Shown in pieces: positions 1-64,000 of a stretch of 64,000 nucleotides of DNA (position 1 is its first letter; every line of letters starts with the position of its first letter). Location: NCBI GenBank assembly GCA_037974665.1, contig CM075770.1, positions 9,002,501 to 9,066,500 of the forward strand, given 5' to 3'. The position numbers and the translations under genes were made by a program. The stretch comes from Ehretia macrophylla. Taxonomy: Eukaryota > Streptophyta > Magnoliopsida > Boraginales > Ehretiaceae. The notes under the pieces are model-generated. The model worked only from the letters and a program-made list of their open reading frames with translations, was not told the DNA's origin and did no database searches.

Positions 1-2030
1 CAAATGGAAACCTGCAAATAATAACATATACACTTGGAAAACTGAATACTTGTAATGGTGCACTTTGATTAGATGTTGTGCCTTGAAAAGGATTGAAAGA
101 ACGCTCAATATTTAGAAAGAATAAGAGTGTCATAATGTTTGGCAGCTGGAAATGACAAAATCAGCAATTTACTATGAAGCTGTCTCGTTAATCCTGACCA
201 CTTTCATACGATCACTGTAGTTTCTACCATCACCATTTTTTCTGATGCAGCTCGAAATTTTCTGTACCTTTCTTCCCGAGGGATAATGCTGGTTAAAAGG
301 AGTAAGCTAGGAATAAATAATGATTTCAAAAAACAGATTGGAAAACATAAATAATCTATCACGATGCTTCTGGCTTTACAAAAAGGGTAAAAGAAGAGAG
401 CATTGCAGTAGCACTCAGAACAACGTTAAATCAGACTACCCGCTATCCAATCAGCTGCTCTTGTGGAGACAACCAGATACTCTGCAAAGGCAACCAACCA
501 GTCAAATTCTCTAGCAGATTCTAGTAAGAAATATTCGAATAAAAAATCTAATCCAATTGCCTTGAGATAATTTAATGCTGTATGCTTATGGAATAAAACG
601 GAAAGAACTAAAGCATCGATTTGACAGACGCCACATTTCATAGGATTGGGGTGATGGATCTGCCATAAGCATTCATAAGCTCTTCTAACTATCATGGTCT
701 TTGCTGAAGATTCAATCATCAAATACTGTTTGATAGGCCAACACTTACTAGGCAGCTAATATTTCAAGCGAAAGCAATAATTTTGGAACTTCTTCACAAT
801 TATAATTGATCATGGTGAGAACAATACCCTCAATTACAGAAATAAAAAGAACATCTACTGTAAAAAAGAATATATGATGCAAAGGTCACATGAACTCAGA
901 AGTTGAACTTCCGATTAATGGATAAGAAAACCATAACAAAGCAAAAGAAGAAGCCAAATGAGCAGTTTATGTGTGAGTTTCCTTATCAAACAAGTGGGGC
1001 TAACAAAAATAATACATGTCCATCCAATGCAATCTATTAGGGGCTAAAAAATATAACATCACTAGATAGTCTTCCTCATAGAAAGATTAAGATATCCATC
1101 AATTACCGATAGAACACCTATGTATAAATTACCAAATATAGCTGGAATCAATTGATTTACAAAATTGATCCTTATATAGAGCCAACAAGGAGTCTCAAGG
1201 ATTTAGAATCTTCAATCACCTGCCGTCACATATACGACCAAGTGGTACATTGGCCAGCCATATACTCATGATCATTACCAAATTTCATATAAAAAGTAAG
1301 AAATCATTTCCAAACTTTTCTGGACTGTCAACCGCAAATCTTTGATCCTCCTAAACCACAATACGAGTTTCAACTGCCAGGGAAGGAAGGAAAAAAGGCG
1401 GCGCAACCTGACAGAGAGGCAATACACAATTTTCTGAAGCTTCCTTCATGCTATTTTTCCTTTTTTGTCTTTCTCCTTTTTCTTATTTCTCTTTTGTGCA
1501 TGTGTGTGTGTTTTGGAGTGTCTTGCGGGGAGATTGGTGAATTTCAATCAGATTACTTGGTTTTATCTGAGTTAATATTTGTTGTATTTTCCCTTTCTAG
1601 CTAAGTTCAAATCCAGGAGTAGATAACTTACCGTGAGCATCAAAGTTGGTTAGCTAACACTAAATTCTGCAGTAAGTTACAGTCTTCAATCCTTCGATGG
1701 ATTATCATTTCCAACGAAAGTGATATCAACTGACACCAAAAAAGAAAATGCGAAGGCAAATGTCACTGAACCACCAAAGTGCAAAGCTCTACAACTGTGA
1801 AATATCAAGCAACAGCATATTAACACAAATTCTACCCCCATTTTGCAGATGCAGTTCAAACGAAACAGAACAAACTAGTCTAACTGCATTCAAGTGTTAC
1901 CAAACTCAAATTCTTCAAATGAAACAGAACAAATTAGTCTAACTGCATTCAAGAGTTATCAAACTCAAATCCTTGTTTAAACTCAAATGAATTACCTACA
2001 GACTGTAACCAACGGATGTTGTATCCTTGC
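1..2030. other. Gene-free region 3' of XXT5
   Basis: No convincing coding region is visible. The open frames here are short, have no recognisable domain and no flanking splice or promoter context. A frame of 98 codons on the minus strand near 426-722 resembles nothing known to me. The part next to 2030 probably includes the 3' UTR of the minus-strand XXT5 gene. A short tandem duplication lies at 1855-1972. Confidence 0.6.
1855..1972. repeat. 59-bp tandem duplication
   Basis: Two head-to-tail copies of a 59-bp unit (1855-1913 and 1914-1972) differ at only a few positions. Each contains the phrase gtctaactgcattcaag. The duplication sits just downstream of the XXT5 stop codon and may be in its 3' UTR. 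Confidence 0.85.
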
Positions 2031-3416
2031 CTAGCTCCCGGCTCCCCTGCTCTTGTGCATTGCATGTCGAATATCAAAATGATTTACATACTTCAGAGAA
2101 GTGACAGTATCATTTCGAATCCGCTTAATGTTCGGACTCACCAAACCTCTATGCTTGAACCCATATAACTTGAGCACTTGATTATCTGCAAAGTTGAAAG
2201 CTCTCTCCATGTTTCTCAAGCACCTCTCAACAGGATAATCCCCATAGCTTCCACAAGGCTTGCAACCGGTGAAATGCGTCACAAACGGCCACCTATCATC
2301 ACCCAAACCAGGATGGTACTTCTCAATCATCTCCTCATACCGATCCACCAACCCTGACCAATACCCATGCAAATAATAGGAATTCTCAACAAACACCTTG
2401 CCTATCCACTTATCCTTCTCCACAATAAACAAATATATCAATGCAGATTGATCATCCGCCTCAAAATCCGGCCTACCCTTCAAATTCGCAGTCAAGATCT
2501 TCCCAGCATTCTCACGAACCGGACCTTTTGGCCCCATCGGCGCCCACGCATCCAACAAATCCAAAGACCACTGACAGTTCCTAAGCAAAAAACTACCAGT
2601 ATTCAGCGCAATCCACGACTTCTGATCAAACAACAAATCAAGATATCCATGAATCACAAGATTATGTTTCCTATACTTAGAAATCGGGACCTCAAACACC
2701 ATATCAGTAAACAATGCATCACTATCCATCCACCAAATCCATTCCACTTCAGGATGAGACAACATTAACCTCCTAATCAATGGTAATTTCGCCCAATAAC
2801 CCGACATTTCCTTATCCAAATGAGCCATATTATACATAATTTCAATACCATGTAGCCTACAATAATCAACCTTATTCTTAATTGCCTTTAACAAATAATG
2901 ATCACCAATTGCATTATCACAAGGCTTAGGTTGCGAGCCAGTAACAAGCATAATTCGAGGTTTTCGATTAATATAGTTTGGAAAGTTGGGATTTTTCTTA
3001 AGCCATACCTTTCTATCTCTGTCCCAATTGGTTATCTTCGGGCCGAGAGAGAAGGTGACATTCGGGCTTAAGAATTGTTCGGGCCGATCAGACGGGTCGT
3101 CGTCCGGGTCATTATCGGAACGGATCTCGTCGAGGATGCGTTGGGTCTGTTCGAGGAGGTGTTGAGCTTCGGCCTCGGCTTCGGGGGATACGAGGTTGCC
3201 GAAGCCGATGGTGCCACGTAGGACGAGGATGGTAACGAAGCCGCAGAGGATTGTGATCTTTATGCTGTTGAATGTTCTATGGATCTGTCGGCCGCGGGAA
3301 CCGTTTCTGCCACCACCACGAACGAAGACGCCGCCCCCCACGCCGCCGTTGGCGGTGGTGGTTGGGAGTGTTCCGGGTCGTTTCTGAGCTGTAAATGAGT
3401 TTTCTTGACCACCCAT
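2031..3416 (-). CDS. XXT5: Xyloglucan 6-xylosyltransferase, GT34, XXT5-like
   Basis: Intact single-exon gene of 461 codons. The product is a Golgi type II membrane glycosyltransferase of family GT34 that adds alpha-1,6-xylose from UDP-xylose to the glucan backbone of xyloglucan. Residues 1-51 are a Gly/Arg-rich cytosolic tail, 52-72 the single membrane anchor, 77-150 an acidic, coiled-coil-prone stem, and about 150-440 the catalytic domain. The DXD motif is in WWMDSDALF (DSD at 231-233). The stretches [19 protein letters not shown] and CKPCGSY are typical of plant XXTs. N119 and N435 are possible N-glycosylation sites. The start, the first ATG of the frame, gives the MGG- N-terminus followed by [12 protein letters not shown], as I recall for XXT5 rather than XXT1/2. 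The length matches the family (about 460). The exact paralogue (XXT3, 4 or 5) is inferred. Confidence 0.93.
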
Positions 3417-3510
3417 TGAGCGTATGGGTATGAATTTGGGAGAAATTTTTGCTTGTTTAGCTCAGCAGAGTGACTCCAATCTCACTCACACTCTCTCTTG
3501 TGTGTGTATG

Positions 3511-3520
3511 TTATATATAA
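3511..3520 (-). promoter_or_regulatory. Candidate TATA box of XXT5
   Basis: The palindromic ttatatataa lies about 95 bp upstream of the XXT5 start codon on the minus strand. It is followed by a CT/GA-rich leader, a common arrangement for plant TATA promoters. The transcription start is inferred only. Confidence 0.5.
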
Positions 3521-6500
3521 GTTTGGATAATATGTGTGTACGTAAATGAGAATGTGGGATGAGGTGGGGTTGCATGGAAGAGGAAGAAAAAGAAGTGAAT
3601 CATCACCCACGTTTTATATTATTTAAATATATGAAAATGCAAGACAAAGCTCGGTTAGGCAAAGGGGAAAAACGAATTTAGTCTACGAGGTTTAGAATAA
3701 AGATCAAATATATCTTTATAAAATTATATTTTTTCAAAATATAAAAATTTATTTAGTTTTTATGCTAAATTTTAAAGATTAAATTAGATTTTTCTCGTTA
3801 GGCAAAAGTGTAGGTTTCTACCATTACGCATTTAGTTTACTGGTATAATTTTTGTATTGCATTAGTGTGAAAAATTTCAAAATTAATTCTCAAAATTAAC
3901 ATCTTAAATGATATAATGTTGACTTATAAAATCCCTTAAAACAAAAAAAACAAAAAAAAAAGTATACGTTTCTCTCATATTGTCATAATTAACTCATATT
4001 TTTATTGTAGATTTATAAAATGGTGCATGTTTGATACCCACTGTATATTATTTAAATATAGGGAAAATGTGAAACAGTCCTCGTTTAGGCAAGAATGTAC
4101 GTTTATCTCCTATTGCTGTAATTAGCTCATAATTTTATTGTGGTTTATAAATGATGCATGTTTAGTAAATTATTTTTCATTAGGTATCGAAATTTGTTAA
4201 ATATTTGCTGATTCTAAAATATAGTAATAATTATTGGTTTTCAAATTTAAAAACTTTTATTTTAAGAGTAAAATAAGTTTTTGAATATTAAAACTTTTAT
4301 TTTGAAAGTAAAATAAGTTTTTGTCTTGAATAATTAATGTGCTGATTAATAAATTCAATAGCATATAAAGTCAAATATTACTCAAGTGGTATACAATGAT
4401 GATTATAGTATTAATGAACAGTTCGAATAGTATATTTTACTACTTAATCAAACTCCACCTTCTAATGGTATGCACTATTCACAAAAACTTATTATTTTTG
4501 ATAATTTTTAGATACTCGGGTCTCTATTTTAATTCAAATCTCTAATGGGATTAGAGATTTATACCAAAATAGAGACCAAATCACTTTTTGGGTCTCTAAA
4601 TTTAGATAATTTTTAGAGACTCGGGTTTCTATTTTAATTCAAATCTCTAATGGAGTTTATCACTTTTAGAGATTTATACCAAAATAGAGACCCAATCACT
4701 TTTTGGGTCTCTAAATTTAGAGTCAAAAAAGTAAATTGGATCTCTATTTTGGTATAAATCTCTAAAAAGTAGTGGACTCTATTGGAGATATGAGTTAAAA
4801 TAGAGACCCGAATCTCTAAAAATTATCAAAAATAATAAGTTTTTGTGAATAGTACATACCATTGGAGATACTCTAAGGTATTACAATTTTTAGGACAAAA
4901 GGAAATGTACGATACATATTTCCTATCATTATATTTCATTTCTAATGAATGGAGAAATTAATTGTTATACTATCCAAGTTAACTTAATTAGAAAAACACC
5001 CTTCTCTTTTCATTAATTATTTGAAAGTAGACCAAACATGTCATTTTTTCCATATATATTCTTAAAGTGTTTACTCATGGTTGATTAGTCGGTGGTAATA
5101 ATAAACATATCTACAAATGTTTCACAAGTTGATTTTATCTATTTATGAAATCGACTTTTATGACAAAAAAAAAAAAATTGGGATATTAAATGTTTCCACT
5201 ATTTCTTATACTTCCCATCATCTATAATACCGTTTTATAAGTACTATGCCTAATGTGGCGATTGGTATTTAAAAATGAACATTTTAAGGTAGACCCTTTA
5301 GGAGAAAATGTAATGTATTTCAATAAACTCTAATTTAGTCCATGCAGGTGAGAAAATTTAACAAGCAGGAAAAATAAAGCAAGCAGAGCAAACTGTAGTA
5401 AACAATGTTAGGATATCTCATGGTGAAGTCAAGGGACAAAGAGAACATCTCTAGCACATTGAAAGATTAGAAAAGAATAAATAAATTATTAACAATTGTA
5501 TGAGTATATATAATTTCAAGACTCAATAATTCAAATTATTAGTTTAAGTTTAAGTTTTACACATAAGATTTTCTTACTTTTTCTTGGATTCTTCAAATTT
5601 ACTATAATATATGGATCTATTTAACTGATTAAAAAAACAAAAGAGTCTTTGTTTTTGTCTTAAATAAATAGATCCATTTGCATGTGATTATTGAATTTGA
5701 TTGGACCCCATCCATTGGGATCTTGCCGGGCTTGGCTTATATGTGTTACTCACTTCTTAGGTAAATCTGATTACTTTCTGTTGGTAGAGTAATTAAAATA
5801 TAAGATTGATAAATGCAGTAAATTTCTTAACAAATCTAATCTTTTTCTTCAAGGCTATCTAGTTTGTAAATGAGACAACTTCAATTTATGTACATTACAC
5901 TATAAATTGGACAAGTAGACTCAATTTTGGACCATTATTCAGTACTTGAGAGTGTTCAAATATCGAATTTATTTAACGTTTCTCTACTTTGTATTTAAAA
6001 ATAACAGTATCGGTTGACATTTGATTTTATGAATGAAAGTTTTATTTTTTCAAGGAAAAAAAAAGTGTTTAAGCATTAGCTCTGTGTAAAAGACAGAAGG
6101 ATCAATTGTATTGGTCCCATGTAGATGCATTAACTTATAATTGATAATGCCAATTCAATTTTTCCTCAAAAAATCATCCAAAATAAAGGTTAGCCTTGTA
6201 CACATACACATTCATATTTTGCATAACTTTTGGAGAAAAAAATGAATTAGCATTATTATATTAAATATAATTAAGCTAATGCACAGAAAATCTCAGTTAT
6301 AGGCTAAAACTACTCATGGGTTAAGTGAGAAATGGAGATATGGAAAAAGAGTAAAAAAGTAATTGCAAAAAATTAATTGGATGAGTGTTAAAGTTCTTTA
6401 ATGGTGTTAGCTTGCACGAAGGAATATGGATAAAAATTCAAGTTTGTGGACGAGTTTGAGATAAATGTTATAAGGGAAATAACATTTTCTATTTGATCAA

Positions 6501-6808
6501 ATGTTATTGAAATGACAATTTTGACACCAAAGTAAGCTCAAAATGCTACTACTATCACGAATCCCACAAGTAATAAAGTATAGAAGTATGACCTGATCAA
6601 CATCTTCAGTTCACACAAAGCAAGAAACACTATATGTACTTGCTTGAAAACTAAACCCTAATTCCTTTTTTCCATCTTCTTTCTTGGACTTGACCATATG
6701 CATATATTTGCAAGCTTTTTAACCCTATTTGAACACCACCGTCTATCCATTGAGTTGTGAAGATCATACAACTAATTATATATTTTCTAACTTACAAAAG
6801 CTGAAACA
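3521..6808. other. AT-rich spacer between XXT5 and the ERF remnant
   Basis: No coding region is visible. The first few hundred bases should hold the XXT5 promoter and the last two hundred the promoter and leader of the plus-strand ERF remnant (tatattt near 6703). Diverged direct repeats occur: the segment at about 3607-3662 recurs at about 4036-4094, and that at about 3960-4034 recurs at about 4094-4164. A foldback MITE occupies 4455-4877. The words gtggcgattggtat near 5255 resemble the end of the element at 51779-52899. Confidence 0.6.
4455..4877. mobile_element. Foldback MITE with long inverted repeats
   Basis: Terminal inverted repeats of about 80 bp (roughly 4455-4535 and 4797-4877) pair almost perfectly. 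Both contain actattcacaaaaacttatt followed by a run reading gataatttttagag. The interior carries a tandem duplication, copy A 4500-4604 and copy B from 4605 to about 4722, rich in the words gggtctctattt and gagatttatacc. There is no coding capacity. The target-site duplication is unclear, so the superfamily is not assigned. It is a non-autonomous DNA transposon by structure. Confidence 0.8.
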
Positions 6809-6846
6809 ATGGATCATCGAAGAAATGGGAAGAGGCCCTTCCCGTT
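6809..6846 (+). pseudogene. 5' piece of an ERF transcription factor first exon
   Basis: The ATG at 6809 opens MDHRRNGKRPFP, the usual beginning of ABR1-like (group X) ethylene response factors. The reading stops making sense at 6847, where an LTR begins, and resumes in the same frame at 26632. The leader upstream (about 6700-6808) looks like an ordinary plant 5' UTR with a TATA-like element. The host gene has therefore been interrupted inside its first exon. Family assignment rests on the N-terminal motif only. Confidence 0.75.
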
Positions 6847-7317
6847 TGTCGAGGTCGGAATCTCGACGTTGATGTTGGGAGCTACTCTTGCCGAGCTGGA
6901 AATCTGGGTTGAATTCTCGACCTGGATTTTTGGGTCGGCTATCTGACCTACACAAGGAAAAGGAAGGAAAAAGCGGGGTGATGACCCGAATTTTCCCCTC
7001 GGGCGTGCGAATGATTAGTATGTCCGAGGTGGAGAAGTAGCTGAGAGCATTTAATGACGAGTTACCTCAGAAATGAAGAGGTGGAGCTCTATTTATACTA
7101 AATTCGAACCTGACAGCATTTAATGCGGTGCAACTTTATGTCCCATCAGGACTTTATGTCCCTTCAGAACAGCTGTTTGGGGAGGTCAGGGTTTTCCTGG
7201 GTCGGGGTAAGGTCGAATCAGCATCTTGGGCATTACCTGAATGTGCTGGGCTTGGCTCGGATCAGCCCCCCTCAGCTCGGAGTGGGCATCATACCTCAGC
7301 TCGGGGTTCCCTCGTCA
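6847..7317 (-). repeat. 3' LTR of the outer Tat element
   Basis: A 471-bp LTR with TG...CA ends. It matches the LTRs at 13675, 23108 and 26157. It contains a minus-strand TATA box (7090-7097 on the plus strand reads tatttata). A polypurine tract abuts its right border, which marks it as the 3' LTR of a minus-strand element. Confidence 0.93.
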
Positions 7318-7335
7318 ATCCCCCCCCCCCCAAGT
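7318..7335 (-). other. Polypurine tract of the outer element
   Basis: A run of 13 C on the plus strand (G on the element strand) directly abuts the 3' LTR. This is the expected position and composition of the plus-strand primer of LTR retrotransposons. Confidence 0.85.
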
Positions 7336-7513
7336 CGAGATCGAGAGGGTGAGATCTAGATTTGGGAGTTGATCCCGAGCTGGAGGTGCCCGACCCCGGC
7401 AGAGTGGGGGTGCCCACCTCAGTGGTGCATGCCCTTCAGACGGCTGACACGTCACCTGGCAGTTATGACAAGATGCGACGTTTGGGATTCCCGAGGTGGT
7501 TACAGGAGTTGCC

Positions 7514-7521
7514 TATAAATA
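7514..7521 (+). promoter_or_regulatory. TATA box of the antisense extra ORF (outer element)
   Basis: TATAAATA in the context gcctataaatagggcc stands about 250 bp upstream of the first ATG of the plus-strand extra ORF. The same motif and spacing recur in the inner element (14372-14379). It faces opposite to the LTR promoter. Confidence 0.7.
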
Positions 7522-7768
7522 GGGCCTTGACATCTGAGATTCATTTCACACTTTACATACGAAATTTGGAGCTTTCAGGTCGGCAACCAGAGTGGTCGGA
7601 CACTTTTAGCTAGACAAATATCTTCTCGGGGTATTCATCTCGGAATCCACTAGCTCGGAGCCAATTAGGTTGGAGGCAATTAGATCGGGTCATCTTCGAC
7701 AACTAGAGCGGTAGGTACATCCCGACTCCCTTTAGTTATTCCTGCACATATTTTAATTTGTAAACAGG

Positions 7769-10097
7769 ATGGGAAGGTCGGAATCGGAAGATTCCCAAGC
7801 GATGGAGGTGAGGTCCTATAGAGGGGATGAGAATCCGTCGAGCTCGGAATCTACCTTAGATGGAAGTCACGGTGATGACAGTGTCGGCGCCTCTCAAGGA
7901 TCAGCTCGGTCATCTGGGCTCAGGGAGAGTGACAATGATTGCCAAGTGATCGAGGTCAGGCGTGTGCAAGAAGAAGCCGAGGCGAATCCTTTGGCCGACC
8001 TGGGAGACTTGGGTGATGGGGAAGATGAGGAGCCATTGAACCAGCTGGAGGGAGTTGAGATACCTCAGGAGTACTTAGCTGGAGTCTCCACATCGGAACC
8101 GATTGAAGCAGTCCCGGTTAGGGCGATCCGACCTCGGATCTCAGTTACAGCCAGTGGTTCGTCGGCTCGAGGGAAGAGGATAGAGCAGTTGTTCGCTTGT
8201 TGTAAACGTGAGTACCATTCTACCATTGAGATGGCTAACGCCCGGCTAAGAGACTGGTCGGTGGACCAACATCACAAGCTGAAGGTTCCAGGTCGGAACG
8301 AGTCCGCCTGCTATCCTCCACCCGATCACATTACTATCTACGACCTCGCCTTCGATGTCATCTGGCTTCTACTTCCCGACTTCATCGCCTACATTTTGAA
8401 CTATTTTGAGCTTAGTCCGGGTCAGATGTCACCAAATGGTTAGGCCGTAATGGTGGCATTTTATGTATTCTGCCTAGAGAGGAAAATAGAGCCGACCTGT
8501 GCCGGTTCAAGCAGTTCTTTGTGTGCAAACCCAACCCAAAGCAACCACGGTGGTTTCATTTCACAGCTCGGGCAGACAATGCCATATTCACCAAGTGGCA
8601 CTCCTCCAACAAGGGCTGGCACAATGACTACTATTGGGTCGAGCCAGCTGGGAACCCGGGGTGCAGAGTGGATTGGAATCCTTCCATAAAGAAGAATATG
8701 AATGACGACCCCAAGCTCTCAGACGAGGAGCTCACCGAGGTCGGGGTGCTGAGACCCGAGTCGAGAATGTTGATTGATATTGATAGAGTCCTCAGGTGGG
8801 ACAAAATCTGAAAATCAAAGTTATTCGGTAAAGAACCCAACCTGGGGAAGGAGCATCCCCATCTACTTCCAGAGCCTGAAGAGAATGCGGATTCTGGCTC
8901 AGAAGAGGGTCAGTTCGCAGGATCAATGCCCGACATCCCCGCCTTCTTGTCTACCGTTGTTCTCTTCAGTTTGCATTTGGTTATTTCTCACCTTTTTCCT
9001 CTGGTCTTTTGCATATATGGAAGATACGAGAAATGTCGCGTATGTCTAGATGAAGAGGAGGACCGAGGCCAACGGCGAAGTCTCGGCTCTGTCTGGCTTG
9101 GGCTCCACCGTCCTTCAGGAGCAAAGGCAGCAAACCAAGGTCTCTTCCAAGGGGACGTCGGCGTCTCCCCTGACCAAAAGACCGAGCTCAGGTGTGGCGA
9201 TCCCAGAGCGCTCAGCATCCCACCCTAACAATAAGAAACGGTCTCGGCCCGAGTACTCCGGAAAAGGCAAGGCCACGGAGGTAAGCCCTCCCAACAAGGA
9301 TTTCATGGAGGCAGCTAAGGTTGCCCGCGATCTTAAGCTGTCATCAATCCTGGTGCAGGCCGAGTCCCACATCCTTTCGGTACCTGAGGACGGCCATAGT
9401 CACGGTAAGGCATATTTGACCGTGTTGATATGGTTAAGTTTTTTTGGCTCGGCTGATTGTTTTGTCGTATTTTGTGCAGGCCGAGTCCCACATCCTTTCG
9501 GTACCTGGCTTACTCGCCCGAGCCCAGGCTCACTGCGTCGAGCTCGAGCAGCGATTCATCGACTCTTGAGCCGAGCTAGAGGCCCTGAGGGAGGATGCCG
9601 CCCAGAGGCGCAAAGAAGATGAGACGGAGATCGACCGGCTGAAGAAGGAGCTCGAGGCAGAGAAGTCCCGGCGCGAGGCCGCGGCCAAGGACGTCGAGCG
9701 CTTCAAGAAGGATAAGCGCGAGGCCGAGGCGAAACTTAAGGATCTGGTAGATCGGGTCGGCCCTCAGGGGGAGAAGGCGGTGGAAGCCTTTAAGTCCAGC
9801 CAAGAGGCCGTGGACTGGTTGGCCACGGAATGTGGGGCGATGGCCAGGTACGCCGAGTTAGAGTACTACTTCCGGGGCCAAGTCGCAGCTCGGGATAGAG
9901 CGAAGACCTTCCTCCTTGCCACCAAGAATGATAACATCGAAATCTTGGAGGCCCCACCTCAAGAGTTCTGGGAGATTCCGGAACTTCCAGCCAACCTGAC
10001 GTCTCAAGCTAAGGAGGTGATTGAATTTGTCCAGAAGGGCATGGATCAGGTCGGGGACGAAGCCTATGCTACCACCTCTACCGCCGCTCCTAAGTAA
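7769..10097 (+). pseudogene. Antisense extra ORF region of the outer Tat element (fossil)
   Basis: This plus-strand coding region lies between the 3' LTR and integrase, opposite in sense to gag-pol. The N-terminal part is acidic and Ser-rich. A middle part resembles the Pfam 'putative gypsy type transposon' domain (Transposase_28), with FELSPGQMSPNG and a following YYW-containing block. The C-terminal part is a charged coiled coil rich in Glu, Lys and Arg and ends in TSTAAPK. A canonical AATAAA lies at 10177-10182, so the unit has its own promoter and likely its own polyadenylation site. Stretches with the look of short plant introns occur inside it. The copy is broken. Function is unknown; extra ORFs of this kind are known from Tat elements. 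Confidence 0.75.
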
Positions 10098-10639
10098 ATT
10101 TTGTAATTGCCCGGGTCGAGGCTTTAGTAGATTCGCCCTGGTCGGGCTCCTTGTAATTCTTTTTCACTTTCAATGAAATAAATATTTCTGCTTTATTTGA
10201 GTTTCATTCGAGTTCGTACATGTGTACCTTTCTCTTCGCAAATTTTTTAAGTAAGTAGGGTTGGACCAATATAATTGACCTTTCAAACTTAATTTAAATA
10301 TGAAGAACCGAGCTAGACGCGATTAATGAATTATCATGCTAATCCAAGTTGGTTAATTGAGCAACTATATAATTGTCGCCGACCTGGACTCGTCAGTCCG
10401 ATTTAAAATTGGTCAAACTAATGTTGACAAATGTTGAGTTCGAGTTCAGACCCAAACTAACGTGCCGACCTGAAGCTGGATTATACCGAGTTGGACCTTA
10501 ATCTGAACTGGCAAACCTAATCAAATTATTATTGATTATACCCGAGCTGGAACCTAGTCCGAGCTAGTTTACCTTATCATTAGCTCGTAATCAAGCGTGG
10601 CCACCGCGTTAATCTGAGTTGGCAGTAGCTAAGTAGCTG

Positions 10640-10910
10640 AGGTGCTTGGGCCTGGGTCGGGCATCGCACTGGTTTACAAAATGTATTAGGCTCGGGAGCC
10701 AATTTCAAGTAATATTTTGGCTCGGGGCTACGACAAAATATTCCAGCTCGTGGGCCGTTACAAAAGATTTTGGCTCGGGGCCTACTAAAGAGATTTCAGC
10801 TCGGGGGCCGTTACAAGAGATTTTGGCTTGGGGCCTACTCAGTAGATTTTGGCTCGGGGCCGTTACAAGAGATTTTAGCTCGGGAGCCTTTAGACAAAAT
10901 ACCACTTCAG
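10640..10910. repeat. Short tandem-repeat block of the outer element
   Basis: Diverged repeats of about 35-45 bp alternate around the phrases ttttggctcggggc and gccgttacaagaga. They lie between the end of integrase and the 3' end of the antisense ORF. The inner element has the same block at about 17530-17765. Confidence 0.8.
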
Positions 10911-11910
10911 GTGTTCTGAGTGCCATGCATTCTTCAATAGTTTTTTGTACTTGTCGCGGAGGTAGAAGGTTCCAGGTCGGACTTTTTTCACGACTTCGTA
11001 CGGTCCTTCCCAAGTCAGGGAGAGCTTGTTACCTGAGCGCGGTAAAAAGATGGTCTTTCTGAGCATAAGGTCGCCAACCTTAATAGGCTTAGGCTTGACC
11101 TGCTTGGCAAAGGCTCTTTGCATGGCAGCTTTGCTGGCTAGCATCTTGATTTGAGCTTTAGCTCGGAGCTCTTCGGCGAGGTCGAGCCCTTCACGGATTA
11201 GTGCTCCGTTTATTTCTGGATCATGGTGGAGGGTTCTACTGGTCAGAGAACTGATCTCCACTAGCAACACCGCTTGAGTATTGAAGGTCAACTCGAAGGG
11301 CGATTCTCCCGTTGCCTAGCTGGTGGTGGTCCGTTGAGCCCACAGAACCTCGAGAAGAATCGATGCCACTGGCCCTCTGCTTCCTCCAGCTTGGTTTTCA
11401 GACCCTGCAAAATGATTTGGTTAGTCCTTTCAACTTGGCCATTACTTTGAGGATGAGCAATAGATGAGAATCCGAGGTCGATCCCAATCTCAGCATATTT
11501 GCCTCGAAAGTATACACTGTCGAATTGCTTGCCGTAGTCAGTAACGATGACCTTTGGTACCCCAAATCGGCAAATGATATTTTTCCACACGAAAACCCAA
11601 GCTGCCTTTTCTGTTATTCTAGTAACATCTTCAGCCTCAGGCATTTGGTGAAGTAGTCTACTGCTACGAAGGAGTGCTTTTTTTGGCCAACGCCGGTTGG
11701 CAATAGGCCGATGATATCTAGACCCCATTGATAGAATGGCCACGGGCTTATCATCTCTGTGAGGTCTACCGCTGGCTTTCTTTGTATGTTGGCAAACCTT
11801 TGGCAGGTGTCACACTTTTTCACATACTCTTTGGCATCTTGCTTTAATGTTGGCCAAAAATAGCCTTTCCTCAATGCCTTCCGAGCCAGGGCCTTGCTAC
11901 CCAAGTGGTT
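10890..11910 (-). pseudogene. Integrase region of the outer Tat element (fossil)
   Basis: Read on the minus strand this holds the zinc-binding part with CDTCQRFANIQRKP, the catalytic core with the blocks WGLDIIGLLP, CRFGVPKVIVTDYGKQFDS and HPQSNGQVERTNQ, and the C-terminal segment with PKPIKVGDLMLRK and WEGPYEVV. The order and motifs are those of Ty3/Gypsy integrase. No chromodomain is seen, as expected for Tat. The region is broken. Confidence 0.85.
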
Positions 11911-12039
11911 TCTATATACTCCTTCATGGATTTTCCGGAGTATATAGTTTCCCTCCTCGGGCCTAACACACTTTAAGAGAGGCCAAGTGTAGGCTCTCTT
12001 GTAGAGTTGCCCGGCAATTATAACAAACCTTGAGGCCTA

Positions 12040-13669
12040 TTTCATGAGTTTTTGAGCTGCTTTTTCATCATCTGGGGTCATACCCCCCTCCAAGTAGTCC
12101 ACGATTGGTTTGGTCCAATCTGGGCTTAAATTGAGCTTGGCTATGACCTGCACCCCCAACTGGATACTTGGTTCGGATACTTCTTCCACATGGACTAGGG
12201 CAGGTCGGCTCTCTCCTAAGGCCAACCTGGACAGGGCATCAGCCTTCATATTCTCCTCCATCGAAATTTGCTGTATCGTGAACCTTTTGAGCCTTGAGGT
12301 CAAATCATTGACTCTGTTGAGGTAGGCCAGCATAGTGTTATCCTGAGCTTCGAACTCTCCTGATATTTGACTGGTAACCAATTGAGAGTCGGTGCTCAGG
12401 TCGATTGTCTGTGCCCCGAGCTGAGCTGCAATTTTCAGCCCCACAATCACCCCTTCGTACTCAGCTTCATAGTTGGACGCCGAAAATGTGAACTTGAGGG
12501 AGTATTGGTGCTCATGCTGGGTTGGGTCGAGGATGACCACCCCAGCTCCACTCCCAGACTTCCTTGAGGCCCCATCCCCATGGAACTTCCACACATCCTC
12601 CGGGTCATGCTTGGCCCGACCAGTGCATTCCACCACAAAGTCCGCGATGGCTTGGGCTTTAATGGTTGTTCTGGGCTGGTAGGTGATGTCAAATGGACTC
12701 AGCTCAACTGCCCATTTCAGCAGCCTACCCGACGCTTCCGGCTTGTGCATGATGGACTTGAGTGGGGCATCCGTCATGACCTTAATTGGATAAGCATCAA
12801 AGTATGGCTTCAGCTTTCTTGCCGCCGTGATGAGCGCGAGGGCGAGTTTTTCCAAGGAGGAGTACCTCACCTCGGCCCCTTGCAAGGTTTTGCTGACATA
12901 ATAGACTAGCTTCTGCTCCTTCCCATCTTCGCGGACCAGTGTCGCCGCCACTGTTATCCCTGAGCATGCTAAGTATAGTACCATCTCCTCCCCCACCTCA
13001 GGTCGGGATAGCAGGGGTGGCGGAGCTAGATACCTTTTCAGCTCCTGGAAGGCATCCTGGCATTCTGTGGTCCATTCGAAATTCTTAAGACTTCTCAATA
13101 TTTTGAACAGAGGAGCACACTTGTCGGCCGACCTGGACATGAATCTGCTAAGCGTTGCGACCTTGCCTGCGAGCACCTGGACGTCCTTCACGCAGGTCGG
13201 CGGTGCCAGGTCAAGTATCGCTTGAACCTTTTTCGGGTTGGCTTCTATTCCGCGGGCAGTGACCATGAAGCCCAGAAACTTTCCTGCCTTGACGCCGAAT
13301 GTGCACTTTTCCTGGTTCAGCTTTATCCCAAAGTGCTCCATTACGGCGAAGGCTTCAGCCAGGTCGGCTACATGGTCTTCTGCCCTTCTGCTCTTGACCA
13401 ACATATCATCTACATAGATCTCCATATTTCGGCCAATCTGATTTTTGAAAACCTTGTTTACCATCCGAGTGTAGGTAGCTCCAGCATTCTTGAGGCCAAA
13501 AGGCATGACCTCATAGTAGTAGAGACCTTTATCGGGGGTGAAGGCGGTCTTCTCTTTATCTCCGAGAGCCATCTTGATCTGGTTATAGCCTTTGAAGGCA
13601 TCCATGAAAGAGAGTAGCTTGAACCCGGAGGTGGCATCCACCATCTGATCAATCCAAGGTAAGGGAAAG
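12040..13669 (-). pseudogene. Reverse transcriptase (part) and dual RNase H of the outer element (fossil)
   Basis: The minus-strand reading shows the RT blocks MPFGLKNAGATYTRMVNKVF and YVDDMLVKS, then the first RNase H (YYVSKTLQGAEVRYSSLEKL), then a second, archaeal-type RNase H (FHGDGASRKSGSGAGVVILD, STDSQLVTSQI, MKADALSRLA). Two RNase H domains are diagnostic of the Tat lineage. The upstream part of RT lies on the far side of the inner element, from 23588. Confidence 0.9.
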
Positions 13670-13674
13670 CAGTC
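13670..13674. repeat. Target-site duplication, left copy (inner element)
   Basis: cagtc directly precedes the inner LTR and is repeated exactly at 23583-23587. The surrounding sequence is the reverse-transcriptase region of the outer element. This is a perfect 5-bp duplication, the usual size for Ty3/Gypsy integration. Confidence 0.92.
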
Positions 13675-14173
13675 TGTCGAGGTCAGAATCTCGACGTTGA
13701 TGTTAGGAGCTACTCCTATTGAGCTGAAAATCTGGGTCGGATTCTCGACCTGGATTTTCGGGTCGGCTATCTGACCTACACAAGGAAAAGAAAGTAAAAA
13801 GTGGGGTGATGACCCAAATTTTCCCCTCGGGCGTGCGAATGATTAGTATGTCCAAGATAGAGAAGTAGCTGAGAGCATTTAATAACGAGTTATCTCAAAA
13901 ATGAAGGGGTGAAGCTCTATTTATACTAAATTCGGACCTGACAGCATTTAATGCGGTGCAGCTTTATGTCTCATTAGGACTTTATGTCCCATTAGAACAG
14001 CTGTTTGCTGAGGTCGGGGTTTTTCTGGATCGGGGTGAGGTCGAATCAGTATCCAGGTTAGACATTAGTTGAATGTGCTGGGCTTGGCTCGGATTAGCCC
14101 GCCTCAGCTCGGAGTGAGCATCATACCTCAGCTCGGAGTGAACATCATACCTCAGCTCGGAGTCCCCTCCTCA
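13675..14173 (-). repeat. 3' LTR of the inner Tat element
   Basis: A 499-bp LTR with TG...CA ends. It is longer than its three relatives mainly because a segment of about 25 bp containing catacctcagctcggagtga is duplicated near its right end. A polypurine tract follows at 14174-14190. Confidence 0.92.
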
Positions 14174-14190
14174 ATCCCCCTCCCCCACCA
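14174..14190 (-). other. Polypurine tract of the inner element
   Basis: The plus-strand pyrimidine run (atccccctcccccacc) reads as an almost pure G/A tract on the element strand and abuts the 3' LTR. Confidence 0.8.
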
Positions 14191-14371
14191 AGTCAAGATC
14201 GAGAGGGTGAGATCTAGATTTGGGAGTTGATCCCAAGCTGGAGGTACCCGACCCTGGCAGAGTGGGGATGGCCACGTCAGTGGTGCATACCCTTCAAATG
14301 GCTGACACGTCACCTAGCAGTTATGACAAGATGCGACGTTTGGGATTCCCGAGGATGTTACAGAAGTTGCC

Positions 14372-14379
14372 TATAAATA
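14372..14379 (+). promoter_or_regulatory. TATA box of the antisense extra ORF (inner element)
   Basis: TATAAATA in the same context as at 7514-7521, about 255 bp upstream of the extra-ORF start region. Its survival in both copies supports a real family feature. Confidence 0.65.
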
Positions 14380-14626
14380 GGGCCTTGACATCCGAGATTC
14401 ATTTCACACTTTACATACGAAATTTGGAGCTTTCAGGTCAGCAACTAGAGTGGTCAGACACTTTTAGCTAAGCAAATATCTTCTCAGGGTATTCATCTCG
14501 GAATCTACTAGCTCGGAGCCAATTAGGTCGGAGGTAATTAGATCGGGTAATCTTCGACAACTAGAGCGGTAGGTACGTCCTGACTCCCTTTAGTTATTCC
14601 TGCACATATTTTAATTTATAAACAGG

Positions 14627-16945
14627 GTGGAGAGGTCAGAGTCGGAAGATTCCCAAGCGATGGAGGTGAGGTCCTATAGAGGGGATGAGAATCCGTCGAG
14701 CTCGGAATCTACCTCAGATGGAGGTCACGGTGATGACAGTGTCAGCACCTCTCAAGGATCAACTCGGCGATCTGGGCTCAAGGAGAGTGACAATGATTGC
14801 CAAGTGATCGGGGTCAGACGGGTGCAAGAAGAAGCCGAGGCGGATCCTTTGGCCGACCTAGGAGACTTGTGTGAAAGGGAAGAAGATAAGCCATTGAACC
14901 AGTTGGAAGGAGTTGAGATACCTCAGGAGTACTTAGCTGGAGTCTCCACGTCGGAACCGATTGAAGCAGTCTCGGTTAGGGCGGTCCGACCTCGGAGCTT
15001 AGCTACAGCCAGTGGTTCGTCGGCTCGAGGGAAGAGGATAGAGCAGTTGTTCGCTAGTTGTAAACGCGAGTGCCATTCTACCTTCGAGATGGCTAACGCC
15101 CGGCTAAGAGACTGGTCGGTGGACCAACATCACAAGCTGAAGGTTTCAGGTCGGAACGAGTCCGCCTGCTATCCTCCACCCAATCATTTTACTATCTATG
15201 ACCTCGCCTTCGATGTCATCCAGCTTCCACTTCCCGACTTTATCGCCGGTATTTTGAACTATTTTGAGCTTAGCCCGGGTCAGATGTCACCAAATGGTTG
15301 GGCCGTAATGGTGGCATTTTATGTACTCTGTCTAGAGAGGAAAATAGAGCCGACCCTACTCTGATTCAGGCAGTTCTTTGTGTGCAAGCCCAACCCGAAG
15401 TAGCCAGGGTGGTTTCATTTCACAGCTCGGGCAGGCAATGCCATATTCACCAAGTGGCACTCCTCCAACAAGGGCTGGCACAACGACTACTATTGGGTCG
15501 AGCCGGCTGTGAACCCGGGGTGCAGAGTAGATTGGAATCCCTCCCTAAAGAAGAATGTGAACGACGACCCAAGCTCTCAGATGAGGAACTCGCCGAGGTC
15601 GGGGTGCTGAGACCCGAGTCAAGAATGCTGATTGATATTGACAGCGTCCTCAGGTGGGACAAAATCTAGAAATCAAAGTTATTCGGTAAAGAACCTGACC
15701 TGAGGAAGGAGCATCCCCATCTACTTCCCAAGCCCGAAGAGAATGCGGATTCCGGCTCAGAAGAGAGTCAGTTCGCAGGATCAATGCCCGACCTTCCTAC
15801 CTTCTTGTCTACCGTTGTTCTCTTCAATTTGTATTTGGTTATTTCTCACCTCTTTCCTTTGGTCTTTTGCAGATATGGCGGATACGAGAAAGCTCGCGTA
15901 TGCCTAGATGAAGAGGAGGACCGAGGCAGCGGCGAAGTCTCGGCTCGGTCTGGCTTGGGCTCCATCGTCGCTCAGGAGCAAAGGCAGCGAACCGATGTCT
16001 CTTCCAAGGGGACGTCGGCGTCTCCCCTGACCAAAAGACCGAGCTCGGGTGTAGCGATCCCTGAGCGCTGAGCATCCCGCCTTGACAATAGGAAATAGTC
16101 TCGGCCCGAGTACTCCGGGAAAGGCAAGGCCACGGAGGTGAGCCCTCCCAACAAGGATTTCGTGGAGGCAGCTAATATTGCCCGCGATCCTAAGCTGGCA
16201 TCGGTCCCGGCAGAGCAGCTTTCGCTCGACCTGAGGACGGCCATAGTCACGGTAAGGCATATTTGACCGTGTTGATATAGTTAAGTTTTTTGGCTCGGCT
16301 GATTATTTTGTCGTCTTTTGTGTAGGCCGAGTCCCACATCTTTTCGGCACCTGGCTTACTCGCCCGAGCCCAGGCTCACTGCGTCAAGCTCGAGCAGCGA
16401 TTCGTCGACTCTCGAGCTGAGCTAGAGGCCCTGAGGGAGGATGCCACCCAGAGGCGCAAAGCGGACGAGACGGAGATCGACCGGCTGAAGAAGGAGCTCA
16501 AGGCGGAGAAGTCCCGACGCAAGGCCGCGGCCAAGGACGTCGAGCGCTTCAAGAAGGATAAGCGCAAGGCCGAGGCGAAGTTTATGGATCTGGTAAATCG
16601 GGTTGGCCCATAGGGGGAGAAGGCGGTAGATACCTTTAAGTCCTGCCAAGAGGCCGTGGACTGGTTGGCCACGGAAGGTGGGGTGATAGCCAGGTATGCC
16701 GAGTTAGAGTACTACTTCCGGGGCCAAGTCGCAGCTCTGGACAGAGCGAAGACCTTCCTCCCTGCCACCAAGAATGATTACATCGAAATCTTGGAGGCCC
16801 CGCCACAGGTGTTCTGGGAGATTCCGAAGCTTCCAACCGACCTGACGTCCTAAGCTAAGGAGGTGATTGAATTTGTCCAGAAGGGCATGGATCAGGTCGG
16901 GGACGAAGCCTATGCTACCACCTCTACCGCCGCTCCTAAGTAAAT
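14627..16945 (+). pseudogene. Antisense extra ORF region of the inner Tat element (fossil)
   Basis: Same architecture as the unit at 7769-10097: an acidic Ser-rich N-terminus (SESEDSQAMEVRSYRGDENP), a Transposase_28-like middle (FELSPGQMSPNGWAVMVAF) and a charged coiled-coil C-terminus. Unlike the outer copy, the AATAAA downstream has become AATGAA. Intron-like stretches with pyrimidine-rich ends in CAG recur at matching places. The copy is broken. Confidence 0.72.
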
Positions 16946-17529
16946 TTTGTAATTGCCCGGGTCGGGGCTTTAGTAGATTCGCCTTAGTCGGGCTCCTTGT
17001 AATACTTTTTCACTTTCAATGAAATGAATATTTCTGCTTTATTTGCGTTTCATTCGAGTTCGTACATGTGTACCTTTTTCTTCGCAAATTTCTTAAGTAA
17101 GTAGGGTTGGACCAATATAATAGACCTTTCAAACTTAATTTAAATATGAAGAACCGAGCCGGACGCAATTAATGAATTATCATCCTAATCCGAGTTGGTT
17201 AATTGGGCAACTATATAATTGTTGCCGACCTGGACTCGTCAATCCAATTTAAAATTGGTCAAACTAATGTTGACAAATGTTGAGTTCAAGTTCAGACCCA
17301 AACTAAGGTGCCGACCTGAAGCCGGATTATACCGAGTTGGACCTTAATCCGAACTGGCAAACCTAATCAAATTATTATTGATTATACCCAAGTTGGAACC
17401 TAGTCCGAGCTGGTTTACTTTATCATTAGCTCGTAATCAAGCGTGGCCACCGCGTTAATCCGAGTTGGCAGTAGCTAAGTAGCTGAGGTGCTTGGGTCTG
17501 GGTCCGGCATCGCACTGGTTTACAAAATG

Positions 17530-17765
17530 CATTGGGCTCGGGAGTAAATTTCAAGTAATATTTTGGCTCGGGGCTACGACAAAATATTCCAGCTCGAGGC
17601 CGTTACATTATATTTCGGCTTGCAGGCCGTTACAAAAGATTTTGGCTCGGGGCCTACTAAAGAGATTTTAGCTTGGGGGCCGTTACAAAATATTTTGGCT
17701 TAGGGCCTACTCGGTAGATTTCGGCTTGGGGGCTGTTACAAGAGATTTTGGCTCGAGAGCCTTTA
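17530..17765. repeat. Short tandem-repeat block of the inner element
   Basis: Alternating diverged units built on ttttggctcggggc and gccgttacaaaaga, equivalent to the block at 10640-10910 but with a different number and order of units. Confidence 0.78.
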
Positions 17766-18760
17766 GACAAAATACCACTTCAGGTGTTCTGAGTGCCATG
17801 CATTCTTCAATAGTTTTTCGTACTTGTCGCAGAGGTAGAAGGTTCCAGGTCGGACTTCTTTCACGACTTCGTACGGTCCCTCCCAAGTCGGGGAGAGCTT
17901 GTTACCTGAGCACGGCAAAAAGATTGCATTTCTAAGCACGAGGTCGCCAACCTTAATAGGCTTAGGCTTGACCTGCTTGGCAAAGGCTCTTTGCATGGCA
18001 GCTTTGCTGGCTAGCATCCTGATTTGAGCTTTAGGTCGGAGCTCTTCGGCGAGGTCGAACCCTTCACGGATCAGTGCTCTGTTTTTTTCTGGGTCATAGT
18101 GGAGGTTTTTATTGGTCGGAGACCCAATCTCCACTGGCAGCACCGCTTGAGTACCGAAGGTCAGCTCGAAGGGTGATTCTCCCACTGCCGAGCTAGTGGT
18201 AGTCCACTGAGCCCACAGCACCTCGGGAAGAATCGATGCCCACTGGCCCTCTGCTTCCTCCAGCTTGGTTTTCAGGCCCTGCAAAATGATCTGGTTAGTC
18301 ATTTCAACTTGGCTATTACTTTGAAGATGAGCAATAGATGAGAATCCGAGGTCGATCCCAATCTCAACACATTTGTCTCGAAAGTATACACTGTCGAATT
18401 GCTTGCCGTGTTCAGTAACAATGACCTTTGGCACCCCAAATCGGCAAATGATGTTTTTGCACACGAAATCCCAAGCTGCCTTTTCTGTTATTCTAGCAAC
18501 ACCTTCAGCCTCAGGCTATTTGGTAAAGTAGTCTACTGCTACAAAAGCGTGCTTCTTTTGGCCAATGCCGGTTGGCAATGGGCCAATGATATCTAGACCC
18601 TATTGATAGAATGGCCACGGGCTTATCATCACCGTGAGGTCTACCACTGGCTTTTTCTGTATGTTGGCAAACCTTTGGCAGGTGTCATACTTTTTCACAT
18701 ACTCTTTGGCATCTTGTTCTAAGGTTGGCCAAAAATAGCCTTGCCTCAATGCCTTCTGAG
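17763..18760 (-). pseudogene. Integrase region of the inner Tat element (fossil)
   Basis: The minus strand reads through integrase blocks including CRFGVPKVIVTEHGKQFDS, HLQSNSQVEMTNQIILQGLK and, at the C-terminal side, PKPIKVGDLVLRN and WEGPYEVVKEVRPG. The region is broken. It matches the equivalent outer region closely. Confidence 0.85.
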
Positions 18761-20690
18761 CCAGGGCCTTGCCACCCAAGTGGTTTCCACATACTCCTTC
18801 ATGGATTTCCCGGAGTATATAGTTTCCCTCCCGGGCCTAACACACTTTAAGAGAGGCCAAGTGTAGGCTCTCTTGTAGAGTTGTCTGGCAATTATGACAA
18901 ACCTTGAGGCCTGTTTCATAAGTTTTCGAGCTGCTTTTTCATCATCTGGGGTCATACCCCCCTCAAAGTAGTCCACGATTGGTTTGGTCCAATCTGGGCT
19001 TAAATTGAGCTCGGCTACGGCCTGCAACCCCAACTGGATACTTGGTTCGGATACTACTTCCACATGGACCAGGGCAGGTCGGCTCTCGCCCAAGGCCAAC
19101 CTGGACAGGGCATCAGCCTTCATATTCTCCTCCCTCGAAATTTGCTGTATCGTGAACCTTTTGAGCCCTGAGGTCAAATCCTTGACTCTGTTGAGGTAGG
19201 CCAGCATAGTATTGTCATTGGCTTTGAACTCTCCCGATATCTGACTAGAAACCAATTGAGAGTCAGTGCTCAGGTCGACTGTCTGTGCCCCGAGCTGAGC
19301 TACAATTTTCAGCCTCGCAATTACCGCTTCGTACTCAGCTTCATTGTTGGACACTGGAAAGGTGAACTTGATGGAGTATTGGTGCTCATGCCGGGTTGGG
19401 TCGAGGATGACCACCCCAACTCCGTTCCCAGACTTCCTTGAAGCCCCATCCACATGGACCTTCCACACATCCTCCGGCTCATGCTCGGCCTGGCCAGTGC
19501 ATTCCACCACAAAGTCCGCGATGGCTTGGGTTTTGATGGCTGTTTTGGGCTGGTAGGTGATGTCAAATTGACTCAGCTCAACTGCCCATTTCAGTAGCCT
19601 ACCCGACGCTTCCGGCTTGTGCATGATGGACTTGAGTGGGGCATCCGTCATGACCTTAATTGGATGAGCATCAAAGTATGGCTTCAACTTTCTTGCAGCC
19701 GTAATGAGTGCGAGGGCGAGTTTTTCCAAGGAAGAATACCTCACCTCGGCCCCTTGCAAGGTCTTACTGACATAATAGACATGCTTCTGCTCCTTCCCTT
19801 CCTCGTGGACCAGTGCTGCCGCCACTGCTGTCCCTGAGCATATTAAGTATAGTACCAGCTCCTCCTCCACCTTAGGTCGGGATAGTAGGGGTGGCGAAGC
19901 TAGATACATTTTCAGCTCCTGAAAGACATCCTGGCATTCCATGGTCCATTCGAAATTCTTAGGACTCCTCAATATTTTGAACAGAGGAGCACACTTGTTG
20001 GCCGACCTGGACATGAATCTGCTAAGCGCCGTGACCTTGCCTGCGAGCACCTGGAAGTCTTTCACGCAGGCCGTCGGTGCCAGGTCAAGTATCGATTGAA
20101 CCTTCTCTGGGTTGGCTTCTATTCCGCGGGCTGTGACCATGAAGCCCAAAAACTTTCCTGCCTTGACGCTGAATGCTCACTTTTTCGAGTTCAGCTTTAT
20201 CCCAAAGTGCTCCATTACGGCGATAGCATCAGCCAGGTCGGCTACATTGTCTTCTGCCCTTCTGCTCTTGACCAACATATCATCTACATAGATCTTCATA
20301 TTTCGGTCAATCTGATTTTTGAAAACCTTGTTCACCATCCGAGTGTAGGTAGCTCCAGCATTCTTGAGGCCAAAAGGCATGACTTCATAGTAGTAGAGAC
20401 ATTTGTCGGTGACGAAGGCGGTCTTCTCTTTGTCTCTGGAAGCCATCTTGATCTGGTTATAGCCTTTGAAGGCATCCATGAAAGAGAGTAGCTCGAACCC
20501 GGAGGTGGCATCCACCATCTGATCAATCTGAGGTAAGGGAAACCAGTCCTTAGGGCAAGCTTTATTGAGGTCGATAAAATCAATACACAATCTCCATCCT
20601 CCTGAGGAGTTGGTCACCAGCACCACGTAGGATAACCAGGTTGGGTACTGGATTTCCTTTATGTGGCCGACATCTACCAATTTGTCCACC
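18760..20690 (-). pseudogene. Reverse transcriptase and dual RNase H of the inner element (fossil)
   Basis: Recognisable blocks in order on the minus strand are WRLCIDFIDLNKACPKD, MPFGLKNAGATYTRMVNKVF and YVDDMLVKS of RT, first RNase H YYVSKTLQGAEVRYSS, second RNase H VHVDGASRKSGNGVGVVILD and STDSQLVSSQISGEF. The region is broken. Confidence 0.88.
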
Positions 20691-20709
20691 TCTTCTGCTC
20701 TGATTTGTT

Positions 20710-21800
20710 GCTTATCTTAATGGAAGTGTCTGCGTTTCTGCTTTACCGAATAGTGATTTGGGTCGGCATTCAGGTGATGCTCAATCACTCCCGGGTCAAT
20801 ACCTGTCATGTCAGAGGCAGACCATGCAAATACGTGTTCATTTTTCAGGAGAAATTGGCTTATACCTTTCTTGAGATCGGCAGAAAGCTCACTCCCGATC
20901 TTTGCTCTCTTCGTCTCGTCGGAGAGCTCCACCTCTTAAAGGTCTTCAGCTAGGCTTCCCCTCTTCGCATCCCTTTTCTTATCGGGCAAATCTGGTCCCC
21001 ATCCAACCTGATATTTGGGGCGGAGGGAATTTTCATAACATTCCCGAGCTGAGAGCTGGGCTCCACGGAAGATGGCCATGCAGGCCGGGGTCGGGAATTT
21101 CAGAGCCTGGTGATAAGTTGAAGGGACGGCCCAGAAATGGTTGAGCGCCACCCGATCTAAGATCTCATTGTAAGTGGAGTTGCAATCCATCACAATAAAG
21201 TTGGCTTGCATCGAAACCCGCTTGTCTCCATCTTCTAGCTTCAGCAGGAGATTGATGACCCCCTCAGCTCGGTGGGCTTGTCCGGTGAAACCTGCCAAAG
21301 TACCCCTCAATGGCCTGAGTCGGCTTCTGTCCAACCCCATTTACTCAAATATTTTCAAGAGTATGACTTTTGCCGAGCTCCCAGTGTCCACCATCAGCCT
21401 CTTCATGGTGAAGTTGGCTATTTCAGCGTTGATTACCAGTGGGTCGTCATGGGACAATATCACCACCTCCAACTATTCTGAGGAGAAGGTGAGCTATTCC
21501 ATCTCCGGGGCCAGACCACGCGTCGGTCCACACTCCCTCCCAGCCCGAACATAACCCTTCCTGCCAGCCGAGGTCTCCCCACCCGACGCCAATCCTCCTA
21601 CGATGGTCTCAATCACAGCCAAACGTCCGCCCCCAGCCTGGTGCCTGGGTGGACTCCTCTCTCTATCTCTCTGATCGTGATTCTGGGTCGGCTGTTGATC
21701 TACATACCTCTGGAGGTGACCTCGGGCTATCAGGGCTTCGATCTCCTGTTTCAAGTCTTTGCACTCCTCGGTGGTATGGCCGTAGTCCATATGGTAGCGG
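20710..21800 (-). pseudogene. Protease and zinc-knuckle-like region of the inner element (fossil)
   Basis: Located between gag and RT on the minus strand. It includes a degenerate knuckle-like segment with DYGHTTEECKDLKQEIEAL, and the remains of an aspartic protease (NFIVMDCNSTYNEILDRVAL matches the C-terminal part of Gypsy proteases). The region is broken. Confidence 0.72.
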
Positions 21801-23000
21801 CGATACTTGGTTCAATTGCGCTTCTCAGGTCGGCAATTCATCCTCGGAGCTGGAGGCAGATTGTTCTGGTGTTGGATCACCATCAGGATCTGCTCCCTTG
21901 TGGTGTTAAAGGGAGTGAACATAGTGAACCGAGGATTCTGCTTCGGCTGCGGAGGCTGCTTGTCTCGGTCATTTTGGATCTTACCCCCTGGTTGGGCTCG
22001 GGAGGTCTCTCCCTTGTTACTGGCTTCATTCTCCTTGTTATTATCCCTCTTCGCTTGATGGATTTCTTCCTAGTGTATGTACCCTTCTGCTCGTACTATC
22101 AGCTCGGCTACAGTATCCACGGGATCGATGGCCAAGGAGGATGTAAGGGGGCCCGACCTGAGCCCACTCTGGTAAACCATCAATGAGATGGAGTCCTCTA
22201 GGTTAGAAATTTTGAGGGACTCTTTATTGAATCTAGTTGTGTAAGCCCTCAAACTTTCCCCTTTATGCTGCTTCACCGATAACAACGTCGAAGTGTGGCA
22301 GGTTGCGTGTCGACTTCCCACGAAGTGGGACAAGAAAGCCTCAACCAGCTGATGAAAACTTGCAATAGAGCAAGGACGAAGTCTCTAGAACCAGTCCAAG
22401 GCATTGCCAACCAGGGTGGTCGGGAATGTCTTCGTCTTCATAAGGTCGGTCATATCATGCAGAGTCATGTGGTGGTCAAAGTTGAGCAAGTGGCTGGCTG
22501 GGTCGCCGTCCCTGTTGTAAACTGCTTGGTTGGGCATTCGGTTGACGGTGGGTAGTGGCGTGGCTAGTACCTCGGGTGAGAGTGGGCTTACACCGAGCTA
22601 GTTAATTACCTTGGCTATGGCAGCCGCGGTCTTGGCCTGCTTGGGGTCGGCATGAGCCGCCCTTTTACCTCTCGCCCCCTCGGGTCCCACCATCGGCTCT
22701 AGGAAGCCTTCTTCATCTTGCGTTCGCTTTCGCCTTGGGTCTGGGATACAGAATTGTGGACGCGAGGGCCGCGGCGTAGCTTCTTGCGGAGCCGGGGGGT
22801 CTGCAGCTAACCGGGCTACCTGCTCCTTAAGTTACTCAAACATCCTTAGCATCATCCTTACAGGCTAGAGTTGAGGTCTCCATCTATCGTGGTGTTGGTT
22901 TGGGTGGCTAAGTGTATACGTTGGCTCGTTCTAACGTCGGCTTAGGTTGGTTCTTGGCTAGGCACCTGTGTGGTTTCAAGGTCCCCATCCGGGTTGGGCG
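21800..23000 (-). pseudogene. Gag region of the inner Tat element (fossil)
   Basis: The retrotransposon Gag domain (PF03732 type) is visible in pieces on the minus strand, including SVKQHKGESLRAYTTRFNKE, followed by a basic linker. It lies directly downstream of the primer-binding site. The region is broken. Confidence 0.75.
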
Positions 23001-23088
23001 AGTCCTTTACCGTTGTGCTGTAGATCTTTGTTTGTACCATGGTGGTTTCTCAATGAGTGGTGAGAAGAGTGATAGAAAGAACTCGTTT

Positions 23089-23107
23089 CCCACAGACGGC
23101 GCCAAAC
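23089..23107 (-). other. Primer-binding site of the inner element
   Basis: On the element strand gtttggcgccgtctgtggg follows the 5' LTR immediately. The same sequence with one change follows the outer 5' LTR. The position fits a tRNA primer-binding site; the tRNA is not identified here. Confidence 0.7.
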
Positions 23108-23582
23108 TGTCAAGGTCAGAATCTCGACGTTGATGTTGGGAGCTACTTCTACCGAGCTGGAAATCTGGGTCAGATTCTCGACCTGAATTTTCGGGTCGGC
23201 TATCTGACCTGCACAAGGAAAAGGAAGAAAAATGCGGGGTGATGACTCGAATTTTCCCATCGGAAGTGCGAATTATTAGTATGTCCGAGCTGGAGAAGTA
23301 GTTGAGAACATTTAATGACGAGTTACCTCAGAAATGAAGGGGTGGAGCTCTATTTATACTAAATTTGGACTTGACAGCATTTAATGCGGTGTAGCTTTAT
23401 GTCCCATCAGGACTTTATGTCCCATCAGAACAGCTGTTTGCCGAGGTCAGGATTTTCCTGGGTCAGGGTGAGGTGGAATCAGCATCCAGGTTGGGCATTA
23501 GCTGAATGTGCTGGGCTTGGCTCGGATTAGCTCTCCTCAGCTCTGAGTGGGCATCATACCTCAACTCGGGGTCCCCTCGTCA
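23108..23582 (-). repeat. 5' LTR of the inner Tat element
   Basis: A 475-bp LTR with TG...CA ends. On the element strand it carries the TATA box tataaata (23351-23358) upstream of the primer-binding site. The target duplication cagtc follows at 23583-23587. Confidence 0.92.
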
Positions 23583-23587
23583 CAGTC

Positions 23588-24880
23588 CTTAGGGCAAGCT
23601 TTATGAAGGTCAGTAAAATCAATACACAATCTCCATCCTCCTGAGGACTTGGTTACGAGCACCTCATTGGATAACCAGGTTGGGTACTGGATTTTCTTTA
23701 TGTGGCCGGCGTCTACCAATTTGTCTACCTCTTCTGCTATGATTTGTTGCTTATCATAATGAAAGTGTATGCGCTTTTGCTTTACCGGATAGTGATTTGG
23801 GTCAGCATTCAGGTGATGCTCAATCACTCCCGGGTCAATACCTGTCATGTCAGAGGCAGACCATGTAAATATGTGTTCATTTTTCAGGAGAAATTGGATT
23901 ATACCTTTCTTGAGGTTGGCAGAGAGCTCACTCCTGATCTTTGTTCTCTTCGTCTCGTCGGAGGGCTCCACCTCTTGAAGGTCTTCATCTGGGCTTCCCC
24001 TTTTCGTATCCCTCTTCTCATCGGGCAAATCTGGTCCCCATCCAACCTGATATTTGGGGCAGAGGGAGTTTTCATAACATTCCCGAGATGAGAGTTGGGC
24101 TCCGCGGATGATGGCCGTACCGGCCGGGGTCGGGAATTTCAGGGCCTGGTGATAAGTTGAAGGGACGGCGCTGAAATGGTTAAGTGCCACCCGACCTAAG
24201 ATCCCATTGTAAGTGGAGTTGCAATCCATCACAATGAAGTTGGCTTGCATCAAAACCCGCCTGTCTCCATCTTCCAGCTTCAGCAGGAGGTTGATGACCC
24301 CCTCAGCTCGGTGGGCTTGTTCGGTGAAACTTGTCAAAGTACCCCTTAACGGCCTGAGTCGGCTTCTGTCCGACCCCATTTGCTCAAATGCTTTCAAGAA
24401 TAGGACTTTTGTCGAGCTCCCAGTGTCCACCATCAGCCTCTTCACAGTGAAGTTGGCTATTTCAGCGCTGATTACCAGTGGGTCGTCATTGGGCAATATC
24501 ACCCCCTCCAAGTCTTCTGAGGAGAAATTGAGCTCCTCCATCTCCGGGACCGGACCCCGCGCTGGTCCATACTCCCTCCCAGCCCGAACATAACCCTTCC
24601 TGCCAGCCGAGGTCTCCCCATCCGAAGCTAATCCTCCTACGATGGTCTCAATCACAGCCAAACATCCGCCCCCAGCCTGGCGCCTAGGTGGACTTCTCTC
24701 ATTATCTCTCTGATTTTGATTCCAGGTCGGCTGTTGATCTACATACCGCCTGAGGTGACCTCGAGCTATCAAGGCTTCGATCTCCTGTTTTAAGTCTTTG
24801 CACTCCTCGGCAGTATGGCCGTAGTCCATATGGTAGTGGTAATACTTGGTTCTATTATGCTTCTCAGGTCGGCCTTTCAT
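23588..24880 (-). pseudogene. Protease and first part of RT of the outer element (fossil)
   Basis: The minus-strand reading shows a degenerate zinc-knuckle-like segment (DYGHTAEECKDLKQEIEAL), an aspartic protease with its active-site motif VDTGSS near 24430, and the start of RT with VDKLVDAGHIKKIQYPTWLS and GGWRLCIDFTDL. The RT region is interrupted at 23587 by the inner element and continues at 13669. Confidence 0.87.
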
Positions 24881-24899
24881 CCTCGGAGCTGGAGGCAGG

Positions 24900-25915
24900 T
24901 GGTTTTAGTGCTGGATCTCCATCAAGATCTGCTTCCTTATGGTGTTAAGGGGAGTAAACATAGTGAACCGGGGATTCTGCTTTGGCTGCAGAGACTGCTT
25001 GCCTCGGTCATTTTGGACCTTACCCCCAGGTTGCGCTCGGGAGGTCTCTTCCTTCTTACTGGCTTCCTTCTCCTTGTCATCATCTCTCTTCGCTTGATGG
25101 ATTTCTTCCGAGTGTATGTACCATTCTGCTCGTACCATCAGCTCGGCTACAGTATCCACGGGATCGATGGCCAAGGAGGATGTAAGGGGGCCCGACCTGA
25201 GCCCATTCTGGTAAGCCATCAATGCCATGAAGTCCTTCAGGTTGGGAATTCTGAGGGACTCTTCATTGAATCTAGTTGTGTAAGCCCTCAAACTTTCCCT
25301 CTATGCTACTTCACCGACAGCAACGTCGAAGTGTGGCGGGTTGCGCATCGGCTTCCCGCGAAGCGGGACAGGAAAGCCTCAGCCAGCTGATAAAAACTTG
25401 CAATAGAGCCGGGACGAAGTTTCTGGAACCAGTCCAAGGCATTGCCAACCAGGGTAGTCGGGAATGTCTTCGTCTTCATAAGGTCGGTCATATCATGCAG
25501 AGTCATGTGGTGGTCAAAGTTGAGCAAGTGGCTGGCTGGGTCGCCGTCCCCGTTGTAGACTGCTTGGTTGGGCATCCGGTTGCCGGTGGGTAGTGGCGTG
25601 GCTAGTACCTCGGGTGAGAGTAGGCTTACACCGAGCTAGTTAATTACCTTGGCTATGGCAGCCGCGGTCTTGGCCTGCTCGGGGTCGGCTTGAGCCGCCC
25701 TTTTACCTCTCGCCCCCTCGGGTCCTGCCATCGGCTCTAGGAAGCCCTCTTCATCTTGCGTTCGCTTTCGCCTTGGGTCTGGGATACGGAATTGTAGACG
25801 CGAGGGCCGCAGCGTAGCTTCTTGCGGAGCCGGGGGGTCCGCAGTTAACCGGGCTACCTGCTCCTTAAGTTCTTCAAACATCCTCAGCATCATCCTTATC
25901 TCTGGTGACAAGCTA
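24900..25915 (-). pseudogene. Gag region of the outer Tat element (fossil)
   Basis: The minus strand reads an N-terminal helical segment (MMLRMFEELKEQVARL), then the retrotransposon Gag domain with YNGDGDPASHLLNFDHHM, GNALDWFQKLRPGSI and FAGSRCATRHTSTLLSV, then AYTTRFNEESLRIPNLKD and a Lys/Glu-rich linker. The region is broken. Confidence 0.82.
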
Positions 25916-26137
25916 GAGTTGAGGTCTCTATCTGTCGTGGGGTTGGTTTGGGTGGCTAAGCGTATACGTTGGCTCGTTCCAACGTCGGCTTAGATTGGTT
26001 CTTGGCTAGGCACCTGTGTGGTTTTGAGGTCCCCATCCGGGTTGGGCGAGTCCTCTACCGGTGCGCTGTAGATCCTTGTTTGTACCCATGGTGGTTTCTC
26101 AATGAGTGGTGAGAAGAGTGATAGAAAGAACTCGTTT

Positions 26138-26156
26138 CCCACAGACGACGCCAAAC
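26138..26156 (-). other. Primer-binding site of the outer element
   Basis: The element strand reads gtttggcgtcgtctgtggg immediately after the 5' LTR, one base different from the inner copy. Confidence 0.7.
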
Positions 26157-26631
26157 TGTCGAGGTCAGAATCTCAACGTTGATGTTGGGAGCTACTCTTG
26201 CCGAGCTGGAAATCTGAGTCGGATTCTTGACCTGGATTTTCGGGTCGGCTATCTGACCTGCACAAGGAAAATGAAGGAAAAAGCGGGGTGAAGACCCGGA
26301 TTTTCCCATCGGGCGTGCGAATGATTAGTGTGTCCAAGCTAGAGAAGTAGTTGAGAGCATTTAATGACGAGTTACCTCAGAAATAAAGGGGTGGAGCTCT
26401 ATTTATACTAAATTCGGACCTGACAGCATTTAATACGGTACAGCTTTATGTCCCGTCAGGACTTTATTCCCCATCAGAACAGCTGTTTGCCGAGGTCGGG
26501 GTTTTTCTGGGTCGGAGTGAGGTCGAATCAGCATCCAGGTTGGGCATTACCTGAATGTACTGGGCTTGACTCGGATCAGCCCGTCTCAGCTCGGAGTGGG
26601 CATCATACCTCAGCTCGGGGTCCCTTCATCA
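26157..26631 (-). repeat. 5' LTR of the outer Tat element
   Basis: A 475-bp LTR with TG...CA ends and a minus-strand TATA box (tatttata on the plus strand at 26400-26407). Its right border is the edge of the whole retrotransposon block; ERF exon sequence resumes at the next base. Confidence 0.92.
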
Positions 26632-26842
26632 CCGTCCAATGAAGCGGAGGAAAAAGAACAACAAATGTTCCCTTTCTATACATCTCGATCTCAACATGAT
26701 ATGTCTGCTATAGTCTCTGCACTCTCTCAAGGTATTGGAAACAATAGTAGAAATCCAGTTCCTGTAAATGTAAACCCTACAGTCCTGCCTGATTCCAGTC
26801 CCGCTATACAAAGCAAATCTCAACCACCCGTTCAACAAGAAG
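26632..26842 (+). pseudogene. 3' piece of the ERF transcription factor first exon
   Basis: Reading in frame with the piece at 6809-6846, this encodes SNEAEEKEQQMFPFYTSRSQ and continues with HDMSAIVSALSQGIGNN, a conserved N-terminal motif of ABR1-like group X ERF proteins. A Gln/Pro-rich stretch leads to QPPVQQEG and a good splice donor, ag|gtataag, at 26843. Members of this group, as I recall them, have an intron before the AP2 domain. No AP2-coding sequence (RGVRQRPWG) is visible between here and the VTI11 gene at 31 kb. The gene is therefore doubly disabled: split by a retrotransposon and lacking its DNA-binding exon in this window. Confidence 0.75.
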
Positions 26843-27937
26843 GTATAAGAATTACATAGTCGGATTGTGTGTTTTTTTGGGTACAATAGATGTAGAAGTC
26901 GTAGTTCGAACTTTGACCATATGTTTATAATAAGTTATTACTCGACTGTTCTACTCAATTCTCGGGTCAAATTGTTTTTCATTACCATGAAGAAACCATT
27001 TTTTCTATCTTGCGACATGTTTGATATTTTTTCCCATTTTTTTAAGAACATTTTTTTGGTAGCCTGAAGAGTGGTGACGATTTGAGGCAAATATCATGTG
27101 CTTCTTAATTAGTTACAAGTTCAACATTCTTCTATGTATTGTAGTTTTCCATGGTGGAACATAGCATAGCAAATGGTGCAACCTTTTTTTTGGTTATATC
27201 AATTCCGAAGTCGTGATTGAACTCAAAATCTCTTATTACAATAGTTCGTTAATCAATCATTTTATCTAACTCTTAGGTTTTGGTGCAACCATTTTCATTT
27301 TAAGCTTATTGCTTGTTCTAGCATGTGTGATCGAAACAAGAAAGCAAGGTGGAACAACTTTATTATCACGATTTTCATTATGCTAGCTAGCATGTATGTT
27401 AATTCCTACTAGTATCTCTCGATATTTGATCATATCCTTGGTTTCATTTTTCTACCTCTTGAGATATTTTTCTCTTTTTTGCTTTTTGTGAGTTCATCCC
27501 TGTAATCTTCCGAATATTTCTTGCTAGATATCTAGAGCATAAATTAGTTTAATTTTATGATCAGTGTTGTTATATTCCACCTCATTTTCCTCAGCCATTA
27601 ATTATCATCTCCTACGCGTGGATGCTTAGTTAGCATACTAAAACTATAAACTTTTTAATATTTTTCTATTCTTTTAACATACCAACTAATTATCCATGTA
27701 TGTGGTGATAAATGGACGACAAAAATGAGCTAATTTTTAGCATTTTTCTAAATTTATTTATGAATAAGTGATGAATAAAATGTAAAACCCCTCAATTACT
27801 ATGTTAAAGGGAACCAAATATATTTTTAGCATATGTGTCGGATTGTTTAATATTTCTTTTATCATGTTTCCTAATCTACTTAGATTACATAAATTAAGAC
27901 AAACATAAGAACTACGAAGCTTAAATAATAAATTTAA

Positions 27938-28690
27938 GAGAAAATATTACGTTACCTTTCTGTGATATGCAAAAGTATTACTCTACTATTTTGTATTCGT
28001 AAAATCCCAAGAAAATCTCGTGTATTATTGAAAAGTCCTTACACTACCCCCTTCATGTCTCTTTTAAGCTATTAAATGATATTTTTGTCCTTTTATAATG
28101 CATATATTTGTTTTGCTTTTTTTTTCCTTCATCTCACCTATTTACTACTAAATAAAAAATAATAATATTTACTACTAAATAAAAAAATTAATTAAAAATT
28201 AAAAAAAAAATCATCTTCCCTAACCCCCCACCCCCCACCTATCCCCTTCCCCACCCCTACCCCCGTCAACCACCATCCCACCCCCACCCCTACCCCTACC
28301 CCTACCCCTACCACGTTGTTGTGCCGATCTGTTGTTGCGTCGGCGCTGGCGTTGTTGCGCCGATCTGTTGTTGCGTCGGCGCTGGCGTTGTTGCTCACGT
28401 AGGGGTGGGGCTGGGGATGGTGACTGACGAGGGGTGGGGGTGGGGGGTTGGGGAAGATGATGTTTTTTTTTTAATTTTTTTTATTTAGTAGTAAATATGT
28501 AGAGATGAAGGAAAAAAAATATATATTCATTATAAAAAGGTAAAAATGTCATTTAATAGTTTAAAAGAGACACGAAAGGGGTAGTGTGAGGACTTTTCAA
28601 TAATATATGGGACTTTCTTGCAATTTTATGAATACAAGAGAGTAAAGTGATATTTTTACATATCACAGGAAGATAACGTGATATTTACTC
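27938..28690. mobile_element. Mutator-type MITE with long inverted repeats
   Basis: A foldback element of 753 bp whose arms pair over about 370 bp each. The ends are gagaaaatattacg (left) and cgtgatatttactc (right). It is flanked by an identical 9-mer, taaatttaa, at 27929-27937 and 28691-28699; 9-bp duplications are the mark of Mutator-like elements. The inner arms are C-rich on the left and G-rich on the right. The centre is a GC-rich tandem repeat of 36 bp (28315-28350 and 28351-28386). There is no coding capacity. Confidence 0.85.
28315..28386. repeat. Two copies of a 36-bp GC-rich unit
   Basis: Two nearly identical units containing gccgatctgttgttgcgtcg form the loop of the MITE at 27938-28690. 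They are far more GC-rich than the surroundings. Confidence 0.9.
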
Positions 28691-29070
28691 TAAATTTAAC
28701 GAGACAATTGCACAATGTAAGACTGCAAATCAGCCGACCTGTTCATGAACGATTTAGTGTTGACTCGTTAAAGGCTTGATAATGATCTTTTATGTCTACA
28801 TATAAACACAAGCACAAGAATAAGACTTGTATAAAGAGGTGAATTTATAATTTCTTTTAGTAAAAATTTATTATAAACATAATTTCATAAATATGAATAA
28901 GTTTTTATTAGTGGGAGTTAATTAATTTTTAGACTTAATATATCATAAAATTACCGATATATTTCTAACAAAATTTAGAGTCAATACTAGTCTATACGTA
29001 TATCGTCCTCGCGTATAATAGATGACTCAGAGCAAGTGTATTGTCATGTTTGGCTCACATGTATACATGG

Positions 29071-29081
29071 ACACACACACT

Positions 29082-29127
<46 letters not shown>
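29071..29127. repeat. (AC)n(AT)n microsatellite
   Basis: A run of AC dinucleotides with one interruption passes directly into AT dinucleotides. Confidence 0.97.
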
Positions 29128-29429
29128 AAAGTTTGTTTTTAACAATATTAAACATACAATACTTTAGTTTAATTACATTTTCTAAACTTCCAACTTTAAT
29201 TCGATCAAACGAGGACTTTCTAGAGATTTTATCCTATTAATGGTCAACAAATAGTCTTTATAGTTATCAAATCCGTGTTTTTAAGTGTCTTATTTATTTT
29301 GACAACAAGAAAAGTGTGTTATTTATTTATATTAAATGGCATAGCCTTCTTGTCATGAACATATATTAAATGCAAGATTGTATAGGAAATTACTTGCAAA
29401 TGATGGTCGAGTCTGATGTTTGAAAAATT

Positions 29430-29456
29430 CTCTCTCTCTCTCTCTCTATATATATA
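29430..29456. repeat. (TC)n(TA)n microsatellite
   Basis: About nine TC units followed by a short TA run. Confidence 0.95.
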
Positions 29457-31409
29457 TCATTATATTTTTATCACTTATTTATTATTTTTTATGTAAACAT
29501 TTAATTGATATACTAAAAAAAATAACTAAGCATTTATATAAAATGTGATAAATAAATAATAAAAATAAAATGATATATATCAACACTTTTAATTTTTTAA
29601 AAAATTATACGTGTCAATAATGATACATATCACTATTAGTAAGGCGATATACTTTTTGGGTGGCCACATATCTCTTTGAGCCTTTCTAAGGTCTAAATTA
29701 CATACAAAAGTAATTGTCCTAAAGAGCTCGTGGCTATAAAATCGCGAGCAAGAGCAAAATTTTTAAATTCTAATTGTCCACATGTTTTTAAATTTGTTGT
29801 CCAAATCATTTTACCGTGTATAATTGTGTATATGTTCGGATAATTTTCTTTTTCAATGCTCGGTTAATTTGCTTCACTAGTGTGGCCCCACAAAGGGACA
29901 TTTCAAGGAATCTAGTGGTATGATGCTCAGATAGTTCATTTCACGTTGTCGACTTTCTAGTTCAAGCACTCCATTATTTATTTACAAAATTAACCTCATT
30001 ATGTGTATACCTATTTGTTCTTCTAAAACGTTTCTTGTTTCCAATGAATTTAGTAAAGGCTTTAAGCAAGTTCCTTGAAATAATTATAAATACTTAAATA
30101 GCCAACAAGCATTAAACATATCGTTTCTATCAACTCAAGAAAAAGTCCATATTGATAACTATTTACTAAATATAACAAAATGACGCATATAAAATCATAT
30201 AAGTTTTTTTTTATTGAGTCCCTTCTATACTTTTTAAAACCTAATTTAATTTGTTCATGTTAGTTATTAGAATTAGGATATCACTCCTTTAATAAGTGTT
30301 TCTTTATTCTTTTGAGAAAATACAATTTCAGAACATTAATGCTTAGAAATTTAGAAACTTCTCTTGACTTTTTACCTTTTTGGTAGTAATTATTAAGCAA
30401 ATAATTAAAAATTCTATTTCGTGATAGCATGTTTGGATCATTCTTAATGTCTCTTTGCATACACTTTAAGAGATTGACATGTTGTCTATTGTAAAAAAGA
30501 CTAACATTGCCCAAACTACTGCTATTCGAAATAAATGTCAAATAAATTAGTTATCCAATTTAAAGACAATTTAAAACTTTTTAATCACTTACTTGTTAAC
30601 AAAAAAAAGAAATCAACTACTTGCACTTTCTTTTTGAAAGTACAAACCTTTAACATGCTCTGAAATTTGGACCATAGCACAAAATTCTGACTTGTGAAGT
30701 ATAATTCCCACAAATACTTAAATAAACTGACAATAAACATATGATACGAAACATAAAAAGTGAAGAACAAAAAATAATGACACTCGATAAATATTTAAGA
30801 AAAAAAATACAATTATAATTTATGTGCTACCAAATTGAAGCAAAAAGTTAAAGAAGTTGAAATTGCAATGATACCTTTGTTTCGTTGAATCAAAGTAGTT
30901 TGTAGAAAAGAAAAAGAAACAAAACAAAAAAAACAAAAGTATATACACCAAGATACAATAATTAAACCTGGTAAAAGGGTAGTCTAGTCATTTCAGAAGA
31001 TAGTTGGTGTGCCTTTAGCCTTTACCTGGAGTGGCAATATCACGTTTGGCCCCAAAAGCACTCAAAAGGCTGTTTTATGGCTCTCTGTAATTATTCTTGA
31101 GATTGTTCGTTCGATCAACTAAAAGGCTCCTCTCTCTTTATAATTCCGATCAGATTCTCCGATCAATCTCCGGCGAGTTATCCGTCATCGCTCCGATCAC
31201 TTCAAGGTACGAACCGATCTGCAAAATTTTCATTTTGTACTTCGATTTATTATTCCTAAATTTGCTTGATCAGTGCCTCAAAGATCTCATCTTTGTTAAA
31301 AGATTTCGTATTTTTTTCGAATTGATTTTGATTTGAATTCTGAAACAACGTTGAATTATGTGGGGGCGTGAAGGTAATTTACGAGAACTTTAGGGGTGCT
31401 GTTGCAATA

Positions 31410-34360
31410 ATGAGCCAAGTATTTGAAGGATATGAACGCCAATACTGTGAGCTTTCGGCTAATTTATCCAAAAAATGCACCTCCGCTAGTCTCCTTGATG
31501 GAGGTAAGAATTATCATTAATTTTATTTTTTTTCAATTTATTTTACATTTTTCGGTTATATTTATATCTCTGTGTGTGTGTGTGTGTCAATTTTTTAATT
31601 TGTGTTGCAAATAATTGTATATCTGTGTGTGTATGTAATTTTTGTTATCCGGGTTTCGAATAGTTGTATATGCTTGTTTATTATGTTTTGAGCTATTGCT
31701 ATTTGCTACTCTTTTTATATAATGTGTAAATGATACTGCTTATTAATTAGGTTAAAATTGCCTTCAGATGCTTTTTCACTAGGAATAATGCACTAATGTT
31801 CGATATCACGATATAGGATGCTGGGACTTGTTTCACGCGTTGTTGTTTAAAGTATAATTACTGATACGCTTATATGGATAGGTGAATGTGGCTCTTTCTT
31901 TGGATTAGTTTTGGTTATTTTAGATTGAACAGGGCTAGTAAGTGAGCCAATCAATAAAAAAATGTGCCCACGTACTTAGCGTATATTAAGGGAGAGTTCC
32001 ATACGAAGAACTGCACTCTATAGTAAGTTGGTGCTTTAAGTTTACTTGTCCCAAAATTTTTATCGCAATCTTGTACTTGGAAATATGAGCCACTTAGGCT
32101 TTTATTAGTTATGTCAACAATTTATTAGTTATGTCAACAAAGTTAACATACTACTTTGTGGGAAGCTCCACTCAGAAAAAGAGGAGGGGAGGTCCCGTGT
32201 GGAATTGGGGGTGGTAGGTGGGAAATTGCTCGTCACATGTAACATGTTCAAACTTGTCGCTTGTTTGTTTTTATCTATCTTGATGAAAGTAGGCTTCTTT
32301 TTTTTTTTTCTATCTGTAAACATTGGTGTGTCATATCTGAAGGAATAGTTGTCTCTACGTTGATTTTATAGTTGATTGCTTTCTGACAAGTTATATTAGA
32401 GTAGAACCCTAATGTGGATATCGATACTTTTCTCCCCTTTCCGTTGTTACAGTCAGTTGCAAAATTTTGTGTGATGCTTATTATGTTAATCTGCTCTTCT
32501 CGACTTGTAACTTTTTCTTTTCCAATTTGAAACTCAGCTCTCTGGATGTTTTCCTCTTATGGTTTTCATTTTTATCCCTTAATCTTGAGGATTACATTTT
32601 TTTTTTTTTGTGATTGCAGAACAGAAGAAACAAAAAATCTCTGAAATAAAATCTGGGTTGGATGATGCTGAAGCTTTGGTATGTTTTTAGAACTATGGTT
32701 GAAAACTTAGATTTACTTCTAGAAGGCTTTGTTGAAAACAGAATCTGTCTCGTGTCTCCTCAGATTCGTAAAATGGACCTTGAGGCTAGGAGTTTGCCAC
32801 CAAGTGTGAAGGCTACGCTTTTGGCAAAGTTGAGGGAATATAAGTCTGACCTGAACAACTTGAAAAGTGAAGTCAAAAGAATTACATCATCAAATGGTAA
32901 CCAAGCTGCTCGTGATGAGTTGTTGGAGTCAGGATTGGCTGATACCAATATGGTATGCCTCCTTATCTAATTTCTTCTCATTATTCCTGCCATAAACACT
33001 CATCAAATAACTGAGATGATGAAATCTCTTCCTGTATTTCTTACTCATTTTTTTTGGTGGTGGTGGTGGTTTTCTTTTTTGTTTGTTTACATATATACAT
33101 GTGTGTGTGTGTGGGTGTTGTGGGGGTGGGGGTGGGGGGGGGGGTGGGGGGGGGTTTGATTGGAATGAGGTTTTAGTTTTCGGCCATTCTGGTGATGTCA
33201 GCTGTCAGAACGAGCTTTTGAGTATGTTCCTTTTTGGAGCTGGCTGCTACTCTGTCCTTTTATCACGTTTCGCGGTGAATAACTCAAGATATCGAGCAAT
33301 CAAGAATTGGCTCCATTAGTATACTTCAAGAAGACCCAATTATGACATCTTTGCAACTTGGAACTAGCCTCAGAGCTGAGTGTATGATTAGCCTCTTTTC
33401 TTCTGTTTCGTGGATGTTCTTGGTGACTTCTCAGTTAGAGACTTGCTACATAGCGTGCACTGCAAGCAGCTAACTTGAACATGCGAATATACAGCTCTTG
33501 TGCCATTAGGAACAGAAGAAAAAGGAAAAAAAAGGAAAATTATATCTCAAATCTGTTTCTCCTAGCTGTTTACCTAAAAGGACGTAAAATGCTGAGCAAG
33601 AACTCTAATGGCCACATGTGCTTCTACTATTTTACTGTTTTGGATAGTGAAGTTATCCAAAAACTATCTATTACTCAATGCTGATGCATGAAATACAGGT
33701 GGCTGCTGATCAAAGAACGAGGTTAATGATGTCAACTGAGAGATTAAATCAGTCAAGTGGCAGGATTAGGGAAAGTCGGAAAACAATGCTAGAAACTGAA
33801 GAACTTGGAGTTTCAATTCTTCAAGATTTACACCAACAGCGTCAGTCTCTGCTACATGCCCATAACACGGTATATCTATTTGTTCCTTTCTGCAAGATTT
33901 CTGTTAACACTTATTTTCCTCTGCTATTTGTTTTTTTTTTCCTCATTGGGAAAATTTGGTGAGAACTTGATTCTTATAACAGTAACATTTCAGATTGGTA
34001 ACAATAGTTAGAGTTTGAATAATTGGTGCTTTGTTCACTATCAAAAGAATTGGTAGCCATGAACTGAGCCTCTTATCTGCCTATTACTCTGAATTGCTAT
34101 TTGGTCTTGTTTGCTGAACAAGAGAACTTTAGTTAAATGAATTGATGCCTCTCAGGAAATTTAAACAAGTGGTTATGAAGATGTTTATGTTGTTCTTCTT
34201 TTGGCAGCTTCACGGTGTAGATGATAATATTAGCCGGAGCAAGAAAATTTTGACAACGATGTCAAGAAGGATGAGCAGGAACAAATGGATCATCGGTATC
34301 ATCATTGCAGTCTTAGTCCTTGCAATCTTATTAATTCTTTACTTTAAGCTGACACATTAA
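31410..34360 (+). CDS. VTI11: Vesicle v-SNARE, VTI11-like (Qb-SNARE)
   Basis: Five coding exons: 31410-31503, 32620-32678, 32764-32952, 33699-33869, 34208-34360. They total 666 bases and encode 221 residues, the length I recall for Arabidopsis VTI11. All introns are GT-AG. A further intron lies in the 5' leader (about 31207-31393). The protein begins MSQVFEGYERQYCELSANLS, has the N-terminal three-helix V-SNARE domain (about 8-95), a Qb SNARE heptad region (about 128-192, containing SILQDLHQQRQSLL) and a C-terminal membrane anchor (about 199-217) ending in YFKLTH. VTI1 proteins form SNARE complexes with SYP2/SYP5 or SYP4/SYP6 syntaxins and drive fusion between the trans-Golgi network, prevacuolar compartment and vacuole. 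LDGEQKKQK and LHGVDDNI favour VTI11 over VTI12. Intron 3 contains a long G-run (33116-33157). The gene looks intact. Confidence 0.93.
33116..33157 (+). other. G-rich tract in intron 3 of VTI11
   Basis: After a (TG)n stretch, intron 3 contains a nearly uninterrupted run of G with a few T, including segments of 5, 5, 10 and 9 G. It lies on the sense strand of the pre-mRNA. Confidence 0.9.
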
Positions 34361-36996
34361 ACTTGTCAGCATGAAGATCTACAATTCCTGTTGTTTCACC
34401 TTCCTTTCGGAAAAAGGTATTTGTTGCCAGATCCGAATTTTAACTTGCGGATTTTTGACGCTGGTTTGTTGTCTGTCTGCTTGCTGGGTTGCTGAACTTT
34501 CTTTCTTGGTCTTGCTTCTTGCATTTGTTCTTTTTTTTGTTTTTTTTGTTTTTAATCATTCTCAATTGTTATATAATGTTAAAGTGTGCTTGTTTGTTAT
34601 CTTGTTAACACATTCTGATGCCTCTCTCTTTCTTATTTTTCTTTCTGATCAGCATTTTTTTCCTCTCCTTGTGACTTGCATCAGCCAAAAGTTTATCTGA
34701 TTAGATCTACAATCTAACTAAATTACATATTAGAACGGAAAATTGTGTTACACTCAGTCATGTTCATGGGTCGAGGTCTCTGGTTCAAGTTTAGGATGGG
34801 TCAGGATAAAGAATAGAAGCTTTGGTCTGAATGCCGGGCAAATCTTTCAAGATTTCCTACACAAGCAAATAGAACACCTTTAAAGCGTATCAATACCGCT
34901 CTCGATATATCAGTAAGAGTAAGACGTGTAGGTGGATTGACTCATCAAATTTATCCTCGGATAAATGTTAGGAATATGTATAGTTACTTCCGAAGAGAGA
35001 AAATCAATGCGTGTGGCATTGTTCTGTAAACACAGGTTCAAATTTGGCATGCAATAATATCCAAAGAATTTGCTTCAACTTGGCTTGTGGCGCAGTTTTA
35101 CCCTATTTTATATTATAGAAATTGTGTGGTAAATGATATAATTGTTCAAAAAAAAAAAAAATTTGTTCAACCAAAATTGAAATCCTTTAAAACAAACTAA
35201 CACGAACCAAAGTACGTGCATAATTATCCATATAATATCAACATCGTAAAGAGCATTGTTAGATCACTCTTTTTTTATCCACTAGTTATTACCTCTTAAC
35301 TAAATGTTTAGTTGGAATGTAAAAAAAAAAAAAAAAATACAAAAATATTGTTAAATTGGTATGCCCGCTAAGCATGCACATAGGAGGTGTTAAATGGATG
35401 AGCGAAAAAGTTGGTATCTAAAATATCTCAATAAAAAAAAAAATGATATCTAACAATACTCTAAAGAAAATGCACTGTACCACCAGCCCTACCATTGTCC
35501 ATGCCAACTATGAAACCCGTCCCGATGATTGAGATCTTGCATAACCATAATAGTAATGAATTGCACAAGGGAAAGGAAAGGAAAGGAAACTAGAGAAAAC
35601 ATAATTAAAGAAAAAAGAGTTTTATATATCGTTTGGATTTGGATTAAAAAAAAAAGGAAGAAAATTATTAATCTTTATTTAAATTGGAGAATGAAAGCAA
35701 AGATTAGAATAATCTTTATTAAAAAATTATTTACATACCCTTTTCATATTCATTGTAATGTTAAAAATATAATTAAAATTATATAAAATTAATAAGGATA
35801 ATTAAAACATTTTACTCATAAATCTTTCATTTCCCTCCATAGAACCCTAAATTGGGAGGATTTGCAAACCTCTCTCGATAAAAGATTTTTCAATCCTTCC
35901 ATAACCTTCCCCCATTCCAAGAGCCTTTTTTTTTCTTTTTCTCTTTTTGGTCCCCTTTTTTTTTTATTGCTTGCTGAGATAATTATCTATGAACTTTCTT
36001 TTTTAGGTGATCTACATAAAAAAATTTCGATGTTAAGCATTACCATCATGGCTAGGATGTTCTACTTGTGATTAAGCTAATGTACAACAAATACAAGTAT
36101 CTCTTAATTAATTGATACCGTAATATCTATAGTAAGTGCATTCATCATAGTTAGCAGTACCAGCTGTGTCAAGGTCTAAGGGCGCTTTAACTGCGATAGA
36201 GCTTATTTAATATGAAGAAAGCAAGCATCTTGTGGTTAAAATATCACAGAGAAGAAGATGATTCTATTCCGCTTGTTTTCAAGATTTTAATCCCCCATCT
36301 CAGTGGACGAGATTCAACTTATGTTATGAGGGAGATTCAACGGTGGTGAACTTTCTATATACACTAATTATGATGAGATGATCTAAACAGTTTACTATCA
36401 TTAGATTTCTCTTATAACAATATATGTCATAAGCAGATCCAAATCTGTCAATAAAACAGTGGAGTCTGATGGATGCAACTAGATAAATTTTTAAGAAGTA
36501 TGTCAGAGAGGTTTCATTACCTTGATTTAATAGTAAAACCACACATTCAATGTTACCTTTCCCCTCAGAAACTCAACGAAAAATAGTTACGCGAAGATCC
36601 AGATAGCGAAATCCATCTAATTTTCCAACTAAGGAGATGAAGTTATGAAGCATAGTCTTGCCTACACCCACCATGGGGTAATTTTATCTGTGAAGGCAGA
36701 AATGGTTGGCCCTTCTCAGTCACCACTTAATAGGTGAAGCTGGGAGTTACCTCACAATCACATTATCCCACATATCTCACATGAAAAGTCGAAAACCGAG
36801 CAGCAAGCTAAAGAAAGTCTTTACCTCCACGAGTATTACCTGATGATCAAAGCAGCCATTCATGTTCAACTGTGAGTTGAGCTGCTGAATGTAGAATGGT
36901 CGACCGCATAGAAACTTCTAAGGAAAAAACTGTACCACTGAAAGGGGAAGGGGAAGGCCGTCATAAGGGAGAATTATATTCCTTCAAATAATAGCT
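34361..36996. other. 3' flanks of VTI11 and TOC1
   Basis: The genes on either side converge here, so both 3' UTRs lie in this stretch. No coding region is visible. It contains A-runs (35149-35161, 35321-35338), a short (GGAAA)n tract near 35570-35590 and a short segment resembling plastid rps7 (34904-34950). Confidence 0.6.
34904..34950 (+). other. Short segment resembling plastid rps7
   Basis: The stretch containing aagacgtgtaggtggattga and ctcatcaa closely follows, from memory, the plastid rps7 coding sequence around ARRVGGSTHQV, with differences mostly C-to-T. Flanking bases do not match convincingly. It could be a very short nuclear plastid insertion or chance. Confidence 0.3.
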
Positions 36997-39900
36997 TCAT
37001 CGTTGACACATTGGGTCATCCTCTGGTGAGCAATCTGTATTTATTGCTTGGTTGTCTTCATCATCATCCTCCTCTTCATCGTCATCATCGACTGAAGCTG
37101 GTTGCCCATTCAGATCAACATTTACACCATTCACCTTCCTCACAAATTGTCCTCTCACCCGAGGTCTGCGCTCTGCAAGCTGTTTTCGGTTGACATACCT
37201 GACTTTCTTGTTAAAACATCTTTCCTTCCTCTTCTGTCTGAACTTCCTCAAGGCTGCCTCTCTATGATCATCTTTATTTCCTTTGCCATCAGCGGAAGAG
37301 GAACTTTGATATGATGACCATGGATGTGGTGCTGGCGTTTGCCCTGGTTGTAGGCATATACCTACCGGATAATAAGGAAATGATGTCATCCCCGGCACAT
37401 GAGGAGGACACTGTGGAATATGATTAAATTGAGGAAACATAGTAGAATTAGGATGGTTGTGCAGATCTGGCATATTCTTTTGATACATTGCTGATGATGC
37501 CATCATAACTTGATTCATTACTCCTGAAATATAATATGGATAAGAAGTATGCGTATGACCTCCTGAAAGATCATGGTGCGGCTCACTTCTTTGATGCAAG
37601 TGCACCTGTGTGAACTCCTTCGAGTTCCCTTGTGAGAATTCCAGAGATGAAGGGGGAGTGTAAGACCTCTCCGCAGATAAAGATTCAGGAAAGCTATTAC
37701 TGCTTGGGTAGTCATCGCCTTGGATATGATTTTCCTGCAAATCTCTGTTAGCATGCCCTTGAGTATCATTATCCACTTGTCCTCCAGCTGTATCGAGCTT
37801 CTTGTCAATCCTCAAGTGTTGAGACATATTCTCATTGTTAGACACCGCCCCTTGGATGTTGCTCTTAGGCATACTTGATTTCATATATGTAAAGAAGGCT
37901 GAAGATTCACCTATCCTAAATCGACTCTTCTTTGGAAATAATGAGAGTTGTCCTAAAATTACCAAAATCTCGTTAGACATAAATTTACACAGAAGACAAG
38001 AAAATGAAAATTAAAGCAGGAGATAAAAAAATAAAAGATCAAACACTGATCTAATCCGTATAACATTCAATAAATCCCTACATCATGCAAACACATCGAT
38101 AGGTTGGACCAAACCCAGAAAGTGACTCCATGTTTGCAACTAAAGGAGTCAAATCATCCTATACACTACTGGGTGTTCCTAGTCTTTCTCCTATATCATT
38201 TTTGGGTGGGGTTGGGGGCGTGATAAAGAGGATGTTCAGATTCTAAGCTCATCGTGGATGTTTGGTAAAACCAGTTACAAGCTCTAAAGAAGCTTATTCT
38301 AAAAGTACCTCGCCTCCTACTTTCTCTCTCTCTCTCTCTTTTCCTCTCTCTTCTTTTTTGAGTTCATAAGCTTTTGGAGTTTAAGGTAGTTTGACTGGCA
38401 TTTAAATTTATGTACCCTACCGATACTTGTCTTGTACTATTATTATATTAAGTTTTAGAGCTTGTAAGCACTACAAAACCTTATGAGCTTAAAGCTTTTA
38501 CTTAAGTGACGCCAAGCACCACAGGAATCATCATTAATGATGCTCCAAATTGCTGAGAGGCATTATGAATATATACCTGAATGTAATCAACATGGAATAC
38601 ACAAGCAGTGCTGCATTAAGAGTTGTTGTACAGTAAAATTCAAAATGCTTAACTTATGGAATTCTAACGGGATCCAATGCATTAGTGATGGCACGATCCC
38701 ACCCTTTGTTGCATAGACCTCAATAGAATTTTGTCAAAAGATGCCACTTAAGAGGATAATTCAACTTACTTGGGGTCCAAAGCATTTTCTTATTGTCTTT
38801 CACTTGACCTACTTAATATGTATTCATTCCAATATTTTGTGTATACTGTATACTCCTTGGTTAGACTTAGCATTTTGTCTCAACTATCAAAGTTGCATCG
38901 ACTGGATGAGAAACTTCTAACCACACATTCACATCTACAAGAGAGGCAGTGCCTTTAATCCAAATGACATGGACACCTCATTCAACTAATTCATGCAACT
39001 TGACATCAAATCCATCTTCAAAATGGAACTACTGAGCAAAAATGAAACCACCACTCTGACCGATATCATCAGATTCATACATCACAGTAAGAGAGCCCAT
39101 ATGTGTGGAATGCAATGCAAAGTGGGTAGACTTAGCTAATTCACATTCCATTTGCATAGGTTTCTATCAAAGCACAAGTTAATGCTAACCCAAGAAAGGT
39201 CCCACACCTGTCTGCCAGTCACCAATTTCTGGCACATCGGGCTGACACTTCATTGAAGCCCTTGCTGAAGTCTCTACAGGAGCAGTAGCAGTGGCAGCAT
39301 AAGTCTGAAAATATAGATACACAAGACAACAGATGACATAGCCAACATATGTTAGTTAGATAAAGCTATTGCAGCAAGGAAATATTTCACGATAAATAGC
39401 AAAAGTAGCTGGACAAAAAATTCCATTGCAGGAAACGGGAAAGGTCTAACGTAAATCTTCAATATCACTTTTGCAACTGCTAATTTGACATGAGGCAGAT
39501 GATGATAGTATTTATGTATATTCTTTTTAATTGGTCAAGAGAACTGCATATTATTTCAGTCAACTGTTCAATAGGTTCACCCCCAAGAAAAAAACAAAAG
39601 AGAAAAGAAAAGATTTTTTTTTCTAGTTTAACTCTAAATAAACAACATCACTTAACTCGAAGTTGGATCAAGCAATCAGCAAAGAGCAACTTTGGCATAT
39701 TCCACAATAGCACAAATTTATTGGAACACCAGGAGGCATCCTCCCTCATCTTCCTACTGTCCAACTAATCCAATCCTCCATAGTTTCTATTTTCCATGTT
39801 GTCAAAGACTAGCTCGATCACATAAACCGAAATTAATTCTCAAAAAGGGATATGGACAACACTATGGCTCAAGGACACGAGCCATGACCAGCGTCTATTA

Positions 39901-42315
39901 ATTTGCAGTTTTTTTGGTCCTTGCAGAACTGCAGTTTGACTTAATATGATAAAAAGAAAAAAAAAATACTTAATATAGAACTTTAGCTTCTGGATATAAC
40001 AAGAATTCAACCATCCAATTTGCAAGCTGCATTTCTCCAAAGGCAAAACAGTATTAACTAAAGATCTGCAGATCCATTGTGAAATCCCACTTTAAAACTC
40101 TTTTGGCTAATTTATCCGGTGGTAGAGATATACATTTATTTGTGTTAAAAAATCAGAAACTTTTCAGCAATCAAACTTTAGACCTTTATGCAGTACATCA
40201 AGAAAAGAGCAAGATTGACAATAATTGTTGTTTTTATACTTCAAGTTGCAGACATCAAAATAAGTATAGAAACAATGACCAGAATTTAGCCAATAGGCGC
40301 CAGCAACACCAATTTCATTTTAAAATGGTTCACATTCCAGATATTCTTTTGTTATAAAAACATGGTGCTCCATATAACACTCACCTCGACTTCTTGGTGA
40401 TTGGAAACACAAGTATCTGGGTTGACACTCTTCCTGGACCTGTCATCCGTGTCATCAGAGAACAAAGTGGTACTATTTGTATTGGCATCGCTGGGGTCTG
40501 ATATGACCAGATCAAAATCATAATTCAACAAATTCTTCTCTGCTAGTCCAAGCTGTCCGCAAAAGGAAAATGGGTAACAGATTTTCAAAAGGAACATTTG
40601 AAAATTGCGAAAATTGAATACATAAAAAATATAATGGAGCTCCAGGTAGAGATGACATGTATAAAGCAGATGGCCCTTAATTAATAAAAGCAATATTCTT
40701 TTGTCAATGCAGATTAAGGAGGAGTAGCATTTTATGCATTGATGTCTCGCTCCGCTGATGGCCTTTCACTATCTCTAGTATATGTTTCACATGAAACTGA
40801 ACTATATCCTAAACATCAGACTAAGTTACTTTCCAATATTTTTTTTCGAGAAATAAGTTACTTCCCAATATTACCAGAGGTTGGAAAAATAATCTACTTA
40901 AGCAGCTCTCTTAGATAAAATATAGTCCAAATAATGAACTAAATAATTAAAAGAATAAAGTGAGATTGTATAGGGACGTGTACCATTCTCCTTCTTCTCC
41001 ACATGTGAGTCCACAAGTTCAATAGCTCATTAATTCGTAATGGTTTCACAAGATAGTCAGCAGCCCCCAGTTTCAGGCACTTGACGACAATGGGGACCTC
41101 ATCTCTTGCTGACATCACTGGGAAAGCAAAATGAAGCAAGGAAAATTATCGGCCGATACCTTCCAAAAACCAAATAACTTAAGAAAATAGTCAACCAAAC
41201 TAAAGAAAAAGTTGCTCACTAATGACTGGTATTCTTCGCAGCTGTTTATCCCTCATAATGTATTTCAACATCTTAGATCCTTTGGACATGGGAAGGTCAA
41301 CTTCAGAAAGAATGATATCAATGTCACGCCCTTCCGCGTTCAACGCATCAATTACTTGTCTAGGTGACCTCACCGAAGTCACTACATAGCAACAGTGATC
41401 CTCATTCAGAACACATATTTTGACAATTACCGTTCAAGCAACAGAAATGAGTTGCATCATCACATTCATATAGCCAAACTCACTTAGTAGAATAATAATA
41501 GCAGGAATGAGTGACGTGACATTAGTATACCCAACCCAGCCAGCAGGTGAACGATAATGGTTGAGATCGCACATACACACAAACATGGTAAAACACAACC
41601 AATACTGGCCAAAAATGAAAGTTATGGATACACTTATTCATTTCAAGATATAAAATGAATATTGTTAAGCCGTGTTAAGCTAGCTGATTGAGCATCGATT
41701 TTAATCTATATCTTTAGCTTCTCATTATTTATTCAATTCATGAGAAACCATTAAACACTACACACACACACATAAACACTGTAAAGACTTTGTGTTTGAC
41801 GTGCAAGTACTTGGGTTATCTACTACTGCCAATACGTACTTAAGCATTTTTCCCAATTAGGCTAATAGTTGGGTCGTATTATTACCACACGCTTAAGCAT
41901 TTTTCCCAGTTAGTCTAATAGTTAGGCCCGATGGGTGACTTTGACTTATGTCAACATCAGAGTCATCTTGTGTCAACACGAGCTTAAGCATTTTAACCAT
42001 TTAAAACGAATTAGCCTTACAGTTGGGCTAATAATTGGATTTCATTAGACTAATAATTGGACTTGAGTCGTGGCATATACATATGCAATAACACAAAATG
42101 AGTAATCAATTAATAACAAATAAAAGTTTATATTCAAGAATTAAATTTAATTTAATTCTTAAAAAAACAGAAATATAATTTTTTTTTTTTTTACCTTGAT
42201 ATGAACATTTAGAGAGAAGCGTGAAGACCTCTAGCGAGCTCTTGGCATCATTATCGCATAGCAAAATCCTCACTTTGCTCCTATCTATAAACCCTTCGCC
42301 ATTCTTCTCCATCAT
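36997..42315 (-). CDS. TOC1: Circadian clock pseudo-response regulator TOC1 (PRR1)
   Basis: Six coding exons on the minus strand: 42195-42315, 41220-41381, 40984-41117, 40385-40552, 39208-39304, 36997-37952. They total 1638 bases, 545 residues, with all junctions GT-AG and in phase. The pseudo-receiver spans about 15-135. It keeps the acidic pocket (LLCDND) and the conserved Lys in YLVKPL (K119), but the phospho-accepting Asp is Glu (E67 in IILSEVDLP), the mark of a PRR. Residues 458-500 are the CCT domain, from [10 protein letters not shown] to GQFVRK. The tail is acidic. Between them lie [13 protein letters not shown] and a His/Pro/Tyr-rich region. TOC1 is the evening-phased nuclear repressor that binds the CCA1/LHY promoters through CCT. 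A Glu-for-Asp swap and a C-terminal [11 protein letters not shown] support TOC1 over PRR3/5/7/9. Two receiver-only relatives lie upstream at 47 and 54 kb. Confidence 0.94.
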
Positions 42316-43000
42316 CCAATAAAATTAATTCAAAATTACCAAAAAATTAAAAATAAAAATTATCCACTAAAGAAATTCCTCAAAAAAAAGTATTTCAAAA
42401 AATATATTTTTCTTTACTGCTATTACAAAAATAAATCATTTTCAAAATTTTTAAAATCGAATGGCAAAAGATATGAGAAAAGACGATCCGGCGCACGTTA
42501 GCGTCAACCAGTTCGGCCCACTTTGGCTGCTCTGCTTTCTAGCAGTCGAAAAGCTTCAGCTTTTTTGGCAAAAGAAAAAATATTATTTTAATTGCGCTTT
42601 TTAAATCACTGATGCACACTACGCGGAGGGTGCTAAGAGATATGGGCCGTTGGATAAGATTTAATTGACGGGTGAGATTGGAGGGGTGAAGCGTACGATA
42701 GAGAAAGGGATGACGTGGAGGCGCGTGTGAGGATATTTGGGTAGTAAATGATAGAGGCGGAAGGCCACGTCATCTGGAGATCTCTATCAAAGAGGTAAAA
42801 GGATCAACAATCAATCAAGATAGATTCAAGCAATCTGGGCCAACACGTGGACATTTTGAGACCCAATTATTTGTAAATTAATGAATTTGTCTCTCACAAA
42901 TGTACGTAAGTTTTATCTATTCACTTTAATGTGTGAATTCACTCGTTGAAGTGAGACTCACGATTTATGTTAACTTCAATGTCTGAGATGTTTTGAAATT
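42316..43000 (-). promoter_or_regulatory. TOC1 upstream region with G-box-type motifs
   Basis: Three bZIP/bHLH-type motifs sit 395-535 bp upstream of the TOC1 start: TGACGTGG at 42711-42718, its inverted copy CCACGTCA at 42765-42772, and CACGTG at 42844-42849. The first two are identical half-sites facing each other. A perfect evening element (AAAATATCT) is not seen; the closest is caaatatcc on the minus strand near 42731-42739. Regulation by these sites is inference. Confidence 0.45.
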
Positions 43001-46000
43001 TTTTCATAATTTTTGTGAAGAATTTCTTAATTGGATGTGGAAACTGGGCTAGCTTGCACGAGTTAATTTTTGCTAGAATTTCTCAAATATTTTTTATGCC
43101 ACCTCCAGAAACTTCTTTATTGATATTTAGAGGATTTGGAGTTAATTTTTTTTTGAAATTTCTATTTCAGTTTCGCTCTAATAATTTTTATGTTTTTAAT
43201 TAATTTTTTGTGTTATAAAATTTATATTTTAGTTTTACTCTAATATATTCTCTACTTTTAATTTACCTCTTATTTTAGGGACACTTGTTTGCTTTTAAGA
43301 CTCTATTTGGCCTAACTTTCAGACACTCAAAAGTACTTTTTGTGAGTTTAGAAGTTGAAATAATTCGTTTGGCCTATTTTTAAAAGTGTTTTTAGGGAAA
43401 AGCTGAAGTTGAAAAAAGCTAAAAACTGAGAAGTTCTAAATTGGAGCTTTTCAAAAAAGGCTTTTGCGAAACTGTTTTACATAATGCATAAAGTTTTTTT
43501 TTTTTTTTTTTTTCAAATTTACCCCTTCATATTTTTAAAGTCCAATATTATCGTCAAAATTTTTAAAAGCTCTACGTTGTCTAACACAAGTCAAACAGTC
43601 AAAGACTTTTGTTCAACAGCATTTCTTGCAAAAGCTCTACTCTAAAAGTTTTACAGTTTAAAAGTTAAAATTTCACAGTTAGGCCAAACAGAACCTAAGT
43701 ATCTAGTCTGGGTGGTTTCCTTAAAAAAATGTAAATCCTTGCATCTAGGATTGAAAGAAGTATTTTATAAACTAATAGTGGAGGGACTATCAAGAATTCG
43801 AGATTCCTTTCTACTACTAATGTTTCTGCAAATAATGTCGTATCAATGACTGGATCTTGAACTAGCTTGGAGAACCTCATAGATGGGTTTTAAAAATGAG
43901 TTCAACTTCTCAAATTGTGGAGAATCTAAAACTTAGTTAAAGAATCTCTAATTTTTAGGGAATGAGGTAAGGAAGCTATTAGAATGAGTTTTTACCAATA
44001 ACTTCTTAACGTATAAGGAAATGGGGTTTTAGGAATACTGTTAGAGAAGGCCTTACTTTTCATGTTGATATTGCAATTTTGGGATGTGATAATAGTGGAA
44101 GATATGATAATTAAGTGAGTGTTGTGCGTTCAAGTAATAAATTCTAGTTAATTATTTCGTTAGAATTTCATTCTTAGGAGGAGCCTTATAAAGATCATAA
44201 CACAGTGGAGGGGCAACAGACTGAAGGCCATTGTTGGTGAATTGAGGCTTAAGATAATTATTTTAAATTTATAACACTAATCTTGTATGTGGGTTTAGAG
44301 TTTTAGGACTAAGGCATAGCATGTAATTAGTTTTCCTTCTCTTGAATTCTTCAATTATATACATATATGCATCTTTACAATATGTTTGGAATATTCACTT
44401 GTAGTGTGGAATTCATGTGAAATTGAGAATTTGTATTTGCAATGAATTCCTTTGTTTCGATTGAAAAATGCGGAGAAGAAATTCATTGACGAAGAAGCTT
44501 GCAAGAAGAAGTAACTGCAGAAGGAATGAGTGCAAGAGAGGATTTAGAGCAGCAAGAAGGGAAGAACAATGACAATGAAAAATAAAGATAAATTTAAAGA
44601 GCAATTTTGTCCTCAAAAGATGAGCAACCAATTTGGTGGACTTAGATTTGCAAATTCCACATTTTAAGCAAAAATTTCAGTAAAGTTTGAGGAAATTCAA
44701 TATTTACTAATTTTTTGAATAGGTGTTTCCAAACACATGTAATTAAATTTATAATTAATTTTCGCCATTCTAAGTTTCCATCAAATCGTTCTCTACTTCT
44801 CTTGCTGCTATTCATACTTGCTACTATTGCATATTGTTCAATCTATCATTTCTTTTTTCTTTTTTTTCTGTTTTTTTTCCCGGGATATTGATCATATATA
44901 AGGGCAGATCCAGTAAATGGGTACATTTTTTTGGATTTTAGGTAGGGTTAATTAATTTTTTTTGACTAAGAAAACAATTTTTTTTATAAAAAAAAAATAT
45001 ACATGACATTTTTAACGTTTTTTTTTTTTCTGAAATTGTGTATTTTAAAATATTGAGATTGTGTATGTTACTATGCTACCGAAACAGCCAAGATGACCAA
45101 AGTTAATAGGGTTTTAAAATTTCCCATGAGAGAAGGACAATGTTCTTTCATCGAGGGGCAATCATGAGTAGAAAGTTGCCACAACTTAGGAGAGGTTAAT
45201 CTCGGCCAGAGTCATACGTGCAAGTTTTTTTGTATGTGGTTCGTCTGAGCTTTGCTAGGCGCTATCTATGATTCAGCATGGGAGAAGGGGAGCTTCTACA
45301 GAATAAAAGCATGTTACGAATCTTTAAGGGGGTGCTTCTACAGAAGAAAATGGATGTTACGAATCATCAAGTTAGCTTACCTCTATTTTAGTCTTAATCC
45401 GCAATGTATACTAACAACCTCGTTTATGTGCACAATTTGTGTTTAGGTGGAGCCTACTATCATCAAGGGTGGATTTACTAAGGTGGCAGCCCCTACTGAT
45501 TTAAGAGTTGACTTATTAAAAAGTAAGTTAAAGTTAAAATTTTTTAAAATATGTGTATTTTTAAGATATTTTTAGATCAAAAAATTAATTTAATTTTGAT
45601 TCCATTAAAAACAAATTATTCATATATATGAATGTTAAATTATGTATTTTTAATCCGCACATAACTACAATTCTGAATTCACCACTGACTTCATGTTATG
45701 AGAATTTTGTCTATATGGTGACATGCATGCTAGCATTGGCTTTGTGCTTTTATAATTAGGTGAGCGAAATAGCAAGTTGTGCATGGCTTAAAATAACCTT
45801 CTGTCTTAAGTGGATATTTTATCAGTTTATAGTATTGAGGGTGCAAACTTTTGGCCTAACTTGTCATTGAAGCATAAAAGGCAATACTACTAATGGATAA
45901 ATTATTGTTTGACAAACATCTCAATTTAAGATTCTAGCGGCTCAACTTACCATATTCGCCTTGATCATCAAGTTGCCTATATTTGAATAAAGTTTAAGTA

Positions 46001-47203
46001 CATGCGTGTTAGAACTATAGTACAATAATTATTATTTATATAAAGATAATATCCTATTTATATCGTTTTCTATTAGTTCAAATTTTGTTAATCTTGTTAG
46101 GCTATTATCTTGTACGTTAAAATTTTCAAATGTTTATAACTTGACAGATTTAAATCCCTTTATAACACTTATATAGTTCTTTTGTAACATTATAACAAAT
46201 ATTTGAATCTTTAATTATTTAATCTAATAGCACTGGAAACGCTACTTATGCTATAAGAGAATCCAAATCCTTAACTTACACTTGAGATGAAATCTCCACT
46301 TGAGCGATCCTGATTCCTCAATTTGTCAATAGTCAACCAAATCACATAAATTATTCCTATGTCATGGGAATACAGAAGACTGTTCTTTGTAGTGCAACTC
46401 TCTTTGGAAAATTACAGTAATTAATTATTAGAAAAAATTCTTTTAGGATCAGGATAATTGAAGGAAAATATTATTCCATCCGCATATAAGTAGAGACGGA
46501 TTCAAGATGTTTTATTAGAGAGATTAAGGTGAGTTTAGATACCAAAAGCTAATGGGGGCTAAAGCAGTCTGCCAAAATTAGTAGAGTTATAGGAGTTAAA
46601 GTAATTAATTTTACTATCTAAACATACCAAGATGTTTAAAATATTTTGTCAAGTCAGTAAGGACTCCATTAATTAACTTGCATCTGCTCTTACATTTAAG
46701 ATCAGCATCCTCATACTTGAATTAGTAAGATTCTCATTCGGTAATGGATCCCACTCATACATTTAGTGAAGGTAAACCCTACATACCGTAGATCCCACTC
46801 TTTATAAGTGTATAGTGTCGGATGGGAGTATTTTCTTCAGACTGAATCACCCAGAGTATTTCATAAAAAAGCCACACCACTCGGGGCAATGGAGTGACAA
46901 TGTATTGAATAAATCCTATGAAGTGAGAAAAAAAAATATATCTTGGGAACAATCAGCCAAAGCATAACTAACAGTTAGGTGTATACCAAGAGATCAGGAG
47001 ACAGCTTCTTGGTTGGATTCGCATTATATTGGCTTAGAGCTTTTAGCCATGAGATTTTACCAAGTTTAGTGAAAATTGAAGATATTTTACAGACACACAT
47101 GTGAGATCTTCAATTTTCACAGACACACATGTGAGATTGTTTGTGAAGAAAGTTTTTATTATTAGTATAGGTAGGCTGCTGATAGTAGCATGTATTGCAT
47201 GCA
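43000..47203. other. AT-rich spacer between TOC1 and the receiver-only gene
   Basis: No coding region is recognised. It holds a hAT-like MITE (43299-43697) and pairs of tgtttgga-type words near 44388 and 44727 that may mark another decayed MITE. A 30-bp-spaced direct repeat of cagacacacatgtgagat (47090-47107, 47120-47137) lies 70-110 bp upstream of the receiver-only gene. Confidence 0.55.
43299..43697. mobile_element. hAT-like MITE
   Basis: The ends share the inverted motif ctctatttggcctaact / agttaggccaaacagaa, and the inner sequences (aaaagtactttttg, aaaagctgaagttg against caaaagctctact, cagtttaaaagtt) pair loosely. The end motif gtttggcc is common in plant hAT-type MITEs. No clear 8-bp duplication is seen and the element is diverged. 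Confidence 0.5.
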
Positions 47204-49694
47204 ATGGAGAAGGGTAAGAACATCTCTCATGTGAGTGGAAATGGCAGTCGTGGTATTGATCGTAACACAGTGAGGATTTTGCTTATGGATACAATGGTGG
47301 AGAGCTGCCAAGAAGTATTGGCTGATCTTTCCAAATGCTCCTACCAAGGTTCAGTTTGCTCATTTCTCGCATCCATTTTCATGATATCATAGAGTACGAA
47401 AAATATATTTGGAAAGTCTATTTTTTATACGATCGCATTCATATATGGATACAATCACTTTGTTTTCTTTTTTTTCTTTTTTTATAACAAGAAACATCTA
47501 TGGGAAATTCTTTGAAGTAGGGTTTAAATTTCGACACACATAACTCTGTCTAAAAGAAACATGATTCAAATTAATTAGACATAAAACCTACCGGTACTGA
47601 CTCCTAGAAGAATAACGATTATGTGCAACCTTGTATGACAAGCAGAGTGAATTGTTTTTCTTCTTTTCTTTTCCTTCATTATTGTTGGAGTAAGTAGTAC
47701 ATTGCTCGCATACATGGGCAAAATCATTCAATGGTGAGTGTATTTTTAGCACAAAAAATCAATTTAACCCCTACTTAGAAAAAAAATTGTATTTAAATGT
47801 TAATTAATTGTGTATTTAATGCTCATTGAACAAGGTTTTTAAATTTGTTCCTGCTCGTATACACAAAACACATGGACTAATTACTTGTGCAATATTGTAC
47901 ACGTTCTATAATTGTCATCAATTATTGGCTACATGATCCTGTCTGTTGACTTGTTAATTTGGCCTTTTTCCCCATTTACGCAGACTTAACGTAGCCAACT
48001 ACTTTTGGCTACATATTAATTAACCATTTAATTTGCTTTATACAATTTTCCACTTCATAAACTCCAAAGTAAGTACGATCATATTCTAGACCAACACATA
48101 ATTAAAACTTTATGCACGAGACTACCCTATATATATATATATATATATACACCTTCCGTATTCTCGTTAATTACTGAATTAGTTACTATCTTACTATTAT
48201 ATGTTTCCTTATCATCCATTGAAATATATTTTTATCTACGCTCTGGCTTAATTAGCTTATTTTAATTATTTCCGTCGATCATTTAAGAACATTTTATTAT
48301 TTTCAATTTCTTGTTGTTTTCAGTGATACCAATATGGCATGATGCTGAGATATACGAGGCTCTGAGTTTTAAGGGGCCTCACACAGATATTATACTTGCT
48401 GAAGTTGGCTTACTAATGGCACATGGTGCCCAAATGTTGAAGTATATTATGCGCAACGAAGCATTGCAGTGTATTCCTGTTATCAGTAAGCTTATTTCAA
48501 CCGATATTTTTTTTTTCGTGCATTGCTATATATTACTCCATCACTTGTTTACTATTTTTGATATGATAAAATTTTTGCTATATACGTCAGAGATTTGACA
48601 TTTAATTAATGAATGTTTATCATATAAGAAAAAAGGATAACAGATGACATAAAACATTACCCGTTTTCTTAACCGCTTACTAATTTTCTGATTTGGGACC
48701 TTAATCGAGATAACATACTTTTCCTTCACGTATTTGCAATTTGCATAGTGTTGTCAACACAAGATCAGGTTTCTCTTGTCATGAAGGGCTTGAAACTTGG
48801 AGCTGTTGACTATCTTATGAAGCCTCTACACGCTACTGAGATTTCCAATATATGGATGCATGCGCAAAAAAGGTGCACTCAACACCCCTCTAGTTACATG
48901 AATGTGTATAATACCCCAATATGGTACCATTAATAGCTACTAAATCTACTATATTTTTTATCTATTATAATATTTAAAATTATTATAAAAATACTAAAAA
49001 ACGTGAAAATTAATTTTAATTGTTGCATATGATTCCGTTACAAATTCTTTACTGTAATTTTTTTTGTAAATAACAAATAACAGTTTAAAAACCTTAATTT
49101 GCATTATAATTATAATATTAAAACTGTTGCAAAAATGTTATCTAAAAAAAGTTAATCATTACAATTAAATAAAATAATTTTAAAAAAATTTAATTTATAC
49201 AACGGTTAAAAAAAATCAGTAAAGAAACTTTTCATTCTTTTAATTATTAAAGTGTTGCAAAAGTATTAATATATTGCACTCAATATAGAAACCACGTGCT
49301 CCAGTCCCCACTTTTGAAAACAGGACCTTTGCAATTTTAGTCTAGTTTTATATACAAAACGAACGTTACCGTGTTTATAGGGTCTAATGATGGACAAGTT
49401 TATTCGGTACCCTATTGATAGATATGTATATTTATGTATTGGTTGAAATGAAATTATGCGTCCCTTGCCATTTGTGATAGTGATTTCGATTAAAAATATA
49501 TATATATATAATATCGTTCACGAGCAGCCTTGTTGTAGTCTTAATTTACACAAAAATTCTTAAGTCAATTTAAATTGAATTATCAATCTTTTATATGTGA
49601 ATCCTACTAATATATAAAAAACTTATGTGAGTCTAATCCGAATTGATCGAATAATTTCCATAATTTACATACACCTCTTCGCTTTTGCAGCTAA
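47204..49694 (+). CDS. TOC1-like receiver-only protein (truncated PRR paralogue)
   Basis: Three coding exons match the TOC1 receiver at the same intron positions and phases: 47204-47348, 48324-48485 (162 bases, identical in length to TOC1 exon 2) and 48749-48872. A fourth exon beginning at 49691 would add one residue and a stop, giving about 144 residues. Without that splice, exon 3 runs on to a stop at 48931-48933. Visible blocks are VRILLMDTMVESCQEVLADL, DIILAEVGLLMAHGAQMLKY and LKLGAVDYLMKPL. As in TOC1 the phospho site is Glu (AEV); the second acidic-pocket Asp is also lost (MDTMV), while the Lys (MKPL) is kept. There is no CCT domain. The start chosen (MEKGK) aligns with the relative at 54 kb (MDKGK). 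The first intron's donor (ag|gttcag) is weak. It could be a dominant-negative-like partner of PRRs or a young pseudogene; expression is unknown. Confidence 0.6.
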
Positions 49695-50758
49695 AGTATG
49701 CCAGAGGACCGCAACCATTGCTGTGCAAACTGCATGAAGCAAGTCTCTGCCTTTCACTAGACATGACTCATGAGGGACAGCGAAGGCAAGCGGAATTTGT
49801 TCTTGGTTGTATTAAGAATCAATATTTAGAAATTAAGACCATTATTTTAAATTAATAAAGTAGGACCATTGTGATCCTTGTGATGCAAGTCTTTAATGTC
49901 TGTGAACTATGAAGACTGATGTTGTTTGGCCCTTTTTTTTTGCTGGGAAATGTTTGGCCCTTTTTGGTTAATGATATGTTTCTTTTTTCGTAAACAAAAA
50001 GTAGATTAGACTAACCCTAAGTGTTAGTTTAGTAGTGGAGTACTACTTGGAATATAGACAAGAGATTTGTTTATGTCTCGAGTTTGATTCCATCAATAAG
50101 TTAATTTTCTTAGTAGGTCTTATATTGTTAGCAAACTTAAACCATGTTTTTTTCCGAACAAAGATTTTTCTGTCATTCAAAGGAAAAGGAAAAAAGAGAG
50201 AGGGATTGGATTCCAGAGAGTGCAATCCGTAGGATAGTTTCTTTAGGAAAGTATACTTCAAGCCTCTAGGAAAAAGAAAAAAAAAAAAAAGAAAAAAAGT
50301 ACACGTTTGATATTCAATAATTAATTCGAAAAGAAAAAATCAATCTTTTCGACAATGGATTCTCAGAATATCAGTACGCATAAGTACCAAACTAAATTTT
50401 TGGCATTTTAGTAATAAGCATCATCCGCAAAACAACTGCTGAACAGCTCTTTTCAAATGTAATTAGAAATGTGTTGAGAATCAAAATTTGCAGTGTCATT
50501 AATTACCCTTCATCATCAGTTGGTGTAGCATCAAGATACTTTCTCTCGCTGGTCTGCTTGCCCAAAAATATATTTTAGAGAATTATATGTTGTTAGCCTT
50601 ATCGAAAAAGGAAACAAACCACTTTGTTTGGCAAATGTAATTAGAAATGATTGGATTTTTGAGAGATTTTTAAGTCCTTTCTCTTGTTTAGATTGGAGGG
50701 TGTTGGGGATGATTTGATTAGGGGATATTTTGAAAATTCATTTATTGGGTTGATTTAT

Positions 50759-50781
50759 AATCACCCCAAATTGGGGTGATT
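50759..50781. repeat. Perfect short palindrome
   Basis: Two inverted 11-base arms, aatcaccccaa and its complement, around a single A form an uninterrupted hairpin. Confidence 0.9.
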
Positions 50782-51778
50782 TGAATTAAATGTCCATATT
50801 TATAATATTATAAGTGAAATTTAATTTTAAAAATTAATTTATAAGAGGGATAATATATACATTTGATTCAATCTTTGAATTATATGTTTATATTTTCCCT
50901 TTTAGTTTTATAATATTACACTTATCTTTTTGTAAATATTATTATACCTTTACCTTTAGAATATGATAAAAATGTCAATTTGCTTATAAAACTTATTCTT
51001 TCCTTTTATTTCCTTTTTATCCAAAGAAAGAATATACATATTAATTCTTTATTAACCTTCCTTTATAATTTTACCTAATCCGAACCTGCAAATTTAATCC
51101 TCTAATTTTCTTTCCTTTACTATTGAATCATTTCCTTTCTTTTATTTTTTTTTCCTTCCGAATCCAGACAAGCCGTAAGAGCCTTTTACAAAGTAACAAG
51201 TGTAACATTAAAACAACTTTCAATTAAATATCGTCACTCAAACACCTTTTGAGTGTTGGTACTTATCCATTAAAAATTAGAAAATTACAACTTACAACCT
51301 CCTATCAAGGTTTTTTTTTTTTTTTTTTTTAAGTTGTTGATTTTCTCACTAAATGTTCTATTTCCAATCTATCGCAAAATTTGAATTGGCATACAATTAT
51401 TTTCATTTACGATTGGTCATGCTCTTGATTAGACTTGTTACTTTCAATCAATTTTTATGTTATTGGAGAATATTATAATATTCCACTTGATTATTATTCT
51501 TATTAATTGTACAATTAATAAAAGTAAATGACAATTTAAAGAATTTAAGTTACATACTACCATATGTGATTGAAAACTTTGCTTTATATCTACAACCAAC
51601 TATGGAAATGTTATGATCAATCTGGGCAGTTATATTGCATAACAAATTAATGTTGTGACCATAAGCCAAAAATTTTGATAAAGACTAGTAAAACAACACA
51701 TGTTAGGCTATGTTTCTTATTTGTAGTATTCCTATAAAGTCTACTACTAGAAGAGATTCTACTGCAAGTTTTTAAATC

Positions 51779-52899
51779 CTAAGGTAGCGATTGGTATCTT
51801 GAAATGATTTTAGACATGAATAAAATGTGTTAAAGAATAAAATGACCCTGGGAATGGAACGAACTTGGAAAGGGGTATGTCATGTTTGATATGCTCTAGG
51901 TTTGAAAATAGAAATGAATATATTGATTATATATAATCCCATATTTGGTAGTCACTATAATAGTGTAGTAATGAGAATAGCTTTGATATGCTCTAGGTTT
52001 GAAAATAGAAATGAATATATTTATTATATATAATCCCATATTTGGTAGTCACTATAATAGTGTAGTAATGAGAATAACTTACATAAAATGACATACCCCT
52101 TTCCAAGTTCGTTGTATATATAATCCCATATTTGGTAGTCACTATAACAGAGTAGTAATGATAATAATTTACATAAAATGCCACAAATGACTTTTGTTAC
52201 TATAGATATATTATTGTCTTGAAAATACAAATAAGCATCATAATAATAATAATAATAAAGGTTAGTTTGAGGCATATTATCATTATTGTATTTATTAATT
52301 TTTATCTTTATTATTTATTTTTTATTATTATCATTTAATATATTATTATTAGATTTATGTTATTTATTATTCATATTACTTATTAAATTTATATTATGTA
52401 TTATTATTTGATATATTTTATTAGTTATATATTATAATTATTATTATAATATATTTTTATGTTATTATGATTATTATTATTATATTATATATAGTTATTA
52501 TATTATCTTATACTATTTTTATATTTATTTTATTATTATTATTATATTTTATTGATATTATTTATTATTAATATAAAAATAGTAATAAAATAACAATAAT
52601 TATTATAAAGATATTAATAATATAAATAATAACAATAATAAATAAAAATACATATATTAATAATAATGTTATTAGTATAGCTTGTAATATGATTTTTTTT
52701 AAGGCTAATTTAGCCACTTGACAAAGCACATGAGAATGGGCTATTCATATGTGTTTTATTAGCAATGAGTGTTCCCAAATTCGTAAGAATGAGATTTCTA
52801 ATATCATTCCTTTATACCAAGCGGAGAAATTAAAATAAAATTGAAAATATCATTCTATTCTCATCTCATCCCCACATACCAGTCGCCACCTAATGCTAT
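51779..52899. mobile_element. Non-autonomous element with internal repeats (Mutator-like?)
   Basis: The ends carry the inverted motif aaggtagcgattggtat / ataccagtcgccacct. The flanks share the 10-mer tttttaaatc (51769-51778 and 52900-52909), compatible with a 9-10-bp target duplication. Inside are a perfect 26-bp inverted repeat (51858-51883 and 52088-52113), a 97-bp tandem duplication (51885-51981, 51982-52078) with a partial third copy (about 52113-52168), and a TAT/ATT-rich block (about 52225-52680). It has no coding capacity. Confidence 0.6.
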
Positions 52900-53161
52900 T
52901 TTTTAAATCTAGATGGGCTAAACACAAGACTGTGTATATAGTTTTACTCCTAAACCTAATAATTTATTGCCAGAAATTTAATAAAAGGGGTTCAAGTTCA
53001 ATTTTCTAAATATTTAATAATCAAAATATTCAAATTTTCTATTATGACATAACTAAGGTATAATTTTTCAAGCAAATGGTGCAACATAATAGAAATGTTT
53101 CTTAAACTGAAAATAAAGTGAAAATTAATAGGAACCATAATTAGCTCCAAGAGATACTAAC

Positions 53162-54883
53162 CATGGGCATGTTTCTTTGAATGTGAGACCACAGCTTCAT
53201 TAGGTCATCTGTGTGCAGTGGGTTAACAAGATAATCAGTTGGCTCCAAAAGCCATGCCTTTAAAAATTAAAGGAACTTTACCCTCTGCCAAAAGCACTTG
53301 TCATAATATAGAGTAATATATAAATAAATAAATTATTCACTTTAAAAAAATGTATACCTAACAGAAAAGTGGTCATATATATTTAAATATTCCCTAAATT
53401 ATAGCACTAATTTTCACGAATTCGACCTGTAAAAAAAATAAAAAATTATGGCACTAATTTAGGATAGTTTTTTTATTTTACTGTTTTAGATTAGTTTCTG
53501 ATTTCTTGGGCACTAAGTTTTCACGCTTATGTATAGGCTCTCTTCTTGTATATATTCATATTTCATAATATTCAACTTTAATATATCAAGATTTTCTATC
53601 CATATCTCTTCTCTTCTTTTAACTAGTGAAAAATTATAGAATACTTAGTTACAGAATTAGACATCCTCTTGTGGTAATAATAATATAATTACTCTTTTAA
53701 TGCATCATCCAAATACAACACTCCTCTTTCCTTTTTCGGTGAGCTACTTTCCTTGAACAATTAAATCTCGATCCTAGGAGCATAAGACTTTGCCTACTAT
53801 TTACAATATTTATATATACATAAATGCAACATTCTAAGCTTAATTAGGTCTTCAAAAAGATATAAAAGTTTAGGTCTTTAAACAATAATTGTATGAAGCA
53901 TTAATTAATTAATTGCGTCCAATTTTCGTGTTTTTCTATTTATGGATGCAGCATGTCTAATCATGTATTAGTGAATTCCAGCAAAATCTATAAATGGTAA
54001 GGAAATAAAAGTAGCTATTATTAAACATGATAGATTAGACAATGATGTGTGTTTTTGCTCAAAATTAATTAGCAAATTGGAAACACTAATATTTCTCCAC
54101 ATCATCTAATACTTAATTTGTCTCGACACGATATATATTATTAGACATGTTTTGTGTCCAATCTCGTATACTCATTCCACCAAAAAGTTATGGAAAAACT
54201 ACATTGCCATGGGGAAAGAGGAGCAACAATGCATGTGATTAGGAATAATATGTTTGAACGTAACTAAGAATAGAAACCACATGATTAATTACTAAGCTCA
54301 TTCGTTAATTATTCAATAATTGGCTATATAATTAGGCAAGCTCTTGTACTAACAATAACTAACAACTACCGTGATGCATCATGAGTTATTATTATCTTGT
54401 GGGGCGCACGGTCGGGCTCCGTCAACTGAATTTTCACGTCATTCAAAAAAATCATGAGCTATTACCTTTTTTGTCTTTATTAATTTCAATTTGGTAGAAA
54501 TTATTAATCTTCGCCCGTAACTATCAATTTAAATTTGATTAAACAAGTACGCTAATCAGATAAACAAAATTGACACTTTTTTTTATGTAAAAAATTGACA
54601 CTTTTTAAAATCACACAAGAAAAAATAGCTAAATTACGTGAAAGACAACCTCTATTTTTCAATGTAATATCAAATCATAATATTATAACGTTACGAGAGA
54701 ATTCAAACTAATACTCTCATAAGAACATTTGGTGAGAAGTGTGAATGATTCTTGACAGCTCTCCACGTCGGTGTCAAAAAGCAGAATCTTCAGTTTGCTA
54801 CGATCAATATGATCATGGCTCCTCATTGAATCATCGCTATCACTACAATTTTCACTGGTCATAATGCTTTTGCCCTTGTCCAT
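53162..54883 (-). pseudogene. Decayed TOC1-like receiver pseudogene
   Basis: The start region (ATG at 54881-54883) encodes MDKGKSIMTSENCSDSDDSM and then DRSKLKILLFDTDVESCQES, FTLLTKCSYE, equivalent to TOC1 exon 1. Exon 3 is recognisable at about 53162-53303 with LLEPTDYLVNPLHTDDLMKL and WSHIQRNMPM before a splice donor at the TOC1 position. Exon 2 was not found. Exon 3 lacks a proper acceptor, is 8 bases longer than in TOC1, contains an in-frame stop near its start, and its conserved Lys is Asn (VNPL). It shares VESCQE and leader sequence (gcatgcaatgga-like) with the plus-strand locus at 47.2 kb, so the two probably arose from one TOC1-derived ancestor. No CCT domain is present. Confidence 0.75.
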
Positions 54884-55709
54884 TGCATGTTACTCGTACG
54901 TTGTTATACATGCAATACTGCAATGTCCCAAAAAGAAATCTACAGTAAAAAGCTAAAACAACATCAAAGACTTCGAAACAATCTAGATTAATAGTTTTGA
55001 TTTAAAGTTTTTGCTGCACTTGCTGAAAAAAAAATTACTGCTAAAAGGTACCGGAACACGAGTTATGAGTCAACAACAAAGAGTTTGGCCTACCGAATTC
55101 TCAGGGTCGACCTAATTGTTAGGTATATGTATATTTGGCTCATCTTTGTGTTTCATACACGTGAGTAGAATATATTCAAATGTACAGGTATCAAGTGACC
55201 CATGTTTATAGTGAAGTTAACCAGTGCGTAAATTAGCTTATCAATTATGGTCTTGAGCGGCCCTTTGAGTCATCCATGCATGGTAGACACTCCCTCCAGA
55301 CATTTACTTGTGCTCTTGAAGAATGATAAGAAGAATAAAATATCTTGTACGTGATTATTTTGTAACTGGTTCTCACCTCACATTATGTAGATCTAATTAA
55401 TATAGAGCTCCGTTTTGAGTACAGTCAATCAAACCCAAGAATTTTTCTATTAATTGATAACTAATGAGTATGATGGATTATACATTAAAGGACTAAACTC
55501 AATCAGCCAATGATTCAGCATTTGCTTACATGTTCTTTTGGGGAATGATTAAGATTGAAAACAATCATCATACGTCAACTAAGGATCTACTAAAAGTGGG
55601 TAAGGTATGGCAATTGGCAAGCATCTCTAAAATTAGATAACATTGGTACTAGTGATCAGCGGCGGATTTAAGATGTTTTATCAGTGGCGTTAGATAGGTT
55701 TTTAAATGT

Positions 55710-55907
55710 AATTAGTGACGGTTTGGAGACGGATTTTGGAGACAGATTAAAAGTCGTCTACAAAGGAGATGAATTAATGACGACACAGCAAATTAGCGAT
55801 GATAATTTTGGCGACAGATGATTTTCGTCCCTTTGTCGTTGCCTAAACCTTTTTGGCGACGAAAAGGAAACGGATTTTGACCGTCGCTGGCAGTTATTTT
55901 TGTAGTG
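55710..55907 (-). mobile_element. CACTA-type transposon terminal fragment
   Basis: Read on the minus strand the segment begins CACTACAAAAATAACTGC at 55907 and continues through subterminal words such as gtcgccaaa, cgtctccaaa and gacgac, typical of CACTA (En/Spm) ends. No matching opposite end is seen to the left, so it appears to be a solo or truncated end. No coding capacity. Confidence 0.6.
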
Positions 55908-56819
55908 GATGGGGGGGCTAAATGGAATTAAACAATTTTGAAGACTAAAAATATCAAAGTATATATTCCAGAACATGTTGTAGAGTGATTGTATATAAAT
56001 TTGCAATGGTATTGATGTGCACTTAGCGAAGTATAATCTTGGTTTATTTCACTGTCTCCCATGATTAAGCATGTAATATTTTGTCGCAAATAATATGTAT
56101 TCAATTTAAAATGACTTGAATTTTTTAATTTAACTAAGTTCACATGAATTTCAGTATTTTGGACCAATCAATTACGGTCAATATATATTATATTAGTAAT
56201 TAAACTCGAGCAGTTACAACACATGCTAGTGCATGCTTCCAAAATATTTGAGTTTGGAACTGACTGATAGTGAAGTTTAACTAAAGAAGTACATATGGTA
56301 TGTATAAGTCACTTCTGGGATCTACCCGGGTTACCAAGATCGTGTTCATGTGGAAGTGTCACGTGTTGCTGCAAAACCCTTTTTGTACTTGCCATCGTGC
56401 TAAATTATGTGTGCTCATGTGAAATATGCACCTTGGCGCTTTCAAATGAGATATTCTTTTCATCACGATGAAAATAAGGACTTAAAAGCAATACCTTTTT
56501 GCCATCTCGCAGCTAGCAGGGACCAACCCCCCCGGGCCCCGGGCACCAGATTTACTGTATCATTGCGTGATTCACGCGAATGAGAGTTTTGACATAATGG
56601 TAAAATTATTTTTGTGTAATCTAAAAATTACAAGTTGAAGCCATGAAAATAACCTCTTATAAAATGCAAGACAAGTCATTCAAAGGCTAGTAAGGACTAT
56701 AGCTCCCACGAATCCTAGTAGCAAAGCCATTAAAGAGTGAGTTGAGACTGTTCTTTTTTAATATGCATGTATTTCTAAGGTTGTCTACTGAACTATAATC
56801 TTGAATTCGGCCCTAATAA

Positions 56820-56900
56820 TAGATTCTAAGGTGAGTCTCACCCTTCTTCAAACCTCGCACATAGCGAGAGTTTCGTGTACCAACTGCCTTTTATTGCATC
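56820..56900 (+). repeat. Possible SINE 3' tail remnant
   Basis: The phrase cctcgcacatagcgagagtt and the following gtgtaccaactgcctttta recall the end of a widespread plant short repeat (cgcatagcgggagctt...gtgcaccgggctgcc). The match is from memory and diverged. Confidence 0.3.
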
Positions 56901-59008
56901 ATTCTAGCAGAAAGGATGAAGAGGCCAGGGTGTAACCAGCTCTAGCGATTGATAGGCACCACAGGACCAGTACCATAACCATATCCTATATATTGGTTTA
57001 GGGACACCATCAATGAACTTTATGCTTGTTTGTTGCAAAACAGAAATTGGTGTCTACCACAAAAGCAGCCTCCTTTCTGTTAGGTTCTGTCTGTTAACAA
57101 GAAAGAATAAAGTGAAAATTACTACACGTGAATAAGTCAGATAGTTAAGATGCAATTGCAATTTCAAATGGCTTTTGAATATGGCACATGCAAAAGCCTC
57201 TATCTTGAATGAAGCAATTACATTTTTTACTTCAAGATCACTCTACCTCCATCACCTACTAGATTTTTTTTTTCTTTTTTGGGTCGGAAAAAAGAGAATT
57301 TTCATTAATAGAAAAATGCATTAATCAACTCACGCAATTTTAAATACAAAGTGTAGGATATTAAATAACTCCAGTGAAGGATCACTCCTCCAATTTGGAG
57401 GAAGATTGTCTAATCTAACATTTTTTTGCTACTCATCACCTACCCCATTTGCATTCTGACAAATATGATTGGTACTAAAATCCACCCGTCCTACAAGGAG
57501 GAATTTTGAGTTTCTCACAAGGTGATTGGTGGTCCACCTCAATGTAGATTGGGAATTGAAGCTTCATTAAAGGGTTGCCAATCTTTAAGAAGCAAGGGGA
57601 TTGCTATCGACAAGTTATTATAACATACACTTATTCCACATAGAAAAATTATGAATTTTAAAGACCATCGTATAAGGTCTTGATTGCTCCATCTAGTACA
57701 AGTTGATTTTAAGATAGAATCCTGTAATTCTTAACATGGTTTCAGAGTTAGGCATTGCATTAGCAATCCTAGTTTCTAGTCACATGCAACTCACCATATT
57801 ATTCAAAAACTTGCATTTTCAAATTGGTTAACAATGTTGCAGCGCATCTTCAAATTGGGTAACACGTGATAAGTGTTGTAATATGCACTTTCTTTTATCA
57901 TAGTTACAATATGAACTTGTTTTACATAGAAAAACCATAAACTTCAGAACTACCGTATAGGGTGGTGGGGGAATGGAAGGGAAGGGAAGGAAAGGAGTGT
58001 GTTACAATATAAACTTGTCCCATATAAAAAAAATTATAAACTCCAAAACCTCCATACAAAGATCCTAAACTACTCAACCTAACACCAATTGATTTTAGGA
58101 TGAAATTTTGATTCTTAACAAATTTTATCCGCTCTAAGGCTGCATGTTGAACTGAATGCTATTTTATTTTGGATTCAAGCATAGATTCTGCAAACTGTTC
58201 ATCATTTGGAGAGGTAAAAGAAAGAGAAAGAAAAGAAAAAAAATGCATCTACTACCATGGTAACGAAATCACCCTAATGTAGTAAAATAACCCATAACAA
58301 GAATGCCGATAGATGTTACATTGGGGATTACTAGTGAAATTTGCCTGTAAATAAATTGGTAAAATTAAAGGAGTGGAATTCCTAGTACAAGTCAAAAAGA
58401 AAAATAAGAAAATACGATTTTCTGCATTTCTCCAAAAAAAAAAAAGTAGCAACTAGTGAGTCTGAATGTACAATGAACTCTTTTGCCAGCATTCTGCTGA
58501 TAGTCACATGAATCAAAAGTGAAGTCTGCATCAGAAAAAGTCCCTGAAATCAATAAGGAATAGCGTATTCGTTCAAAGAGCTAGAAACGACTTTCTTCCA
58601 ACCCAGAAATCTTCTAGTTCTATAGCATCAAATTTGCTATAGACAAGCCTTTTCGCAGTAGAAGATTCTTTCTCATATATATCTCCGTCATCCAACAGAT
58701 AACACTGCCATCTAATACGGTTGCAAGCTGTACATTACAAGGTTAAGAGATTAACCTTTGCTAAAAAGTGTAAAGTGTTAATCAACTAATATTGCATTGT
58801 AAAACATAAATTGTATCCTATATTAGTTTATAAATGTCTTCGAGCTTATTTCGGAAAATTAACATAAATTACAAGGGAGACCAGAAGTATCGAATAATTT
58901 TGTGATGCTTATGCTATTGTAGAGCTCAAGTCCCTTCCATTTTCGACCTCCTTACCTAAGGGTGCATAGTTCTGATATGGAAGTAAACACAATCTTTGTC
59001 AAACTCAA

Positions 59009-60673
59009 CTATTCCTGCATTCCTTGTAGAGCCTCTGAATTATCTAGATCGAAGTCTTGGAACTTCCCTTGCTTTGTGACAACGCCAAGCATCTCATAGA
59101 TTGAAGATGTGTGCTTGTGAGTCTCATCACCAGCCAGAAAATCGTGAATAACTCCATCTATCTCAATCCAACTTCGACCCGGAGGCTTTCGCACTCCCAT
59201 CTCAAGCATCTTCCTTCTCAAATCCACCACATCCTTCCACTTCTTAGCTGTAGAATATACATTTGACATGAGCACTAAATATCCAGCAGCACCATTGGGG
59301 TTGAGTTCCAGGGCCAAATTCTCGGCTACGTTAGAAGCCAACTCCACATTTTTGTGAATCCTACAACCACCAAGAAGAGCACCCCAGACTGCATCATTAG
59401 GCTTGATAGGCATGGTCTTTACAAGCCTTTCGGCTTCATCTAACAACCCCGCACGACTCAGGAGATCAACCATGCATCCATAATGCTCAATATTCGGCTC
59501 AATACCCCAAGTCTCACTCATTCTCTTAAAATAATGGCGTCCCTCATCAACATAACCAGCATGGCTGCAGGCAGATAGAACACCAAGAAACGTTATTTCA
59601 TCCGGTCTAGCATCACTCCCTCCTATCCTTTCCATCTCCTGGAACACTCCAAGAGCTTCCTCTGCATACCCTTGTTTTGCAAAACCAGTAATCATACTCG
59701 TCCAAGAAATCGTCGTCCTTCGTGGCATCCGATTAAATACCTCATAAGCTTCGCCAATTACACCACAACTAGCATACATATGTATCAATGAATTATACAA
59801 TGATATCACCACCGGCTGCTTTTTAGCACGCAAGCTCTCAGCAACATACGAATGGACCCACTTCCCGAGGCTTAAATCACCCAATTCCGCACACGCAGAC
59901 AACACTGCCACCAAAGACACCTGATCAAATTCCACTCTCTCCCTCCGCATTTTACAAAACAAGGCCACAGCTTCCTTACACCTCCCCTTTCGCGTGCAAC
60001 CTGCAATCATAGTTGTCCACGAAACGACATTCCTCTCCGGCATCTCATCAAAAACTCGTCGCGCCTCATCCACATTCCCACACCTAAAACACCCCGAAAC
60101 CAACGAACTCCACGCCACCACATTCCTCTCACGCATTTCATCAAACACCCTCCGTGCAGTCCCGACCCCCTCCTCCCCTCCAAGACCCGCATACAAATTC
60201 ACTAAATTAGTCCTCACAAACACATTTGAAGAAAACCCATTTCTCAAAACTCTACAATGAACCTGTTCACCCTCTTTCACCAAACCCCCTTTCACACAAC
60301 CACTAAGTACATAAACATAAGTATACCCGTCGGGCCGGGCCGTGGATCTTTCCATTCGGGTAAAAATCTGGACTGATTTATGTGGGTCATTGCTACAAGC
60401 ATGCCCTCTGATTATTTGATTCCAAAGAATGGTACTTGGGTTTTCGACGATTTCAAAAACTTTGGTGGCGTGGAAGAGATTATTGAAAGTTATGTATATG
60501 GATAATAGCTTAGCAATGATACAGTTTTTTTGGGTTAAGCCATTTGTGATGATTTGGGTGTGGATTTGGGTGTTTTGTTTTAGGTTTTTGGTTGTTTGTA
60601 ACAGAGTGAAGAGGTGTTGTTGAAAAGATCTCGACGCTGTTTGGTTGGCGGGAATGAGCTCTTCAACTGACAT
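59009..60673 (-). CDS. PLS-class pentatricopeptide repeat protein (E/E+ type)
   Basis: Intact single-exon gene of 554 codons. The ATG at 60671-60673 opens MSVEELIPANQTASRSFQQH. Degenerate 31-36-residue repeats of P, L and S type run from about 45 to 425, with repeated units such as ARRVFDEMPERNVVSWTTMI (about 204-223). An E domain follows (about 428-500, WGALLGGCRIHKNVELA, YVLMSN-like LVLMSNVYSTAKKW), then an E+ motif (about 500-530, SWIEIDGVIHDFLAGDETHK). There is no DYW deaminase domain. Such proteins bind single-stranded RNA in chloroplasts or mitochondria and usually specify C-to-U editing sites with a DYW partner. The first 20 residues are hydroxylated and poor in acid apart from EE at 4-5, compatible with but not proof of an organelle signal. 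The exact orthologue is not recognised. Confidence 0.92.
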   Translation of the reverse strand: MSVEELIPANQTASRSFQQHLFTLLQTTKNLKQNTQIHTQIITNGLTQKNCIIAKLLSIYITFNNLFHATKVFEIVENPSTILWNQIIRGHACSNDPHKSVQIFTRMERSTARPDGYTYVYVLSGCVKGGLVKEGEQVHCRVLRNGFSSNVFVRTNLVNLYAGLGGEEGVGTARRVFDEMRERNVVAWSSLVSGCFRCGNVDEARRVFDEMPERNVVSWTTMIAGCTRKGRCKEAVALFCKMRRERVEFDQVSLVAVLSACAELGDLSLGKWVHSYVAESLRAKKQPVVISLYNSLIHMYASCGVIGEAYEVFNRMPRRTTISWTSMITGFAKQGYAEEALGVFQEMERIGGSDARPDEITFLGVLSACSHAGYVDEGRHYFKRMSETWGIEPNIEHYGCMVDLLSRAGLLDEAERLVKTMPIKPNDAVWGALLGGCRIHKNVELASNVAENLALELNPNGAAGYLVLMSNVYSTAKKWKDVVDLRRKMLEMGVRKPPGRSWIEIDGVIHDFLAGDETHKHTSSIYEMLGVVTKQGKFQDFDLDNSEALQGMQE

Positions 60674-62691
60674 TCAAAAAGGTTGTTTCCAAGGAAAGGC
60701 CGAGTACTATGTATGTATGTAATAGATAGCATTGTACATGTGATCTGCTGTAATTTGTGAGATTATATGCTTCAATGAGCTAGCCAGCTAGCCGATAAGA
60801 TTGGAAATTAGTATATATACATTTACTAGTTAAGGTTTGCCAGTGCATATGCAAGATTGAGCTCAATGTATATTAAAAAATATTGTACTAAAAAAAATAT
60901 TGTAATAAAATTATTAAATGAGATTATAAAATAAATCAACGTTTTACATATATTGTATATTGGCTACAAACATTTTAGTCGCTGTCACATTTTTTAAACA
61001 AATTGCAAAAAAATGTTTTAAAATTTAATACAATGAAAATCAAGTTGTACCGATCAATTAAAAATTTCAAATAAATGATATTAATCATATAAATTCTGAT
61101 ATTGATGAAATTAATTTGAGTTAGTATATTCGTTATGTAAAGTATGAATGTGTTTAAATTTTAAATGTGTCATTCCATTAAGAGTCACTGCTTCTACACA
61201 TTAGGCAGTATCTTAATAATTGTACCAGAGCAGTAAGAAGTCTGTAATTGGGACTTTCATTTTTGGATAAAATTGCACTTAACCCCTTGTCACAAGGGTC
61301 CTTTTTACATGACAAATTAGAAGTTCCATTTTTCTTAAAAAAATGAAAATAAATTCAAAATTTTAATAATTCACAAATAGATGTAGATAAATAAAATGAT
61401 AATTTTTAAAACCGTAATTGTAACTGTTAATGTTACCTGAGCAATATATTGTTAAAAGTAGTAAAAGAACTAAAATTAGTCGCGAGAATATAGATAGATA
61501 TTTGCACATGAAGACTTGTTTTCTATCCTTGTATAAAAAATAAATAAATAAATTTACTTCGAAAATTACAAATTATGTGGTATTATAGTACGCCTCAATA
61601 TATACACCAATTCAATTAAGAAGAAGAATCAAACTCAAGACCTTCTTATTCACGAACCTATCAAGCCCTTTTGGCTACACGAGATACCATGAGATTAGAG
61701 TAATGTATATAAAAATTTTCAAGACCTGGTTTTCCTCAAACTGCAAAGGTCTCTCTCATTGTATCCCCTCCAGGATTAACTCAATGATAATACAAACTTG
61801 GGACAAAGAATCCAAGATTTCATTAATTTTGTAGAAAAAATCTGATGAAGGTCTAGTATACACTTACAGAAGAAGGCGGAAAATGTAAGACATACATGCG
61901 AAATATAATTACAGAGAATGATTTGATACAGAGAGGCGTCGAAAATAAACTTAAACCACCATAATCCTATGCTAAATATAGCTAAACATTCTGTGTTACA
62001 ACAACTTTGTTTTATGAGTCATTTTCCTTATTGGTTTTGTATCCGGAGCAGAGACACAGCCGGTTAACTATATATCAGACTGCAGAACAAACTTGCAATA
62101 TGCTTGTTTATTTGGTTCGGCTTGTTATCTGCAAATGGAGATACAATAATTTAAGCCGATGTGAAAAGAAATAAGAAAAAAGATCAAGCAAGAGAGAGCT
62201 TCCATGAAATAGAAGGTAACTAAACGCAACTAATTAACCTACACCATTAATACAGCATTGAAGGTCCAAAGCCAATAAACAATGAAAATGAATAGAATAA
62301 TAATTATGCCCATTTATCTGCAATGAAAAGTTGATCAAGAAAAGTTGTTTCAAAATTTCAAATTGTGTTCGTACTCATTTCTGTGCCAACTTTCTGTTTT
62401 CCAACATGGAACTTTGCTCGAACCAAATTTAGTTTGTGAATAATCACCAGACTCTAGGAAGACACAGTTCCATGTATACTGTTTTATCATCACATATGTA
62501 TTATTACCACTTTAGAAATGATGTTCTGTTACTTACATATGCTTTGAACAGCAGAAGTAACAAAGTATAAGAATTAAAAGGCAAACACAAAATGTTCATG
62601 AGAATTATCAATAATACGAAAAAGGACATACGCGAGAAGCAAGAGAACTGGATCCAGAGCTGACATGAATAAGATCTTTAATGGTGGAAAC
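60674..62691. other. Spacer between RPE and the PPR gene
   Basis: No coding region is seen. The left end holds the PPR promoter and the right end (about 61800-62691) probably the 3' UTR of the minus-strand RPE gene. AT-rich with no clear repeat structure. Confidence 0.6.
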
Positions 62692-63697
62692 TTAAACTGC
62701 AACCGGTTCAGGCCTTTTGCTGGTCTTAATGCCTTTAATTGCTGCACCACAGATGTTCAATTTGCGGACAGAGTTAAATAAATGAAAATTATGTTATGTA
62801 AGAATTGGAAGGAATTTCTGTATCCCTACCTTCTGCATAATCTGGAGCCCCAAAGACGGCAGATCCAGCAACCAATGCATTAGCTCCAGCCTCAATGACC
62901 TGCCAACGAGATCTTAGTGAAAATAGTGCTTAATGCATACACACTTTCATATGACAAATATAGGCTTAAAAGCTTTGACAGTCTCTAAGTTATTTGAAGA
63001 ACGGCATTAAACTATATTTTGTTGCTAAAAGGACCATTAAAGTTTTCAAATGACTTCAAAATGCTCCTTATCATATGCCATCCAAAAATTCTGAAGGGTA
63101 GGGGTCATAGAAATTGGAGTGAATCCCAGTCGAACACCACATAATTGCATCGGGGGAGATGAAATTAACATTGATGGAAAATACCGTTATGAGTACCTTG
63201 AGAATTTGGAATTTCTTTGGGCTTGGGGCAACGGTGAATAGGGAAGATTAAGAAAAGGGAAAAAGGAATAAGAAGAAGAAGAAGAGCCTTCTAGGAGTAA
63301 TTTGATTGATGAAGTGAGACATCGTGTTGCTTTATGATAACTAATGCCGATACATGCTTTACCGTGCATATGTGCATTGCTAAAATGTTAATAGATTTAT
63401 GAAAATCAGACAAATGGGGCAGAGAAGGGGTAATTCTATGAATTTGAATGTGTCACCTTATAAGCATTTTTAGGACCAACCCCTCCATCTACCTCGATCC
63501 ATGGATTCACCCCCTGCAGGAAAAACACAAAACTTTAAAACTGCATGCCGAGTCAACATAAAGGCTGCAGATATGACAATGTAATACCTTCTCTGCACAC
63601 ATTCTTCTTAAGTCTGAGATTTTCTTCACTTGGCTCTCAATAAAGCTCTGTCCACCAAATCCAGGGTTTACTGACATAATTAATACCAGATCGACCA
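62692..63697 (-). CDS. RPE: Ribulose-phosphate 3-epimerase, chloroplast type (3' exons)
   Basis: The last four exons on the minus strand are 63588-63697, 63457-63513, 62830-62899 and 62692-62741, all with GT-AG borders and matching phases. They encode [20 protein letters not shown], then [53 protein letters not shown] and [16 protein letters not shown] before the stop. The enzyme interconverts ribulose 5-phosphate and xylulose 5-phosphate in the Calvin cycle and oxidative pentose-phosphate pathway. NPGFGGQ is the flexible active-site loop, the Asp of EVDGG is a metal/catalytic residue and GSAVFG binds the phosphate. The [11 protein letters not shown] tail fits the plastid form. The 5' exons, including the transit peptide, lie past position 64000. 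Confidence 0.93.
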
Positions 63698-64000
63698 CTG
63701 CCAAACATGTAAGGAATATCATTTAATGAATTTTACATTATCTGGGCAAACAAATGCTGAATGATAAGAGAAATGGTTAATAACTACTAGACCAGCCCAT
63801 CTTGGACTGACATAGGGTTTTGCCACTCGTGCAATTGTCTTTTCTTTCTTTTCCTAGAGATTTGGAGAAAGCTGCATCCAAATATTTTATAATCCAACAT
63901 CCCTAAAAGGAAGAGCATAAGTTCGTCTCTCTTTCAGCTATAGGACTCAGAGATCAAATTCCTTTTGTTGGTCAAAACACAGATCATATTCCTCAAGCTG
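63698..64000 (-). other. RPE intron, 5' part outside the window
   Basis: The stretch after the acceptor at 63698-63700 (cag on the minus strand) shows no exon-like sequence up to the window edge, so it is read as intron. The preceding exon must end in a single G completing a Val codon. Confidence 0.6.

Follow-up and report, generated by a model that had tools for sequence, protein, structure and literature searches.

TOC1 and its neighbours in the window

The analysed window, a stretch of 64 kb on C7, contained a full-length TOC1 gene (T7) on the minus strand (36997..42312). Its receiver was encoded by three exons (42312-42195, 41381-41220 and 41117-40984), followed by exon 4 (40552-40385) and by a CCT domain within 38010-36997 (PF06203, 57.3 bits). 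Two further loci, a plus-strand copy (P7) and a minus-strand copy (M7), started 4.9 and 12.6 kb from the TOC1 ATG, in agreement with the earlier note, which had placed them on opposite strands at about 5 and 12 kb. With TOC1 exons as queries against the window, exons 1–3 of P7 and exon 1 of M7 matched at E-values of 2e-8 to 1e-12, and exon 3 of M7 at 5e-6. These matches are not due to chance.

Exon 1 of P7 (47204..47348, plus strand) comprised the ATG, a 17-residue leader (MEKGKNISHVSGNGSRG) and the first part of the receiver, with the donor AAG/GTTCAG in phase 1. Exon 2 (48324..48485, plus strand) was 162 nt long and began and ended in phase 1, with a TTTCAG acceptor and a GTAAGC donor. Exon 3 (48749..48934, plus strand) carried the receiver end with the KP motif, and either stopped at 48872 with the donor AAG/GTGCAC or was open to a stop codon ending at 48934. 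The predicted product has 144 or 163 aa (16.1 or 18.5 kDa); the longer form, in which the last intron is unused, is still receiver-only. The frame was open across the three exons and the start codon was intact, with no disabling lesion seen. The TOC1 exon layout and phases were kept, as previously claimed, the first two introns being intact, with GT/AG junctions and in phase 1. By eye, the exon-1 donor GTTCAG and the exon-3 donor GTGCAC looked weak. A fourth exon had also been predicted (49691..49710, plus strand), which would contribute one Ser before a TAA. This exon was without homology support: compared with TOC1 exon 4, it gave p 0.38 and 0.57 against 500 shuffles in two scoring schemes, and we rejected it as a homolog.

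The spliced P7 receiver scored 42.1 bits against Pfam Response_reg (cut-off 30.2). The phospho-acceptor position, in exon 2, was occupied by Glu (IILAEV), marking P7 as a pseudo-receiver without the phospho-accepting aspartate. Residues identical to TOC1 numbered 19/31 in the receiver part of exon 1, 25/54 in exon 2 and 22/42 in exon 3. Since overall identity was just 66/127, the dimer face may have changed. Two loops were altered (DLP to GLL, CDND to MDTM). The prolines of IPVI and KPL were retained, and we take them to correspond to P96 and P124 of Arabidopsis TOC1. In that protein, the substitutions P96L and P124S are reported to give clock phenotypes (PMC2292679).

M7 consisted of an exon 1 relic (54715..54883, minus strand), open, with its ATG and a GT at the former donor position, and an exon 3 relic (53162..53296, minus strand) frameshifted into a stop. 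Between them, exon 2 was not found at E up to 0.1. On these two grounds, M7 is a pseudogene and we rejected it as a second gene. The "gene pair" of the earlier note was therefore too strong a term, P7 alone being intact.

A duplicated block and the origin of the receiver-only copies

A second full-length TOC1 (T15) persists in the genome, on contig C15. Beside it were relics of both copies (P15 and M15), in the same order and orientation as on C7, so P and M predate the duplication of the C7/C15 block. P15 included a homolog of P7 exon 2. The node depth of the receiver-only gene was ~3.3 times that of the block duplication. Lesions were found in P15, M7 and M15, leaving three of the four receiver-only copies broken.

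P7 and M7 shared VESCQE and a leader of the form M[ED]KGK, neither of which occurred in T7 or T15, in line with the earlier note. In a tree of receivers (16 sequences, 127 columns, several fragmentary), M7 grouped with P (UFBoot 91), and TOC1, P and M were split from the rest, including the other PRR and type-B ARR receivers, with UFBoot 100. The tree and the relics beside T15 support the proposed single TOC1-derived, receiver-only ancestor followed by inverted duplication, with both the truncated ancestor and the inversion older than the block duplication.

The exact length of exon 2, earlier taken as a link to TOC1, is indeed 162 nt in both P7 and TOC1. The same length and junctions occurred in 4/4 other PRR-like loci of the genome that yielded a complete exon 2 (L052, L054, L056 and L057); it therefore marks PRR genes rather than TOC1 alone, and we discarded it as a TOC1-specific mark.

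A search of the 64-kb window and an 80-kb piece of C15 (E up to 0.1) found no match to TOC1 exon 4 or to the CCT next to P7, M7, P15 or M15. Strong matches to both occurred at the two TOC1 genes only. This bears out the claim that P7 and M7 resemble TOC1 in the receiver only, P7 lacking a C-terminal CCT, and argues that truncation probably preceded the split between P and M. A weak 25-residue CCT match (E 0.015) was present on C15, >10 kb from the receiver-only copies. As a whole, the earlier observation was partly confirmed, with the corrections given above. Receiver-only TOC1 copies elsewhere were not apparent among the 32 matches listed for the P7 query and the 46 for the TOC1 query (E up to 10, best candidates scored, judged from the match table).

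Evening Elements near the gene starts

A perfect Evening Element (AAAATATCT; 47080..47088, minus strand) lay 124 bp upstream of the start codon of P7. The 5' region of P7 was alignable to C15 (46922..47107, plus strand, 70.8%), and a perfect Evening Element upstream of P15 on C15 sat at a different aligned position. Four of the six TOC1, P and M starts had the element within 500 bp (T15, P7, M7 and P15, the last with an inferred start), with none at T7 and M15. Of nine Evening Element copies in 144 kb, these four near the starts correspond to a binomial p of 2e-5 (3e-4 without P15). Across the whole window the element was not enriched, with 5 seen against 2.35 expected, and 12/100 shuffles reaching 5. 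The P7 promoter also contained tandem CACATGTG boxes, which were within a local repeat and were set aside.

Selection on the P lineage

An equal-time codon model gave an omega of 0.35 for the P lineage and 0.10 for TOC1. Neutrality of P was rejected (2dlnL 25.4, p 4.6e-7), and 0/120 simulations under an omega of 1 for P reached the observed 2dlnL (maximum 6.86). The P lineage has been under purifying selection. When P15 was left out, 2dlnL was 20.6 and the P-lineage omega became 0.14 with a saturated internal branch, so that the estimate is not stable. The P-lineage omega also counts constraint from the time before truncation.

For the period after the block duplication, tied branch lengths gave an omega of 0.36 for P7 and P15 together (p 6.5e-5) and of 0.35 for P7 alone (p 0.010). 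With free branch lengths, P7 alone had an omega of 0.385, not significantly different from 1 (p 0.31). Constraint on P7 was looser than on TOC1 (p 0.0105 tied, 0.032 untied). The earlier note had named a dN/dS near 1 as refuting its reading; the P lineage as a whole speaks against decay (p 5e-7 when rounded), and P7 since the block duplication does so less firmly. Even the broken P15 had an omega of 0.39 (p 0.076 against 1), and low omega alone is therefore no proof of present function.

A possible clock microProtein and its alternatives

We give nearly even chances to the reading that P7 is a retained receiver-only paralogue of TOC1, acting in the manner of a trans-microProtein. A duplicated TOC1 would have lost, or never had, exons 4–6, yielding P, and an inverted duplication would have produced M. 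The trio was then duplicated as part of a second chromosome block, in which neither derivative stayed intact. P7 may be transcribed around dusk via its Evening Element, and its free receiver could bind PRR partners (TOC1 itself, PRR5/9/3) or the TOC1 degradation machinery (ZTL). Lacking a CCT, P7 would not bring a repressor to DNA and would instead titrate or buffer TOC1/PRR complexes, as trans-microProteins do. TOC1 repressor activity is reported to be located in the receiver and to depend on the CCT (Gendron 2012, via PMC6378743), and the PR domain is described as required for PRR homo- and heterodimers (PMC9486492); the clock-competitor idea fits these published roles. P7 could thus apply a slight brake to the clock or buffer it, and it may also be decaying. 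The earlier interpretation as a whole is partly supported.

The main rival is late decay, in which P7 was formerly a functional receiver-only gene and is now functionless but not yet disabled, its low dN/dS reflecting that past function. We consider this quite possible, although we would not expect it. The three broken sister copies and the non-significant free-length test for P7 agree with it, as do two TOC1-clade pseudogenes given for grape in Table 1 of PMC9486492. Against it stands the tied-length test. The intact frame bears on it in both directions. At the fitted 0.287 substitutions/site, the neutral probability of no stop is 0.017, falling to ~0.001 (frameshifts not counted) when survival of the ATG and of eight splice bases is required as well, as seen in P7. 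After a shorter neutral branch, a frame free of stops would be no great surprise (0.10 at 0.145 and 0.17 at 0.106 substitutions/site), and the corresponding values with the ATG and splice bases are 0.021 and 0.053.

P7 might also be functional without being a competitor, either protecting TOC1 as PRR3 does or having a role outside the clock, which we regard as unlikely. PRR3 is reported to interact with TOC1 and to inhibit its degradation (PMC2887406), and the faster evolution of P7 relative to TOC1, with its loop changes, allows a changed partner; its position beside TOC1 and its Evening Element speak for a setting within the clock instead. Nothing in the present evidence separates a protector or other role from the competitor reading. 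The opposite orientation of P and M and their shared ancestry with TOC1 would also suit RNA-based silencing of TOC1, by small RNAs or by an antisense hairpin. In sense, the longest exact match of P7 or M7 exons to the TOC1 genomic span reached 15 nt (T7 and T15); in antisense, against T7, it reached 11 nt. Matches used in siRNA targeting are usually longer. Selection, moreover, acts on the protein, and we hold action as RNA to be highly improbable.

A bolder form of the retained-paralogue reading is that TOC1 has an ancient linked satellite, a selected and Evening-Element-controlled free pseudo-receiver serving as a clock microProtein that modulates the adjacent core oscillator gene. This we find doubtful.

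Comparison with known systems

P7 resembles TOC1/PRR1 in its pseudo-receiver, intron positions and phases, and Glu at the phospho-acceptor; it adjoins TOC1 and is nearest to it in the tree. It differs in that a linker/CCT was not found, in its faster evolution, in an acidic pocket that is reduced further (DND to DTM) and in its own leader. Like plant trans-microProteins, P7 is a single interaction domain encoded by a gene separate from a related, larger multidomain regulator, and its size is within their reported range of 7–20 kDa (PMC6003976). Described plant examples are miP1a/b, acting on CONSTANS, and the MINI ZINC FINGERs. Trans-microProteins bind their targets through the shared domain and interfere with their complexes; P7 would be expected to do likewise from published PRR receiver interactions. 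Its putative transcription and translation are addressed here by selection and the Evening Element. In the parts of the microProtein and PRR literature searched, we noticed no receiver-type microProtein from a PRR and no receiver-only TOC1 gene.

The CCT-less PRR7 described for Solanaceae (PMC6895785) likewise keeps the receiver and lacks the CCT, but belongs to the PRR7 clade and is not described there as a receiver-only gene next to a complete parental one. Arabidopsis TOC1-beta retains intron 4, and its premature stop would shorten TOC1; it is reported as a product of the same gene and a target of nonsense-mediated decay (PMC4035800), whereas P7 is a separate gene. The grape TOC1-clade "pseudogenes" are also extra sequences of this clade, two in number; given in the text without position, length or domain content, they may be unrelated relics.

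One review gives TOC1 as a single copy in angiosperms (PMC9486492), although Chinese cabbage, for example, is reported to have the duplicates PRR1a and PRR1b. Here, one of two TOC1 genes has a receiver-only relative with a long signature of purifying selection. If expressed, P7 would be a natural test of a lone PRR receiver in dimers and degradation, without DNA binding, and would show that CCT-based surveys overlook clock components. Should the satellite reading be true, copies in other eudicots, perhaps in grape, may be missed, because PRR surveys seek the CCT or class such copies as pseudogenes. If merely decaying, P7 still documents a local TOC1 duplication that is invisible to gene counts.

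Gene structure of the receiver-only copies

The window spans 9002501-9066500 of contig C7. P7, the plus-strand receiver-only copy, lies head to head with the full-length TOC1 of the window (T7) at a distance of 4.9 kb. T7 (minus strand, 36997-42312, ATG at 42312) comprises three receiver exons and an exon 4, and its 3' part bears the CCT. P7 consists of exon 1 (47204-47348), exon 2 (48324-48485, 162 nt) and exon 3, which starts at 48749 and either ends at 48872, where the donor seems weak on visual inspection, or reads on to a stop ending at 48934. The product would have 144 aa with a putative fourth exon and 163 aa with the read-through; both versions are receiver-only. The fourth exon, predicted at 49691 in the earlier note, was dismissed as a homolog of TOC1 exon 4, its similarity being no better than that of shuffled DNA (p = 0.38 and 0.57).

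The joined P7 receiver matched Response_reg with 42.1 bits (cut-off 30.2); among the single frames exon 3 alone matched, with 21.9 bits, below the cut-off. Residues identical to TOC1 were 19/31 in exon 1, 25/54 in exon 2 and 22/42 in exon 3. P7 retains the Glu at the phospho-acceptor position, the Ser following VIML and, in KPL, the Lys-Pro. Its changes include DND to DTM, which reduces the acidic pocket, and DLP to GLL. Its top sequence match among solved structures was ARR1 (8xat, E = 1.8e-12).

M7, the minus-strand counterpart 12.6 kb from TOC1, has an open exon 1. Between exons 1 and 3 no exon 2 match better than E = 0.37 was found, with a search that recovered M7 exon 3 at E = 1e-7 and all three exons on P7. 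Exon 3 is frameshifted into a stop. Judged from these exons M7 is dead, and the proposed receiver-only gene pair is reduced to intact P7.

Descent and age

The exon structure had been taken as kept from TOC1. This was confirmed for the 162-nt exon 2 and for introns 1 and 2 (GT/AG, phase 1, as in TOC1), but the exon 2 length and junctions recur in 4/4 other PRR-like loci with a whole exon 2 (L052, L054, L056, L057). Exon 2 was three residues shorter in 7/7 type-B-like loci matched to the exon 2 end (16 loci of this genome compared; both labels are our reading of the sequences). The structure thus marks P7 as a PRR, and its TOC1 origin rests on tree and linkage. In a receiver tree of 16 sequences, several fragmentary, TOC1 and the P and M copies split from the rest (UFBoot 100), P7 grouped with P15 (97), and M7 with the P copies (91).

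A duplicated block on contig C15 (27.145-27.225 Mb) carries a second TOC1 (T15) in which the receiver, the CCT part and exon 4 are all conserved, and beside it a P and an M relic (P15, M15) in the order and strands of the window, so both copies are older than the block duplication. For P15, exon 1 was not found in the block, exon 2 has 6 extra bases and a TAG, with its donor GT replaced by CT, and exon 3 gave no match past KPL. Of M15 only exon 1 was found, bearing stops and a gap. Across the window plus the C15 piece, exon 4 matched only in the two TOC1 genes, and outside these the CCT gave one weak match (E = 0.015), >10 kb from P15 and M15; most simply, therefore, the truncation to the receiver would precede the P/M split. 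Relative to the block duplication, the T/P node has ~3.3 times the depth (rough, given saturation). The receiver-only locus beside TOC1 is real, old and TOC1-derived, and has one intact member.

A segment matching window 58.4-58.7 kb is present in duplicate on C15, at ~89-94% identity, with the M15 relic in between, at local 31259-39659 (L047) and 58562-68344 (L049-L050).

Selection on the P lineage

A codon model written for this analysis was fitted to the receivers of T7, T15, P7 and P15 (126 codons). From P15, exon 1, the end of exon 3 and the indel codons were excluded. With free branch lengths, dN/dS (omega) was 0.09 for TOC1, 0.21 for the internal T|P branch (p = 2e-4 against 1), 0.385 for P7 (p = 0.31, not significant) and 0.44 for P7 and P15 jointly (p = 0.022). 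Since TOC1 and P of each block were parted by the same event, neutral branch lengths can be tied. Omega was then 0.35 for P7 (p = 0.010; different from TOC1, p = 0.0105), 0.39 for P15 (p = 0.076) and 0.36 jointly (p = 6.5e-5). With the internal branch also split equally, omega was 0.35 for P, which also counts constraint from before the truncation, and 0.10 for TOC1 (2dlnL 25.4, p = 4.6e-7). None of 120 data sets simulated under omega 1 for P attained this value (maximum 6.86).

Omitting P15 gave 2dlnL 20.6, but omega for P dropped to 0.14, with saturation of the branch. That neutrality is rejected is therefore more secure than the estimate of 0.35 itself. The dN/dS check proposed in the earlier note thus favours constraint on the lineage, but is split between tied and free lengths for P7, for which the evidence of selection is moderate. 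An unbroken frame under neutrality has a probability of 0.017 at the fitted distance, and 0.10-0.17 at shorter distances fitted under neutrality. P7 is probably functional, or non-functional only since recently. The low omega even in broken P15 suggests that P15 probably died late.

Evening Elements and putative action

Upstream regions were scanned with the Evening Element motif. A perfect copy lies at -124 of P7, and four of the six T, P and M starts have one within 500 bp (also T15 at -237, M7 at -462, P15 at ~-273, counted from an inferred start); T7 and M15 have none in this range. The 144 kb hold 9 copies in all, 4 of which are those just listed (binomial p = 2e-5; 3e-4 when P15 is left out; several other motifs were also tested). 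The whole window is not enriched (5 observed against 2.35 expected), and the P7 and P15 elements are at non-aligned positions. The element supports, without proving, dusk expression of P7. Immediately 5' of P7 there is a local repeat around ACACACATGTGAGAT (47092-47136) with two CACATGTG boxes; the C15 alignment has one diverged unit.

PRR homo- and heterodimers require the PR domain (PMC9486492), the receiver mediates the PRR9-TOC1 interaction, the clock missense alleles P96L and P124S map to the amino-terminal part of TOC1, and ZTL and PRR3 binding to that part was not established in 2008 (PMC2292679). Repression by the TOC1 receiver needs a functional CCT (PMC6378743, describing Gendron 2012). 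If present at the appropriate time of day, a free P7 receiver would thus be expected to bind partners without repressing. A trans-microProtein acts in this way (PMC6003976). We tentatively read P7 as a putative trans-microProtein-like TOC1 paralogue, at slightly short of an even chance; this hinges on expression and binding, and the low omega of P15 and the instability of the estimate without P15 speak against it.

In the portions of the literature covered on this subject we noticed no receiver-only TOC1 gene. The closest in kind are the CCT-less PRR7 of Solanaceae (PMC6895785) and the NMD-targeted TOC1-beta transcript (PMC4035800). Two additional TOC1-clade pseudogenes are listed for grape in PMC9486492; they may be the same ancient copies as P and M.

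Other features

In this genome of 1.58 Gb in 20 contigs two TOC1 genes persist, the second at C15:27155995-27162305 (in L045), with receiver, exon 4 and CCT parts conserved. The review PMC9486492 gives one TOC1 for angiosperms.

Exons at 31414-34496 (plus strand) belong to a gene encoding what is presumably a VTI1-type v-SNARE; its peptides are 88-96% identical in the C15 block, and it is part of the duplicated block adjoining TOC1. A PPR protein with E motif (open 554 aa, 59009-60673, minus strand) is not closely matched in the 80 kb from C15, where the best hit has ~28% identity. A ribulose-phosphate 3-epimerase exon lies at 63507-63722 (minus strand). The stretch at ~7000-27000 is G+C-rich (43-57% against 25-41% in the flanks), with peptide matches recurring at ~6.9 kb spacing, and looks like nested transposable elements.
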